From positions 124,001 through 188,000 of the forward strand of contig CACVBU010000588.1 of NCBI GenBank assembly GCA_902728285.1: a DNA stretch of 64,000 nt. Reading direction: 5' to 3'. Every line of letters starts with the position of its first letter. The stretch's first letter is position 1. The notes beneath the pieces were generated by a model, which saw only the letters and a program-made list of their open reading frames with translations, was not told the DNA's origin and searched no databases. A program made the position numbers and the translations under genes. Positions 1-64,000 of the stretch are shown in pieces. The DNA comes from Clytia hemisphaerica. Lineage: Eukaryota > Cnidaria > Hydrozoa > Leptothecata > Clytiidae.

Positions 1-281
1 AAAAAAAGACCTATATCACATGATAGAGCTCTTCAAACTGAGCAAAAAAGTGTATTACACCAAAGTCCCAACTTCTCTAGATCAAAATTTATTGGCCTAT
101 TTGTGGTAAAAAACTGATGGAAAACAGGGAATTTCCCCACAATCTGCATTAATTTATGCAAAATTAACACCTTTTTGACCACAATAGGCCATAACTTTTG
201 ATCTAGAGAAGTTGGGACTTTGGTGTAATACACTTTTTTGCTCAGTTTGAAGAGCTCTATCATGTGATATAGGTATTTTTT
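1..281. mobile_element. Near-perfect palindrome, arms about 105 bp
   Basis: Positions 1-113 and 167-281 are reverse complements with few mismatches (shared words CACATGATAGAGCTCTTC, GTCCCAACTTCTCTAGATC). The spacer is about 55 bp. The left flank is cut by the window edge. It could be one end of a longer foldback; 59385-59560 is a related arm. Confidence 0.85.
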
Positions 282-1073
282 TAATTTGAAGACCCCCAAA
301 AAATCATGAATTTCCAGGCCTTGCAATTTTGCCTGGAAACGCAAAAAATCGCCATTTACTCGTTACTTGCACGATAATATCGTGGAAACTTTTTGATTTT
401 GGAATCTACATATGCTAATTCGAAAGTTTCCATCGAAAAAAGTGGAATCTAAGAGGTGTATCACGAAAATCATTTTCTAGCCACTTTTTTCGACCTCAGC
501 CGCGCGACTATTTGATCAACAACATAGAAGATTTTGCTTGAGAAGTGCAATCACAGCGTACGCTAGTGGAGCCCGGGCCTTAACTAGGATAAGTGAGTTT
601 CTATTTCACCCAACTTAAGATGGCGCAGAGCTTTTCGATAAATTTTATACGCAGTATCCTCTTGACTATTGTTTATTAGGCAAAGTAGCAATAGAGAAAT
701 GTTGAAATATAGCAGCCAATGAAAAAAAAAACAAGCTATTTCTGATTGGTTACCTTGTGGATTTATTCACTGCGTATGTCCATATATTTTGCCTACAATC
801 TAGAAGATGTCTGCGACATTATTAGAAAAGGTCTATTTAGTGAATAATAATCATGACATATATCGCTATAAGAAAGAAACTAGGAGAAAAAACAAACAAA
901 CAGGAGATGTGAAAATCAGTAAGATAATGATACCATAACTTTTTAAATATATTTTTGGGAGGCTTTTCCAGCTTTTCCTTAAATTTTATTAAGTTATCAA
1001 GCTGCATGAATTCTTCAAGTATGTGTTTTTTTATAATGGAATATAATTTTTTTTTTCAAGCAAACGCCTCAAT

Positions 1074-1082
1074 CAATCAATA

Positions 1083-1120
<38 letters not shown>

Positions 1121-1150
1121 CCAATCAATCAATAATTAAATCAATCAATT
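1074..1150. repeat. (AATC)n microsatellite
   Basis: About sixteen tandem AATC units with a few substitutions. Confidence 0.92.
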
Positions 1151-2589
1151 ATTCCTGATCATTTTTTAATGTTTAATCTTTAAAGCATTAAAGCTTTATA
1201 AAAGTGCATGACATGATCTTTATGTGGGGGCATTTAGTGAAAGCTATGACTAGTTTAAATTTACCTTATCTGATATTCCGATGGCGTATTGGCGGCCGCC
1301 CACGCTAAAGCTCTAAAGGAGCGGACCAATATACCATCGGAGAAGTTTAGTAGTGGCCCTTTGATGTGCCGACAACAGTCGGGTTCAATGGCTATATCTT
1401 CGCTTGCTCAAGAATTTTGTTCGTCCCGACTGAACAAAATTTAGCATGAAAATGTCTGCTGCGCCGACCGTCAAAAACTAATTTTATTTACAGTTTTGGC
1501 GCTTCAATGACAAAGCAAATTTCGGATTCAAGAGGGGCAAGTAGTGAAGAACTTTTGTTAGATTTTGGTTGTTTTTGGTTTGTTTTGGTGGATTTTTTTT
1601 TACAATATAAATGTCTTTATACTTTCTTAGTATTACTTTTAGTATTCAGTGTAATTTCTGTAAATGCACCAACCTTTTAAAGATTGTTTTTTGCACACAA
1701 ATGTTGATTATTTTTTGTTTGTTTTGGTGGACTGATTTTTACTGATTTTTCTCAAATCCAAACTCAAAGATTATAAAGAAACAGTAACAGGTATGTTCCT
1801 TATGCTTTTTCAGTAAGTTTCATGTTGGTATAATCTTGTGCGGTCCTATCAAAACGACTGTTGACCGCCAGACAACTGAACACAACCGACTGACCGACAA
1901 CAGTCAAAGTCAGTCAAAGTCTGTAGCAGCAGTACAAATATGTGTACAAAACAGATAATTTTGAAAGAAATCTACAGACTTCTGTATAGGTAGTTTGTAA
2001 GTAGTTTGTAACTTACTAACGATTAACCTCACTTTTTGTGTACCAACAGAACAGCCCCCCAATTTTGTAATTTTACAGAGCACATTGAAAATTCACTTTT
2101 GAGGTCCTGAAAACTATGAAGGTTAGTGTAATATTTATCGAGTATGTCTAGGTAAGTTGGAAAAAGCAATAAATTCATGTTTTAAGTTGTATTTTCATGT
2201 AAATGAAGCTAAATTAGGGACTGTTTATGTTTGTTTACTAGTACATGAATATGATTCCGAACCATTTTGAATATGGTGCTAGTCTAGAAAATATTACAAA
2301 TCTGATGCGAATCCGATGTGTTATATTTTCTGACTAGCACCCGCATCCGATTTTGAATGAGATGCTGACTTGCTGTTGATCGTTTCCAAGCTCCTCACAA
2401 AATGTTTAAACGCGGTCAAGTCAAATCCCGTATATGCAAAACTTCCAGATGTTAAAATATGCCCGACCTTCAGAGCAAAGCGTGTCGTAGCATATTTCCA
2501 CATCTGGTAGCAGATAAAAATTTACCCTTCTTTTTGTTTCTTCATTCTATCTTGGGACTTTTTTGTCAAATTAAAATATTAACAATTTG

Positions 2590-3017
2590 TTAAGTGGATA
2601 AATTTTCGCGTGGATTAATTTTCGCGGTTGTCGCGAATTTTTCCCATTTTCGCGAAATTTAGTCCACGCGAAAGTTTTAAAGGCCTTTGATTTTCATTTG
2701 CGAAAATTAGTAGTCCACGCGAAATTATTTGGAATTTTACAATCGCGAAAATAAAAGTTTGCAAAATCAAAGAAAGAAATCAAATTATTATATTACGAGT
2801 TCAACTCTTCATTTCAATTATAAATTCTACACTAAAAGTAGTTTTTTGAAGTTTTTTGAATACTTTTGAGTGACTTTGTCTGCCTCTTTGTTCGATTAAA
2901 AAAACACATTAAATAAAGAAAACCATTTTCGCGAAAATTTTAAAGACCCTTGATTCGCGAAATTTAATCCACGCGAAATCTTTAAATTCTCGTCTCGCGA
3001 AAATTTATCCACTTAAG
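2590..3017. mobile_element. TTAA-flanked foldback (TTCGCG family), 428 bp
   Basis: Ends TTAAGTGGATAAATTTTCGC and complement. Inside each arm TTCGCG words alternate with AATTTAATCCACGCGAA. The terminal TTAA at both ends matches the target site of piggyBac-type transposases, though no transposase is present. Confidence 0.8.
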
Positions 3018-3345
3018 ATAGGTACTTTTCAGACCCTTCGGGGAGTTCAAGTTTACGGGATATCGTTGGCGTGTTAGGGTTGGACAAAAACAGCTTACAG
3101 TATTCTTACTTTTGTTTGTGGGAAGGTTAGGATATTGTCGTAGCGTTTTAGTAAAAAAGCCGAAAATCAGTCATCCTGAAATAGGAACACTATTAAGTAA
3201 TTCTTGAGCTTCTAAGTTAAATTTAAAAGTAAACTGAAGTAGGGTATCGTATCGGTGTATTTTTTTTTTATTTCAATCTCTTTTATCACCAAGAATTGGT
3301 ATAAATATATACGTTAAAAATTTGTTCTCTAGATATATGGATTAT

Positions 3346-3683
3346 CTACAATAAAGGTCATAATATTTTGAGAATTTTGGTTATTTTAACGTTTTTCAAG
3401 ATTTAAAGTTCCGGCGAGAAAGTCCATTTTGGGCTATTTCTTTAATTTAATCGAATATTTCAATTTGGGAGGGGTTGGCAGACTTCCAGGCTATATTCTG
3501 AGTCTTATTGGACTATTTTTGAACTTTTGGATCCTCAGATCCTAAGGTCCTAAGTCTCATGTTAAAACTCAGAGTTAAAACTCTGCCCTTCCAACCTACT
3601 TTAGAGCACTTACAAATCGATTGTGGTTCAAAAACTTCCCGGTGTATTTCCCTTTTTTCTCAAATATTATGACCTTGATTGTA
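3346..3683 (+). mobile_element. GGTCATAAT inverted-repeat element, copy 1
   Basis: Left end GGTCATAATATTTTGAGAA and right end TTCTCAAATATTATGACC are complements; the body is nearly identical to 20768-21116 and diverged from 15963-16285. Non-coding. Confidence 0.82.
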
Positions 3684-3743
3684 CAAGTTTTGCGTTTTTC
3701 ATAAATTAAAAAAAAATCTAAAAAAAATTTAAAAAAGGCACTC

Positions 3744-3975
3744 ATGTGGGATTACCGGGTGTCTAAAGGAGAGATTGCGCTGTCAAACGGGGCCTACACA
3801 AAGGTACTGCAGCAATCTTGCCTTCAGGACTACCACGTGGCCCCCATGAGGCCGAACGGCCTAAAAAATCTAGAGGAAGCACACTGAAGGAATCCCCGTT
3901 GATTTGAGACGCTCGGGGAATTGCTCCAAAAGGCACTATTCAACCGAGAATATTAAAATAAAGGACCAAAGAGAA

Positions 3976-4007
<32 letters not shown>
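3744..4007 (+). mobile_element. Retroposon 3' end with a 47-aa frame and poly(A)
   Basis: An ATG frame at 3744-3887 (MWDYRVSKGEIALSNGAYTK..., ending LEEAH) is GC-rich against an AT-rich background. About 90 bases later the sequence ends in a run of 31 A at 3977-4007. A frame plus trailing sequence plus poly(A) suggests a reverse-transcribed insertion. I do not recognise the peptide; it may be the end of a LINE frame or a processed gene fragment. Confidence 0.4.
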
Positions 4008-4008
<1 letters not shown>

Positions 4009-4116
4009 GCACATCAGTTCGTAGTTCGAAGTGTAAGATTCTAAGTATGTAGTGATGTCAAGCAAGTGATGTCATATCAACCTGACAAAAAAAAAAAAAA
4101 AAAAAAAAAAATCACC

Positions 4117-4265
4117 ACTAAACCACGCTGGATAGAAATAGAATGTTGAGATGGGAAACGGGCCTAAACTAGGGCTTGGTATACACGAAATGATATGAAG
4201 AATTCGAAAAACAGGGGAGATTCCCCGATTTTGTTGGACCTATACCTAGCACAGTCACCGACAGG
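4117..4265 (-). repeat. SINE-related fragment, inverted
   Basis: On the minus strand CTGTCGGTGACTGTGCTAGG matches the 3' half of the SINE at 19711-19905. It abuts a 25-base A run at 4087-4111, which is a T run in this fragment's own orientation. Confidence 0.5.
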
Positions 4266-4269
4266 TGGT

Positions 4270-5310
4270 CTAGCCACCTAGACGACTAATTTAGACATAG
4301 TAGAAATAAAGCAAAAAGTAATGGAGGGAACAAATTTTAGTTTAGTTTATACAAACTAAATCCCGTAACAATAATCATATCATCATATAACGCCTATACT
4401 GAATCACAACAGCAAGTGTGTATCATACCCTGACCTCCTGTACGACACTCGAGATGGATGGAAACCCAATACACTTCTGCACCTACATTATCTTATAAAC
4501 GACCGCGGTCTTATATAAAGTAAAAGAGGAAATTCACGATTTTTCTCGTCACATTTTGCCGATTTTCTCCTGAAAACACTATATTGTCAAGTGTCATAGG
4601 GTCTGCTTGAACCATGAAAAGGAAACACTGTCAACTGGCAGGCTGCTGAATTCTAATTTAATACACATCTCAAATAAGAGGAGAGATATTCCATATAAAA
4701 AGTGGCGCGGCCAAATTAAAAAAACCGGAAAACAGTTTTTATTATCTCAAACTCTAATAAAATCTTTGACGGTTAAAATATCTTAAATTATCTATGTCTA
4801 TGGTGTTAACTTTATTATAAAATTATCTAAACATTAAAACGCATCCATAAAATATCTACACATTACTATATCATATAAAACATTTCCTGGTAAGAATCCA
4901 AATATTTCCCATAAATTTACATTTGAGTAACAATACGTTCTTGCAATGAACAGGCTCGTAAGAGCATGATGTAAGAAGTTAGAGCGTCTCCACACAAAGT
5001 CAAAGCTTCATCAATTTTAGAAGATTATAGCTCGACCGAGCATTCGTTACATTAATTTGGTTCTAGATCTTTTGAGTTATAGAGGTTTTTCATGTTTGGT
5101 AAAGTTACATATTTGAGCCATCATGGAAGCCAACGTTTGATTTGCGTAAGGAATCTCCTCTAGAGATGATGGCCATTACGTAACGCTATCAAACATGAAT
5201 AACTTCTAAAGTGCAATACATCCAGCCCCTAAGTCTCGTTGAACGAAAAAAATTTTGAAGATATCATTTGGCAAATCACTTTACAATTGCTAGCTAGCTC
5301 TCTTTAGCAG
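4270..5310. other. Intergenic: no gene seen
   Basis: AT-rich sequence without a supportable frame or repeat, between the SINE fragment and the end of the SH3BP5 gene. The 3' untranslated region of SH3BP5 should lie near its right edge. Confidence 0.5.
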
Positions 5311-8300
5311 TCAAGATTCAATGCTGGTATCTTTGATAGTTCCGAGTTCCGCTTCCTTAGAATCAATAACATTATCTCTAATTTCACTGTCAGTAATTTT
5401 CATATTGCCAAGATCTTCATCAAGCTCAGATCTCAATGTTTCCGACTCATTAAAAGGAGCTTGAAGACCTACTTTAGTGATTTCCGAATCTGTAGTTTTC
5501 AAATTACTTATGTCTTGGTTAACGGTTTCAACTGAAGTAAGTGTTTTAGATTCTCCATTATCCACCGGAGTTTCGACAATTTCCTCTACCATAGATAAAT
5601 GATTCACAAAGTCCGCCTTCGAGTGCCGACCCCCGTCCGTTTGATGAGGATGTTTAATGACGTCGTCCATTGTTATGACAACGGCGTGAGAGTGTTTCCT
5701 TGGTGACGCATTAGAATCACTGTTAGCCTCTACTCCGGTCGAACTAGTAGCCTGCTGATGCCCGTCTTGCTGCAAAACGTCTGAAGGTAGTTCGTGTATT
5801 GGCGGAATGATCGCATAACTCAATTTCTTTTCACTCGTTTTCGTCGGCGACCCTACTTTATTTTTATCAAGAAACGGAGATATGTCAAGAACTTGGAAAT
5901 CGTCGTAGTATTTCATATTAACGCAACCAATATCTATACTCTTAGCACCGGGACTTAACGGTTTCTTTTGAGTCGGTGACCGGAGTTGTGAGTCAATTCC
6001 ATCTTCTCTTCCAATATCGAAATCAACGTCCAAGTCTAATAGTAAAGAATGCCGATACTTCCATAGTCCTGCTGTTGGTTGCGAACGCTGACGACTTAAA
6101 GCAGTTTTAATTTTCTCCTCCGATTGCCGTCTCAAAGTGGATCTACGCCTAGATAATTGGGCAGAGGGCGGCGAAGAGTCCGCCTCTGCTCCGACGCATT
6201 CACCCCTTTTATTTTCGTTTCGCTTACTGTGAATTTCTTCGCTAATAATTTCGAGGTTTTTTAAACTTTCCGAGTATTGGACTTTCGCTTTGGCGTACTT
6301 GCTTTCGAGGTCTTGGACATGTTCCTTCTGTTTCTGAAATCATTGGAAAAAATAATACGTGTTAAGTAATGAAAACAAACGTCAACGTGACCTTGCGAGT
6401 TAGGGTAATGACATTTGCTGAATAGTCCTGCATAATGAAGAAGAAATGATGAGAAAAATAAATCCAAAATTCAAGAAAGGAATAAAATGTAAAGAATGTA
6501 AAGATTTTCGATTAATAGCGATTAATTAACTAATTGAAAAAAAAACGAATTACAATTTTACCTCAAGGTATCCAAGATAGAACGCTCGTTGTTCAAAGTA
6601 TGGTCTAAAAGTTAAAGAATTTGTAATTAGAGAATTCTAAAAATTCGTTTCCGAAAGAAACTTGATTTAGTGACTCGATCAGAATGTTGCAGTATTTCAA
6701 TACGCTGCGCAAGGTGGGGTTCTATCATGAAAAAAGTTGGAAATGGTACTTGAAGATACTTTTTAAAAGAGCGTAAAAGAACATTGAAAATTAAAGAACG
6801 ACTCCCGCACCGCGCGAGCATAAATTCTTTCCTTAATTCTTCTGCGTTTGTCAGCATAATAGTGGCGCCCATAGATTTATAAAGCCTGAAGGGCTAGATG
6901 TCGTGCTTTAAGCCATCAAAGGCAAAAAAAACCCACGAAGCTGTAGAATTTCCTACCTAACTACGGCACACTTTTCAGCAAAAGTACGCCATCTAGACCT
7001 TCGGGCTTTATAAATCTATGGTGGCGTCTCTTTTCTATATCATAAAAACTTCAGTTAGAGATAAGTAAGATAATGATTACCTTGCTTTATTGACAGACTT
7101 TCGTAATTCTTTTTCGAGTTGCGATGCACGTTTTGCGAGTTCGAGGTAAGCTAACGTCGACTCGTGATGCAGTTGCTCGTTCTTGTATTTTTCTTTCTCT
7201 GCTTCCATGATCTGCAGCAAGAGAAAAATTTGGTTTAACTTCACTTAAAACAAACCCTGACGATGCAAGTTAACTACTGAAGCTTACGGCTCAACATTAT
7301 TGGGGAAAAATTAGCCCGCAAAACCAACGGCTATGTGGCTCGAGTCGGAATCAAAATTTAATCATTTGACATGAAGTAATATCAGAAAACATTCTCCGAC
7401 CATCTTTTAAATAAGGCTATTTCAATGATTAGTTTATTTGATTTTAAGCTCGCGAAATTAAACCTTACGAAAAGTAATTCTATTAAAGTAACAAAACTAG
7501 GGCTTCGTCCAACGCTGGATAAAGGGATTTATTTTACCCTTAAATTAGCATTGTTTAGCATCTCTTGCCAAGCAGCATCAAACATGCCAGGGTTGTTCAT
7601 CAACTTATCTTCTGCTATTTTGATAGTGTCTCGTGCCCCCTTGTGAAGTTGAAACGCTTTCTCGTACGTCACCGCTGCGTTCTGACATTCCGCTTGCGCC
7701 TGTTTTGGGGAAGGAAAGAAAGTAAATTAGAAAACGAAACTGAGACAAATCACTATTAAAAGAAAGAAACTACAAGCTCGAAGAAAATTCGTGAACGGGT
7801 TTTTCTACCGATTTAATTTAACAATCAGAAGAATTCATTAGTCTTAGTAGTAAAAAGTTGTTGATAAAGGTTTGTGAAAAAAGTACAAGTTATTAAAGTC
7901 ATAGAGGTTCAAACTGTGAATTGTTAACGAGTTTTTTTCAGAAGTAGGACATGGGCAAAAGTAAGTAAGTTTGTTTGTTTGCCACCGCAGTCGAGGGCGA
8001 CCGAGAGACGTCCTTTAGCTGTCTACCCTAAGGTAGGGGAGGGCACCAATCCAAAATTTTTCCACTTGCACTTTAATCATTACTTTAGTTACCCTGAGTA
8101 TCAGAGGTTAAGTTTTCAAAGAAAATAGTAACCTCTGAAGACAAATAATAGAAATTTTATCGCGCATGTGTCAATCTAATCACTGTAGAAAAAATCAAAG
8201 ATGAAGAGCAAATATTACCATATTAATGTCTAGCAGACTGTATCAGTATGCAGTTTACTATTTACGAATTCCCCAGAAACCTCCAAGTGTAGTTGAAATG

Positions 8301-11300
8301 AGTTTATTTCGAAAGAAATCTTTTACATGATCCCCAAATGTATAACAGTAATTACTAAACTTTTAATTATGGAAATTTCACTTTAATTGAATCGAAATAA
8401 TAGACAGACTTTATGTTATGATTCTCTATCACTGACTCTTTTTACAAAGCATTGATGACTTTTTGTAAGTTGTGTTTTCAACGACGGGAATAAAAATATC
8501 GACTATGACGCTCATCCAAGATCTTGGATGGTCGTCATGGTTACTTTTGTCTTCGCTGATTGCGCGATGAATAGAATCTCGATTCGTCGGCACAGCGTAA
8601 ATATATGATTTTGAGCTGTGCTTTTCACGGTATACTTTAGTTGCTGAGCATCAAGCAGAGAGGCATCAAGTACCATTTTGGGAATCTTTGGCATGACAGG
8701 GCTGGGGGGGGGGTGCCCACGATGCGCACGACGCGTTGCGCACCGTTTCCGAAAGTTCAACCTTCAAAATTCGGCGGACAAAAGATGAGCTCTAGCAAGC
8801 AGGGATTTGTTTTGCACTGCTTATCTGAATTCTCCCCTTTCACCTTCAAATGTGATCAGAGCAACGCTTTTTATCTCAAACAGAAGAAAATGGACTTTAC
8901 ACAACAAATTAGCCTAGGTTCTTCAAATTCTTCAATTTTACAAAAAAAGCTATTTTTCACACTCGTGAAAAGAACTGATCATTGTTTCAAATAACAAACC
9001 TTTTTTGATTGGCTCAACATCTCAAAATATGGTCTTGCTTTGTCGATATTATTCCCAATGCTTTTACCAAGTTGCTTGAGAGTTTTGGCGGCATCTGTTA
9101 AACGTTGACGGAACACTGCTCTCGCTTCCTATAACAATTTAATGTATATAGGGTTCATGATAATATAGCTTTCCAATAAGTAAGCGAACATGGATGTGGG
9201 AGGAGGAACGTAGCGTAAGTATGCGTTTAGTGAAAAGTAGAAACGAAGAACCTTTTGTGTTCAGGAATATGGGTGTTGTTTCGTAAAAAATACATTGATA
9301 CAGGTACAATAATTGTTAGTAAATTGTGATAAAAATTATTCTCATGGTAACATAATTTTAAATGGTGCATACAAAAATATAAAAAAATTCAATTTTCAAA
9401 TAATAAATCTTGTACGAATAATCGTCTTTCCATTCGTTTGATTGTTTGTTTGATAAAAACGATTTGGTCAACCAAAACTTCTGTCGTTGCGTCCTCGTCT
9501 AAAGAAAAATAGTTAAAATTCTGGTGAATGTCGTGTAAGAATGAAGGTCTGTCATTTTGAAAGCTTTTGTTTTAGAAAAAGGATATGGGAGAGTTGTGTG
9601 AGGTAAACTATCGTGTACTAAGTTTCGATAATATTAAAATTGGCATTTATCTCCCTCTATAACCGAACGCCCACCAACTATGGATATCCAGACAGTTTGT
9701 GGATAGGTGGCTTGCCTATCTATGAACTCAACTAAAATTGAACATGAAAAAAATAAGACTTTCGAATCTGGTAAATTTTATTTAATAGACCTTGTTTTGA
9801 CCACAAAAAGGTATCGAGAAATCTCTTACCTTTTCTTTGAGGAAAGAACAAGCCCAATTCTGTGTACAGTGTTTTCATCAACCTGTTCATTGTTTCGCCC
9901 TCTTCGTTACACAAAACTTTCGCTTGTGTGCTGCTGCTGCACGTACCAAGGATGCTCGTCAGTTGAATAAATCCATCATAAATTTGCAATTGTCGTTGAA
10001 GGAGAGCTTGCGAAACTTGTCTTGCTGTTTGGTCACCAAACTCCTTGCAATTTGTGATACAGGTGGACGCGCATGTCGTTTTGAACTCTAACATCTGGTG
10101 CTGTGACTTGGGACAACGTTGGTGGTCCTGCAAATTCTCCTGGGTATTGCAAATTTCCTTGAATGAGTCTGTTATCCTGTCTAATGTAGCGGTAATATTA
10201 ACATCGTCTAAAGTCAACAAGAGCATATTCGTAGTTAAACAGGACAAGAACCTCTTTTATTTTGTTCACAGAAGAAATGGAATCATACCACCCCATTTTT
10301 ACGGCTAGGGGAAGTAAAACTCACTGGTACCGCTGAATAGAATATCATAATGGTCAGACATCGTTCTATAAGACGACAATTTATTCGGCACAATTTCATT
10401 TACAGAAAACACGTCTCACCTTCAACCCTAACTCCTCTAAAACCTTGCATTGGGTTGTCCTACAAGGTTTAAGAGGGTTTGAGGGTGAACAAGAGAGAAA
10501 AGTAGATTAAATACCTCCGGATGAATCTTGGGAGCACAAACTGTCATTTTCTCCTTCCTCTGGATGAATTGGTGCTGACGAATCTTCATCTACACTAGAC
10601 AGGTCATCTTCGTGTTTTGTAGGGAGAATGCAAGATATCTCTTCAGCAGTATCCATTATTCTGTTCGTCCTTTCTGTGACAGAAGGGGTTTCTACGGCAC
10701 CTGATAACATTCTGCTGGATGGATTTTCTCCTCTAAAAGGTTTATCCTCTTCTGCAAAGGTATCTACGAAGGGTGTTTCCCTGATGATAGATGACGTATG
10801 AAAAGATGCTTCCCCAGGAGAAGATGTGCGTGACGATTCCCGGACATCTGTTTGGACGACAGACGTTTCTTCAACTGAAGACGAATCACTTTTGGGCGAC
10901 GGGTCCCGATATGACGCTTCCCCGATAGAAGACGTACTAGTACCAGAAACGGTTTCATCATTTTCTAGATAACATTTACCACAAAGATCATGGCCACATT
11001 TTGGACACGTGTACTTCTTCTCTCCACAGGGAATGCCAAGGAAACATTCATCGCATAAAAAACAGCTGACGTTGCGTGCTTTATTGATTTCTATCATATC
11101 TTTTTCAGCTTTATCAGAAGCCTCCAGTAGTTGGTTAGTGGCTTCTTCCAGGGCTTTTCGATTTTCTTGCAACCAAACATCAACCATTCCAGCTACTTCA
11201 TCGGATTTTGATCGAGAGTGTGAATGCATAGCCACGAACTTCTGAAGTTGATCTCTCTTCTCCATAGCTTTGTACACTTTATAGAATCGATCGCATCGGG

Positions 11301-14300
11301 CGTCATTTATACACAGATTCAAGTGCTCTTTATAAAGTTCAGTCTTTCTCAGATAAATCTCTTTATTGGACTTGAGAGATGGGGTGAGTTGGTGCAACTT
11401 GGAAACTTCATTAGTTACTTGATTCAATTTTCGCAATGCAATACCGTCCATCAAAATATAGTTCTCAGGATCGTTAATGATGGTCGTAACCAATTGTAAA
11501 CTTTGTTGCATCGTTTCAACAGGCGCCTGATCGAACAGATTCAAACTGCTGATGAAATAATGTTGCAACTGCTTCTGTTTTAAACGTTCTCTCAAGAAGA
11601 TGAACAACTCCAGAACACATTTAGAAATCATGTTCTCCACCCACCATTCAGGGACTTGTTGTTCTGACAACAAAAGCATGCACGTTTTAGCAACATAAGA
11701 GGGTAGGGAAGGCTCCATGGTTTTGAAATGCCGGTAAAACAACGACTTGAAGACGAAGTAACAGTAACTCATTTTCGGTGTTCGGTTTAAGGCGATTTTG
11801 ATTTCGGCTAACGAAAACGAGTATCTCCATTCCAGACGATGACTTTCATCTTGGTCGCTTTGCTTTGGGACTAAACAGCATCCTTTGTCGGCAATGCTTT
11901 TCACAACCTCTTCAGCAGGCCATGCTCTGTCTCTTGATAACCATTCGGTAGCAATATCAGGCCAGGCTGGATAATGAAAACAGGAGACATTATCAAATGA
12001 TACTATATTGGTGACATGGATAGCGTTGAGTTCTTTCAACCGGTTGATGTCATTGATGATACGTTGGCAGCTTTCCAAAAGTGAAGCAAAGTCTACATTT
12101 GCAAGCTGTTCTTTGAGCATTAATTCACTGGCAATGACAGGTATATCCTGGACAACATGATATTTTTTAAGCAAGGCACTGTAAAAGAAGCCGTCTTCTT
12201 TTTTGGCAAATTCGGTTAGTCCACCAATTGCGCCAGGCAGCCATGGTTTCATCAGCATGTCCGTGTTTTGGGACATTAACGAAGCTACTTCTTCGTTCTT
12301 CGTTTGGCAACCAGTCAGAAGCAATGCACGACGGACAAGATTCTTAAAATCGTTGATTTTGTCATATATGCTGTCTAATGCTTCTGTATAACGATCTATG
12401 GAGGGAGATATTTTTTCAAAGCTTTCTCTGATCTGATCTTGGGTGAACTCACTCGATTGACCCCCCGCTCGTTTCTCTTCGCAGGCAATCAACTGCTTCA
12501 TGGTAGCTTTCAATGTTAGCCGGGTCTCGTGAGACTGATCTAACTTTTGCAACAGGTCTTCGTAAAGAGTTGGCATTATTGCTAGAATGCTATCGAAAAA
12601 CTCGATAAATGAATCCAATTGTTGACCAGCGAAATACTCAACACTGAATTGAACTTCGGCGCTAGGCCCTGTGATCTTCCGTTCTACATTAACCAGGCTA
12701 GGCGGTATGCGGAAATCGATTTCGCAATCACGTGGTTGCAGGCGTTGGTGGATCGATCTCAGTTTTGAACCGTTGATAAACACGCCACCATTATCTCCAG
12801 TTTCACAAATTTCATCGATTTGGACTTCATCAGTTAACATCTTGATTGTGTTGTTTGATGGTGAGATAGTGACAAAGCCAGGGTTTTCAGCAATTTCCTA
12901 CATGTAAAGAAAAATATTTTTTAAACAGTTCATTAAAAGCACATCAATCCTCTGTGTTGACACTATCCAAATTTACATTTATAATATTTTATGATACATT
13001 TTATCTACAGTAATCAATAAGGATTATCTCTAAAGGAAAAATTCTAAGGATTTCACAAAATGTGGGAAAAAAAGACCGAAGATTAAACAGCAAAATAGCC
13101 TTTATATTTAAAAGAGCACTTTAGACCCTTGTATTTCGAAAAAAAACTTGTACCTGCACAGTGCAAGGCACCTCATTAAGGGACTCCTCATTGACGATTC
13201 CCATGACATACATGATATCTGCTTCTAGCTCCGCGCTTTCTCCCAAAGATGGTCGAAATAACCTCGACAACGAGGCCCCTTCGATTAAACTTCCTAAAAA
13301 TAAAGTATGGTAAAGTTTAAGGTTACAGTAGGCAAGATTAGGTCTTGTTTGCATTTTTTAATATTTTTAAATCTTAAAGATTGCCCCCTTTTAAGTCAAA
13401 TCGTAAAAAAAAAACACAAGATTATTTGTTAGCGATGTAACTCAGCAGTTAGGAGCTCCTTTAGGAGTGCTGTACCTAAGCTAAGTGCTACCCTACCGGA
13501 CGAGCGGTCCTTTGAGGTAAGTTTTTGTAAAAAAAATTTTGCACTGCAATAAAAAAGGGTCCGATTTAGAAAACTAAATTTTGTCCAAACGTACGGTAGT
13601 TTTGAAAGTGCCTATCCAACCCGATTACCCCCCCCTGTGTATGTATTATTCATATTTAAACTAGAAAAATGATAGGGAATCAAACTCAACCTTAATTTCT
13701 ACTAAAAACAACAAGAGGTATGTATCTCTACCAAAACAGAAAAAGTGGTAAAGTGAATCAAAATTTGTTGCGGATAAAAAATGTTTTGCCAGAAAAAGAA
13801 ACGACAAAGTTTTTATTTAAAAAGAAATAAGCATAAGCTTTTCGACATACAATCAAGTTCAAAAGGTCCGTAGACTTTTAGAAATGTGCTCCTTCCTTCA
13901 AAGTTGATGTAAATAAGGTCAGCTATTGCTACCAGATGCCAACATAACACTTTCAAAAGCATTGGGTGGGGTTAAGAGGGCACTTATACTGTGTTTTTAG
14001 TGATTTTCTGCTATTTAAAAAGTCTACAACCTTATCACCTTGATTGTAGTCATCTTCAGTGCATCATAATAACTCACCTGAGATGATGGTAGGTACAGCC
14101 TTGGTAAAGCTTGATATTCCAATAGCATGTTTCCAATTCTTTAAGAAAGAGGTGACGAAACCACCTTCGGCAAGCCCTATTGTCTCCAACGACAAATCGT
14201 AAAACGCATTTTGGAATATATCGGACATATTCGTGTCATATCGGTGCAGTGATTCTACACTGATACCGGCAAGCAGCTTTTCGTCCAATGCTTGGTAGTC

Positions 14301-17300
14301 TGGTGAAATCATTTCTTTTCTTTTCCACTAAGGGGAACTCGTCTGCTCTAACAATCTGACAAGTTTTCGAGTTTTCCACAGTGTATAAACTCACTGATTT
14401 ATAGCAAATAGAAAGGCACCCAAACAAGTTCAGTTTTTAATAAAATAAATCAACATTGGAATCGATAAAAACGAAAACAAATGGAATAAACACTCGTGAC
14501 CACTCATAAGAAGGATCATTTGATGAGCGCAAAATGTTGTCGATGCAATCAAAATTTATCTAAATACCACAAAACCCCCACTTTAGGAAAGAGTGCTTTG
14601 TCATCTATCATAACAACAACATGTTGCCATGGAGACAGTTCAATTGAACTTTTCTTAAAAAGGTCGGTTAAGATTATAACTTAAACGCTAAGCAGTCTTT
14701 CTTTATTTAGACCTTCTTTCTGTTGTTTGAAGGAAAATTTTCGTTTGCTGAGATGCCGTCAAACGTCCGAAGTTTTTCTTTTTTTGGACCACCCGGTACT
14801 TTTACAATGTTACTTGCGAGGCAAATGACATAAAACCTCCACATTTTGTAGAAAATAACATTTCTGACCCAAATAAACTGTTAGGTCTGCTTCAAAAAGA
14901 AAAGACATGCTATGAAGTTCAAGCTTGCTAAGGCTTCGACGATAGATTGACCGTCTAAAGTCAAAGTTCTCGTCAATTCAATGACTTCTTTCAAGCAAAG
15001 GTTTTTACTGCCCTTCTTTTGCCGATCTGATTCAATTAGATTCGACATGGCAATAAAACCGGCCAACTAAAGTAAGCCTAAGCGATAAAACTGAAAACAA
15101 TTCGCCGGCTTTGGCAGTGAACCTGAAATGATTTTTAATGGATCAACGCACGCTAAACGCATGGAACTCATCTCTCTAGGACGAATTTAGCCGACCGTTG
15201 CGTGTCAAACTTAATTAATTAAGATCGGCAAAATATCGACAATCGAAATATTTTGAAAAGGATTAAAAGAAGTCATTGCATTAGATCATTGCATTGACGA
15301 AAACTTTGACTTTAGACTTTGACTTTTGTCCACTTTAATTCAAAATTGGATTCGACAAGACACAAAAAGCCGCCCGACTAAACTAAGCTTTAGTTGCAAG
15401 AAATGGTTTCAGGAAATTGGGCGCTAGTGCAGTAATCTATAAGCACTCGGCTCAAAAGGGCTTTTCACTAAACCAGATCTTGAAATCAAACTTAAAAAGT
15501 AAAAATAGTTAAACCAAATGGAAGAAAGGTTTAAATGATCGAAACCCAGCAGACGGACAACGTTTTTACAACGTCCAAATAACATTCTGACGTTCGAGTG
15601 ACGTTGTTTTGACGTTAAAACAACGTTCCGTGCGTCTGATGGGGCAGCGCATAGTGATGATAATCTTCCCGGACACAGAAATGAATGATAAGCGCTTTAA
15701 AAGAGCAATAAAGATATATTAATAGCGTGCTTAAAGTTGAAAAGAGAAAGGACGAAGGATATGTTATACTTATATAGTCGTTTCTATTGCTGAGAGCAAC
15801 AAGGAAAGAACGTTTCGATAATCCTTCTTTATTCCTTTGCTTTGCTTTACTCAACACATTGTCGAATTCTTTTGGTGCTTACAATGGTTTCACTTACCAT
15901 TTTTATTATAGAAGGTTTTAAGCAACCTTAATCTAAGATGAAACTAAAAAACACGATCATTTCATTCTACAATCGGTGACGAAATACTTGGCACAAAAAG
16001 GAAATCCACCGGGGTGTTTTTTTGAAACCACAATCGATTTGCAAGTGCTCTAAAGTAGGTTCGAAGGGTAGAGATTTAACTCTGAGTTTTAACGCTAGAC
16101 TTCAAGAATGGTCCAGTAGGGCTTGAAATATAGCCTAGAAACCAATAAATCCCTCCCAGATCGAAATAATCGTTGAAATCAAGTTGAAGGCCCGAAATTG
16201 ACATTCTAGCTCGAACTTCAATTTTCGAAAAATGGTAAATTTGCCAAAAGTGCCAATATGTTATGGCACTGATTGTAGAGTACGGCTATTAAATATATAG
16301 ATTTAAGAATGTTCAGAATGAAATTACTTCATCCTATTAGTGTTGGGGTCGACCGGTCCCTTGAAATACTGGGTCAAAGGGGCGAAGGTCATATCTCAAG
16401 AACGATTAATGGTAGTGAGCTGAAACTTTATATGCTGTTTCCTCATCCTAAATTGAAACATTTGAAGCAATAAAAACGGGGTTAACAACAAACCTGGTTT
16501 TCATATGTGCGACAAAAATACACCCACCAGGATCAAAAGAATGCATGCTTCGCACCTGGTTCTAGTGTTCCCTTCCACTTCACTTTTTTCATCCCAAAAA
16601 TTAATTCTTAAATAAATTTTAGCTGATAACGTAAACTTATTCCAATGAGTATAGTAAAAGTGTATCACCCTACGTTGACAACAAAAATGACCAAAATGGT
16701 TTTCTTTGTTCTCTAAACTGCTAATTAATCAATACTGGCAAATAAGAAAAAATTCAACTGAAAATGTTATGCTCCTCGACTCCACGACTCTAAAATAGCC
16801 CGCGAAAGCAATTCAACAGATAGACCTCCTCCGGTCACCCCTATCTTCATCCTCAGTCTCAAATCAGATTCTCTGCTTTCCTCTACAGCATCTAAAGTAA
16901 GATCATCCTCTACTTCGACCGACCGACCACGATAGGACATTGAAATCAGCAGATATGGTGCACCGATACTTTTTGTCTACCGGAAAACAAGCCAAATCGC
17001 AAAACAGTAATTCTAGGGGTAAACTAAGAAATTTCTCTCATTTGAAAAATCGAAACGGCGTGAATTTTGTAAATTAAATGAATGCGTGATTTTATATATT
17101 ATTGGGGGAGGCAGGGGGAGGGTGTTATCATTCCATCTCTCAAACCGGATGAATATGTTTTCATTTTGTACAATTTAAAGTTCGAGATTGAACGAGTTCT
17201 CCCCTAATTCCAATTTTCAAATTTGGAACAAGAGCCGCAAGGATGCGGTTAAATATTTCCTCTGCAATGGCCAAACTGGCATAAAACATGAATGAATACA

Positions 17301-20300
17301 TTATGAATAGAGAAATAAAGAGAGAAATAAACCTGAATACAACTTAATTGCTTGGTTCAGTTTGGACCTGAAAATCACCAAAAGCCTGAGCAACTGGTTC
17401 AATGATGCAATTCCTAAAACTGATTAAAGTAACCAAAATATTATCGAAACGGATGTGACCAACAAATTATAATTTCTCGTGATATATTTCGAGATATACT
17501 TCTCATCGTTCAGATATTAAAAAAAATATAAAAACAGTATAAAAACAGTATCATACAAAGCAGAAATAAATATTCACTTGGTAAAAACTTTCTCTACTCT
17601 TAGGTGCCAAATAAACAGGCCCTCTAGCTTGTTAATTTTTCGAAAATTTTCCAACCCCCCCGGACCTTATTAGGACCCCCCCCGTTTATTAATTTTTAAG
17701 AATATTTTCAGCTGTCAAAGAGAAGATCCCTTATCTTGCTCTAAATAGCCTGATTTTAGCCTATATTAACCTTAATTTTGGGTTTTCAGAAGTAGAATTT
17801 CACCCCCCCGCAATTAGGTCCCCCCCCCCCGTTATTAAAATTTTGAAAATTTTCCATCCCCAACGTTTATTTGGCACCTAAGAGTACATACCCAATCCTA
17901 CCAGTAATGACTACAACAAAAACAAACTCAAAAATATATATTTTATATTTTATATTATTATTAAATATATATATTTTTACGCCGAACATAGTAACTTTGA
18001 TGAAAATGCCATTATCTTTTCTAATCTCATCAAGGAATCACTTGTTAAAAATCAGGAGAAATTGAAAAGTCATATTTTTACTTTTTTGTCAAAACATTTG
18101 AAATCACTTTTGATAAAACCATAGTACTGTCAATCGGGATTACTTTCATAAGCTAGGGGTAACTTTCATCAATATTGAACAGGAGATTTTTCTGGTTTGC
18201 AATTTACAAAAGTAAAGAAAAACAACACACAGCTTATTTATAACTTGTTTTAAATGCATTCCACATCAACCCAAAAAATCTGCTGTTTGAAGTTGATGAG
18301 AGTTACTTATGAAAGTAACCCTGACTGACAGTATATTAAAACTTTCCGTAAAATGTAAATGTAAATAGAGGGGGGCGTACGGGGGTCGCAGACACCGAAA
18401 TACCGACGCATATTTCTTGGATTACCGTCAACACCGACAGCAAAATTTGGTAAAAATCCTTTTTTTGTCACCGCATGGCATGTTTGACACCGAAATACCG
18501 TCACTTTTTTCTTCAAACACCGAAACACCGACAGAAAAAAGGGTTAATACCGTCACACCGTCAAACCCGTACGCCCCTCCCTAAATATAGCTATTAACAA
18601 ATTGTAAAAAGAATAAAATCATAAAATGTAAATGTAAAAATAGCTATTAATAATTTAGAAAAAAGTATAAAATCACAACAAAGACAAGGATAAAATATTG
18701 GTCAGGGTGACACCATAAAAATATGTGCAAGCTTCTAGGTTATGATCTAGAGCACTCTAACCAAACCTTTGGTTATAGGTCGTGTAGTCTTCATTTATTA
18801 TAATGAAATCTCACAAATTAAACTATTATATTCTATTAGTTCTTAGTTGGCACAAAAATTAAAATCCAAAAAAATGTTTATTTTCAATCAAACCTTTACA
18901 TGGTCAAAATTTATACATAGAAAAAAGAATTAAACCGTAAACGGCCATAACTTGCAACACAGATGACAGACTTAACTTGCAACAGTAACTTAACGGGTTT
19001 GCTCCTCGTAGATTGCTTCATTTTCTGCTCATTTTTTTCAGGAAAAGTTCAAAATGGTATGTTAGACGTTAATTAAGCAAAGTCAAGTTCGAATAATTTC
19101 TTGCTTTTATAAGATGCTGTTACAAGTTAAATCCCTGTTGCAAGTTATGGTCGTTTATGATGGTACTTTTAACTTCCAGCAACAAAAATTGTTTTCTGTG
19201 ACGTCACCAGCTAGCAAAGGAACTTTAGATTTTGAAACTTGGCTTAAAAAACAGAAAGATTGGCTTTGAAAAAGAAAAAAACTAAAATTAAAATGAAAAT
19301 GTTACAAATTTTACGTTAGTCGTTTTATCATTGCAGGGTGCAATAGTCCCTAAGAGAATTGCCCTACCATTAGTGTTGATTGTTTGAGGTTAACTCCAGC
19401 TCTTTTTTCAGTTTATTGTTTATTATCACAACAGATTTTCTTTGTCGAAAAAGGCGGCAATCTAAAATATGATCTGTTCGCCTCTTCCGACAGAATCACC
19501 TTCAAAACGTAAATCCCGAGTAGAGTGGGGCGAGTCGGAAAAAGCGTTTTAAAAGTAAAACAATAGATGCAAAAACAATCCTTTCTCCAAATGCCAAATG
19601 TGCTAAATCTTAAAAATCCAACAAAACTGCGTTCCTCTCTGTCCTCAAATACGTCCTCAAATGAAATGAAGCACACTTCTTCATAGTGTGTGTTTTATAG
19701 TGTATATAAAGCGCAGTAGTGTAGTGGATATCAATCTTGACTGCCGTCCAGGAGGTCGGGGTTCGATTCCCGCTCGGTGCTGTGATTCACTTGGCAAGTG
19801 AATGTTACCTTCGCCCGGGCCAACCCACGCCATGTGAGGGGAATTGGGTAGATAGAAACTCAAAAAGCCTGTCTGTGACTGTGCTAGGTATCGATTCCAC
19901 AATCCATCGTGGATGAGGTGAGAGTGCGCTGGCCTTGTTCCCTAGTGGTTCACGCTGGACTTAACGCACTCGATCCAAAAACTGTGTATCAGTGTCTTGC
20001 AAGCTGGTCGCAGTATAAACCATCGCGTAGACCGTTCTAATGAGACGACTCCTAGACCGCTCAATACGGAACCGGGTGTCCTCTGCAAAGAGCTGCCAGT
20101 CATCATCATATATAAGCAAGTTTTTGATATCTTGATATCCATGTTGAATCACATGCGTCCCTGTGGTGATGGCTGCATTTTTCTAGCAGAATACTTGTTA
20201 TATGTTACATTTTGCAATGATAGATTTTTTAGCAATTTGTAGTCAGAAAATCTGCCGTATACTATCTTCGCTTTCTGATTTGAATGATGGCGCTGCGATA

Positions 20301-21944
20301 GGACGTCAGAGGGAACCCCTCGACAGTTTTCTCGAAAATAATTCAAAATTGCGCAATATCCGTGGTTGTTTAATCAAAAATGAAATGGCCGTATTGTTTG
20401 TCTTTAAATAATGTTTTTATCTTATTGATTTGAAAGCTGTAATGTGCGTGACCCTTGGTAATCTGGTCAAAAATCGGCTTAACATTATATTTAATCTGTT
20501 CTCCCCTTTTTTTAGAAGAATGTTTGTTGAAAAACGGGTTGAGCCGGCAAAGAGAAATATGAGAAATTCAAAACCTCGATCCTCAAACCTGTAAAATTTA
20601 TTATTAGCGATCTGGTCAAATATTCCAACCTAGCGCCAAAGCCTAACAGCCATTCTAATACTGGAATTTAGGAAAATCATTTCACTCGGTACATTTTCCC
20701 CTCAAAAAAATCAGTAACCAGTAAAATTTCGACAACTCCACAAGGAAATTCAGTTTTTAACTTAAAACTAAAATCATAGTTGAAATATATTGAGAATTCC
20801 GGTTATTTTAACGGTTTTCAAGATTTAAAGTTCCGGCGAGAAAGTCGATTTTAGGCTATCTCTTTAATTTAATCGAATATTTCAATTTGGGAGGGGTTGG
20901 CAGACTTCCAGGCTATATTCTGAGCCTTAATGGACTATTTTTGAACTTTTGGATCCTCAGATCATAATTTCCTATGTCTTAAGTCTAGCGTTAAAACTCA
21001 GAATTAAAACTCTACCCTTCGAACCTACTTTAGAGCACTTACAAAACGATTGTGGTTTCAAAACTTCCCGGTGAATTTCCCTTTTTTCTCAAATATTATG
21101 ACCTTCTGATTGTAGATAGGGGAAAGAATTGATTTTAAAATGATTAAAAACATTATCTTACATCTAGTTCTTTTTCCAAAATATTGATTTCCATTGATGC
21201 TTTGTTTAGTTTCTCCAACTCGATCTGAAAAAAAAGAAAGAAAAGTAAAATGTTCATTTGAAGACGATGAGAGGTCCCCAGTGGTTTTCGTGAGGGCGTG
21301 ATTGGTGTTTTTCAGGTTCGTGATTTCGTGATTTAAGATTTTAAAGTGCGTGCTTGCGTGAACGGAGGAACCAACGTGATCAACATGATCGTGATAGAAA
21401 GGAAATTTAACTCGCGATAACGTGATTTGCAATATTTTTGCGTGATTGTGCGATTTGAAAAGTGACTGGGGGGTTGATATTAGCATATTAAATTGACAGT
21501 ACTGCACGGTCGCACTTAAAAGTTATTCAATGGAAAAATTCTTTCGAGAAATGTCAAAAAGAATCAATGCAGCCCTCGTTTTCAGAGTCTTTCAACTTCC
21601 TTAACATTAGACACAATTACTGTCTCTGTTTTTCTGTTTGTACATTTGTCTAGATATCAGTCTCTGGGTAAACCATGTTAAATGTATAATTAAGGCTGTT
21701 CGGAGTGATTTTCCTATTTGAAAACGAGGCCCACAATGACTTCGATACATCTCGAGAATAATGTATCTTGAAAGAAATCGATATCATTTCATTTCACCTC
21801 AACTCTAGGGTCCAGTTCTTCATCATCACCACACAAACTGTTATTATCGCCTTCCACAAGTTGTTTATGATCTTTCTCGTTGATGCCTTCTGGTTCTTGA
21901 CGAATTGCACCGGTAGGTGACGTCACTACTTCAACACTGTTCAT
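5311..21944 (-). CDS. SH3BP5: SH3BP5-family protein (Rab11 GEF-like coiled-coil), 7 exons
   Basis: Exons read on the minus strand: 21798-21944, 21162-21224, 9000-9128, 7538-7699, 7081-7211, 6562-6604, 5311-6333. Every junction is GT-AG and all phases agree, giving 565 residues. The N-terminus ends in an acidic stretch with DPRVE followed by IELEKLNKAS, as in vertebrate SH3BP5. Then come the conserved coiled-coil blocks: VFRQRLTDAAKTLKQLGKSI, FDAAWQEMLNNANLR, KARPYFEMLS, RPYFEQRAFYLGYLE and SLKNLEIISEEIH. Residues about 45-270 are the coiled coil. The rest is a polar Ser/Thr/Asp-rich tail longer than the mammalian one. The family binds SH3 domains (Btk) and acts as a guanine-nucleotide exchange factor for Rab11 on endosomal membranes. 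The start is the only ATG fitting the family N-terminus. Intron 2 is about 12 kb and contains two other minus-strand genes. Whether it is orthologous to SH3BP5 or SH3BP5L is not decidable here. Confidence 0.9.
6870..7020. mobile_element. hAT-like MITE with 8-bp target-site duplication
   Basis: A 151-bp non-coding element with terminal inverted repeats of about 33 bp. The ends read CATAGATTTATAAAGCC and its complement GGCTTTATAAATCTATG. It is flanked by an almost identical 8-bp direct repeat, GTGGCGCC at 6862-6869 and GTGGCGTC at 7021-7028. An 8-bp duplication is the hallmark of hAT-superfamily insertion. It lies in the SH3BP5 intron between the exons at 6562-6604 and 7081-7211, ending about 60 bp from the latter. 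Confidence 0.85.
8203..8633 (-). repeat. Dispersed repeat, inverted partner of 63647-64000
   Basis: This intronic stretch matches the reverse complement of the last 350 bp of the window over essentially its whole length. Shared words include CATCCAAGATCTTGGATG and GTTTCTGGGGAATT. Read on the minus strand it begins TACCGTGAAAAGCAC at 8633, the same outer end as several other elements in the window. The inner boundary near 8203 is only where the partner runs out at the window edge. Confidence 0.8.
9389..10226 (-). CDS. Small unrecognised two-exon protein, 168 aa
   Basis: I do not recognise this protein. An open frame at 9830-10226 ends at a strong donor (AAAAG, then GTAAGAG). It joins in phase to 9389-9498, preceded by a TTTAG acceptor, and stops at TGA. 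From the ATG at 10226 the product is 168 residues. Its first part is rich in Cys (about ten residues in exon 1, including a CASTCITNC run) and otherwise helical and polar. The last 37 residues are an amphipathic charged helix ending DLLFEN. It lies about 280 bp downstream of the Mab-21-type gene on the same strand, inside the SH3BP5 intron. It could instead be the 3' exons of that gene: the frame is open upstream to about 10257 with an AG acceptor, but the phase of the best donor near the Mab-21 stop does not fit. I infer a separate small gene or an alternative 3' end. Confidence 0.5.
10427..10488. other. Hairpin just downstream of the Mab-21-type stop codon
   Basis: An imperfect inverted repeat with arms of about 28 bases (arm words CTCCTCTAAAACCTTG and CAAGGTTTAAGAGGG) around a short loop. 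It lies about 20-80 bp past the TAA of the Mab-21-type gene, so it would fold in that mRNA's 3' untranslated region. A small foldback element is an equally good explanation. Confidence 0.55.
10507..14312 (-). CDS. Mab-21/cGAS-type nucleotidyltransferase with C-terminal ZZ-like zinc finger
   Basis: Exons 14078-14312, 13154-13293 and 10507-12897 splice in phase to 921 residues. The nucleotidyltransferase signature is present: Gly79-Ser80 in SGSLIEGASL, then Glu102-x-Asp104 in AELEADIMYV. A third acidic residue, Asp427, sits in SFDNVSCFHYPAWPDIATEW, which aligns with the family's DLVPAL-CPxWP block. The Mab-21 C-lobe follows (about 427-590) with RAWP, CCLVPK, EWRYSFSLAE, SYVAKT and HYFISSLNLF. 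Between GPSAEVQF (about 202) and residue 420 lie about 215 extra residues, mostly helical. A second helical region precedes Cys737, 740, 743, 756, 759, 764 and 767, arranged as in ZZ fingers (CDEC, CPKC, DLCGKC) but without the usual terminal His pair. A Ser/Glu-rich tail ends the protein. Family members include cGAS and cGAS-like receptors that make cyclic dinucleotides when bound to nucleic acid; activity here is inference. The gene lies inside an SH3BP5 intron. Confidence 0.85.
14930..15336. repeat. Inverted-repeat element with GTCTAAAGTCAAAG ends
   Basis: The left part reads GTCTAAAGTCAAAGTTCTCG followed by a short stretch and AATGACTTCTTT. The right part carries the complement (GAAGTCATTGCATT, then CAAAGTCTAAAGTC in reverse). 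Arms are about 50 bp. A related fragment lies at 41188-41330. It is non-coding; the open frame through it is incidental. Confidence 0.6.
15550..15638. repeat. Short inverted repeat built of AACGTT/GACGTT words
   Basis: Outer ends CAGACGGACAACGTTTT and AAAACAACGTTCCGTGCGTCTG-type complement enclose several GACGTT/AACGTT words. It looks like a small foldback element. No gene is near. Confidence 0.5.
15963..16285 (-). repeat. Third, diverged copy of the GGTCATAAT element (inverted)
   Basis: On the minus strand this matches the elements at 3346-3683 and 20768-21116, sharing GTGCTCTAAAGTAGG (as complement), the GGGAGGG region and CTACAATCAG-type ends, with many substitutions. It lies in the large SH3BP5 intron. 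Confidence 0.65.
16767..16940 (-). CDS. Possible orphan coding block, 57 aa
   Basis: An ATG-initiated frame of 57 residues, MSYRGRSVEVEDDLTLDAVE... ending SWSRGA, richer in GC and more protein-like (acidic, then Gly-rich GVTGGGLSVELLSRAI) than its AT-rich surroundings. The frame is open upstream to a TAG that could be a splice acceptor. I do not recognise it. It could be a terminal exon, a relic of a mobile element, or chance. Confidence 0.25.
   Translation of the reverse strand: MSYRGRSVEVEDDLTLDAVEESRESDLRLRMKIGVTGGGLSVELLSRAILESWSRGA
17595..17886. mobile_element. Inverted-repeat element with C-runs inside
   Basis: A 292-bp foldback with ends TACTCTTAGGTGCCAAATAA and its complement. The interior holds direct copies of TTAATTTTTCGAAAATTTTCC-like words followed by runs of C (GGACCCCCCC). 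A partial relative lies at 26875-26975 with the same AATTTTTCGAAAATTTTCCA word. Confidence 0.75.
18366..18584. mobile_element. Foldback element with internal ACACCGAAATACCG repeats
   Basis: Ends GGGGCGTACGGG and CCCGTACGCCCC face each other 220 bp apart. Between them the word ACACCGAAATACCGNC recurs at least four times with variants (ACACCGAAACACCGAC, ATACCGTCACACCGTC). It is non-coding and lies within the large SH3BP5 intron. Confidence 0.7.
18933..19165. mobile_element. Short TIR element, CCGTAAACGGCCATAACTTG end
   Basis: A 233-bp element beginning CCGTAAACGGCCATAACTTG and ending with a diverged complement (CAAGTTATGGTCGTTTATGA). It shares about 150 bp with the left end of the longer element at 60016-62973, including GAATAATTTCTTGC. 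Confidence 0.7.
19711..19905 (+). mobile_element. tRNA-derived SINE
   Basis: A polymerase III promoter is visible: A box TAGTGTAGTGG at 19717-19727 and a perfect B box GGTTCGATTCC at 19760-19770, 32 bp apart. A conserved body follows, starting GCTGTGATTCACTTGGCAAG. The body recurs at 42543-42614, and a later part (TGACTGTGCTAGGTAT) recurs inverted at 4117-4265. Three positions sharing segments show a dispersed family rather than a functional tRNA. The 3' boundary is uncertain and may extend to about 19970. Confidence 0.8.
20768..21116 (+). mobile_element. GGTCATAAT inverted-repeat element, copy 2
   Basis: Nearly identical to 3346-3683 over its length, with shared words such as AAGTTCCGGCGAGAAAGTC and GGGAGGGGTTGGCAGACTTC. 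The right end reads CTCAAATATTATGACC and the left end is a diverged complement. It ends only about 45 bp from SH3BP5 exon 2 (21162-21224), on the downstream side of that exon's donor. Confidence 0.8.
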
Positions 21945-24900
21945 CTTTGCAGTTTTTATTTTTGTTTTCTGTTATTTTTTTTGTGTCTAGTGAAACAAAT
22001 GAGAAAACATTAAAATCCAATGAGAAAGTCAAAGCAGAATATATACACGTAATTTTAGCAAAACAATAGAATGATCAGATGCCTATGAAGAAAACAAATG
22101 CAACAAAATTCTATCACAGTTAAAGAAAAAATTCAAAAAATCCAGTTGCACAAGAAACTAGAAGATAAAACTCTACCATAAAAACATCCTAATGGTCCGG
22201 CCAATTTCCAAATCAAATTGCTTACTACCAAAAAAGTCTGTTTTTTAAGTTCAAATCCATATTTAACCAAATGGAAAGCTCTGTATAATGTGCGAATGAA
22301 ATACGAGTAAACCAAAACAAAAATATATTACATTACATCGGTCAGAGCAATGTTTACATTTTGACGTCACTCATTTCCTTCCAGTATCCGAATGTAGCAG
22401 AAAATATTTTAGGAAAACTTTATAAGATATCTCAAATATGGAATTGATTGAGGTTGTGTACACTTGTATGATAGTTTATTACCGCTGATACAATGGAATA
22501 AATAGAATCCCAAAAATATTTCGAAAAGATTCGACTGAGGGCAAAGATTTTAACTTAAAGCTGTTTCATGCTGGCCCATTCCAAACGAAATGTAAAATAC
22601 CTGAAGATTGTGCCAGCATGAACCATCGTTCTATTATTCTCTCTTTCTCGATATTACTGATATAAAATATCTCTGACAAGGACACCCAAACATTATTAAA
22701 ACACTATAATCAAAGGTTTCAAATAAATCATTTCGAAATCCAACTTGCGGACCGCCTCAAACAGGGATTTCATAATCTCACAAATCTTCTCTAAAACCAT
22801 AATCCAAATCTTTAACATCATCATTAATCCGAAAGTTGCTTTATGACGAAAATCTGACTTTTGAAAGTTGGCCGTAACTTCTCATGTCTAAAGAAATCTC
22901 TTGTTCTGTTTGACACACCGCACGGATATATAAATGCAAGAAAGGTTGTGTTTCTACGTCATTCAATAGCAATTAAAAGGTGCTTTCCTTAATTGACATT
23001 GGAATGAATTATCAAACTTTAACATCTATGAAAGAAATACCACGTTACAATCTTATAGAATTTTTTTTAATATCTAACATGGAAATCAGAGTCAATTACG
23101 AAATACCGATCGATGGAATGATTACCTCTGAAAGAGCACGCAAAATGAGTCATAAGGTTATCAAATATTCGGTTTAATTTCTGGGAGCTTTTCTTTACTA
23201 ACCAGTAAACTTAAGTTTGTGTTGAGTTTGTTTTGAACACCCAAACCAGCGTTAGCTTTCACTGAGATAAGCTGCCCCAAACAATCACTTTTTAAAATGG
23301 AAATCCTCTGCCTGTTTATATTTCACCCGCTCAAAAACAAACACAAATATCTTTCCAACCAGTGACTGAACAAAAATGCTTTTGAAATCAAAAAATTGAA
23401 ATCCTCATTCTCCTACATCTTGATGGAGGTTCATAATGAGAAGGAAAATGAAACGAAATTATATATGTTTACTTGATTACAAATGCTCAAATCTTATAAA
23501 ATTCGATAAGAGAGAGGTCTTGACAGGCTGTCAAAGATTTGGATAAGAGATTCAAAACTAACAGATAAATAGTTCGAGGAATAAAAATACATGTAAGTAT
23601 TGAGCGAGAATATTGTTTGAGAGAGAGGCTACAATGAAATGTCACGATAAACCAAGAAATATTTTTCACTCTCAACAAGAGAGAAACTTTGTAAAGTAAA
23701 CTAATCACAAATCAACATAATCTGAAATAGATCAAACATACCAACATAGCATGTGTGACAAGGGCCTAATTAAAAAGGAAGTTATTTACAATGTAATTAC
23801 CATAACTAGATTCCTGCTAATTCTCTTTTTTCACAACATCGTCCAGGAAGATAACACACCTAAATATACGTTATCGTTATTTCCAATTTCTTTTAAGCAA
23901 AAAGAACTTTAAGTAATCAATCCCCGGACAATTCGAAAAACCAAATCTCTTTAACTGCATTACAAGTAAAACTTAACTGGAAACTCAAATGTAAACAAAG
24001 TAAAGCATGCTCTTCGACATATGACAGATATTCCAAAACACTCAATCAATCTTACAACCTGTGACAACAAACATTACTTGTATGTCCATGTCATGAATAA
24101 ACATTAATGTTTCGCAGACATTTCTTTGTTAGGATTATGTATCTCTTGTGTCTCCCTATCTTCCTTTACACTTTGAACAATAATCAGATTGGTTGACTTT
24201 CAGAGTGTAAAAAAGGTAAATACTTTAGATACACTGATTCATTGTAAAACAGACTTGGCTAAAGAGAAATCTGTAAGATATCTAAAGTAAAGAGACAATA
24301 CAATCTATATACATCAGGTAGAAAATAAATTGTTGAAACAAAAAGCAAGCTTTGTAGGTCTAACGTGTTTACTTAAAATCGTACAAACTTTCATGTTAGT
24401 GAGTAAGAGAAATCCAAAAATTACAGCGCTCTGAATTTGGACTTTAGTTGGAATTTTATTCAAACAATTCACCTCACCCCAAAATTTAATCATTTCAGTC
24501 GATCATTCATTTCGATCAACTAAAATTGTCTTAAGTATACCAACCACTAATTAGCTTTTAAAGCTTTACATATGGTTTTCCAATCAACGAAACTTTTGAC
24601 AGGATGTACTTTTCTGATGTAAAAACATTTCCATTAATTTCGATTTTACAAAACCTTTACCTTATCTGAAAGCTGAGGAAAAAGTTAAAAAGCAAAAAAA
24701 GTTTTTCCAATTTACTATTTTTTATTATCTTTTTCACTTAAACGAAAAAAAAATGTTTTGAAAATATTAAGATAAGATAAGTGATAAAAGTAAGTAAACT
24801 AAAAAATAAATAATTCTTAAAAGTTAGGGAGAAAATACGAAAATAATATGGGAAATGTTCTCAATTTCGACCTCTCTTTATGTACAAGCTTCTTATTTCA

Positions 24901-25501
24901 CTAATTCCTCTTTTCTTGCCAGTGACAGTAACGAAATGATGCATTCAAACTTCAAGGGGATCAGTAAACCTTGGTTTTTCACAATTTTGTCTACAGTTTA
25001 AAAATTCTTTGTTACAAGAACAAAATGAAATTTCAATTTGCAATATCCTCAATAGACAAAAGAAAACGAAAGTCCACATTTCTTTCCATCATAATAAACA
25101 GCGAACGTAAATCCCTCGAATTGAGAAAAACAAGGTTCTCTAGATATCACATTGCTAGCAATTAAAATATTTCAAGTTCTTTCCTACTAATATTTCGTTG
25201 TTAAAACACTAAGAGAAAAAAATTAAATATTGATACAAAAAAAGACCTAGATAGTACAATGAAACATATTCAATATAACCAAGGTTAAATTTGGTTATCA
25301 ATGATGACATCTTCGATAAAATGGAGTAGGTGACAAAATAAGCAAATCCTCAATAAGAAAACTTTGTTTAATACAGAGTCGTATCAACCAGCGGAAGGGG
25401 CAGGACAAAGAGTGGAATGGAAACTCAAGTATATAATTTTTCAATAAATTTGAAAAAATTCTAACAGACTAACAACGGAATGTCAAAATTTTGATGATGA
25501 T
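21945..25501. other. Intergenic: no gene seen
   Basis: Between the SH3BP5 start and the FIBP end. Strongly AT-rich with only short, low-complexity open frames. I see no exon pair, repeat array or RNA gene I can support. The SH3BP5 promoter should lie in the first kilobase. Confidence 0.6.
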
Positions 25502-26617
25502 TTATTTATACATTTGCATCAAACATTTATGCATAACTTCCATATACCTAGAAAAGATTGCATCGTATTGTTTAACAAACTGTCTATAATTATATTCGGT
25601 AGTGTTAGTGTTAAAATCAGACCAAGATTCCAACAACATTGTCAAGAAGAGTTCCATTTCTTTACGAGACCAATCCAACTGTTTCATAAGCTCGATCAGC
25701 TTCTCAACACAATCAATAAAGAAATCACGGAGATCTTTGGAGTGTGTCAAAGAACCACCGAGCTGGAAAAGATTTCTTGATATGGAACGAAAATTGGAAT
25801 CAACACTTTTCTTGAAATGCAGTGTTGTCACTTTCTTCTCTAAGCGTGTTGCCATGTACCCCTTATGGATATCTTGGAATTCACGTTCAGTAATTGTATT
25901 TCGTAAATCTCGAAGATCCTGAACAAAGTTACGGTCAATTTCGTCTGGGTCAGCATTTTTATACTGTGGCGTTCCCTCTCCGCCACTCGTCCAACGCCCC
26001 AAAATATGATCAGCACAAATCATCAGATCATCAAAATTCAAATAATTTAACTTCTTTTTGGTAATTTCAAATCGTTCCAAAAACACAAAAACCAGAGGGT
26101 AATACTTCTCTACAAGAGCTTCAGAAAAATGGAATTGATTCTTCAAAACATTGAGAAGGCTGTCCTCTACATCTTCTAGCGTTTTAAGAATGTTTTTGAC
26201 ATTATCAAACTGTCGCCGGCAGCTATGCAAAGCAACTCCAGTCTTCTCGGAGACATCTTCCATATCTTTACGTAGCTTAGCACTCATTTTCTTTCCAAGG
26301 ATCTCCCTCATAACATCTTTATTGAAAGCATAATAATGCTCCAGGAGGCTTTCTTTCTGTTCTGGAGAAATTGATGACGTAATTGGAGAATTCAGCAAAG
26401 GAGGGGATTGTAAAAAACGTTCCAAATAGTTAAATAAGGTGTATTGTTCAGCAACTTCAAGCTGCAAGAGGTTGAATGGAATATCTGTGACAGATGTTGG
26501 TACAAGACTGGCAAATCTTTTGGATGCTTCTTGTCTGGTGTGTCCATTGGTCCACATTGAAAATAAATCCATATCAATGGTCATCGGATCCGAGAAACAT
26601 ATTGAAAAATCATCCAT
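25502..26617 (-). CDS. FIBP: Acidic FGF intracellular-binding protein (FIBP), single exon
   Basis: A 371-residue protein (human FIBP is about 360) in one uninterrupted frame. Family blocks in order: LERFLQSPP near the N-terminus, HYYAFNKDVMREILGKKMS, DVSEKTGVALHSCRRQFDN, FEITKKKLNYLNFDD, FVQDLRDLRN, LTHSKDLRDFFIDCVEKLIE and a C-terminal RYMEVMHKCLMQMYK. The ATG at 26617 (MDDFSICFS) fits the family start; the frame upstream lacks an ATG. FIBP binds acidic fibroblast growth factor inside cells and has been linked to mitogenic signalling. Vertebrate FIBP is split by many introns, so the intronless form here suggests intron loss or a retrocopy. No poly(A) remnant follows the stop. An AATAAA overlaps the stop region, which may or may not be used. 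Confidence 0.93.
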   Translation of the reverse strand: MDDFSICFSDPMTIDMDLFSMWTNGHTRQEASKRFASLVPTSVTDIPFNLLQLEVAEQYTLFNYLERFLQSPPLLNSPITSSISPEQKESLLEHYYAFNKDVMREILGKKMSAKLRKDMEDVSEKTGVALHSCRRQFDNVKNILKTLEDVEDSLLNVLKNQFHFSEALVEKYYPLVFVFLERFEITKKKLNYLNFDDLMICADHILGRWTSGGEGTPQYKNADPDEIDRNFVQDLRDLRNTITEREFQDIHKGYMATRLEKKVTTLHFKKSVDSNFRSISRNLFQLGGSLTHSKDLRDFFIDCVEKLIELMKQLDWSRKEMELFLTMLLESWSDFNTNTTEYNYRQFVKQYDAIFSRYMEVMHKCLMQMYK

Positions 26618-28364
26618 CTCTTTTATATAATTTTTTTTTTGCAAATTTTTCACCGTCGCTGAAATTTAACATGGGTAAAAAGTCAAAAAAGCAGGATTCA
26701 TTTAAAATAGACCTCGTTTAATAACGCAAATTTAAAATGTAAAATTGACAATGAACCTAGTGTTGAAACCTATCAAAGGTAAAACCTGTTTAAATATCCC
26801 TTTCTTTTAAGAAAGATGAATGATTTGATGATGAGAAACAACAAGAAAACCTGACATTAGACATTTTTACTGTCGGCTACCTAATAAGTGTCTCCTCACT
26901 AATTAATTTTTCGAAAATTTTCCACCTGGGACACTCTTACTCCAACTCCCCCCCCCCACTCATTAATTTTTTGAAAGTTCTCTTCTTCATCAAACCCTCT
27001 TTTTGAATTAAGTTTTTTGATAAATCTTTGGATAAATTTTCGCAGTTGAACTCATCCATCCATATCATGTTTTTCTTTTTACTGCCAAATTATACGTATT
27101 ATTTGGTGCCAGTTAACATTTTGAAAGTAGTTCAAAGTCCCCAATTTCATGTGTTTTTGCCTGAAAATAGACAAAAATTGTGGTGGTCGAATAGCTGTGG
27201 TGAGATTGCATTGAAAATATGCAAAACCTATGCAAAAAGAAAGTATCAATATAAAACTTAAATGCATATTGGCATTATGTTAAATTGTTCACCGGTTCAC
27301 TATTTCGAAGAGGGCTACAGGGCTTTTTGCGCAATGCAATTGGTTCTTTTTGCATGACGACGAGCCTACACTGCCCAGAGTTGCCCATCGTTAGGAAAAT
27401 TCATTGTGACGTCACTTTTTCAAAGGAAAATGAACAATGTGCTGATATGATTTCTCTCATTTTTTATTTCTGCCGTCAGAAATTATAACAATTTTTGATC
27501 TCTTTTCTCTTGTTTTTTTTCCGGGCTGTACTGAAAATATTGCCCTTGGTCAATGCAACAACCTCGCAAGCTCGTCCAGGCAAAATTCCAAGCACTCTGT
27601 TCACTGGCCGTTTTTTGACTTAGAAATTGAGTTTTGGCTTTCGAAAGTAACCAAAATTTTTTATGAAACCCCTCAAGGCCACTTATGAAGGGTTTATTTT
27701 CAAGGATTAAGCATTGCATTTGCGAAAATAGAAAGAAATGTATTGAATTGAATTTATTTTCAATCATCATAGAAAGAATACATTTTGATTTTGCTCACTA
27801 TCTTCATCTTTTTGACAGTTTTGTACACAAAATACAAATTCTCTAAATATTGAGTTTTGAAACTCAACTCAAAATTGAGTATTTTGGCCATATAACGGCC
27901 ACAAAAAAGTGCTTGGAATTTTCACTGTCGTCGTTACTTGACCTCGGGCAATATTTCTCAGTACAGCCCTCACTAACCGGTCATTATTGTATTTGTGTAA
28001 TCTTGTAGAAGAAAGATTAAATTTGCTTCTATTGAAAACTAAAAATTATCATATCCGCTCATCTCTTAGAATAAGCACTTCAAAAAACCATAACATTAGA
28101 CATAAACTCAAGCTGAAAAATCACCAATGAAGGTATAAAAATAATCCATATTCTGCTGATGGTAAATCATTCTCCTGGGAATAGAACGGCCAAATGATCA
28201 AATCAAAATTGATCTGTACCCCCTGATAAACAGCGGCTTTTACTAACGTGTTGGGCTTGACCTTGTAAATGAAAATGGGGTTTTAATATTTTCTTGCATG
28301 GGAAAGAATGTGTGACGTCATAATTACTGCTTTTAGTTTTTGTGTTTTGAAAGTTTGATGTGTG
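26618..28364. other. Intergenic: repeat fragments, no gene
   Basis: AT-rich. 26875-26975 resembles the interior of the 17595-17886 element. Inverted segments around 27525-27610 and 27905-27970 share CTTGGAATTTT/GGGCTGTACTGA words and probably mark a diverged foldback. No coding exon is supported. Confidence 0.5.
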
Positions 28365-28594
28365 TACCGTGAAGTGGAGTAACTTGCATCAGTGGAGGGA
28401 AACTTGCATGGCCATCAGATGACTGACCAATCAAAGCAGCAAAATTTCAAACAAATGAACTACGCAGCTCTGCTCGCATCTCTACTCTATCATCTTTTCA
28501 TTATTTATATTGTATTTTAATGACCAGACAGGTCATTCATTTGAGGGCTATGCATGTTTGCATCCTCTAATGCAAGTTACCCGATCTCACGGTA
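28365..28594. mobile_element. TACCGTGA TIR element, copy 1
   Basis: A 230-bp element, ends TACCGTGAAGTGGAGTAACT and complement of TACCGTGAGATCGGGTAACT, arms about 90 bp. Interior AGCTCTGCTCGCATCTCTACT is near-identical to copy 2 at 30352-30573. TA at both ends is compatible with a TA target duplication. Confidence 0.8.
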
Positions 28595-29797
28595 CTCCGT
28601 CTTCATAGAATTTTTTAATGGCATGAAAACAGAATATGTTATGTCTTTAAAAGAACAAATTTCTGAAAGGCTTTTGTTGTTCTGTAAATATTTCATTTTG
28701 GATTAAAAAATTCCATCATTTATTGTTTCAAAAATGTCTATATTTCTTTATAAGATGCTTTGTTGTAATAAGAAAAACAACAAGTTTTATTTTCATTTTC
28801 ATTTTCATCTTTTTTAAACATCTACAGTAGCACTGAAGATGGTTTTTACCGAAAAGCTTGCTTAAAATAAAACTAAAACTTGTTGTTTTTCTATCACTTT
28901 ATGGAATGGCTGATTTAAACTTAAATGGCTTTGTTGTCTTTTTAATCTTTGTGTAAACTTGCATATGTTTTGCATATTTTCCAACTAAATCCAACCACGG
29001 CTTTTTTGTTCCTGTATTTTTGCAAAAAGAAGTTCTATTGACATTTTTGGATAAAAAATTGAGTCATTTCTTTGAAAAAGGCATGTTTTTACACTGTTTT
29101 CCTAAAAAATGCATAAAATATATGCTATATTTTACTGCTTTGAAGCCTGAAAATCTATTCCCCCACCTAGAGATTTTCCCATTCGCATCTAATTTTGCCC
29201 CCCCCCTTTTGGCATTTTTGCCAAAAAGAATTCCCCATTTTAAAAAGGACATTATGCTTAACTTACTCAGGTGAAGTAACAGAATTTGATTGGCTGTGTT
29301 TTCAATTGTCATTAGAATCTGGAAAATTCAAACTCTCAACCCTAACCATGCTATTATTATATTTCACCATATTATATAAAATAAGAAATCCCAGTGTGGG
29401 ATTTGCAAAGTCAACGCCAAATTGTTATTTGATTAAACTGAGGTGCACGCCAAAAGAAGGTTCGCTTAATGTGCCCGCTGCCCGCCCAAAGGCTGGCAAA
29501 ATTGTAGGGAAGTTTTGGGAGGGCCTTGTAAGCCCCCCCCCCAAATGGGTCCAGGGCTGAGTCCTGGTGGGGGTTGAGGGGGCGAAGCCCCCAAAAGCCC
29601 TGAGATATTTGATCTTCTCATGCCTAAACTTTGCGAAAAGAAATGTATAAAGTTAAATGAATCATGACGATGAGCCATATTTTAGGAATATTTAACAAGT
29701 AACACTTTCTATTTCATTTGTTTCAGTCATTAACTCCAATACTTACAATTTTTCAATTTTTCTCTGATAAGTATATTATGCAAACTTTTCTAGATAC

Positions 29798-30775
29798 TAC
29801 CGTAGAATCGTCCAATATCGACATACGTCTTGTTATTTCGACATAGCTGTAGGCTGGTCTTCGAAATAAAAAATCAAACATGAACAAATACTTACCAAAG
29901 TTACCAATCAATCACTAAACTGTACTCTCCCTATCACATCAAAGATTGTTGATATATGAGAAATGTGAAGTGTTATTACTTGTGTTTGAAAAGAAAACTT
30001 TAACGATGTAGTCATCACTAAAAAACTAATTAGCATGCTTTCAACGAAGATATCCAAATCATAACAACATTTTGCAAGGGAGGGATTTTTTAGTAGACCT
30101 TTTTACTGTGGACCGAAAATAATAAAAATAACCTGGTTTCCTTTTGAATTTAATGTGACCGCCACTGGCCATTACGGTGTGCAGCCTCTTAGCACCTAGA
30201 GCGCGTGTTTGCGATAAATAAGGAAGGGGAAACCAGGCCGACTAAGCGCGCAAATTATTTTTATCATGTGACTTGAAGCATAATAAAGTTGTAAAATTTT
30301 AATGATGGGCACGAGAAAGATTATTAAAGTTTGCATGCGTTTCATGTTTCGTACCGTGAGATTGGGTAACTTGCATCAGTGGAGGCTAACATGCTTAGCC
30401 CTCAAATGAAAGACCTGGCTGGTCATTAAAATACAAAATTAAATCAAAACAAAAATGGTAGAGTAGAGCTGCGAGCGGTGCTGAGTAGTTGTATTTTAAT
30501 GACCAGCCAGGTCTTTCATTTGAGGGCTATGCATGTTAGCCTCCACTGATGCAAGTTACCCAATCTCACGGTATGTTGTGTAAAATTGCTTATATAATTT
30601 GGCTGCTTTTTTAATTGAAAGAATTGCAATGTTTACTGAACTTCTAGTTTGATGGATGAACTTGTTTGATAAGAATGATACCAAGAATTTCATTCAAGGT
30701 TTGTTTTGATTATTTTACAGATCCGGTGTCAAATTTAAAGGAGGGGTGTTGATATTAGACGATTCTTCAACGGTA
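29798..30775. mobile_element. TACCGT element, about 980 bp, with nested insertion
   Basis: Left end TACCGTAGAATCGTCCAATA, right end (as complement) TACCGTTGAAGAATCGTCTA; arms about 26-29 bp with a 3-base length difference. The element contains the complete element at 30352-30573 as a later insertion. No transposase frame is present. Confidence 0.6.
30352..30573. mobile_element. TACCGTGA TIR element, copy 2
   Basis: A 222-bp copy of the 28365-28594 family. Ends TACCGTGAGATTGGGTAACT and complement, with arms so long that most of the element can form a hairpin. Its two halves are closer to each other than the halves of copy 1, so it is likely the younger insertion. Confidence 0.85.
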
Positions 30776-30931
30776 CTTTGAAGAAGGGTTTCAGGGGGTA
30801 CTTGATTCCACAATTCCGCCAGATTTTTCTTCAATTTCCATCAAACCGTCTAAAATGAACCAAAATTCCGCCACCGAAAGTTCCTTTGAAATTCAAGATT
30901 TTTTTCAAAAATTCTGTGAATTTTGAATATC

Positions 30932-31253
30932 AGGACCCTGCCGACGCACCGGACTGTCCGGTGTATTTGTCTGGTGGCAAAAAGTATCCTTTCGCTACAC
31001 CAGACGCAATAAGTCCGGTGAACATTGCATACAGGGAATTTTGGACGCCGGACATATATGAAATAAAAAATTAAGAAACACCGGACACACCGGACTGGTC
31101 ATGTCCGGTGGGAAAAAATATCCTTCTCCGACACCGGACATTCGACTTCCTTAAGTCTGGTGTAGGAATTGTCCGGTGGTAAAAAAATTTTCATTTTACA
31201 CCAGACTTTCGCGTGTCCGGTGTTCGTCAAGTCCAGTGCGTCGTCAGGGTCCT
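30932..31253. mobile_element. hAT-like foldback with internal CACCGGAC repeats and 8-bp TSD
   Basis: Ends AGGACCCTG and CAGGGTCCT, continuing inward as GACGCACCGGACT-type arms of about 24 bp. The 8-bp direct repeat TGAATATC flanks it exactly at 30924-30931 and 31254-31261. The interior is made of about ten copies of CACCGGAC/GTCCGGTG in both orientations. No coding capacity. Confidence 0.88.
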
Positions 31254-31502
31254 TGAATATCTTTTGCCAATTCCCAAATTCTGCAATTTTTTTGCAAAAA
31301 ATTCTGTTTTTTCTGCACTAAAATTGTTTAATTTTCCGTCTCCGACGGAGAACCCAATTTCCGTAATTCCGTCTATCTAAATTTTGGCCAAATTCAGTCT
31401 AAATTTTGGTCAAATTCCGCCAACCATGAAGCTCCATATGCCAATACGTCAAAAGTAATTACTGCCTCACGCTGAATATATTTGGCGTACTGTACACTAA
31501 TT

Positions 31503-32138
31503 CCAGACGTCCACGCTCGATAGGATCAATCATCGGAACGGCTCGATGACGGATCGATATGTGATCAATGGATTACTTAACGATCCGGATAGGAGATCGA
31601 TCCTATCGACCAGACGGTGTCAATCGAACGAATCGAACGCCGAATCAATCGAACGCAATTGAACGCAATCGAATAATTGCAATTCGATTGTCGAACGCAA
31701 TCGAATCGCAATCGAATATTACCCAGGATTTGCTGTTCGATTGTATTCGATTACGTTCGATTGATTCAATTGTATTAAATTTGATTCACTTTGGTACATA
31801 AGCGCTCGGCCGCCCACGCTAAGAAGCTCTAACAGAGTGATCCAATTTAATTTAATCGCAATCAAACTCAACGTACATAATCGTAATCGAACGATATCGA
31901 AGATTAATCCAATGTAATTGACAATCAATCGAACCAATCGAACATAGTCAACAATCTAACCTTACTCGAACGCAATCGAATATTACCCAGGAATCGGCCG
32001 TTCGATTGAGATTCGATTACGTTCGACAATTGAATCGCAATTATTCGATCGCGTTCGATTACGTTCGATTGGTTCGATTGCGATTTTTGTTCGAAGTTGT
32101 TCGATTGACACCGTCAGGTATCGAGCGCGGACGTCTGG
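31503..32138. mobile_element. hAT-like foldback rich in TCGAACGCAAT words, ACTAATT TSD
   Basis: A 636-bp element with ends CCAGACGTCC and GGACGTCTGG, second-tier arms CGCTCGATA and GACGGTGTCAATCGAAC, and a 7-bp direct repeat ACTAATT at 31496-31502 and 32139-32145. The body is dense in TCGAACGCAATCG and its complement. The frames reading through it are repetitive artefacts. Confidence 0.85.
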
Positions 32139-32668
32139 ACTAATTCCAGAGTAGAGCTGCGTTGCGAGCAGAGCACTACAATTTTTGGCTAAACAAAACA
32201 AAACGAACTAATGTATCTGGTCAATTGGAAGGAAAACATTTCAATTATGAATTGTATTTGATACCTTTTTGTCGTCAGAGCTGTACAGTGCAGTGGTGGA
32301 GGGGGAGGAGATGGTCAGTTATCAGTTATGCTTATCATTTTGTGAAAGAACGAAGGAAACTATCCTGCGAAGACAAAATAATCTCACTTTTCGAATATTG
32401 TGGAACGCGTTTGTCCTTTCTAGAAAAACATTCAATCAGTAGGTCGCTTGCTGATACGCGTTAGAAAAGAAAGTTAGAAATAGCTTAAAGATGACGTCAT
32501 ACCATTATGTAATGCTGACATCGGTAAAAAAATAAGGAAATGTAAACAAAATAGATTGCGCCACCACAGAACGACCACTTTTTTATGTACACCACCATTT
32601 ATTTGTGAATGATGAAAGAATGTTGGTACATTTAATGTCAGCAAATAGTTGCACCACTATTTAGACGG

Positions 32669-32680
32669 TATATATTTAAG
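32669..32680 (+). promoter_or_regulatory. TATA box of the RBR ligase gene
   Basis: TATATATTTAAG stands 146 bp upstream of the ATG at 32826, in a stretch without other obvious elements. A start site near 32700 would give a 5' leader of about 125 bases. Predicted from sequence only. Confidence 0.45.
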
Positions 32681-32825
32681 AATGTTTCTCGCTGAACAAC
32701 AGGCATACAACACAAGAATCAAGGGAGGGATCAACGAAGTAGAGAAATACTCTACACAATCCAACCGAGGAAAACTTACTTTTTATTTATATGCAATATT
32801 TTGGCATACCAAACAACGTTGAATC

Positions 32826-35490
32826 ATGGTGTTGAAGAAAAGTAAATCAGAAGCAATCAACTCTGGAAATACCATCCGTAAAGGTAGGTCGATATTTTAT
32901 ATCTTCTTTGAATGTGACTTATATCTACTGGGAAAGAATTGATAGCTAAATCACCAGTCAAAACCTAATTTGAATTGAAGCGTTTCAACCTCTGTAAATA
33001 TTACATTTGCCTTTCGTCTATTTTACAGGTCGAAGTAAGACTCATATTCGAGCATTTGAAATCCAAGCATCAAAGCACAATTTCTTAAAGTATGCAGATA
33101 AACATGAAAAAGAATTATACCGAATTTTATCACAGCCTCAAATCGAGTTCTCTTTGAACAAATAAAACCGATGGTCTCTGTACGAGAAATTAGAGCAAAT
33201 CGAGGAGCTTCAGAAAACCTACGGAGAAGAAAAAGAAAAACAGAAAAGCCGTCGACAACTGAAAAAGGAAAACCGTAAAAACAAGAGGTCAAAGAAACGC
33301 AGAAATGAAGATGAATCGGAGCAAGCTGAAATCGTTTATACGAAGTCTGATGAACAGAATGTTACCGTTTGCTCTGAAAATAAAGTCAATTTCAAGTGAG
33401 TATCTTTATTGTGACAACTTGTCATGCGCTTATCTCAGTCCAGTGGCCAAATATAAGATTCCCAATAGATACATTGAGTCCGGGGGGGATTGAGTCAACC
33501 AAGTCAAATAATGTGGATCAATGACCAGGTGTCAGATATCCGGGAACAGATCTGTTGATAACAGATCACATAAAAACAAAGTCTAATTCTATATTGTTAA
33601 AATTATAGATCAGTGCACCGAACGCTAACCAAACTTCATGATGCATACCACACAAAACACAGGTCACAAAAAGTCAACGTCAGAAAACCAAAGATTTATT
33701 ACGATGACGATTTGGCGACGGATTATCTGTCGTACGACTATGACGAGGATGACGACTATGACGACTATGACGAGGATGACGGCGAATTCTATTGGGAACA
33801 AAATGAAGATGGAGACGTGATTGGACACCAAACTTCACTTTCATTTTCTGATTATTTCAACACGTCCCATGAAACCAAAAAAGCGGTCTTCGTCGAAGAA
33901 TCAATCGGAAAATCTGTTCATGGAGAAATCAAACCAGCTATGCAACTACCATACACTTCTTCAGGACTGGTTGGCAATACACGAAAAGTTGAATTACCAA
34001 TTCAACTTCAAGTCAAATCCTCAAGTATCGCACCTGAAATACTCCGACAAAAACATGGTAAGAAGTATCACGAAAGTGCTTCAATCCCAAGGAAATTCCT
34101 TATCATTGAAAATACATCTTATAGGAAAGCAAAAGTTGTAATAGTAACTGTCCAATCAGAATCTAAAGGCGTGGCATCAGTTTTGATCGATAAGCAGCAA
34201 AGTCACGGAAATAAGGATCTCAATATTCCCTACAATGATGGCTGCATAAACTTTGATGAGTTAATTCAACCAGTCTTTGACTTGCAGAGCAACTTTACCA
34301 ACAGCTCACACAGCATTGTTTCTCCTTATACTGTACTGAAGCCGTTCACCCTTCATTGTGTCTTCACTGAACAAATCAGGAATCCTACAATGTTAGATAC
34401 CTGTTTCGTAGACGACAATCTTTGTCAGAACTGCTTCCAAACGAAAGATTCATTTACTACACTTATGGGTTGTGGGCATACCTTTTGTGATGACTGTTGG
34501 CAAGATTTCATTTCGATGATGGTGTCAGCTCAGAGAGTCAACATCCCTTGCATGCAATATAAATGCAATACAAGAATCGATCCTGTAACCGTCGTAAGCT
34601 TCCTGAAGAACGACAAATCCTGGCTATCGTTTAAAAGTGGTTCCCTGAACTCGATAACATCATGCCCAAAAAAACACTGCGTTGGCGTAACCTCTGATAA
34701 AGTAAATCCGCCAAGAACCAGTGAAATTACGGATAGATTTGATGCAAAGCAGCCAGAAATGTTTTGTGAAGTTTGCGGAAGCAAGTTTTGTGTGTATTGC
34801 CGAGAAGGACACTGGCCTTTGACGTGCGAAATGCATCAAGCATACCAAGAATACAAATCTGGCGAGGAGCAACCTTCGTATGAAGATTTATTGAGAGATT
34901 CGCAATATTTGAAATTACATTTGAGAAGCTGTCCAAACTGCCACGTCGTCATCGAGAAAAATGGAGGGTGTAACCATATGTATTGCACTCAATGCTACAG
35001 ACCATTTAATTGGGACAAACCACAAACCAAAGAGTTTGGTACTTGGCGATTCTTCCAAACAAAGCATAATGATCGATTACGTAATGCTTTACTGGTGGGT
35101 ACCGTGATCAAGAATGACGCAATGGAGAAGCTAAAACAACATGGATACACAAACGAAGTCAAAACTAAGTTGCATACAGAGCTGTACGAGGCTATCAAGG
35201 CTTTGAGCAAGATTGTAGAATCAGCATATGTTGTCAGCGGTTTGAGCGACTCGGTTTACCAGCGACGTCGGTATCTCAATCTAGCCGATCGTTTGAAATG
35301 GTGGGTCAGCAAAGGACTTGATTTACTTTCCAGAAAAAAGAATGAATACGATGCTCAAGATATCAAATATGCAACAAGAAAAATGAAAGAACTGATTGAC
35401 CAAGTTGTCAAAGGTGATTTTATAATCCAAGAATGTCCACTACCAGCAGGTGATCATGCTCGACTCTGGAAAAACATCTTGATGAATTGA
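32826..35490 (+). CDS. RBR-type E3 ubiquitin ligase (ariadne-like), possibly interrupted
   Basis: Exons 32826-32883, 33029-33395 and 33609-35490 join in phase. Exon 3 carries an acidic run (DYDEDDDYDDYDEDD), then RING1 (CQNC...CGHTFCDDC...C...C), IBR (CPKKHC...CEVC...CVYC...H...C) and RING2 (CPNCHVVIEKNGGCNHMYC). The catalytic RING2 cysteine that takes ubiquitin in a thioester is the Cys codon at 34969-34971. After it the usual FCWxC is FNWDK, so the second zinc site of RING2 looks lost. A helical ariadne-like C-terminus follows. Exon 2 has an in-frame TAA at 33163-33165. Without it the product would be 768 residues. A GT-AG intron 33035-33193 (donor GTAAGA, weak acceptor TTAG) would remove the stop and keep frame, giving 715 residues. 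So either a small extra intron, a nonsense allele, or a sequence error. Substrate unknown. Confidence 0.8.
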
Positions 35491-35636
35491 GAATTGAAAA
35501 AAAACTTCCTTAAAAATTGAAATCAATTTAAAAAGACGATCATAATCATACAGTATAACAAACTTTTGTATTTTTAGGGTATTAGGGTATTTCAGATTTT
35601 TATAAAACTGTTAATCGAATAATTTCGTTAAATACC

Positions 35637-35918
35637 TTAAGGGTATTAATTTTCGCGGGGATTATATTTCGCGAATTTCGCGAGTTTTTCCGAAATTCGC
35701 AAAATATAATCCTCGCGAAAAAATTAAAATCATGATTTTTGCCTGAACCCCTAGGAAAATGAAAGAAATTCGGTCAAAAAGGGACTGATTCGCGAAATTT
35801 AATCCTCGCGAAAATTTAGAATTCCCGTCTTCGCGAAAACAAGTCCCGCGAAAATTAAATTATTTCGCGAAAAAATTGTCTCGCGAAAATAAGTTACCGC
35901 AAAAATTAATACCCTTAA
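35637..35918. mobile_element. TTAA-flanked foldback (TTCGCG family)
   Basis: Ends TTAAGGGTATTAATTTTCGC and complement, 282 bp, flanked inward by many TTCGCG/CGCGAA words. It lies in the short gap between the convergent RBR and alpha-2/delta genes. Confidence 0.75.
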
Positions 35919-36059
35919 GGTATTAAAGATAGTAATTTATTGAAATCTAAGTTTGATGGTGTAAAACTGTTTTCTAGCGCCCCAATTCTGAGCACATAAA
36001 CCTTAACGCATACATAAGCTATTTTTAATTCTTCTGTATTTAATTGAGATCTTGAAAAG

Positions 36060-39000
36060 TTAGTAAAATAAATTTCTACAGTAAGTCATGATCACCATGA
36101 CAACCGCTATAAACAAACAACTTCCCGAATATCCGAGAATCAAGTAGAAAAATAGATTACCATCTGTATTCGTATACTCAAAGAAACAAGTCTTTTCTTT
36201 AGCGTTCGAACGATAACATTTACTCCTCGGTAAGCGATAATGCATTGATTTCTCACAGATTCGATTTTCAAAAATCGGCACCGGTTCATTAGATACTATT
36301 TTGGCGGGAAATGTTTCGTCTGCCGTACATATGTTCTTAGTAACAATGAAAATAAGGTTTGTTTCTAAGATACGTTTAACGTGGAAGTACATTTTACAGT
36401 TTGCTGACGACTCTAATATGCCATAGGTATCAATACTAAGTTTATTGAGAGTGTAAATAGGGCGTTCTTTAATGCAACTGATGTTACGCTTCGAAGCGGT
36501 TGCTGCGCTGACGTTTAATTCATTAGGTGGAAATAAAAGGTTTGTGAATAGTAGATACAAAATTGCTGATAATTGACTCAAAAAGGATATCACGTAGTTG
36601 AAAGCTTGCGAATACATAGATTTTATAAGTTCACTGCTAGATGATTTGGACTGGTCGCCCTCTTGGTCACTTGAACACTCAGCTTGTGTATCTTTGTAAA
36701 CAGTCTTATTGAATATCTCTAACTCAGTTAGTTCTTGCAATAAATTCCCGTTTACGAATCCGACGAAATAGCCCGTTAGAAAGTGGTTTTGGTTGCTTAT
36801 GACTACGTAACCAAACATATCCACCATCAAGCACTGGTAATTCTCAGGGTCACCACAATCGAAAGAAAATGTGCAATTTGTGTTCTCCTGAATGGGGTCA
36901 CAATCTGATTTGAAGTTTAGTTTCATATAATCAATAAGTGTTAGAGAATTGATTGATAGACCTATAACAGACATCAAACTATGTTTTTCTTTAGAATATA
37001 TTCCTCTGGTAATGGCAACAAGATTTGTGTTTACGTTTTTTGTCTTTTGACGCCATGGTGGGCGCCCCGTTTTGGTCTCCACAGTAAAGACAAGGTTTCG
37101 TTGATGATTTAACCGCATCGCTGCTGTGTTTGTGAATCGGATGTCTTCGTATAGGTCTCGTAGAATCAGACGACTGATGTTGAAATCGGTTGACCAATGT
37201 ATGGTAAAGCCAGCTGTGGTCATCACAAATAAATCAGTCACATTGTGACTATCCAGAGATTCTAAGGACCAAAATTGATCAGTAAAGTTACCAATAGTTG
37301 AGCCTGATTGCAATAAATCCATAACACGGTTATAATCGCATTCCGAGTCTGCAATATCATGTAGGTTGCTCAGATAACTGTATAAATCATCTGCTGTAAG
37401 ATAATAATGTGTAGAAGCTGGTTGGTTTTTCATATTTTCATGGTCAACAGTACAAAAAGGCCAACTAGCAATTTGATGACGCCGGCTCTCCACCTTTGCT
37501 GTTTTCAACCAATTGATACCAGACTTGATAACAGAGTCGGGAAGAAGTTTATGATCGACTTTTGTTTTGATCAAGTTTTCATCGGGAATGCTGACGCCTG
37601 CGAAAAATGGCGTGTCCGGTAATGGCCGGTAACAATAAGTATTGTTCAATCGGACAAATTGCGTGTTATCCGATAACGGAAACAGCCAATCAGCTTCTGC
37701 CCTTATGCATCCGATTTCCCCATCTATCATACGGCGTTCCAGCATTTCCCCGATTTCGGGTTTGACAGTATGTTCGACTTCTGATAGATACACGGTAGCT
37801 GGATCGGTAAGGTAACCAAATTGATCTTTGAACTTTGGATGCATTAAGAACAATCCGTTGTTGTTGATAACAAAGGCGTGACCAAACACACCCATTTCCT
37901 GAAATGTAAAAGGTATGTAAATATAAAGGATAATGTTTTTATAAAAGAAAACAAAATATCGCAAACAGAGTTTGGACCACTGGCCGGGGAGGTACCAGAA
38001 ATAATGGTCTCCTCAAAAAAAATAAAACTTGGTGACTTATCAAATTCCCTCCCTATCTGAATTCAACTTTTATCAAGTGTAAGGGGAAGGGGAATCTTTA
38101 GGATTTGCATTTGTTTAGAAGGAACAATTTTCTGACTACATAAGAAAGGTTTAGAGATTTATCCCATTCCATGAATGAAAGCAGTGAGCACTTTTTATAT
38201 ACAGGGGTTAAAACTGTATTCCCCGGTTTTATCGTACACAGATGGGATTTACTAGTTATCCAATGGGAGGGGGGGGGGGGGTCAAAATATCAAAGCATGA
38301 CTTATTGACAAACCATCCCAAATTGTCTCTAACCTGTATAGGATAATGTTGTTCCAATAAGGAGATGACAATATCAATCCCTGCAACTCCAATCAATTCT
38401 GTGTCTGATTTGCCGTCGTCGATATCGAATGATGTTGATTCGTTATTTAAGTTAGCAAAAACACCTGCAAAAAAATATTGTTTACTTTTTAGCAAATAGC
38501 TTATAGACTTCGCCAGTGTAAGGGACACTATCCTTGTTTTCTTATAGGAAACACACAACAATATAGATAAGATTAAATAGAAGTAGGTCAGAAGAAAAGC
38601 CTTGAATGTATACCCTAGCTGTATGCTTTTTTTACCGAAGCGAGAATGTTTTCTCAAAACTTCCACTCAGCTTCGGCTACAATTTTGAGATACAGCATAA
38701 CCTCAGCCTCAGCTCCGTTACATTGGTTTTCAAACCAAAAGGCTAGAGACGCATCTAGCCCAAGCAAGAAAAAGCGAACTCTTAAAATTTGCGTTACATT
38801 TCGGACGAGAGATTAATCTAGCATTTTCTTTGTTTTCGGACAGTTGGAGGATATGAATGTAAACATACCAGTAGAGATGGTGGTCATCATTCCCAGCCCT
38901 GATCCATCCAAATATAAAGGTGTGAAAGTGACGTAATTGGTGCCGCTTTCGCCGATCGGTTTACTCAACACTTTCTGATATTTCAATACGCCGTCCAAAA

Positions 39001-41827
39001 CATTTCCTGTCGAAGAGTAAGAAAATCACGAACTTTTTAGCCAGGGGATGGGTTTTGTACAAGTAAAACTTACAAAATATCTGATATCAAAATTTAAAGC
39101 CCTGTCCTTCTTATTATAGCGGGGTAAACTCCAGCTTATTTGGTTATTTTCAATAGGGAATGCGACGTCATCTAATAAATATCAAAAATAACTTTTTCTT
39201 ATGAAAAAAGCGTAAGAACGATGCAAATGACGTACGTACGCTTTACTAACACATATCAAGAATAGGCTGGTTCTTATTGGAAAAGCATGCGGCCTTACCA
39301 ACAGTTTGTATTCGGTAATAATCTCCACCATTCGCGCATGCCACATCCATCAACTCCATATCCGTTGTGAATCCTACTATAAAGGAGAATATCACTACGT
39401 TTTTATCTCCATTATATCGTGCTAACACTTCTTCCGTTCGATCGTCATAAGTTACACCGTCTGAAACAATCATCATAACTTTCGTGCAGTTCGACGTTGC
39501 TAGGGGTTCCGTTGCACCTCGATTGAGTATCTCAAAGGCGGTTTGTAAGGCGTTTGGGAAATCAGCCATGCCAGTGGGTTGGTCTAGTTGATCTACGATA
39601 TCTTTGAAAGCTTGTTTATTGGACGTTGTAGCTTCGGAGAGGTTTTGTAAACACGGGATGAGATAATCGACGTCCGAATTGAACGAAATAACATTAAAAT
39701 AATCATCTTGCTGTAAGGTATTGATAAGTGAAGAAACAACAAGTTTTGCTATAGTAAGATGTGTTCCCGTCATGGAGCCTGACATATCCGTAGCTATAAC
39801 GACGTCCTTAGGAGACATAATAGCTTGATTGTACCATATGCGACGTCGTGGATCGTACATATCAACCATGTCACTTTCGTAGCTGAGTGAAGGGAGATTT
39901 TGAAATAAAGAGTTCTGCAATGCTGGACAAAAGGTTTGTAGACTTCTGCAATATTTGCAAAATACTTCAATATCGATCAAAAACAAGTTCCCAAGAGGCT
40001 CTGGGTGCTTTCCAAACCCATCCAAAGTCTTTCAAAGTCACCCACTGCAGTCTAACCGCAAGGGCAAACCACAAGGGCTTGATTAACTGGCTTACACCAG
40101 TATCAAAACGCTGATTTTTTGCTTGTGGTTCCCTCAAAAGCAATTCAAAAGCAATGCAACGACTTCAAAAGTGTTTTTCTTAACTTCCATCCCCTTGCAG
40201 ACACATTGAAGAGTCATTTTGCTCTATTTCTCATCATTTTTTACTGAAATTCCATTTGTCTACAACCTTTTGTCCGGCATTGTGCAGAGAGACATTTTAA
40301 CTTGTATCTTTTCCATATGACAGCTATAACAGTAATAATCTAGGTTTGCGAGAAGACGGGTATGTCATAGACAAGGCTCGAAAAACCGACCCGGAAAGAG
40401 ACTTACTTTATAGAGCCGTTATACCCATTCTGCCTGAGTACCTCCAGGTAGCCAGAGGAAACAGTAAAAACTCACTTAATCCCTGGGAATGTCTTCGATG
40501 CACCATTTTCGCTTGAAAAATATTGCCATAAAAGCGTTGGTTTGTTCTTGAAATTCTCCAAAAAGACTGGGTCCAAGTTTTGAAGCCACGTGAAATCGTT
40601 CAGAACCTTTTTGTCGTATTTGAAAATCTCCGTAGGTACCTGTAAGAAATGGAACAAAAGGTGAAGAAAAAATACTGAAACGTTCCATACGGTCTTAAAC
40701 ACGTAACCAGTTAATTTTCAATCCATGAAAAAGTCATCTAAAGGTTTTCAAATTACTATCATTATCTGGACATATTGCAACCAATGACACACCCCTGTGT
40801 TACAGAACTGATGGGACCACCTCAAAACTGGAAAAATTTGGTCAAAAGTTATTTGAAATAATGCTGTTAAATCTCATCCCTATTGGGTAACACCAAAACA
40901 ACTTCATCCCCATCGTAAATAGAACGGGAAAAAATGTCATCCGAAACGATTTCCAATGAGTTGAAAACAATTGATTTTATATCTCCAATGGAACTTTGAT
41001 TGGTAAACTTTTGTCCGAAATGAACGAGACAGGGGCGTAATGATAATTGACCAACATGTAATGAAGTTAAATAAGTTCGCGAAATTTTAATTTATATGAG
41101 AAAGGTTGTAAGGGTGTAGGCGAGTTAAGACGATCCACTCTTTGCCATATCTATTCTATAATTGAGAATTTAAGTAGGCAGAAAGCTGGCTGTCTAAAGT
41201 CAACGCATTGACCTCTTTTGTCGTCAGTGCAATGACTTCTTTAAATCTTTTTGCAACACAGATTATAACTGCCAACCTGCTGTCCACTTTTCCTCTACAG
41301 GGCAGAAAGTGGACTGTCTAAAGTAGAGCATATAAAATGGTGAGCCTTGAGTACTATAAAGAATTTGAATGTGGAAAAAGTAAAACAATAATGCATACCT
41401 GTGCGAAGCTCTGATTGAGGTTTACTTTCAAATCTTTGGAGAATGTTGGTTCAATACGAGCACTGTTATTTTGTTTGTCATTGAAGTAATTAAAAGGTTG
41501 GATGTTATAATCATACACGTGACTCTCTATGGATGATTTCACTTTATATTTGATCTTGTTCAAATCGTCCAGATAAGAGAGCAACAAATCTCGAATCTTG
41601 TTTCCAAAAGTTTTGGTAATTTCATCGACGTTGATTTCGTATTCCTGTAAAATACCTTCCTGAAGTTGTTTGTGGATAGTGGATTTGAGCAGTTGGTGTT
41701 TGGTTGTGCTTTCGAATAGATTGTCAGCATAGTTGAAGAAGCCTTGGTAAATCGATTGGTCATCATTTGTCAATGTCCAATGCGTTTTGGTGAGTAGTAG
41801 TAACAAAACAAACAAACTTTTTTCCAT
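36060..41827 (-). CDS. CACNA2D: Voltage-gated calcium channel alpha-2/delta subunit, 6 exons
   Basis: Exons 41399-41827, 40476-40639, 39299-39882, 38869-39006, 38334-38464 and 36060-37898 join in phase to 1094 residues, the usual family length. A signal peptide opens the protein (MEKSLFVLLLLLTKT). A VWA N-terminal region contains PTEIFKYDKK and LLWQYF. The VWA domain follows YDPRRRIWYNQAI and has an intact MIDAS, Asp230-x-Ser232-x-Ser234 in TDMSGSMTG. Cache-type sequence (GVFGHAFVINNNGLFLMHP, TVYLSEVEH) comes next. The delta part has METNLIFIV-like and Cys-rich blocks and ends in a hydrophobic segment, a membrane anchor or GPI signal. Family members raise surface expression of Cav1/Cav2 channels. 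YLSEVEH is reminiscent of alpha-2/delta-3 and -4, but subtype is not assigned. A TTTACAG acceptor at about 41879 shows at least one upstream 5' exon. Confidence 0.93.
38263..38280. repeat. Poly-G tract
   Basis: A run of G broken once (GGGAGGG then about 12 G) in an alpha-2/delta intron. Length in the assembly may be unreliable. Confidence 0.8.
40303..40450 (+). other. Orphan coding-like block on the strand opposite alpha-2/delta
   Basis: A plus-strand frame reads SFPYDSYNSNNLGLREDG, then a charged stretch including KARKTDPERDLLYRAVIPIL and PEYLQ. It runs to a CAG|GTAGCC that could be a donor. The block is GC-richer than the surrounding intron and has coding-like codon use. I do not recognise the protein. 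It sits in the intron between exons at 40476-40639 and 39299-39882. It may be a gene fragment, a mobile-element relic or chance. Confidence 0.3.
41188..41330. repeat. Fragment related to the 14930-15336 element
   Basis: Shares GTCTAAAGTCAACGCATTG and GCAATGACTTCTTT with that element, and ends with the complementary orientation (AAAGTGGACTGTCTAAAGT as direct repeat). It lies in an alpha-2/delta intron. Confidence 0.45.
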
Positions 41828-42542
41828 GTTTTTTGACAGTGACTTTATCCGTTGACCTTCATGCAATTCAATTGACTGTAAATTCAACACAAAGAATGCA
41901 ATAAGTGGAAAAAGTCTGCTAATTCTGAACGTTACAAACCTTCAAGCTAAAGTAGAAGGATAAAATCCCATAAAATAGTCATCAAGTATTTCTGCAAAGT
42001 GTGAAATTTCCTTAAGTTACAGATCTTAGTTAAAAAAGCTTGATTTAAGTCTCACTAAGAGTAAGCCTCTATATGCATCGAAAAAGCAAGAACATTTCAA
42101 CGCTCGAAATGCGTTAACATCTAAAAACAATCTAAGACCATCGCGAAGGCTTTTTCAAAGTTTAAGAATTCTCAATGAAAGACGAGTTCTTCATGAAGAG
42201 TAAACACTGAACTTTCAAGAAAGTGAATAAAACCTCTGGCTGAAAAAAAGACAGCAAGAGACCTATTAAGATTACGACAGGTTGCCGTCTTAATAAAGAG
42301 ACGTGTAAAATTATTTTCATATCAGATACTCTATAGGGATAATTAAAAAGAGTTTTTGAAAACAGCATGTCATAGATGAACATGGAATATTATTTAGAGA
42401 TAAAATCTGTTTTGAAAAATACAAAAGATACACACATAAGAAACTCTCAACGAAAACAAAGCAAAAGAAAATTAAAGCTTTTTCATTCAAACCATCCTGC
42501 GATATCTTGCTTGAGATCTATATCAAAGTTTTCAAACTGTCG

Positions 42543-42614
42543 TGCTGTGATTCACTTGGAAAGTGAATGTACCTTCGCCCGGGTTGACCCATGCCTTGTG
42601 AGGGGAACTGGGTA
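42543..42614 (+). repeat. SINE body fragment
   Basis: Matches the body of the SINE at 19711-19905 (GCTGTGATTCACTTGG, CCTTCGCCCGGG, TGTGAGGGGAA) but lacks the tRNA-like head. The GC-rich sequence downstream to about 42890 is probably the rest of this copy or another retroposon tail. Confidence 0.7.
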
Positions 42615-43559
42615 CCATCACTCTAATAAACAAGTATGGGGAGTATGCCAGGCATTGCAACTAGCGATGCTCATAGGTTCAACACCTGCGAAGATGTATG
42701 TCCTCCCGTGTAGTTCGAGTATCGTCGTCTGTACACTCAAAACGAACGCGAGCGCAGGGTTAGCAGTATCTGGTAAGCGTGGCAATTTCCCTCTCCTAGG
42801 GTAGGTATCTATCCTAGGGATAGGCCCCATTCCGGATGATTCGGAGGGTTCACTTTTTATCACGCATAGACCTATACAAAACATCTTACATTTTAATTTT
42901 TGAATCAGCTAAGAGTCTACAAGTGATATAGAGACGATAAAAGAGTTTAACCAAGACATCAAAATTACAAGTTCATATCCCAGAGTGCACACAACCCCTA
43001 AAATGACCAGAGTCCCAAAAACGCTATATGAACGGTACAAAAATAATATGAACGGCTCAACTATTACAGGCTGAGTTCTGATATCCGATTTCCTTACATC
43101 ACAGATATCAGGCCTGAGACTCAGCATAAAATGAGCTACAAGCTCGAATCTCTAAAAGCTGTACTTAATAAATAAAGAACTTTCGATACTCAACCAATAA
43201 ATAAATTAATAATAAAAGATATTTGCTAAAAAGCAAAAACAGTTCTAGATATATGAAATATTAAGCCAATCTCATCAGTTCTCTTGAAAGTTCATTTACT
43301 ATTCTAATTGAGCGGCTTTTGAAACATTAAAGAGAGTTTCAATTCATCGGTTTGGTAATTTGTGTAGTTGTGGGCAAAATCGTTGAATAATGAATTTGGA
43401 AAATCAGTTTAACAAGCAAAATCACCAGCATCACTCTACCCTAAAAAGTATTTGAATATTAAAGTAAAAAAATCATGCTTGGTCATAAACTGAATACCCT
43501 CGTACTATACAAAGGTTCATCGAGACTAACCAATTGCTTTCTTATAAGAACAAACTACC

Positions 43560-43882
43560 TTAAGGGAACTTATTTTGGCGAGCGGCGAAAATCTTAAAAA
43601 ATTTTAATTTTGGCGGGAACTAATTTTGGCGAATAGTGAATTTTTTTAATTTTGGCGGGAACTAATTTTGGCGAATGACAACGTAAATCTGTTCTATTTT
43701 GCCTTATTTTGAGCAATTTTGATGAATTGCAGAGGTTATTTAGGCATGGAAGCAAAAAATTTAATTTTGGCGGGAACTTATTTTGGCGAGTGCGCAAAAT
43801 ATTTAATTTTGGCGGTAACTAAATTTGGCGAATTTCGTCTAAATTCGCCAAAATTAGTTCCCGCCAAAATAAGTTCCCTTAA
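43560..43882. mobile_element. TTAA-flanked foldback (TTTTGGCG family)
   Basis: Ends TTAAGGGAACTTATTTTGGC and complement. The interior repeats AATTTTGGCGGGAACTAA at least four times. Same architecture and TTAA flanks as 2590-3017, 35637-35918 and 62167-62387, but a different internal word. Confidence 0.75.
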
Positions 43883-44009
43883 AAAGGAAAACAATTTTAG
43901 GCTTAAAAAATCAATCCACGACAGCTTCAAAAGTTTACAGTAGGACGTTCTTTAAAAAAAATGACCTCGCCGCATTGGACAATCTTAATAATTGGTTTAA
44001 AGGAAACTT

Positions 44010-44439
44010 AAGGTCTTGTTAGACGATAACATTCGGTAACATTTTTGTGTAACATTTTCTAAAAATAGCAAATGTTGTACAAAATGTTACTGTGTAACAT
44101 CGATTAACATTCAGAAACATTCAAATGTTAACGAATGTTACGCGCAGATAGCAAATCAAAAAAAAATGATTTGCTCTCGATGGTTAACATTTTGAATCAA
44201 AGGATGCCGCCATTTAAAGGGAATTTAAAAGGATACTTCAAGTGCGCACGTGTTTTTTCGCCAATTTTTCTCTCTTTTTCTCTCTTTTTCTCTCTTTTTT
44301 AATAAAAAAAATCAAATGTTACACACAAAATGTTTGCGTGTAACATATGTTAACATTTCTTGAGCACATTTTTGAAATCTTCTATTTTTAGAAATGTTAG
44401 CGAATGTTACACAAAAATGTTACCGTCTAACAAGACCTT
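44010..44439. mobile_element. Foldback element with AAGGTCTTGTTAGACG ends
   Basis: A 430-bp inverted-repeat element, ends AAGGTCTTGTTAGACG and complement, with many GTAACATT/AATGTTAC words inside and a CTCTTTTT tandem stretch at 44268-44300. Confidence 0.8.
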
Positions 44440-44510
44440 TACTCAAATTTACCCAGACAGACAATTGCACGTTCACAGGTGGAGTGCTTAATACTTTTAG
44501 TCTACTTTAG

Positions 44511-44742
44511 CCTTAGGCGTACAAACTGTCGCAAGCAGAAACTTTCGCGAGATCGAAAAATTCACGCCATTTACTCTTGCGAATTCAATGAGTCTTTTTA
44601 GCGAGCCTAAGCTTTCACGAATCAAGACATGATTTTTTTTGGCCTTTTCGAGAATTTTCAAAGACATTTACATTTCGCGAAAAAGGGCTAAAATTTGTAA
44701 AAAGCTCGAAAGTTTCTGCTTGTGAAAGTTTGTACGCCTTAA
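44511..44742. mobile_element. Foldback element with CCTTAGGCGTACAAACT ends
   Basis: A 232-bp element; ends CCTTAGGCGTACAAACTGTC and AGTTTGTACGCCTTAA, arms about 36 bp with the shared inner words GCAGAAACTTTCG/CGAAAGTTTCTGC. Begins only 71 bp after the 44010-44439 element. Confidence 0.8.
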
Positions 44743-46616
44743 TAGAAAAGTCCCCCACCCGAGCAAAGTCCCTGACCACGTCGTTATGCCAAAAATATTT
44801 TATTGATCACAACTGAGGCTTTTTAAAATTTTAAAATCATAGATCACGCCAACACGCCAACAAGAAGACCCAATCACACGCTTTAATTCGAACCTCTACT
44901 TTTCGAATTTCTCTGTAGTTCGAACTAAAATATTGGTCGCCTTCGTTGGAAAGTCGTATAAAATACTTTCTATAATTCAAATCTTTCTCCGAAACTCTTT
45001 GTCTATTGAAGATTGAATAGAGAGAATCAACTGTACCTTAGAGTTAGCAATGTTCCCATCAATATAAAATCATTAGTTGTTCGCTCGGCGTAGTGTTGGA
45101 GTACTCCTTTCGTGGTGATACAGTAGTAGTTTTATTTTTATACAAAGTCTTATACGAAGCACCCTTTAACAAATAACTTGTTAATTTTGAATGAATTCAA
45201 AGTTTTCACAATCTTGTATCACAGACAAACACGATATTCTCACCATCATTGGACCCCTATCATTATTGGCAAGTTGTTTTCATTGACACTGTTTTACTAA
45301 AACAATTTTTTATAAGAAACTCATATTTTTAAGGTGAAGGTGAACTCCTTTAGACATCGAATTTCTAAGTGGTCAAAAATCGCGATATGATCGGAACTTA
45401 ATGGTTAATAAGTTGATGTTTCAAAGTTATAAGATATTGAAAACCGAAAAAAATCCTTCAAATCAAAAACAAATTCTTAAAATAAAAGATATCCCTCATT
45501 TTAAGCCCCAGGACTTCATCAACTAAAATATTGAGGGTGTGAATAAAGAAAAATGGTGTTGAATTTTTTGTTTAAAAAGAACTGTAAAATTGATTGGAAC
45601 TTGTTACTAAGTGCTACTAACATATAATGATCTAAATTCACAAGCTCGCTGTAAACTTAGATTCTCTACCCACATTATTTGCTGATTTCATATGTGTTGT
45701 TCAATCATATTATTGAAGTAAAAAGAATACTGGCAAATGATTCAGAAAATAGGCCCTCTAAATGGCTCTCACCAGGACAATTTATTCCAGAAAAAGCTTA
45801 TTGTGTTTAAAATGTTTTTCTAAAATCAACAAGATTGAATAGATAACAAACAAACCAAACCATAGAAAGTTCGCAAAGAACTTTAAAATTACGAAGATAT
45901 TAAGGCTTTTTCCGAGTATCACTGTCGACCAAACATCCAACCCATTCCTTTTCTGCTAACGGACGCTGCCAAATCAATTAGCTAAGTTGAACGTCTCCAA
46001 TCTTCTATGAAAATAAAATCCTAAATTTGAATAAACCAAGGTCAGACGAAACGTAATTATCCAATTCCATCGGAAAATTTCTCAAACTAAAATGTGATCA
46101 ACAAATTTAAATATTCTCTTTCAAAACTTTAAGCTTTTTAATCATTTCATTCATCAACAACTAGTAATATTTCAAAAAAATGAAAATTTCAAAGATTAAC
46201 TTTGAAAATCCATTGTTTGAAAATATCGATTTTAAAATTCAGAGCAGATTTTTTTAGAGACATACAGCGCTTATCAGAGTCCTGTTTTTGCTTCAGTCTC
46301 TTAAGCTTAAATACAAAATTTAGCAGCTAGGCTAATCCCGCTGCCTTGTTAGGCTTTCAAGGCTACTCATCATTGGACCGTCAAGAATCTTTTTGATCGC
46401 CCGTCCCACTCAGACTGTCAACGAATCTTTCTAGCTTTGGTTTGTAAGGGAGTTTGTTCCTTTTGTATGAGACAGTTCTTCTCCCGAAGTTTCAAGAGAT
46501 GTTCACACTCTACTTTCCAAAGAATAGCTTGTTATTCAATGTTTCCAGCAGAGAATAACGACATCATTACTCGGATAAAAAAAACCCGTTAAAGCAATTT
46601 CACAATAATTACTTAC
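44743..46616. other. Intergenic or 5' intron: nothing recognised
   Basis: AT-rich sequence with only short frames. If the exon at 46617-46671 belongs to alpha-2/delta, this is part of its first intron. Confidence 0.5.
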
Positions 46617-46671
46617 CACTTGGTCGATGCTGAAACATCGAGTCCACGAGTTGCTATGGCGACCATAAACC
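46617..46671 (-). other. Candidate 5' non-coding exon of alpha-2/delta
   Basis: A 55-nt segment bounded on the minus strand by an acceptor (CATTTTCAG) and a strong donor (GTG, then GTAAGTAA). The alpha-2/delta coding start is preceded by a good acceptor at about 41879, so an upstream exon must exist. This is the best candidate seen. It could belong to another transcript. Confidence 0.3.
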
Positions 46672-47251
46672 CTGAAAATGATGAAAACCAAGTTTATGTG
46701 AAATTCTTTTTCGGTAATGGTTTATTTTTCCTCTAGTGTAGCATGCTAGACGACAAATTTAAATAAGAGTTAGTGAGATAAAGTAAATGGCATTATTACC
46801 GTATTACACAGATTCTAAACGACTCTAGTCTATTTTTCCTTTGATCTCTGTTGCACTCATCAGATATAGTAATAGGGATTTCTACTTTGAAAGATTAAGA
46901 ATTATTTGCCTGGAAAATGAGACGAAAAGTGAAAAGCGGAGAGATGTACCTCTGTATTAGATACCTCATACCATACCTTTATACTTAAACACCCTCTTCT
47001 CACAGACTCGGTGGGATTTTATCAGCCAGTTGGGGTGAAAATAACGGACCAAAACTAGATGAGGATTAACATTTCCATGTTTTTTATGGCTGTGGATTGG
47101 AATTCCATTGTATTATAGCCAGAAAATTCAGTGGGGATGGAAAAATAGCACAATATTTTACGGTGAGGACTTGCTTATCTGATTTTTCATTGGGGCCAAA
47201 AATTAGAGTATATTTTTCCACTGGGGATGATATTTAGGCCAACTTTTCCAG

Positions 47252-47438
47252 TGGGTCTGTAAGAAGTGGGTCTGTGAAAAGGGGGTCTGTGAAAAGGGGG
47301 TCTGTGAAAAGGGGGTCTGTGAAAAGGGGGTCTGTGAGAAGGGGGTCTGTGAGAAGGGGGTCTGTGAGAAGGGGGTCTGTGAGAAGGGGCTGTGAGAAGG
47401 GGCTGTGAGAAGGGGATCTGTGAGAAGGGGCTGTACTT
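47252..47438. repeat. 15-bp minisatellite
   Basis: About twelve tandem units of GGGGGTCTGTGAAAA/GAGAA, the last few shortened to GGGGCTGTGAGAA. The unit is a multiple of three, so frames stay open through it by construction; not a gene. Confidence 0.9.
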
Positions 47439-47459
47439 TACCTTTGGAATTCATTGTTA

Positions 47460-48522
47460 CCTTAAACTGGAAAAGTCTTCGATGGAGAAAAAACCAACAA
47501 ATCTACCTACATAAAAATAAATTATGAATTTTTAAATCTGAAACTTTAACTTTTTAAGAAAGCAAATAAAAAATTTCCATTGACATAACTAATGAACTTT
47601 TATTGATTTATAAAACTAGCTCCGATTCCAGTCAAGTAAAGAATATTTTCTTCAAAGTTTCAACTTCACCATTTTTATCATTGTTTTTGTTAATGAATTA
47701 TCAAAGAGAATTTAAAATCAACATTTTTCTCATTTTATGAATCGAGTTTTGATTCCGAAAACCAATTTTTTGAAACCAAATTCAAACTAACAATTAATTA
47801 AAGCCGGACCAATATCTTTCTATAAAACTCCGTAGACTTCACTTAGAAAAATATCAGCAAGCTTAAATACAAAATTTTCCATATTTATGATTTATCTTAT
47901 TTTATTCCTTTATATTTTCAAAATGACGTAAAAAACATATCAATCATCTATACCAAAAATACTATACAAGAAAATTATTTTCGAATTAAAAAAGATCTCC
48001 CAAAAAAAAAGTGATTCAAAAGTGATCGTGTATCAGTGCAAATAAATAAATGCAGAAAAGTGCAATCAAAATAAATAAATTGTAAAAAACAGGATAATGA
48101 AAGAAAACAATCAGCTCTCAAAACGATTTAACCATCACACAGATTTCCCCAACTGTCAAAGGGCGTTCCATTGTTCATCTAACGTCTATACGTTTAAATA
48201 AAAGGATTTGAAGAATGTAATTGAGGCTATTCCTTAGTAAGAACCGGTCATACCAAGGGGAATTCTTTATGGCTAACTCAATGCAGGTCCAGCAAAACTT
48301 TTTATGGCCAGAATACTGACGTTACAGTGAAAACTGCAGTGAGAGTAAAAAGTGACTAGAAATGGAAGGTTGTCAAATTTGACAAAATGATTAAGACTAT
48401 CGGATAGAGTGAGATGTTTTGAACGAAAAAGTGTACTACAACATAACCCTTACTTGTACGATTTAAAACACAAAATCGTGCGAGATGGATGTGCTGTGCA
48501 AGGTATTCACAGATCTATAAAT
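47460..48522. other. Intergenic: nothing recognised
   Basis: AT-rich gap between the minisatellite and the end of the epimerase gene; no exon, repeat or RNA gene supported. Confidence 0.5.
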
Positions 48523-51500
48523 TTACTGACTACTCGATAAAACATGAGATGCGTTCCAAGTGGAACCTGCTTTAACGATACTTCTCTTCGACGCATGCGC
48601 GGCTTCCACGCAAATCATGCTCAAATAACCGTCATCATCCATGTCAGCCATCTTTAAACAATTCTGTTGCCATGGATTCCAAACAACGTAATCACAAAGG
48701 TTGTTCTGTAACGAAGAAAGCAAATTCTTGTAAAGCTGAATATCAGCAGATGTAAAACGAGAAACACTCATTGACGCTTTGTTCGGTACGTCGTGCGCCT
48801 TCTAAAAGACATCATTCTGAAAAGCTTTCATTCTATAGTTACGTACTGTTTAGTGTCGAGCCACGTTGTTCGAAACTCGCACAAGCAAGAAATCTGATTG
48901 GTGAGAATCAGTAAAAATGAGACAGAAGGGGTTATGTTATTCTGGTCATGGTTAGGGTACAAAATATCAAACGATCGTATTTACAAATTCTTGTTTCAGT
49001 GCTCCAATTGAGGGAAGAAGAGTGGTGCAGGGAGGGAAGAAGAGTGGTGCAGGGAGGGAAGAAGAGTGGTGCAGGGAGGAGGGAAGAGGGAGGAAGAAGA
49101 GTGGTGCAGGGAGGGAAGAAGAGTGTGTGCAGGAGGGAAGAAGAGTGGTGCAGGGAGGGAGAAGAGGTGGTGCAGGGAGGGAAGAAGAGTGGTGCAGGGA
49201 GGGAAGAAGAGTGGTGCAGGGAGGGAAGAAGAGTGGTGCAGGGAGGGAAGAAGAGTGGTGCAGGGAGGGAAGAAGAGTGGTGCAGGGAGGGAAGAAGAGT
49301 GGTGCAGGGAGGGAAGAAGAGTGGTGCAGGGAGGGAAGAAGAGTGGTGCAGGGAGGGAAGAAGAGGTTACCTTCAGATTCTACATTTGACTAGATAGCTA
49401 TTCTTCGTCACGGCATGACGTCAGAACTGGGGTACAACAGAACACTTACTAAAGATTGATTATGTGTTTCCGGTAAACATAATCTTTTAGTGAGTTAAAC
49501 CATAGTGTTTGTTTTACCCTCGAAATTATTAAATCTTATTGGTTAAAAAAGATGTCACATGAATTTCCGTGGCAAAGAATCGAAAGAAGACCATCGCCAC
49601 TTAACCACGTCAGTGCTTCAATACAAAGTTCTTCAGCCAGTTTGAATAATTGAAAACAAAAAATGCAATCTTTAACTCGGAAAAACAAGACCCGAGAACG
49701 TGAAAATTGTAATGAAAGTACATACTTTTTTGAGAGTGATTTTCTCTTTGTCATGCAATTGAACCACCACTACGTCAGGTGCATCTTGATAGACACGATC
49801 TACAAATCCTTCAATCTTAATGACGTCATTTTCTTCTATTGTTAGTTGACCTCCTTCTGTTTTGTCCACATAAGTTAATCCATTCAGCCCTGTAAAAAAA
49901 GAAATCCATTTATGGGTAAGGATTCATTTTTAAGAGGGTTCGAGGTTTCTCATCAGCCGTCTACGAGTCGTATAGTTAATTAGAGACGTCACTGCGACGG
50001 TTAAAACTGCCGAGACACTGATGTGTGACTTTTAAATGGAGGCGTAAAATATGCATAGACAAGTTTAAGCTTATTCACTTTCGCATCATTCAAGATGAAT
50101 TTCGCAACCAACACATACATAGCCCAATCACCGACAGGACAGAGTTATTGCAAACCTATCTTTTCCAACGGAATAGATTGGCAGGGACAAGGGTGCATTA
50201 AAGCTTCAAAACGAATGACAAAAACAATTGAGAATCGAATCCAGACCTCTTGACGTCAGTCAAGATGGATAGTTCGTACTGACCAACTTTGAAGTGATTG
50301 TAATATATTGTTTAAGATTGTAAGATATTATAGGTTCATCGTTATGATATACAAAACATGTTCATAAAAAAAACTAGAAAAGCTTTATTAATATTAACGG
50401 CTAAATGAGGAGGGTCACCATTCAAGTGAACAATAATAATATTCTTAGTATGGAATCATTGTCGTTCGTATTAAATGTGGACTCAACGAAACAACGAAAC
50501 AGCTAAATACGTTCAGCTTTGGCGTTGGTGAGAGGAGATCATCTGAATTTGAGGTCGATTAACTGTTCACAATTGATACCACGGCATGTCGCCCTTGATG
50601 GGCGTGTCATTAAACCGTAATTCTGTTCACACGTAAAATACCGGCGCCCTTCAACTGACCCGTCGTTCTTCCCGTAAGGCTTTCTCAATTCAACGCCCAA
50701 CCAAACGCCTTTGGCGAATTCAACACGTCCAATGAATCTAACTAAACCAAGTTGTCCATTAAGATAAACACTCATCCCCGTCTTTAAAGTGAAGTTAATT
50801 TGAGCGCCCAAGGTTCGGTCAAGTTTTTGGTGATTTCTCTTCGGTTGGCTGAGCTGTTGAATGTTTGCACTAACACCAGGATTGATCCTGGAGTGTTTAC
50901 GTTTTTCATTTGATTTTTGTTCACTCTCTTCAAGTGAGTCTCGGTCGTTCTCCTCTTCAATGTCTTCTTGAGGTGTAATGGACTTCAAATCTAATTTCAA
51001 GAATATTTTCTTTTTCTCTCCATCTCCCTCAATCCGCTTCTTCATTTGAAATTTTTTGATGGTGTTCGGTATTTCGATTGAACTACATTCTTCCTCGATA
51101 ACCTCCTCTATCCTTTGTATCTGAGGAAGTGGAGCGAATATACCACGATCAGGCTCACATCGAAAGTAACGAAAGTCTCCTACCGAGCCATCATTTTTCC
51201 CAACGGGATCTTCAAGTTCAACGCCAACCCAAGTACCCGGGGAGAACTTTGTTGGTCCACGGTATCGAACAAATCCGGTCTTCTGACCGGCAACAATGAC
51301 CTTTTCTCCAAGCGTCAAACCAAACATTGCAACATTATCGAAGGATGCAGATGTGTTCGCAGGTACTGGTGACGCGGGAGGAGAAGGAGAGACTAGTAAA
51401 TAGTCTACATCAAATTTCTTGACTAGCGTTAACGGCGTAAAAATACCATGGTTCGGTTTACATTGGAAGTATTGCACCCCAGCCACACTACCATCATTTT

Positions 51501-54438
51501 TAGCAGTCTTTTCTTCGAGTTCTATACCGCCCCATACACCTGATGCAAATTCAGTTGATCCTGCGAATCTAAGTAATCCAACTTTGCCAGCAACAATAAC
51601 CCGACTATGTAAATCTAACCCTAATGCTTTTAGTACGGCGTGGTTTAAATTCTGTTTGAATTGTGGATCAATATTTTGCATAGCTACAGTCAGTTCATCT
51701 CTCATGAGTGAAGCGATCTTCTTTACATCTTCATTTTCAATTTCGTCTTCATTGGGTATGTAATCAATCGGTTTCTTCCCACTTTCATCCACAAAATGAG
51801 GATTGGAACTGTTCTCAAGTAGCAATGAAACAGATTTGAAGCTCAGATTCTGACACCCAATATGCAAAACACTTCCACCATTATACTCCTTACAAGGTCT
51901 GTCCAAATCATTAAACGACTCGTTGTCAAGGATGACTTTCACAACAGAGTAAGCATCAAAGAATACTGCATAATGCAAAGCTGACATATCTGTCCATTGA
52001 CATTTTGCATTGATCAGAATCCCTTTATTGATCAAAGAACTGGTCAGTTCAGCTGTCCTTTGAGGATCAGACATTCCATCAGCTCCTGCTTTCGCAACGT
52101 AATGCAACAGAGTCATGTCGGTCAGGTTATCTCGATCGTTTATATTTAAACCTCTTTTGAGGATTTCTGTGACGAGTAGATCCATATTTTTCTGTACTTG
52201 TGGAACCCATTGTCGTATGATGGCAAACAATTGAGCAATGCTCGTTTTAGGATCGATTATCAATCTATAACATCCTTTACAATTCGGATCCAGAAATGCA
52301 AGATTCAAGTTTTCACATTGTTTACATAGAGGTGCATCGACTGCATCGTGATTGCTCCAGGGTTCTTTGATTGGGGAGACAGGAGACGAATCATTAAGCC
52401 ACGTCGTCTCATCGAATGTCATTTTCAGTGTGAAATCGACGTCGGTGAATATGGACGGAACGTCGGTGAATATGGACGGGACGTTGGTGAATATGGACAG
52501 TGACGTTGAGTTTAATTAACGAATTTTCTTCTTTCAAGGTTTATTGAGTGTGACAAAAATACTTAAAAAATATTTCCACTAGACAGATTTCCAGGAGTTA
52601 AAACCACTGCATTTTGATGATTTATTTGACAATATTCTTCTCCGTGCATGATGCTTTAACTTTGAGCGATTTTCTTTTTGAAATAAACAGACTGCAAATG
52701 CTCGATAGTTAAGCTGTTTACAAATGCTACACACATCTAACAATGCTGCAAATGAGCGTAAAAATGGTTGGTGTAAATCAAAGCTTGCCGTTAATCTAAA
52801 GCATACACCAATCTCACTTCCACTTTCACATGTAACCAGCTGAGTAAAGCCAAAATTGAAACTACATAAATTTAGGTTTTTGATCGATAAAACCTCAAAG
52901 ACACTAGCAGGTCACAAATAAATAGAGTAATCTTTTTTTTAATTGAGACTTTTAACAAAAACTCAAAAATCAACACCAGAATGAATAACAGCAAAAAAAC
53001 TTGCTTTTCTGAAAAATAATGGATCATTAAAAAGTATCAAAAATGGAAATATAATCTTTTGAAACTTTTATCTTTATTTGAAAACCATTTTGTTCCAGTC
53101 CTTATTTTAGAGTTCTGTGAATCTCACCTTGAACTGTGGCACCAGATATTTGAGGAACTTTCAAATAAGTGTGAAAGCAAAATGTCAGATCAAAGTCACT
53201 GTCGCTTCTGTTCTCCACGCTTGCATTTAATGTCAATTCAGTCAGAGTAAGCTTGACGGTATACAAAAACGTGAATTTGAAATCCCATAATTTTCTTGTG
53301 TTTTCATTGTCAGTAAGCACCATAACAATCTAAACAGAAAAGCCAATAGTCATGTCTAAATGGAAAGGAAGATAAAAACTTTGTCTCTGGGAAAACTGAC
53401 TGTTTTCATATTAAACTAAGGTTTAGGGGGGGTCTTAAAAAATGTCATGGAAGGTTGATGAGGATATACCATGGCATGATCGATTATAAAAAGCTTTCTT
53501 TCTTCAACATCTTCCAAGGGTGTGCACTTTTTGTTGAGTGGGATTTCGACTTACTTTTTCCTGACAAGGCTTTATCAAGCAAATAACATAAGTGAGCATT
53601 AAGACACGCACAACATTGACAAAAGCAACATCACTTTTAAAATAAACTACTAAGAGTTTAAATAAAGCCACTCACTGTTGCATCTCCATTCGTGTCCACT
53701 TTCTTTTCTTTCAAAACCCAATCGTTTGAGTTCCTTGCAAAACCATGCTGTGGTCTGCCACTATCCCATGGACCAAATTGTGGAAAACATAAAGGAATTC
53801 CACCTCTGAAAAACAATATTGGTATCGTTGATTGATTTTTACTATAATTTCATAGTGGATTAATTTTTGCGTGGACTAAATTTGGCGATCAGCCAAAAGT
53901 TTTGACCAGGATAAATTCGTCAAATTTAACCCCGCAAAAAATAATTCGCTTAAGGTATATTATAGATAAGGATTAACAATATCTGATCGTCAATAATGTT
54001 GCTTTTATAACTCATAAAACCAAAGGGGGTTGAGTCAGAGTCTATTGGAGTTGAATGACACTAAATACGTATGTATTTCGATCTGTCAGCACTCCAATAA
54101 AAAGACTTTGATATTTTGACGTCATACGATAAACCGACTCCTTTCATCACCTTTTTGACGTAAACGTTCCCACAACATCAACTTTCAAAACAAAATGCCC
54201 GATAACCAATACTATTTGTCTAGTTTTCTACAGTAAAAATTAATTTTGCCGAAGCTGATTGAAATGTTTGTAATATTATGAAATACCTTATAGCTTTGCT
54301 TCCATCACGTTTAGCAAGAGTGCTAACAAAAATCTTTTCTTGACCATTAATTTTCCAAGATGTAACTGTTGCACCACAAGTATGCACAGAAACTGAAGTT
54401 TTTTCATCTTTTCCATGAAATAATGTGATTTCACTCAT
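48523..54438 (-). CDS. Glucose-6-phosphate 1-epimerase-like protein (aldose 1-epimerase family), 5 exons
   Basis: Exons 54287-54438, 53676-53805, 53128-53329, 49726-49889 and 48523-48705 join in phase to 276 residues, the normal size for the YeaD/YMR099C branch. Signature blocks: GGIPLCFPQFGPW, RPQHGFARN with His71, FCFHTYLKVP with His147, GLNGLTYVDK, DRVY, DYVVWNPW and MICVEAAH with Glu250. The two His and the Glu match the family's catalytic positions. The reaction interconverts alpha and beta anomers of hexose 6-phosphates in the cytosol. The 3.2-kb intron between 49889 and 53128 contains the complete CLIP3/4-like gene on the same strand. A degenerate TTAA foldback lies in intron 1. Confidence 0.92.
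49015..49370. repeat. 22-bp purine-rich minisatellite
   Basis: About sixteen units of GTGGTGCAGGGAGGGAAGAA-GA. The strand is almost purely G and A apart from the TGC. Because 22 is not a multiple of three, all three plus frames are open with a 22-residue period; these are artefacts. It lies in an epimerase-gene intron. Confidence 0.92.
50539..52422 (-). CDS. CLIP4: CAP-Gly domain linker protein, CLIP3/CLIP4-like, intronless
   Basis: 627 residues in one exon. N-terminal part has SIAQLFAIIRQWVPQVQ and NDRDNLTDMTLLHY, as in CLIP4, then ankyrin repeats (about 100-235). Three CAP-Gly domains follow at about 272-335, 372-435 and 549-613, each with a KNDGSV glycine loop (AKNDGSVAG, GKNDGSVGD, GKNDGSVEG) and NHGIF/DRGIF/NYGLM endings. 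The C-terminus RATCRGINCEQLID closely follows the CLIP4 end. CAP-Gly domains bind EEY/F tails of tubulin and EB proteins; CLIP3 also acts at the trans-Golgi network. The order of ankyrin repeats before CAP-Gly domains is particular to CLIP3/4. Vertebrate homologues have many introns, so the single exon within another gene's intron suggests retroposition or intron loss. CLIP3 versus CLIP4 is not resolved. Confidence 0.9.
   Translation of the reverse strand: MTFDETTWLNDSSPVSPIKEPWSNHDAVDAPLCKQCENLNLAFLDPNCKGCYRLIIDPKTSIAQLFAIIRQWVPQVQKNMDLLVTEILKRGLNINDRDNLTDMTLLHYVAKAGADGMSDPQRTAELTSSLINKGILINAKCQWTDMSALHYAVFFDAYSVVKVILDNESFNDLDRPCKEYNGGSVLHIGCQNLSFKSVSLLLENSSNPHFVDESGKKPIDYIPNEDEIENEDVKKIASLMRDELTVAMQNIDPQFKQNLNHAVLKALGLDLHSRVIVAGKVGLLRFAGSTEFASGVWGGIELEEKTAKNDGSVAGVQYFQCKPNHGIFTPLTLVKKFDVDYLLVSPSPPASPVPANTSASFDNVAMFGLTLGEKVIVAGQKTGFVRYRGPTKFSPGTWVGVELEDPVGKNDGSVGDFRYFRCEPDRGIFAPLPQIQRIEEVIEEECSSIEIPNTIKKFQMKKRIEGDGEKKKIFLKLDLKSITPQEDIEEENDRDSLEESEQKSNEKRKHSRINPGVSANIQQLSQPKRNHQKLDRTLGAQINFTLKTGMSVYLNGQLGLVRFIGRVEFAKGVWLGVELRKPYGKNDGSVEGRRYFTCEQNYGLMTRPSRATCRGINCEQLIDLKFR
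52437..52505. repeat. Three 22-bp units upstream of the CLIP3/4-like start
   Basis: ACGTCGGTGAATATGGACGG is repeated three times within 15-85 bp upstream of the ATG, so it probably lies in the 5' leader or core promoter. Confidence 0.75.
53854..53953. repeat. Degenerate foldback of the TTAA family
   Basis: AGTGGATTAATTTTTGCGTG on the left and a diverged complement ending CGCTTAA on the right. It resembles the 2590-3017 element and lies in intron 1 of the epimerase gene. Confidence 0.4.
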
Positions 54439-55165
54439 TTTAAAGTTTCTATTTACTGTTTTATCCTGTGAAGAAAATTTGATGTTACAAGTGAGAATGT
54501 TATCAAACTTGACAAATAGACTAATTAGTTAGTATAATACACGTTTTTTATATATAAGAACAAATTATATAAGAACAAATTATATATAAAGGATTCGATG
54601 GCCAAAATATCAAGAACACTTTAAGGCTTTCTGGACTCCAAAAAGACCACGATGACGCAAAAAATCAACAAAAGAAACCAATGAAAGATCAAAGAAAAAA
54701 GCTGTAAGTGGGAAAAAATGATTGTTTGCTACTCTTGGGGATTTGCCAAACTCAAAATTAAGTTGGCAATCTTTAAATGATTTCTTAGCGCAATTGCATT
54801 TTTGAAAAAATTTTTATATTATGTATTGCCTGTTAGCTTTCTCAGTCATTTTTTTTTTTCGTTCTTTCTCGTGCGGACGTCTGCACAGCATTTCGGACTT
54901 TCGGTGCTCTGGGTCTACTTTTTGAATGTTTTTGAATGTTTGTTAATTTGTTTGGACTGTGGGTTGGTTCAGGGTTATGGAATCTGGGAGAGGCTGAGTG
55001 TTGGACCTCCTTAAAACATGTTTAAAGCCGCTGCACCTATCGCAAGCTGGGGACTCCGGATTACATTCTATTTTTGTTGTGCTTTCGAGTAGTGTTTAGT
55101 GTTTGTATTTGTGTGATTGCTGTTTTCATATTTCTGCTTAGCTATTAAACTTTATATTTATTGGT

Positions 55166-56092
55166 TTGTTGAAACTCGAAAAATATCGTAATAAATATTT
55201 AGAAGCAGAAAAAGCGGCAAGACAGACCTGTAACACATACTACAATTACATCAGAGACAATATAATAAATGACGGAGTTAGCCCATTACTTGACAACGGT
55301 CGTATCCAAACAGAGGACTCTGACATTACAGAAGCTTTAAACAAACAATTTGCAAGCGTTTTCTCTGTAGACGACGGAATTTCGCCTGAAATCAACGATC
55401 CACAAGGCCCACCAATCAGACAAATCACCTTCACCAAAAACGGCATTCTTAAACTTTTAAAGGATCTAGACCCAAACAAAGCCAGCGGTCCAGACGGAGG
55501 CATTTCAACAAGGATCCTCAAAGAATGTGCAGGTGAGATCTCATACTTTTTTGTATTATTATTTACCACATAATCAATAACAAATAAACGAAATGTAATT
55601 GATTCAGAATACCAGATACACATGGACAACAGCTTGAGATAGTAAAAAAGGCAAAATATCTTGGTGTAACCATGCAAAAGAATTTGAAATGGAATACTCA
55701 CATTTCTAACAAATGTGCTAAAGCAAATAACACAAGATTCTTTTTGCAAAGAAACTTGGTGAAAAGTGATTCAGAAACACGACTCAAGTGCTACAAAATC
55801 TTTATCAGACCCACTCTAGAGTATGCTTCCACAGTTTGGGATCCAACGGGAAATGAAACATTGAAATCAAAAATTGAAATGGTTCAGCGAAAATGCCTAC
55901 GATGGATCTTCAACTCATGGCAAAGAACAGTTAGCCCAACATCATTAAGAGAAACTGCTAAACTGAAAACACTAAATGAACGAAGAGGCATATCTATTTG
56001 AACTCTTTTCTACCTAAAACCATCGAACTATTGAACAAATTGCTTACCAAATTGACCAACATAAAGGATCTGGAAGAAAAAAGCTGAAAAAT
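55166..56092 (+). pseudogene. Internally deleted non-LTR retrotransposon (reverse transcriptase relic)
   Basis: 55166-55573 encodes the region just before and at the start of the reverse-transcriptase domain, with FTKNGILKLLKDLDPNKASG and PDGGISTRILKE. 55622-56001 in another frame encodes a C-terminal part: KKAKYLGVTMQKNLKWNTHI, FIRPTLEYASTVWDP and MVQRKCLRWIF. The catalytic palm between them, including the YADD-type motif, is absent, and the frame shifts at the junction. The two blocks fit CR1/Jockey-like LINEs. The copy is dead and 5' truncated. A short tail continues to about 56100. Confidence 0.88.
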
Positions 56093-56099
56093 TATCAAC

Positions 56100-57500
56100 T
56101 AGTACTTTAAAGATTTTTATTAGTTACTGGTTTTGAGAAACCATAGCCTAGCATAGCCTTTTACAAGGCCTGTGCAGCCTATACTCTAATCAAAATTCCA
56201 ATATACTTTAGATTAATAATAAACCTATAAATTAAGCCTCCGTCTCATGTCAAACTCTAATAAACAAATTCACTTAATCCTTTTCTTCATATTTCCATGA
56301 ATAATTTCCTGTTAACTAACCAACAATGCTAGTTCCTTTCTTTTCTTAATAAATTAAGCCACAGAAGAAATATTATTAGATTTTTTTTAGGTTTTTAAAT
56401 TATTTTATCAACTTTTATACATACAAAATAAAAATTATTTTTACTATTTATTATTTATTATAAAGCTAGACCACTTTACCACTTTTAATGTTTTCATATT
56501 ATTATTTATGTTACATTAGCGAGAATAACTTTATAATAAGTTTATATTAATTAAAGAATAGAAATAGAAAAGTTGGTTCTCTCTATATCGCATAAAATTC
56601 TCATTCCTTGACAGAAATTTTGATTGGTTTGATTAATATATTTAGAAAAATTCAAAAAAATAGAAAAACCCGTATAATTATAAAAATATTAGTCTCTTTC
56701 TATGTTTCATTTTTATCTTATTTAGCATTTTCAACACTTCCTCTCCTTAGGTCAGATCTCTGATCTTCACCATATATATACCGGGTGTACCGAAAAAAAG
56801 TATACAACTTTGTCAAGATATTGTGAGCTTCAGAATTTAATTTTTTTTGTTCATTCATTTTTTATTGTATAGAGGATACTTTAACTTGAATTTTGAGCTA
56901 TCATACATTAAATTTGAAAAAGTAGTTTGTAAGTTATTTCCAAAAAACTGACTTTTTTTCCATGTCAAAATTTCAAAAAATCATTAAAAACAGCAATCAC
57001 GCTATAAATAAGACAAAGTAACAAAAACACAATTTCATTGTTTTTTTATTCCTTTTTCTCTTATCTTATATTTGCCAAAAGTTTGTCCGTCTTATTTGCA
57101 CGTCATGAACATTTCCAACACCAGCAAACTCAATGCAGACCCAAGTTCTTTGAGCAACTAGTCGAGGAATGGTGATCTATTTTTTTCAAAAATTTTCTCA
57201 CATAGCACACACAACATCAAAACCTCTCTTGGAGAGGAGAAGAAATTCTGAAAAAAATCTGATGTTTTTGTAAGTGCACTTAGGAGCTTTGATTCCCATT
57301 GAAGAATCATATTCTGGTTTTCATGTTGTAAGATGCTGTTTAAGAGCTTTAGTGCTAGTCGTCAATGTGTATTATATGTCAATTACGTAAGCATTGTATT
57401 GTTGGGATAGGAAAGAAAAAAGAGGTAAGTGTCGGCTAGCATAATTGTCAATTGTCAGGGGGTGTTATTAAGAGCGAGAGCTTGTTTCATTTTGTATAGT
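56100..57500. other. AT-rich gap after the LINE relic
   Basis: Very AT-rich to 57000, then unremarkable sequence. A hairpin with GGGGCATAGCGTCAGCC and its complement lies just beyond, at 57511-57603. No gene is supported. Confidence 0.5.
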
Positions 57501-57510
57501 TGTTTTAGAG

Positions 57511-57603
57511 AAGGGGCATAGCGTCAGCCCCCCTGCTAGTTGGGGGGCTTACACAAAAGATGTTTTGCCTGCAACCTAAACCCAGGCTGACGCTATGACC
57601 CGA
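57511..57603. repeat. 93-bp hairpin, CATAGCGTCAGCC arms
   Basis: GGGGCATAGCGTCAGCC at the left and GGCTGACGCTATGACC at the right, with an internal CCCCCC/GGGGGG pair. A small foldback element is the likely explanation. Confidence 0.65.
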
Positions 57604-57721
57604 TGGCCTATTGAATAACAAATTAATCCACATGCATTGCTTTCCCTCAGCCAATAAAAATGTGATAAATCATCTTGTCTCTAGGTAACTGTACTGTTGT
57701 GGAGTAATACGACTGTGCCTA

Positions 57722-59145
57722 TACCGTGAGAGGTCCTAAATCCGACACCACTGCTTAAATCCGATGGGGTCTTTCAAAGATACAAACTAAAATAAAAACA
57801 AACCTTTCGCTGTGACGCAATGAAGATACCAAAGTGTCAACTAAACTGAGAGATTTGATACACTGAAACAATTGAACCAAATAACAATAATTCCTTCTTA
57901 TAGAAAACATAATTTTTTATTGCAATATGCACAACGTCATAAATGACAACAGTAGTAACAGCATCATAAAAAGTAATGAGATGTTTTGATTTTCCAAAGC
58001 ACATGAAAATATAAAAGAGGTCTGTGTACGAGCATGCTTATTTTGAAACGTTACGTAATCAAGCCTACTTTACACTGGCACTTGGCTTGATTGCGGGCCT
58101 TCCGTAAATAAACATTTGGTTTAAAGGCTGGTAAAGAGGGCGTTGATAGTTGCCGCTTCATTGATTCGATGTTTGTTATTCAAATTAAGTGCAATCGCAT
58201 CCGCCCTTTTTTCAACTTCGCGCCGTTTTTGCAATTTAGACTGTTTGTTTCTTGATGGAAACCAGCCCAAGTTGTTTTGTATTTTTCCCGCACAAGTCAC
58301 TTTTATTACAAAACTGTTATCGTTTTAAACATGAGCAACTGATCCAGAATAAAAGGTAATTATTTTTACAACTCACACTTTTTAATTACATTAATTGACA
58401 TCTTGACATTACAAATATCTTGTTAGATGTTTTTTTGTTTCGAGAGTTCTAGCAATAGTTTATTTAGCCTGGGTATCCAGGCTCAAAATTTCAGAAAAAA
58501 ACACTCTTACCTCAACATACAAAGTTTCTAAAATTTTAGAGTCTGGTGCAACTAAAAAAGTCTGATACAGTTTTGAATGACACAGTCTGTGAGTAAACCC
58601 TTGTTGACAGAATCTCAAAACTTTGGAAACCCAGGCAGACACACATAATTACTTACCATAAAACCGCTTTTATAATCAATAAACTTTCAAAACTACTTTA
58701 AACTACATCAAAGCATCAGCCACATCTATAAAGGCTCCTTTCCAGCTGCCATTTTGTTTAGAAATGAACTTGTGTTTTCTTTTTCATTTGTTTATCTTTT
58801 TTTGCAATGTCAGCTTTTTCCATAAATTATGCGCGCACATCGAAAAATATCAAAAACCCTGCGAAAATTCTGCTCAGTGACTGGGCGCGTACTGACCAAT
58901 TAGAGACACTCGCATATGCAGGGACAGATATCCCTGCAGACGAGTTACTTGGACCAGACCGTAAACCTGAGACAAAATATTAAAAAAACTAGACGGTGAA
59001 ATAGTTTACGGTCTGGATATCCAGGCTATAGTTTATTGTTCAACTTGGAGAGGAAATGTTTGTAAACATAGAATTTCTTTTCATAACAGTTATTTGGGGG
59101 GGTCGGAATTAGGCAGTGGTGTCGGATTTAATAATTTTCACTGTA
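57722..59145. mobile_element. TACCGTGA element, about 1.4 kb, non-coding
   Basis: Left end TACCGTGAGAGGTCC followed by TAAATCCGACACCACTGC. Right end, as complement, TACAGTGAAAATTAT followed by TAAATCCGACACCACTGCC. The inner 18 bp of the arms are identical. No transposase frame is present. An inner pair of CCAGACCGTAAACC/GGTTTACGGTCTGG-like words suggests nested material near 58950-59030. Confidence 0.65.
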
Positions 59146-59384
59146 ATTAGGTCGTGGCCAGCCCCTCAAAACGTTTCACTTTTTTTCAAAATGCCGGTGT
59201 ACAAGCTTTGACCATTGATTTTAGTCAATTTGAGGGTGCTGATTTGGAATTTAAATGTTACCAAGCTTGAAAACCCGCAGTTTTTGGGTTGGCATTTTTA
59301 GGCAAAATTCTAACCCTGAAATAAAATTCATGATTTTTTGGGGGGTGGGGGGGGGTCTTCAAAATAAAAAATCATACCGTACCA

Positions 59385-59560
59385 CGTGATAGAGCTCTTC
59401 AAACTTCATGAGGAAAAAAATGTGTTACCTGTACCTGAAAGTCTCAACTTTTCTAGATCAAAAAAAGTTAAGGGCGTTTTTATAGTAAAAGAAATCCTAT
59501 AATTTTGCATAAATTATGTAGATTGTGGGGAAATTCCCTGTTTTCAATCAATTTTTGACC
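59385..59560 (+). repeat. Single arm related to the palindrome at 1-281
   Basis: Shares GATAGAGCTCTTCAAACT, TTTCTAGATCAAAA and GGGGAAATTCCCTGTTTTC (complement orientation of the spacer) with the element at the window start, but the opposite arm is not evident. Confidence 0.6.
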
Positions 59561-59720
59561 ACAAAATCGCGAACAAGCCACCAAGTGCAGGGGTGTTCGG
59601 GAAACTATAAAGAGATTTATAAAACAGAAGTGAAAATACAGGCCAGATATCCAACAGTCCCATTTTTCGACCAATCGTCCCACAAGTGGACAAGTTACTG
59701 TAACTTGGTCTTGTTGACAG

Positions 59721-59916
59721 TTGACATCCCTCCTCCTCTAATTTCGACACCCTGAGTTTTATCAGCTGAAATTGATAGAAAGGTTGAAAAATGTTTTTCT
59801 TTGTTTTTATAATATAGTGGTCAGAGAGGAATAATTCTTTTTCGATTAGTGATTTAAGCTTTCATACTATTCCTGCCTCTAAAGAAGGGTGTGGGAATTA
59901 GACGAGGGATGTCGAT
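59721..59916. repeat. Short TIR element, GACATCCCTC ends
   Basis: GACATCCCTCCTCCTCTAAT and the complementary ATTAGACGAGGGATGTC face each other about 190 bp apart, with ACACCCT/AGGGTGT inside. Non-coding. Confidence 0.55.
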
Positions 59917-60015
59917 ACTGAAAATGGCTAACCCTCATATCTAAAATGATTCAATGAATCGATTCAAATTATCTATTTAAAAACTGACACAACCACCATT
60001 GTGAACTACCCTAGG

Positions 60016-62973
60016 TACCGTAAACGGCCATAACTTGCAACACGGACTTAACTTGCAACAGCTTTGTTTATTTACGTTTTCTCCACGTTGATTGCTTCGT
60101 TTTCTTTCATTTTTTCAGGGAATGTTCGAAATGGTAAACTACACGTTAATCAAGCAAAACAAGCCCGATTGAATAATTTGTTGCGAAGATGAAGATGAAA
60201 AAGTGAAAATAATTAGGTCACTCCAATAAACCCCCACGCTTGGGCGATTGACGTTCTCTTACGATGCGATTTCTAGAAAGTTCGAAAGAAGAAAGACGAG
60301 GCCTTGCTGGGTCGAAATCCGCAGCTCGTACAGTTTTTCGTTCTTCCGTATTCTTCGATTGAAGTTGCTAGATTACATTTCACAACGAAGAGACGTTTCG
60401 ATGCATAAATTGGATAATTACCAATGCTTACATGTTAAATCAATCAACCATTGTAACTGAAGGATCTCAGCTGAAGTTCTGCTTCCTAATGTCCCCCATA
60501 CGAAAACTAATCATGTTAATAACAAGACTGGTGTCATAAAAGTGCCTCAAAAGAAATCAATAAAATCATTCGTCGTTAAACTGTAATCATCAATTTTACG
60601 ATCAGGGGGTCAAGGATTGTTCAAGTGCGTTTCTTTTATAAGAAAAATTTAATTGAAATAAGTTCTACAATTCGTTGGATTTACGGAAAAAGAATGACCA
60701 AAAGACAGGACGGATAAAAAAAAGCAACCCTTCAGGAATGAGGAGTAAATATCAGAGCCAATTTTGTAAGAGTATAAGAAATGCAAGAAGGATAAGAGCT
60801 TCGGAAAAGAAAAACACACCCTGTACACGCTAATTTTGAATTTTTCTTAAGAACTTTTTTAATCAAAAGTGATTATTTTTACTTCAAATCTGTTCCGAAT
60901 TTAGTTAAGATTCAGGGGTGTAAAAGAAAGTATATGTAACACTGTATATGGACGTTTCGTCGATCGATATAGATTGTGAGACAGGGGTGTGTGCAAAGTC
61001 AACGTCAAATGAGCGTTATGAGTATTCTGATGAAGATGAGATGAGTATTCTGATGAAAATTCCGGTATCTCGTCAATGGGAACCAGAGAAGGAGTAGCGT
61101 ATTAGACAATCATTTCTCAGTCTAAGAGGTGTCACTCTTTGCGAACGCAGACCTCCGGGCAGACAGTGACGGGATACATGGTAAAAAGTAAATATCCGTT
61201 TTCTTCTCGAATTTTTACAAATCTCCTATATATATAAATACGGTAAATCATGTCATGCCGAAACACCTGTCTCAAAGCCCCGGTGGAATTTTTTCCCACA
61301 ACGGGGCCAATAATTTCTATCAAAATCTCTATGGGGATAGGAATTCTATTGTTCCAAGCTTTAAAATACTCAATGAAGATGGTTTTGGAGTGCAATTTTT
61401 TACATAGGATGGATTTCGAATGGGGATGAAATCAACGGGGACGAACTTTTTTGTATCTATTCAACGATTCAATGCAAAAATTAGATTCTGTAATTATATA
61501 ATACATAAGATCGAAAACACTCTCTCTCCTCTCTCACCCCGCAAGTAAAGTTCAATAGCAAAACGATGAATGAATTTGGCATACTATGACGAGGATCGGG
61601 GATTCCAACGGTAGAAGACGAAAGATTTAAAACAAATAATATATTAAACCGTTATTTAAACGTATAAGCTTTCCCAAGCCTATAATCTTCCTCGAATGTC
61701 TTCATTTTGTGTTTTATCACCACCACGAAAAAAATGTGTCAAACTTAAAATTTGAAAGAGCAAGGTGGTTGTTTTTTTGTGGAAACACGCAATTAGTGAT
61801 GCCCAATAATATTCGCTAAAGATTCTTCCCGAGAAAAATTTTACGTTTTTAGTGTTCTATCCCTATGAAAGTATATATTATATATGATTGAATCTCTCCA
61901 GTCAAAATCTAGTACTATATTTCGATAAAACTTTCCATTTTGTTAAGGGAAGACTTCTTGCCTTACAAATTTGGCGAATTCGGCAACATTTTTCACTCAA
62001 AAATTTTCATGGAAATCCATCTATACGCTATTTCCAAATTTTGAGTCCCATAAGATGGTAAATCACAATAAGGTACGGATGATGGTCTTTGATTTGTTAC
62101 CGTAACCTGCCGTCGTAATCCCAATTTTTAATTCAATATTTTATTTCGTTTTCATCTCAGCATACTTTAATTGGATTAATTTTCGTAAGCTGTAATTTTG
62201 CGAGGCAAAAGGTTCGTTTTTTGAATTTATATTCACTAATCGGCGATTGCAAAACAAAAGTTTTGCGAGTATTGAATTTCGCAACTCAGTTTTCTCTCGC
62301 AATTTAGCAAGATTTTATTTTCGTGAATGAAAGGCAAACATTTGCAAAAAAGCGAAAATATGAATTCGCGAAAATTAATCCAATTAAAGTAGACTTTATT
62401 TTGCTTTAACTGAGATGGGGGTGTAGAAGAATCATTCAACTCGTCGAAGGTACGAAATCCCAGATCTTCGTTACACTGAGCTTCTCCGCTTAGTAATGCC
62501 CCCCCCCCGTCTTTCTATCGATGTTTTTGCAAATGTTCTCTTATCGTCATAAAAAAGCCAAACCAATTATGAATTTGCATGTGTGAGAAGTAATCGTAAT
62601 TCACAAATTGATCCGTCTTTTGTCTACAACAACGCACTCCATCGTTGTGCCATTTTTTAATTATGCTATTAAAATTTGTTGAAATCAAATTTTTTTCATG
62701 TGATAGAGTTGGCGCGTGTTCAGTATGTTGTTGTTATGAAATTAGCACCGTTGCAAGTTGTGGACTTTGAAGAAAATTTTTTGGTCATCTTTGGATTAAC
62801 GACGTTTTCGATTGAAGTTTCTGTTTGGATCAATGTATGGTAATCTAAAAAGGAATAAGATAGAAGCTTATTTTGTGAAAGTTTCGTTGCTATAACTTTT
62901 CTAGGTTAAAAGATATAGCATCGTTTAGCCAAAAAACGCTGTTTTTCGTTGCAAGTTATGGCCGTTTACGGTA
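60016..62973. mobile_element. Possible 3-kb TIR element, TACCGTAAACGGCCATAAC ends
   Basis: The left end TACCGTAAACGGCCATAACT and the right end AGTTATGGCCGTTTACGGTA are exact complements over 26 bp. The left 150 bp match the short element at 18933-19165. The interior contains the TTAA foldback at 62167-62387 and sequence near 61260-61440 resembling 47000-47240. No transposase is visible. Two independent short copies in opposite orientation would also give this picture. Confidence 0.5.
62167..62387. mobile_element. TTAA-flanked foldback (TTCGCG family), 221 bp
   Basis: Ends TTAATTGGATTAATTTTCG and complement, with TTCGCGAAAATTAATCC at the right. The interior has several TTTTGCGAG/TTCGCAA words. 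It is nested in the 60016-62973 stretch. Confidence 0.8.
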
Positions 62974-63646
62974 CTGTTGCTCGAGTAGTTCGGAGCTACC
63001 ATTTTGAAATGCTGATGCGTGTATGATTTGGCAGCTTTCGTTTTCGTTCTAAATTTCCGAGAATTCAAAACTTTCGGTTTCGGTTTTTTCTTATAAAGAA
63101 AAAAAATAGACTCTGTGGTGGGGATGATGAGAAGGGTTAACTGCACGTGGATTAACTACGAAGGATGAAGGGTATCATAAATATGTGTTATTTGCCAACC
63201 CTAAGTTTTATTGAAATGTTTTTACTGAAGAGCTGCTCAAAGATAAAAAGTGAAGAAACGCGAAGTTCTAAACTATTTTTTACAAAAACTAAATAAATAA
63301 AATCGCTGCCCAACCAAGCTAAGAGTGTTTCCTTTCCATTATTTTTTTTTAGATAATCCTTAATATTTGTCCAAAGTACACATTTCTAGGCAAAAACATC
63401 AATTTTGTATCAAAATTGAGGCTAAAACATTTCATTTACATTTACTGTGTAGAGGTCGTTTGAAGTAATTATTTTTTTTAAAGCGAGGCTCTCGCTGTTG
63501 ATTTATCTCAAAAAGTGTGCGTTGCTGCCTCGTCAAACAAGTTTTTGAATCATTTTAGGATTATAGTAAGTAGAGCTTCGCAATCTTTGGTCACAAATTA
63601 TTAGGTCCGATTATTTTCAAGTTTGGATTGATCAATCACGAATACC

Positions 63647-64000
63647 TACCGTGAAAAAGCACAGGTCGAAATCATAAATCGACGTTGTGCCGACCAATCC
63701 AGATTCTATTCAGCGCGCAATCAACGCAGAGAAAAGAAACCATGACGACCATCCAAGATCTTGGATGAAGTTAAAAAAAAGTCAGTGATAGAGAATCATA
63801 ACGTAAAGTCTGTCTATTATTTCGATTCAATTAAAGTGACATTTCCATAATTAAAGGTTTAGTATAATTATTGTTATACATTTGAGGATCATGTAAAAGA
63901 TTTTTTTTGAAAGAAACTCATTTCAATTACATGGAGGTTTCTGGGGAATTTGTAAATAGTAAACTGCATTAATATGGTAATATTTGCTCTTCATCTTTGA
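63647..64000 (+). repeat. Dispersed repeat, runs off the window end
   Basis: Begins TACCGTGAAAAAGCACAG and matches the complement of 8203-8633 to the last base of the window. Both copies contain a self-complementary CATCCAAGATCTTGGATG. Its far end is outside the window. Confidence 0.8.

Follow-up and report, generated by a model that had tools for sequence, protein, structure and literature searches.

A Mab-21/cGAS-fold gene of Clytia hemisphaerica with a long insertion between its predicted catalytic acids

Can a protein of the cGAS fold take up some 200 additional residues just before its third catalytic acid and still be an enzyme? The question is raised by a gene in a 64,000-nucleotide stretch of the Clytia hemisphaerica genome (contig CACVBU010000588.1, positions 124,001 to 188,000; hereafter the window). 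A sequence-only reading of this stretch had proposed a possibly active, immune-sensor-like enzyme with intact catalytic acids, an insertion in the core, and a ZZ-like zinc finger followed by a Ser/Glu-rich tail. In the analysis described here, the acids, the core insertion, the Cys-rich module and the tail were upheld, whereas the ZZ label fell below the profile cut-off.

Gene structure and coding status of the insertion

The gene lies on the minus strand, and its three exons, joined at GT/AG borders, encode a Mab-21/cGAS-fold protein of 921 residues (Table 1). The splicing was read from sequence signals and from a diverged paralog on another contig (hereafter C545), which has the same three exons, intron phases and acids and a related Cys-rich module. 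For 10507..14312, the exon borders and the frame were found in place, as were the residues that the sequence-only reading had singled out. The window gene and C545 are reciprocal best matches in a genome that holds dozens of Mab-21 exons, and each is the sole match of the other in the genome search to cover the whole insertion and the finger. A possible further exon downstream (9732-10256) had neither a counterpart in the paralog locus compared nor a Pfam match. No phage record was matched, and searches for GFP and mollusc haemocyanin families found nothing, with their controls likewise blank.

Table 1. Positions of the exons and predicted features of the gene in the window.
Feature	Position	Strand	Remarks
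Exon 1	14078..14312	-	Residues 1-78 and first base of codon 79; 3' end G|GTGAG, phase 1; matching exon and phase in C545
Exon 2	13154..13293	-	Residues 79-125; holds Gly79-Ser80 motif, Glu102, Asp104
Exon 3	10507..12897	-	Residues 126-921 and stop
Glu102-Ala103-Asp104, predicted first and second catalytic acids	13217..13225	-	Aligned with EFD of cGAS
Insertion, about residues 215-420	12013..12630	-	After GPSAEVQF strand; amphipathic-helix moment z 3.6 against shuffles
Asp427, predicted third catalytic acid	11992..11994	-	Aligned with third-acid Asp of MB21D2, cGAS and 8gjy
Second half of Mab-21 nucleotidyltransferase domain, residues 424-491	11800..12003	-	PF03281 profile positions 122-192
Mab-21_C helical lobe, residues 504-594	11491..11763	-	PF20266; contains Lys509, Tyr526, Lys529; Glu490 just upstream
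Linker, residues 606-733	11074..11457	-	Probably helical; helix moment z only 1.5
Cys-rich module, residues 737-767	10972..11064	-	8 Cys, 7 common to C545; no significant Pfam family
Ser/Glu-rich acidic tail, residues 771-921	10510..10962	-	pI 4.24 over residues 776-921

The GC content of the inserted region (residues 211-420) was 0.419, as against 0.421 in the remainder of exon 3 and 0.339 and 0.266 in the introns, and the chance of 210 stop-free codons at the intron stop rate was 2e-7. No GTRAG donor was found near the 5' edge of the insertion, where there are nine plain GT sites. By these measures, the insertion is genuine coding sequence.

Active-site residues and the inserted loop

Membership in the Mab-21 family was borne out by Pfam. 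The Mab-21 profile (PF03281) matched above its curated cut-off (E 7e-10, 39.7 bits against 24.1), as did the Mab-21_C profile (PF20266; E 8e-12, 45.6 bits against 24.1). Regular expressions for the acids, run over 58 loci, recovered only 7 genes, and this approach was dropped. Conservation was read from 27 aligned domains, namely the window gene, C545 and 25 others picked for spanning the sites. In this set, the Gly79 column was G in 27 of 27 and the Ser80 column S in 26 and G in one. The first acid was D (19) or E (8), and the second and third acids were D throughout (27 of 27 each). The putative donor-nucleotide residues were similarly kept: Glu490 as E in 27, Lys509 as K in 25 and R in 2, and Tyr526 and Lys529 as Y and K, respectively, in 27.

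A profile of these 27 domains matched the solved chains of cGAS-like receptor 1 (8gjy, the nearest; E 6e-49), human MB21D2 (PDB 7lt1; 2e-32) and cGAS (1e-22). Gly79-Ser80, Glu102, Asp104 and Asp427, as well as Glu490, Lys509, Tyr526 and Lys529, aligned with the active site of solved cGAS-fold proteins. Both acid columns and the third Asp coincided with those of all three chains, and the helical C-lobe was aligned in 8gjy. The 8gjy alignment begins downstream of the Gly-Ser motif, and the G[S/G] motif was covered by the MB21D2 and cGAS alignments. The alignment to solved structures, together with conservation in the diverged C545, backs the earlier view that the three-acid site is intact. Identity between the window gene and C545 was highest in the GS/ExD block (66%; 21 of 32 residues over 79-110), lower in the third-acid block and the C-lobe (50% each), and 23% in the insertion. 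The window protein is probably a competent nucleotidyltransferase, as judged from these residues.

The insertion expands the loop that joins the Gly-Pro strand to the third-acid strand. This loop has 225 residues in the window gene, whereas 28 further domains of the genome have 16-58, an excess of about 170-210 residues over the ordinary loop. The gap from the second to the third acid, earlier noted as about 320 residues, is 322 residues, compared with 92-146 in 26 further domains in which both acids are covered. The insertion in the core was upheld; the family profile match is broken there, in the window exon and in C545 alike. Its proposed size of 215 residues is corrected to the excess just given. 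The spacing was taken from the profile alignment because the insertion had caused two MAFFT alignments (A1 and A2) to misplace the Gly-Pro strand of the paralogs. In 18 of the 28 rows, with GPA or GPS at the column, the loop was 17-44 residues; the other 10, which have neither, gave 7-28 at the column and 16-58 when the Pro motif of each row was chosen by eye.

The insertion of C545 is of nearly the same length (230 residues). Similarity between the two insertion sequences was not significant (172 of 1000 shuffles reached the score), and helical periodicity was above shuffles in both (z 3.6 in the window gene and 3.5 in C545). It is therefore their site, length and periodicity that point to a shared functional lobe. 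The best PDB match to the insertion (E 0.37) was unconvincing, and Pfam assigned it no significant family (PMC2NT, E 0.11). A few weak genome matches start within it, at query positions 233 (with stops), 247, 256 and 260, and none of these spans its length.

The nearest relative of the pair in a tree of 37 domains (support 0.887) is a further paralog, C421 (L031), which likewise keeps the acids and has a long insertion in the core. One difference from the pair is the presence of tandem TDTVPQETPAKPD-like repeats in the C421 insertion. The profile placed this insertion before the Gly-Pro strand, whereas that of the window gene lies after it, the C421 site being ambiguous. The C421 insertion is at best weakly like that of C545 (41 of 1000 shuffles) and unlike that of the window gene (609 of 1000). 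That Mab-21 domains can carry long insertions and deletions was already reported in 2007, and Nematostella sequences were then found to have conserved indels, as described in part of PMC1784063. No description of the present architecture was found in the titles and abstract openings of the Mab-21 and cGLR papers listed, and no paper on CaaX-bearing cGLRs was among the matches listed.

The C-terminal regions, charge and published cGLR motifs

A Cys-rich module and then a Ser/Glu-rich acidic tail do follow the C-lobe, as had been proposed, and 7 of the 8 Cys residues are kept in C545. The proposed ZZ identity of the module was not borne out: the ZZ profile (PF00569) scored E 2.9 and 8.2 bits against a cut-off of 21.4 with the finger alone, and the whole window protein gave no ZZ match in Pfam. 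A ZZ finger has a terminal pair of His ligands. The single His in residues 722-790 of the window protein is His761, within the Cys block, so that there is no terminal pair; C545 has His740 and His783, which are not a pair after its Cys block. The linker is weakly similar to that of C545 (70 of 1000 shuffles score as high), and the acidic tail is not conserved there (337 of 1000).

The cGLR motif of PMC9980059 includes h[QT]GS, while the methods text of that paper requires only G[S/G]. The window gene has I-S-G-S, with Ser where the motif has Gln or Thr, and C545 has I-T-G-S; the looser G[S/G] is present. From Gly-Ser to the first acid there are 21 residues (81-101), one above the published limit of 8-20. 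The motif also has [DE]h[DE]h and allows 50-90 residues before the third acid; the window gene has these acids, 322 residues apart. Since all 26 other domains measured in the genome also exceed 90 residues, the spacing limit alone does not discriminate here. Homology across the nucleotidyltransferase core and the C-terminal helical lobe, also part of the definition in PMC9980059, is found in the window protein.

The pI of the window protein is 4.8-4.9 for core and full length (core 4.9). PMC9980059 describes nucleic-acid-sensing cGLRs with a pI above 8.5 as well as acidic, ligand-independent ones; in pI, the window protein is closer to the latter. Its acidic core counts against the usual type of nucleic-acid sensor. 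At pI 6.1 (5.5 for the whole protein), the core of C545 is less acidic, so that the pair has no one clear charge signature in common.

Possible workings of the protein

We put at roughly one in two the probability that the window protein is a nucleotidyltransferase of the cGLR (Mab-21) superfamily, with a plausible active site gated through an accessory lobe by a ligand other than nucleic acid. In such an enzyme, Glu102, Asp104 and Asp427 would hold two metal ions and Glu490, Lys509, Tyr526 and Lys529 the donor NTP. Inserted just before the third-acid strand, a lobe of about 200 residues that is probably helical and evolves fast would, with the C-terminal linker and the Cys-rich module, keep the enzyme off or position a partner. 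On binding a ligand, probably not nucleic acid, the enzyme would start to produce a nucleotide second messenger. This could be read by one of the two STING proteins of the genome (STING_LBD matches, 5.6e-45 and 3.8e-39), and an immune role may be envisaged. Compared with cGLRs of the 8gjy type, the window protein adds the long acid gap, the linker, the Cys-rich module, the tail and the acidic core.

It is worth considering that the protein may instead be a pseudo-enzyme or scaffold, which retains the fold for binding NTP or a partner and uses the insertion, linker and Cys-rich module for protein interactions. The extensive accessory parts and the acidity of the surface are compatible with this, and a binding-only fold has already been proposed for some Mab-21 proteins. 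Crystals of the DANGER/Mab-21 developmental protein MAB21L1, which has the domain in common with the window gene, showed it in an inactive conformation, and the authors detected no activity, as given in part of PMC4897736. MB21D2 has a putative triad; for this protein, the portion of PMC8410604 used here reports that enzymatic activity was not seen with any of a panel of potential ligands, its authors judging the protein competent from structure, and also notes an additional C-terminal helix, a neutral surface and the lack of a Zn-ribbon. In the aligned MB21D2 sequence, the stretch from the Gly-Pro strand to the third acid holds no large insertion, and the Cys-rich module lies outside the match. 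However, the three acids and four donor-site residues are kept both in the window gene and in C545, and no part of the protein is better conserved than the GS/ExD block, whereas MAB21L1 carries Gln in place of the third acid (same portion of PMC4897736). We regard a scaffold as possible but somewhat doubtful.

A conventional nucleic-acid-sensing cGLR, in which the insertion is an unimportant expansion of a naturally variable loop (16-58 residues in 28 domains), would agree with the superfamily membership and the STING-domain genes; the core pI and an insertion length held in two very diverged genes speak against it, and we consider it improbable. A gene-model artefact, with the insertion an unspliced intron or the exons drawn from separate genes, is highly improbable: the coding composition, the stop-free codons and the lack of a GTRAG donor near the 5' edge, together with the exon order, phases and open insertion repeated in C545, already rule it out for the most part.

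To return to the gated enzyme, the pair might represent a cGLR lineage with a fast-evolving sensor lobe inside the core, beside the third metal-binding acid, such that the active site responds directly to ligand recognition; this we propose only as a rather unlikely elaboration. The motif by which known cGLR diversity was catalogued permits 50-90 residues between the catalytic acids (PMC9980059), and a survey of Diptera excluded proteins above 700 residues, according to part of PMC8410604. With 322 residues between acids and 921 in total, such enzymes fail the spacing and length filters of published surveys, and the literal spacing limit would miss the window/C545 pair and all 26 other domains measured. 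If the pair is active, a whole domain can enter the catalytic core without loss of the active site, and the pair would be a direct test case for gating by something other than nucleic acid in this enzyme class.

A duplicated gene of the cGLR superfamily

The window gene is a real, intact and duplicated gene of the cGAS-like receptor (cGLR) superfamily with an unusual insertion in its catalytic core. The three open reading frames that the sequence-only reading had taken as one gene are indeed joined, by their splice borders and intron phases, into a protein of 921 residues. Mab-21 membership was borne out with Pfam, in which Mab-21 (residues 424-491, E 7e-10) and Mab-21_C (residues 504-594, E 8e-12) both matched over their curated cut-offs. 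The first half of the Mab-21 domain was not reached by Pfam; it was matched by a profile from paralogs of the same genome.

Features located in the window
Feature	Position	Strand	Basis
Window gene, three exons	14312-14078, 13293-13154, 12897-10507	minus	GT/AG borders, phases 1 and 0
174-residue open frame directly downstream of the window gene	9732-10256	minus	no Pfam match, no counterpart in fetched paralog locus
SH3BP5-like gene	5311-6339		Pfam
FIBP gene	25502-26665		Pfam
IBR protein gene	33601-35490		Pfam
VGCC_alpha2 and VWA exons, calcium channel alpha2-delta like	36060-41941		Pfam
Open frame	41354-41941		no Pfam match
Ankyrin and CAP-Gly protein gene	50539-52515		Pfam

In the animal-sized genome (417 Mb, 951 contigs), a diverged paralog on another contig, C545 (L030), shares the three-exon layout and the intron phases of the window gene. 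Among the matches listed (at least 57 and at least 67, the query itself counted in each), the two genes are reciprocal best matches and the only ones covering each other's whole insertion and finger; a few others start within the insertion, and none spans it. The pair is supported at 0.977, and the paralog L031 joins it at 0.887 (FastTree, 37 domains). Identity within the pair is 38% in exon 1, 66% in the GS/ExD block, 37% in residues 111-210, 23% in the insertion, 50% in both the third-acid block and the C-lobe, 17% in the linker, 38% in the Cys module and 21% in the tail. The catalytic block is under the strongest constraint. L031, the sister gene (C421:715565), carries within its catalytic core a long insertion of another kind, which contains tandem TDTVPQETPAKPD-like repeats (reading-frame residues ~160-470); its acids are kept.

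Site and character of the insertion

As had been read from the sequence, the insertion lies in the core between the second and third acids, namely after the Gly-Pro strand (GPSAEVQF, residues 202-209) and ahead of the third-acid strand (SFDNVS). The family profile match is interrupted there on both the window exon and the C545 exon. Gly202 and Asp427 are 225 residues apart, and their counterparts in C545 230, as against 17-44 in 18 other domains with a GPA or GPS motif and 16-58 in 10 further domains with a Pro motif chosen by eye; L031 was excluded because its insertion site is ambiguous. Since the spacing varies from 16 to 58 across these 28 domains, the loop before the third-acid strand is a naturally variable site. 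The window loop has almost four times the length of the longest among them.

The insertion is coding, since its GC content matches its exon and differs from the introns, its 210 codons are free of stops (chance 2e-7 at the rate seen in introns), its actual frame scores highest among the six, and no GTRAG donor is found near its 5' edge, plain GT and AG dinucleotides being present. Amphipathic-helix periodicity over shuffles gave z values of 3.6 (window) and 3.5 (C545) for the insertions, and of 1.5, 1.1 and 1.3 for the linker, beta core and tail. The two insertion sequences have no measurable likeness (score 40 vs 34.7 ± 5.6, matched by 172 of 1000 shuffles). In cGAS, this loop presumably corresponds to the short turn of a hairpin that ends shortly ahead of the third acid, by a few residues, so that the inserted lobe would sit near the active-site mouth. 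The enzyme may be gated through this lobe.

Active site and Cys-rich module

The active site was analyzed in an alignment (A4) of 27 domains, namely the pair with insertions removed and 25 other paralogs; rows were picked for profile match and for spanning the sites, and therefore broken genes were not sampled. The A4 profile matched cGAS-like receptor 1 (PDB 8gjy, E 6e-49), MB21D2 (PDB 7lt1, E 2e-32) and cGAS (E 1e-22). Its [DE]xD and third-Asp columns coincide with those of all three; the G[S/G] motif falls within the alignments to MB21D2 and cGAS and outside that to 8gjy. Gly79, Asp104 and Asp427 are each kept in 27/27 rows, while the Ser80 column has S in 26 and G in 1, and the Glu102 column D in 19 and E in 8. 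The earlier view that the three-acid site looks intact thus holds, the acid columns being conserved and aligned to solved structures. A separate count covered 36 aligned stretches, the pair and L031 excluded; with 10 gapped at acid columns set aside, all three acids are kept in 26/26 paralog domains that have a residue in the columns of acids two and three.

The donor-nucleotide residues of human cGAS named in the available text of PMC4897736 (E383, K414, Y436 and K439) correspond, in the alignment of the A4 profile to cGAS read by eye, to Glu490 (E in 27 of the 27 rows), Lys509 (K 25, R 2), Tyr526 (Y 27) and Lys529 (K 27). Judged from sequence, catalysis by the window protein seems likely, with some room for doubt.

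A ZZ-like finger and a tail had been proposed after the C-lobe. An eight-Cys module (residues 737-767, seven Cys common to C545) and an acidic tail, unconserved in C545, are present there, but the ZZ identity is unsupported (E 2.9 with the finger alone). The likeness of the module to that of C545 was reached by 0 of 1000 shuffles. The best Pfam match of the finger was FYVE (E 0.056), far under its cut-off, and a search of the genome with the finger gave no clear further occurrence (next best E 0.12).

Ligand and place in the family

At least 75 Mab-21 exon matches and two STING-domain matches were found in the genome; neither domain was matched in 14 control genomes. The STING ligand-domain matches lie ~9 kb apart at C129:1499522-1509725, each in an open 252-residue frame. 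Four paralogs on contigs C924 and C827 (L032, L033, L042 and L023) form one Mab-21 clade (support 0.995) and end in a CaaX box directly before the stop (CVLI, CILL, CTII and CAIL), as do only these four of 123 distinct reading frames of at least 100 residues in the fetched loci. They may represent a cGLR-like group, intact in its acids, that is prenylated and anchored in the membrane, similar in this to prenylated OAS1.

According to the part of PMC9980059 available, nucleic-acid-sensing cGLRs have a pI above 8.5, and acidic auto-active cGLRs exist that may sense something else. Because the window protein has a pI of 4.8-4.9 in the core (4.9 at full length), a nucleic-acid ligand would be unlikely by this yardstick, which is less clear for C545 (core 6.1-6.5, full length 5.5); values for the 27 aligned domains span 4.6-8.9. 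The window gene may have an immune role.

Insertions are already known in general, as notable insertions and deletions on cGLR ligand surfaces (PMC8410604) and as long indels in Mab-21 domains (PMC1784063), in the portions available. In the cGLR and Mab-21 literature searched, supplementary domain-architecture tables being outside its scope, no description was found of so large an insertion separating the third acid from the second, which does not prove absence. The available text of PMC9980059 gives 50-90 residues between the acids as a criterion for cGLRs, vs 322 between the second and third acids here. Through this spacing the window gene would escape those criteria, and the limit, taken literally, would also drop 26/26 other domains measured in the genome.
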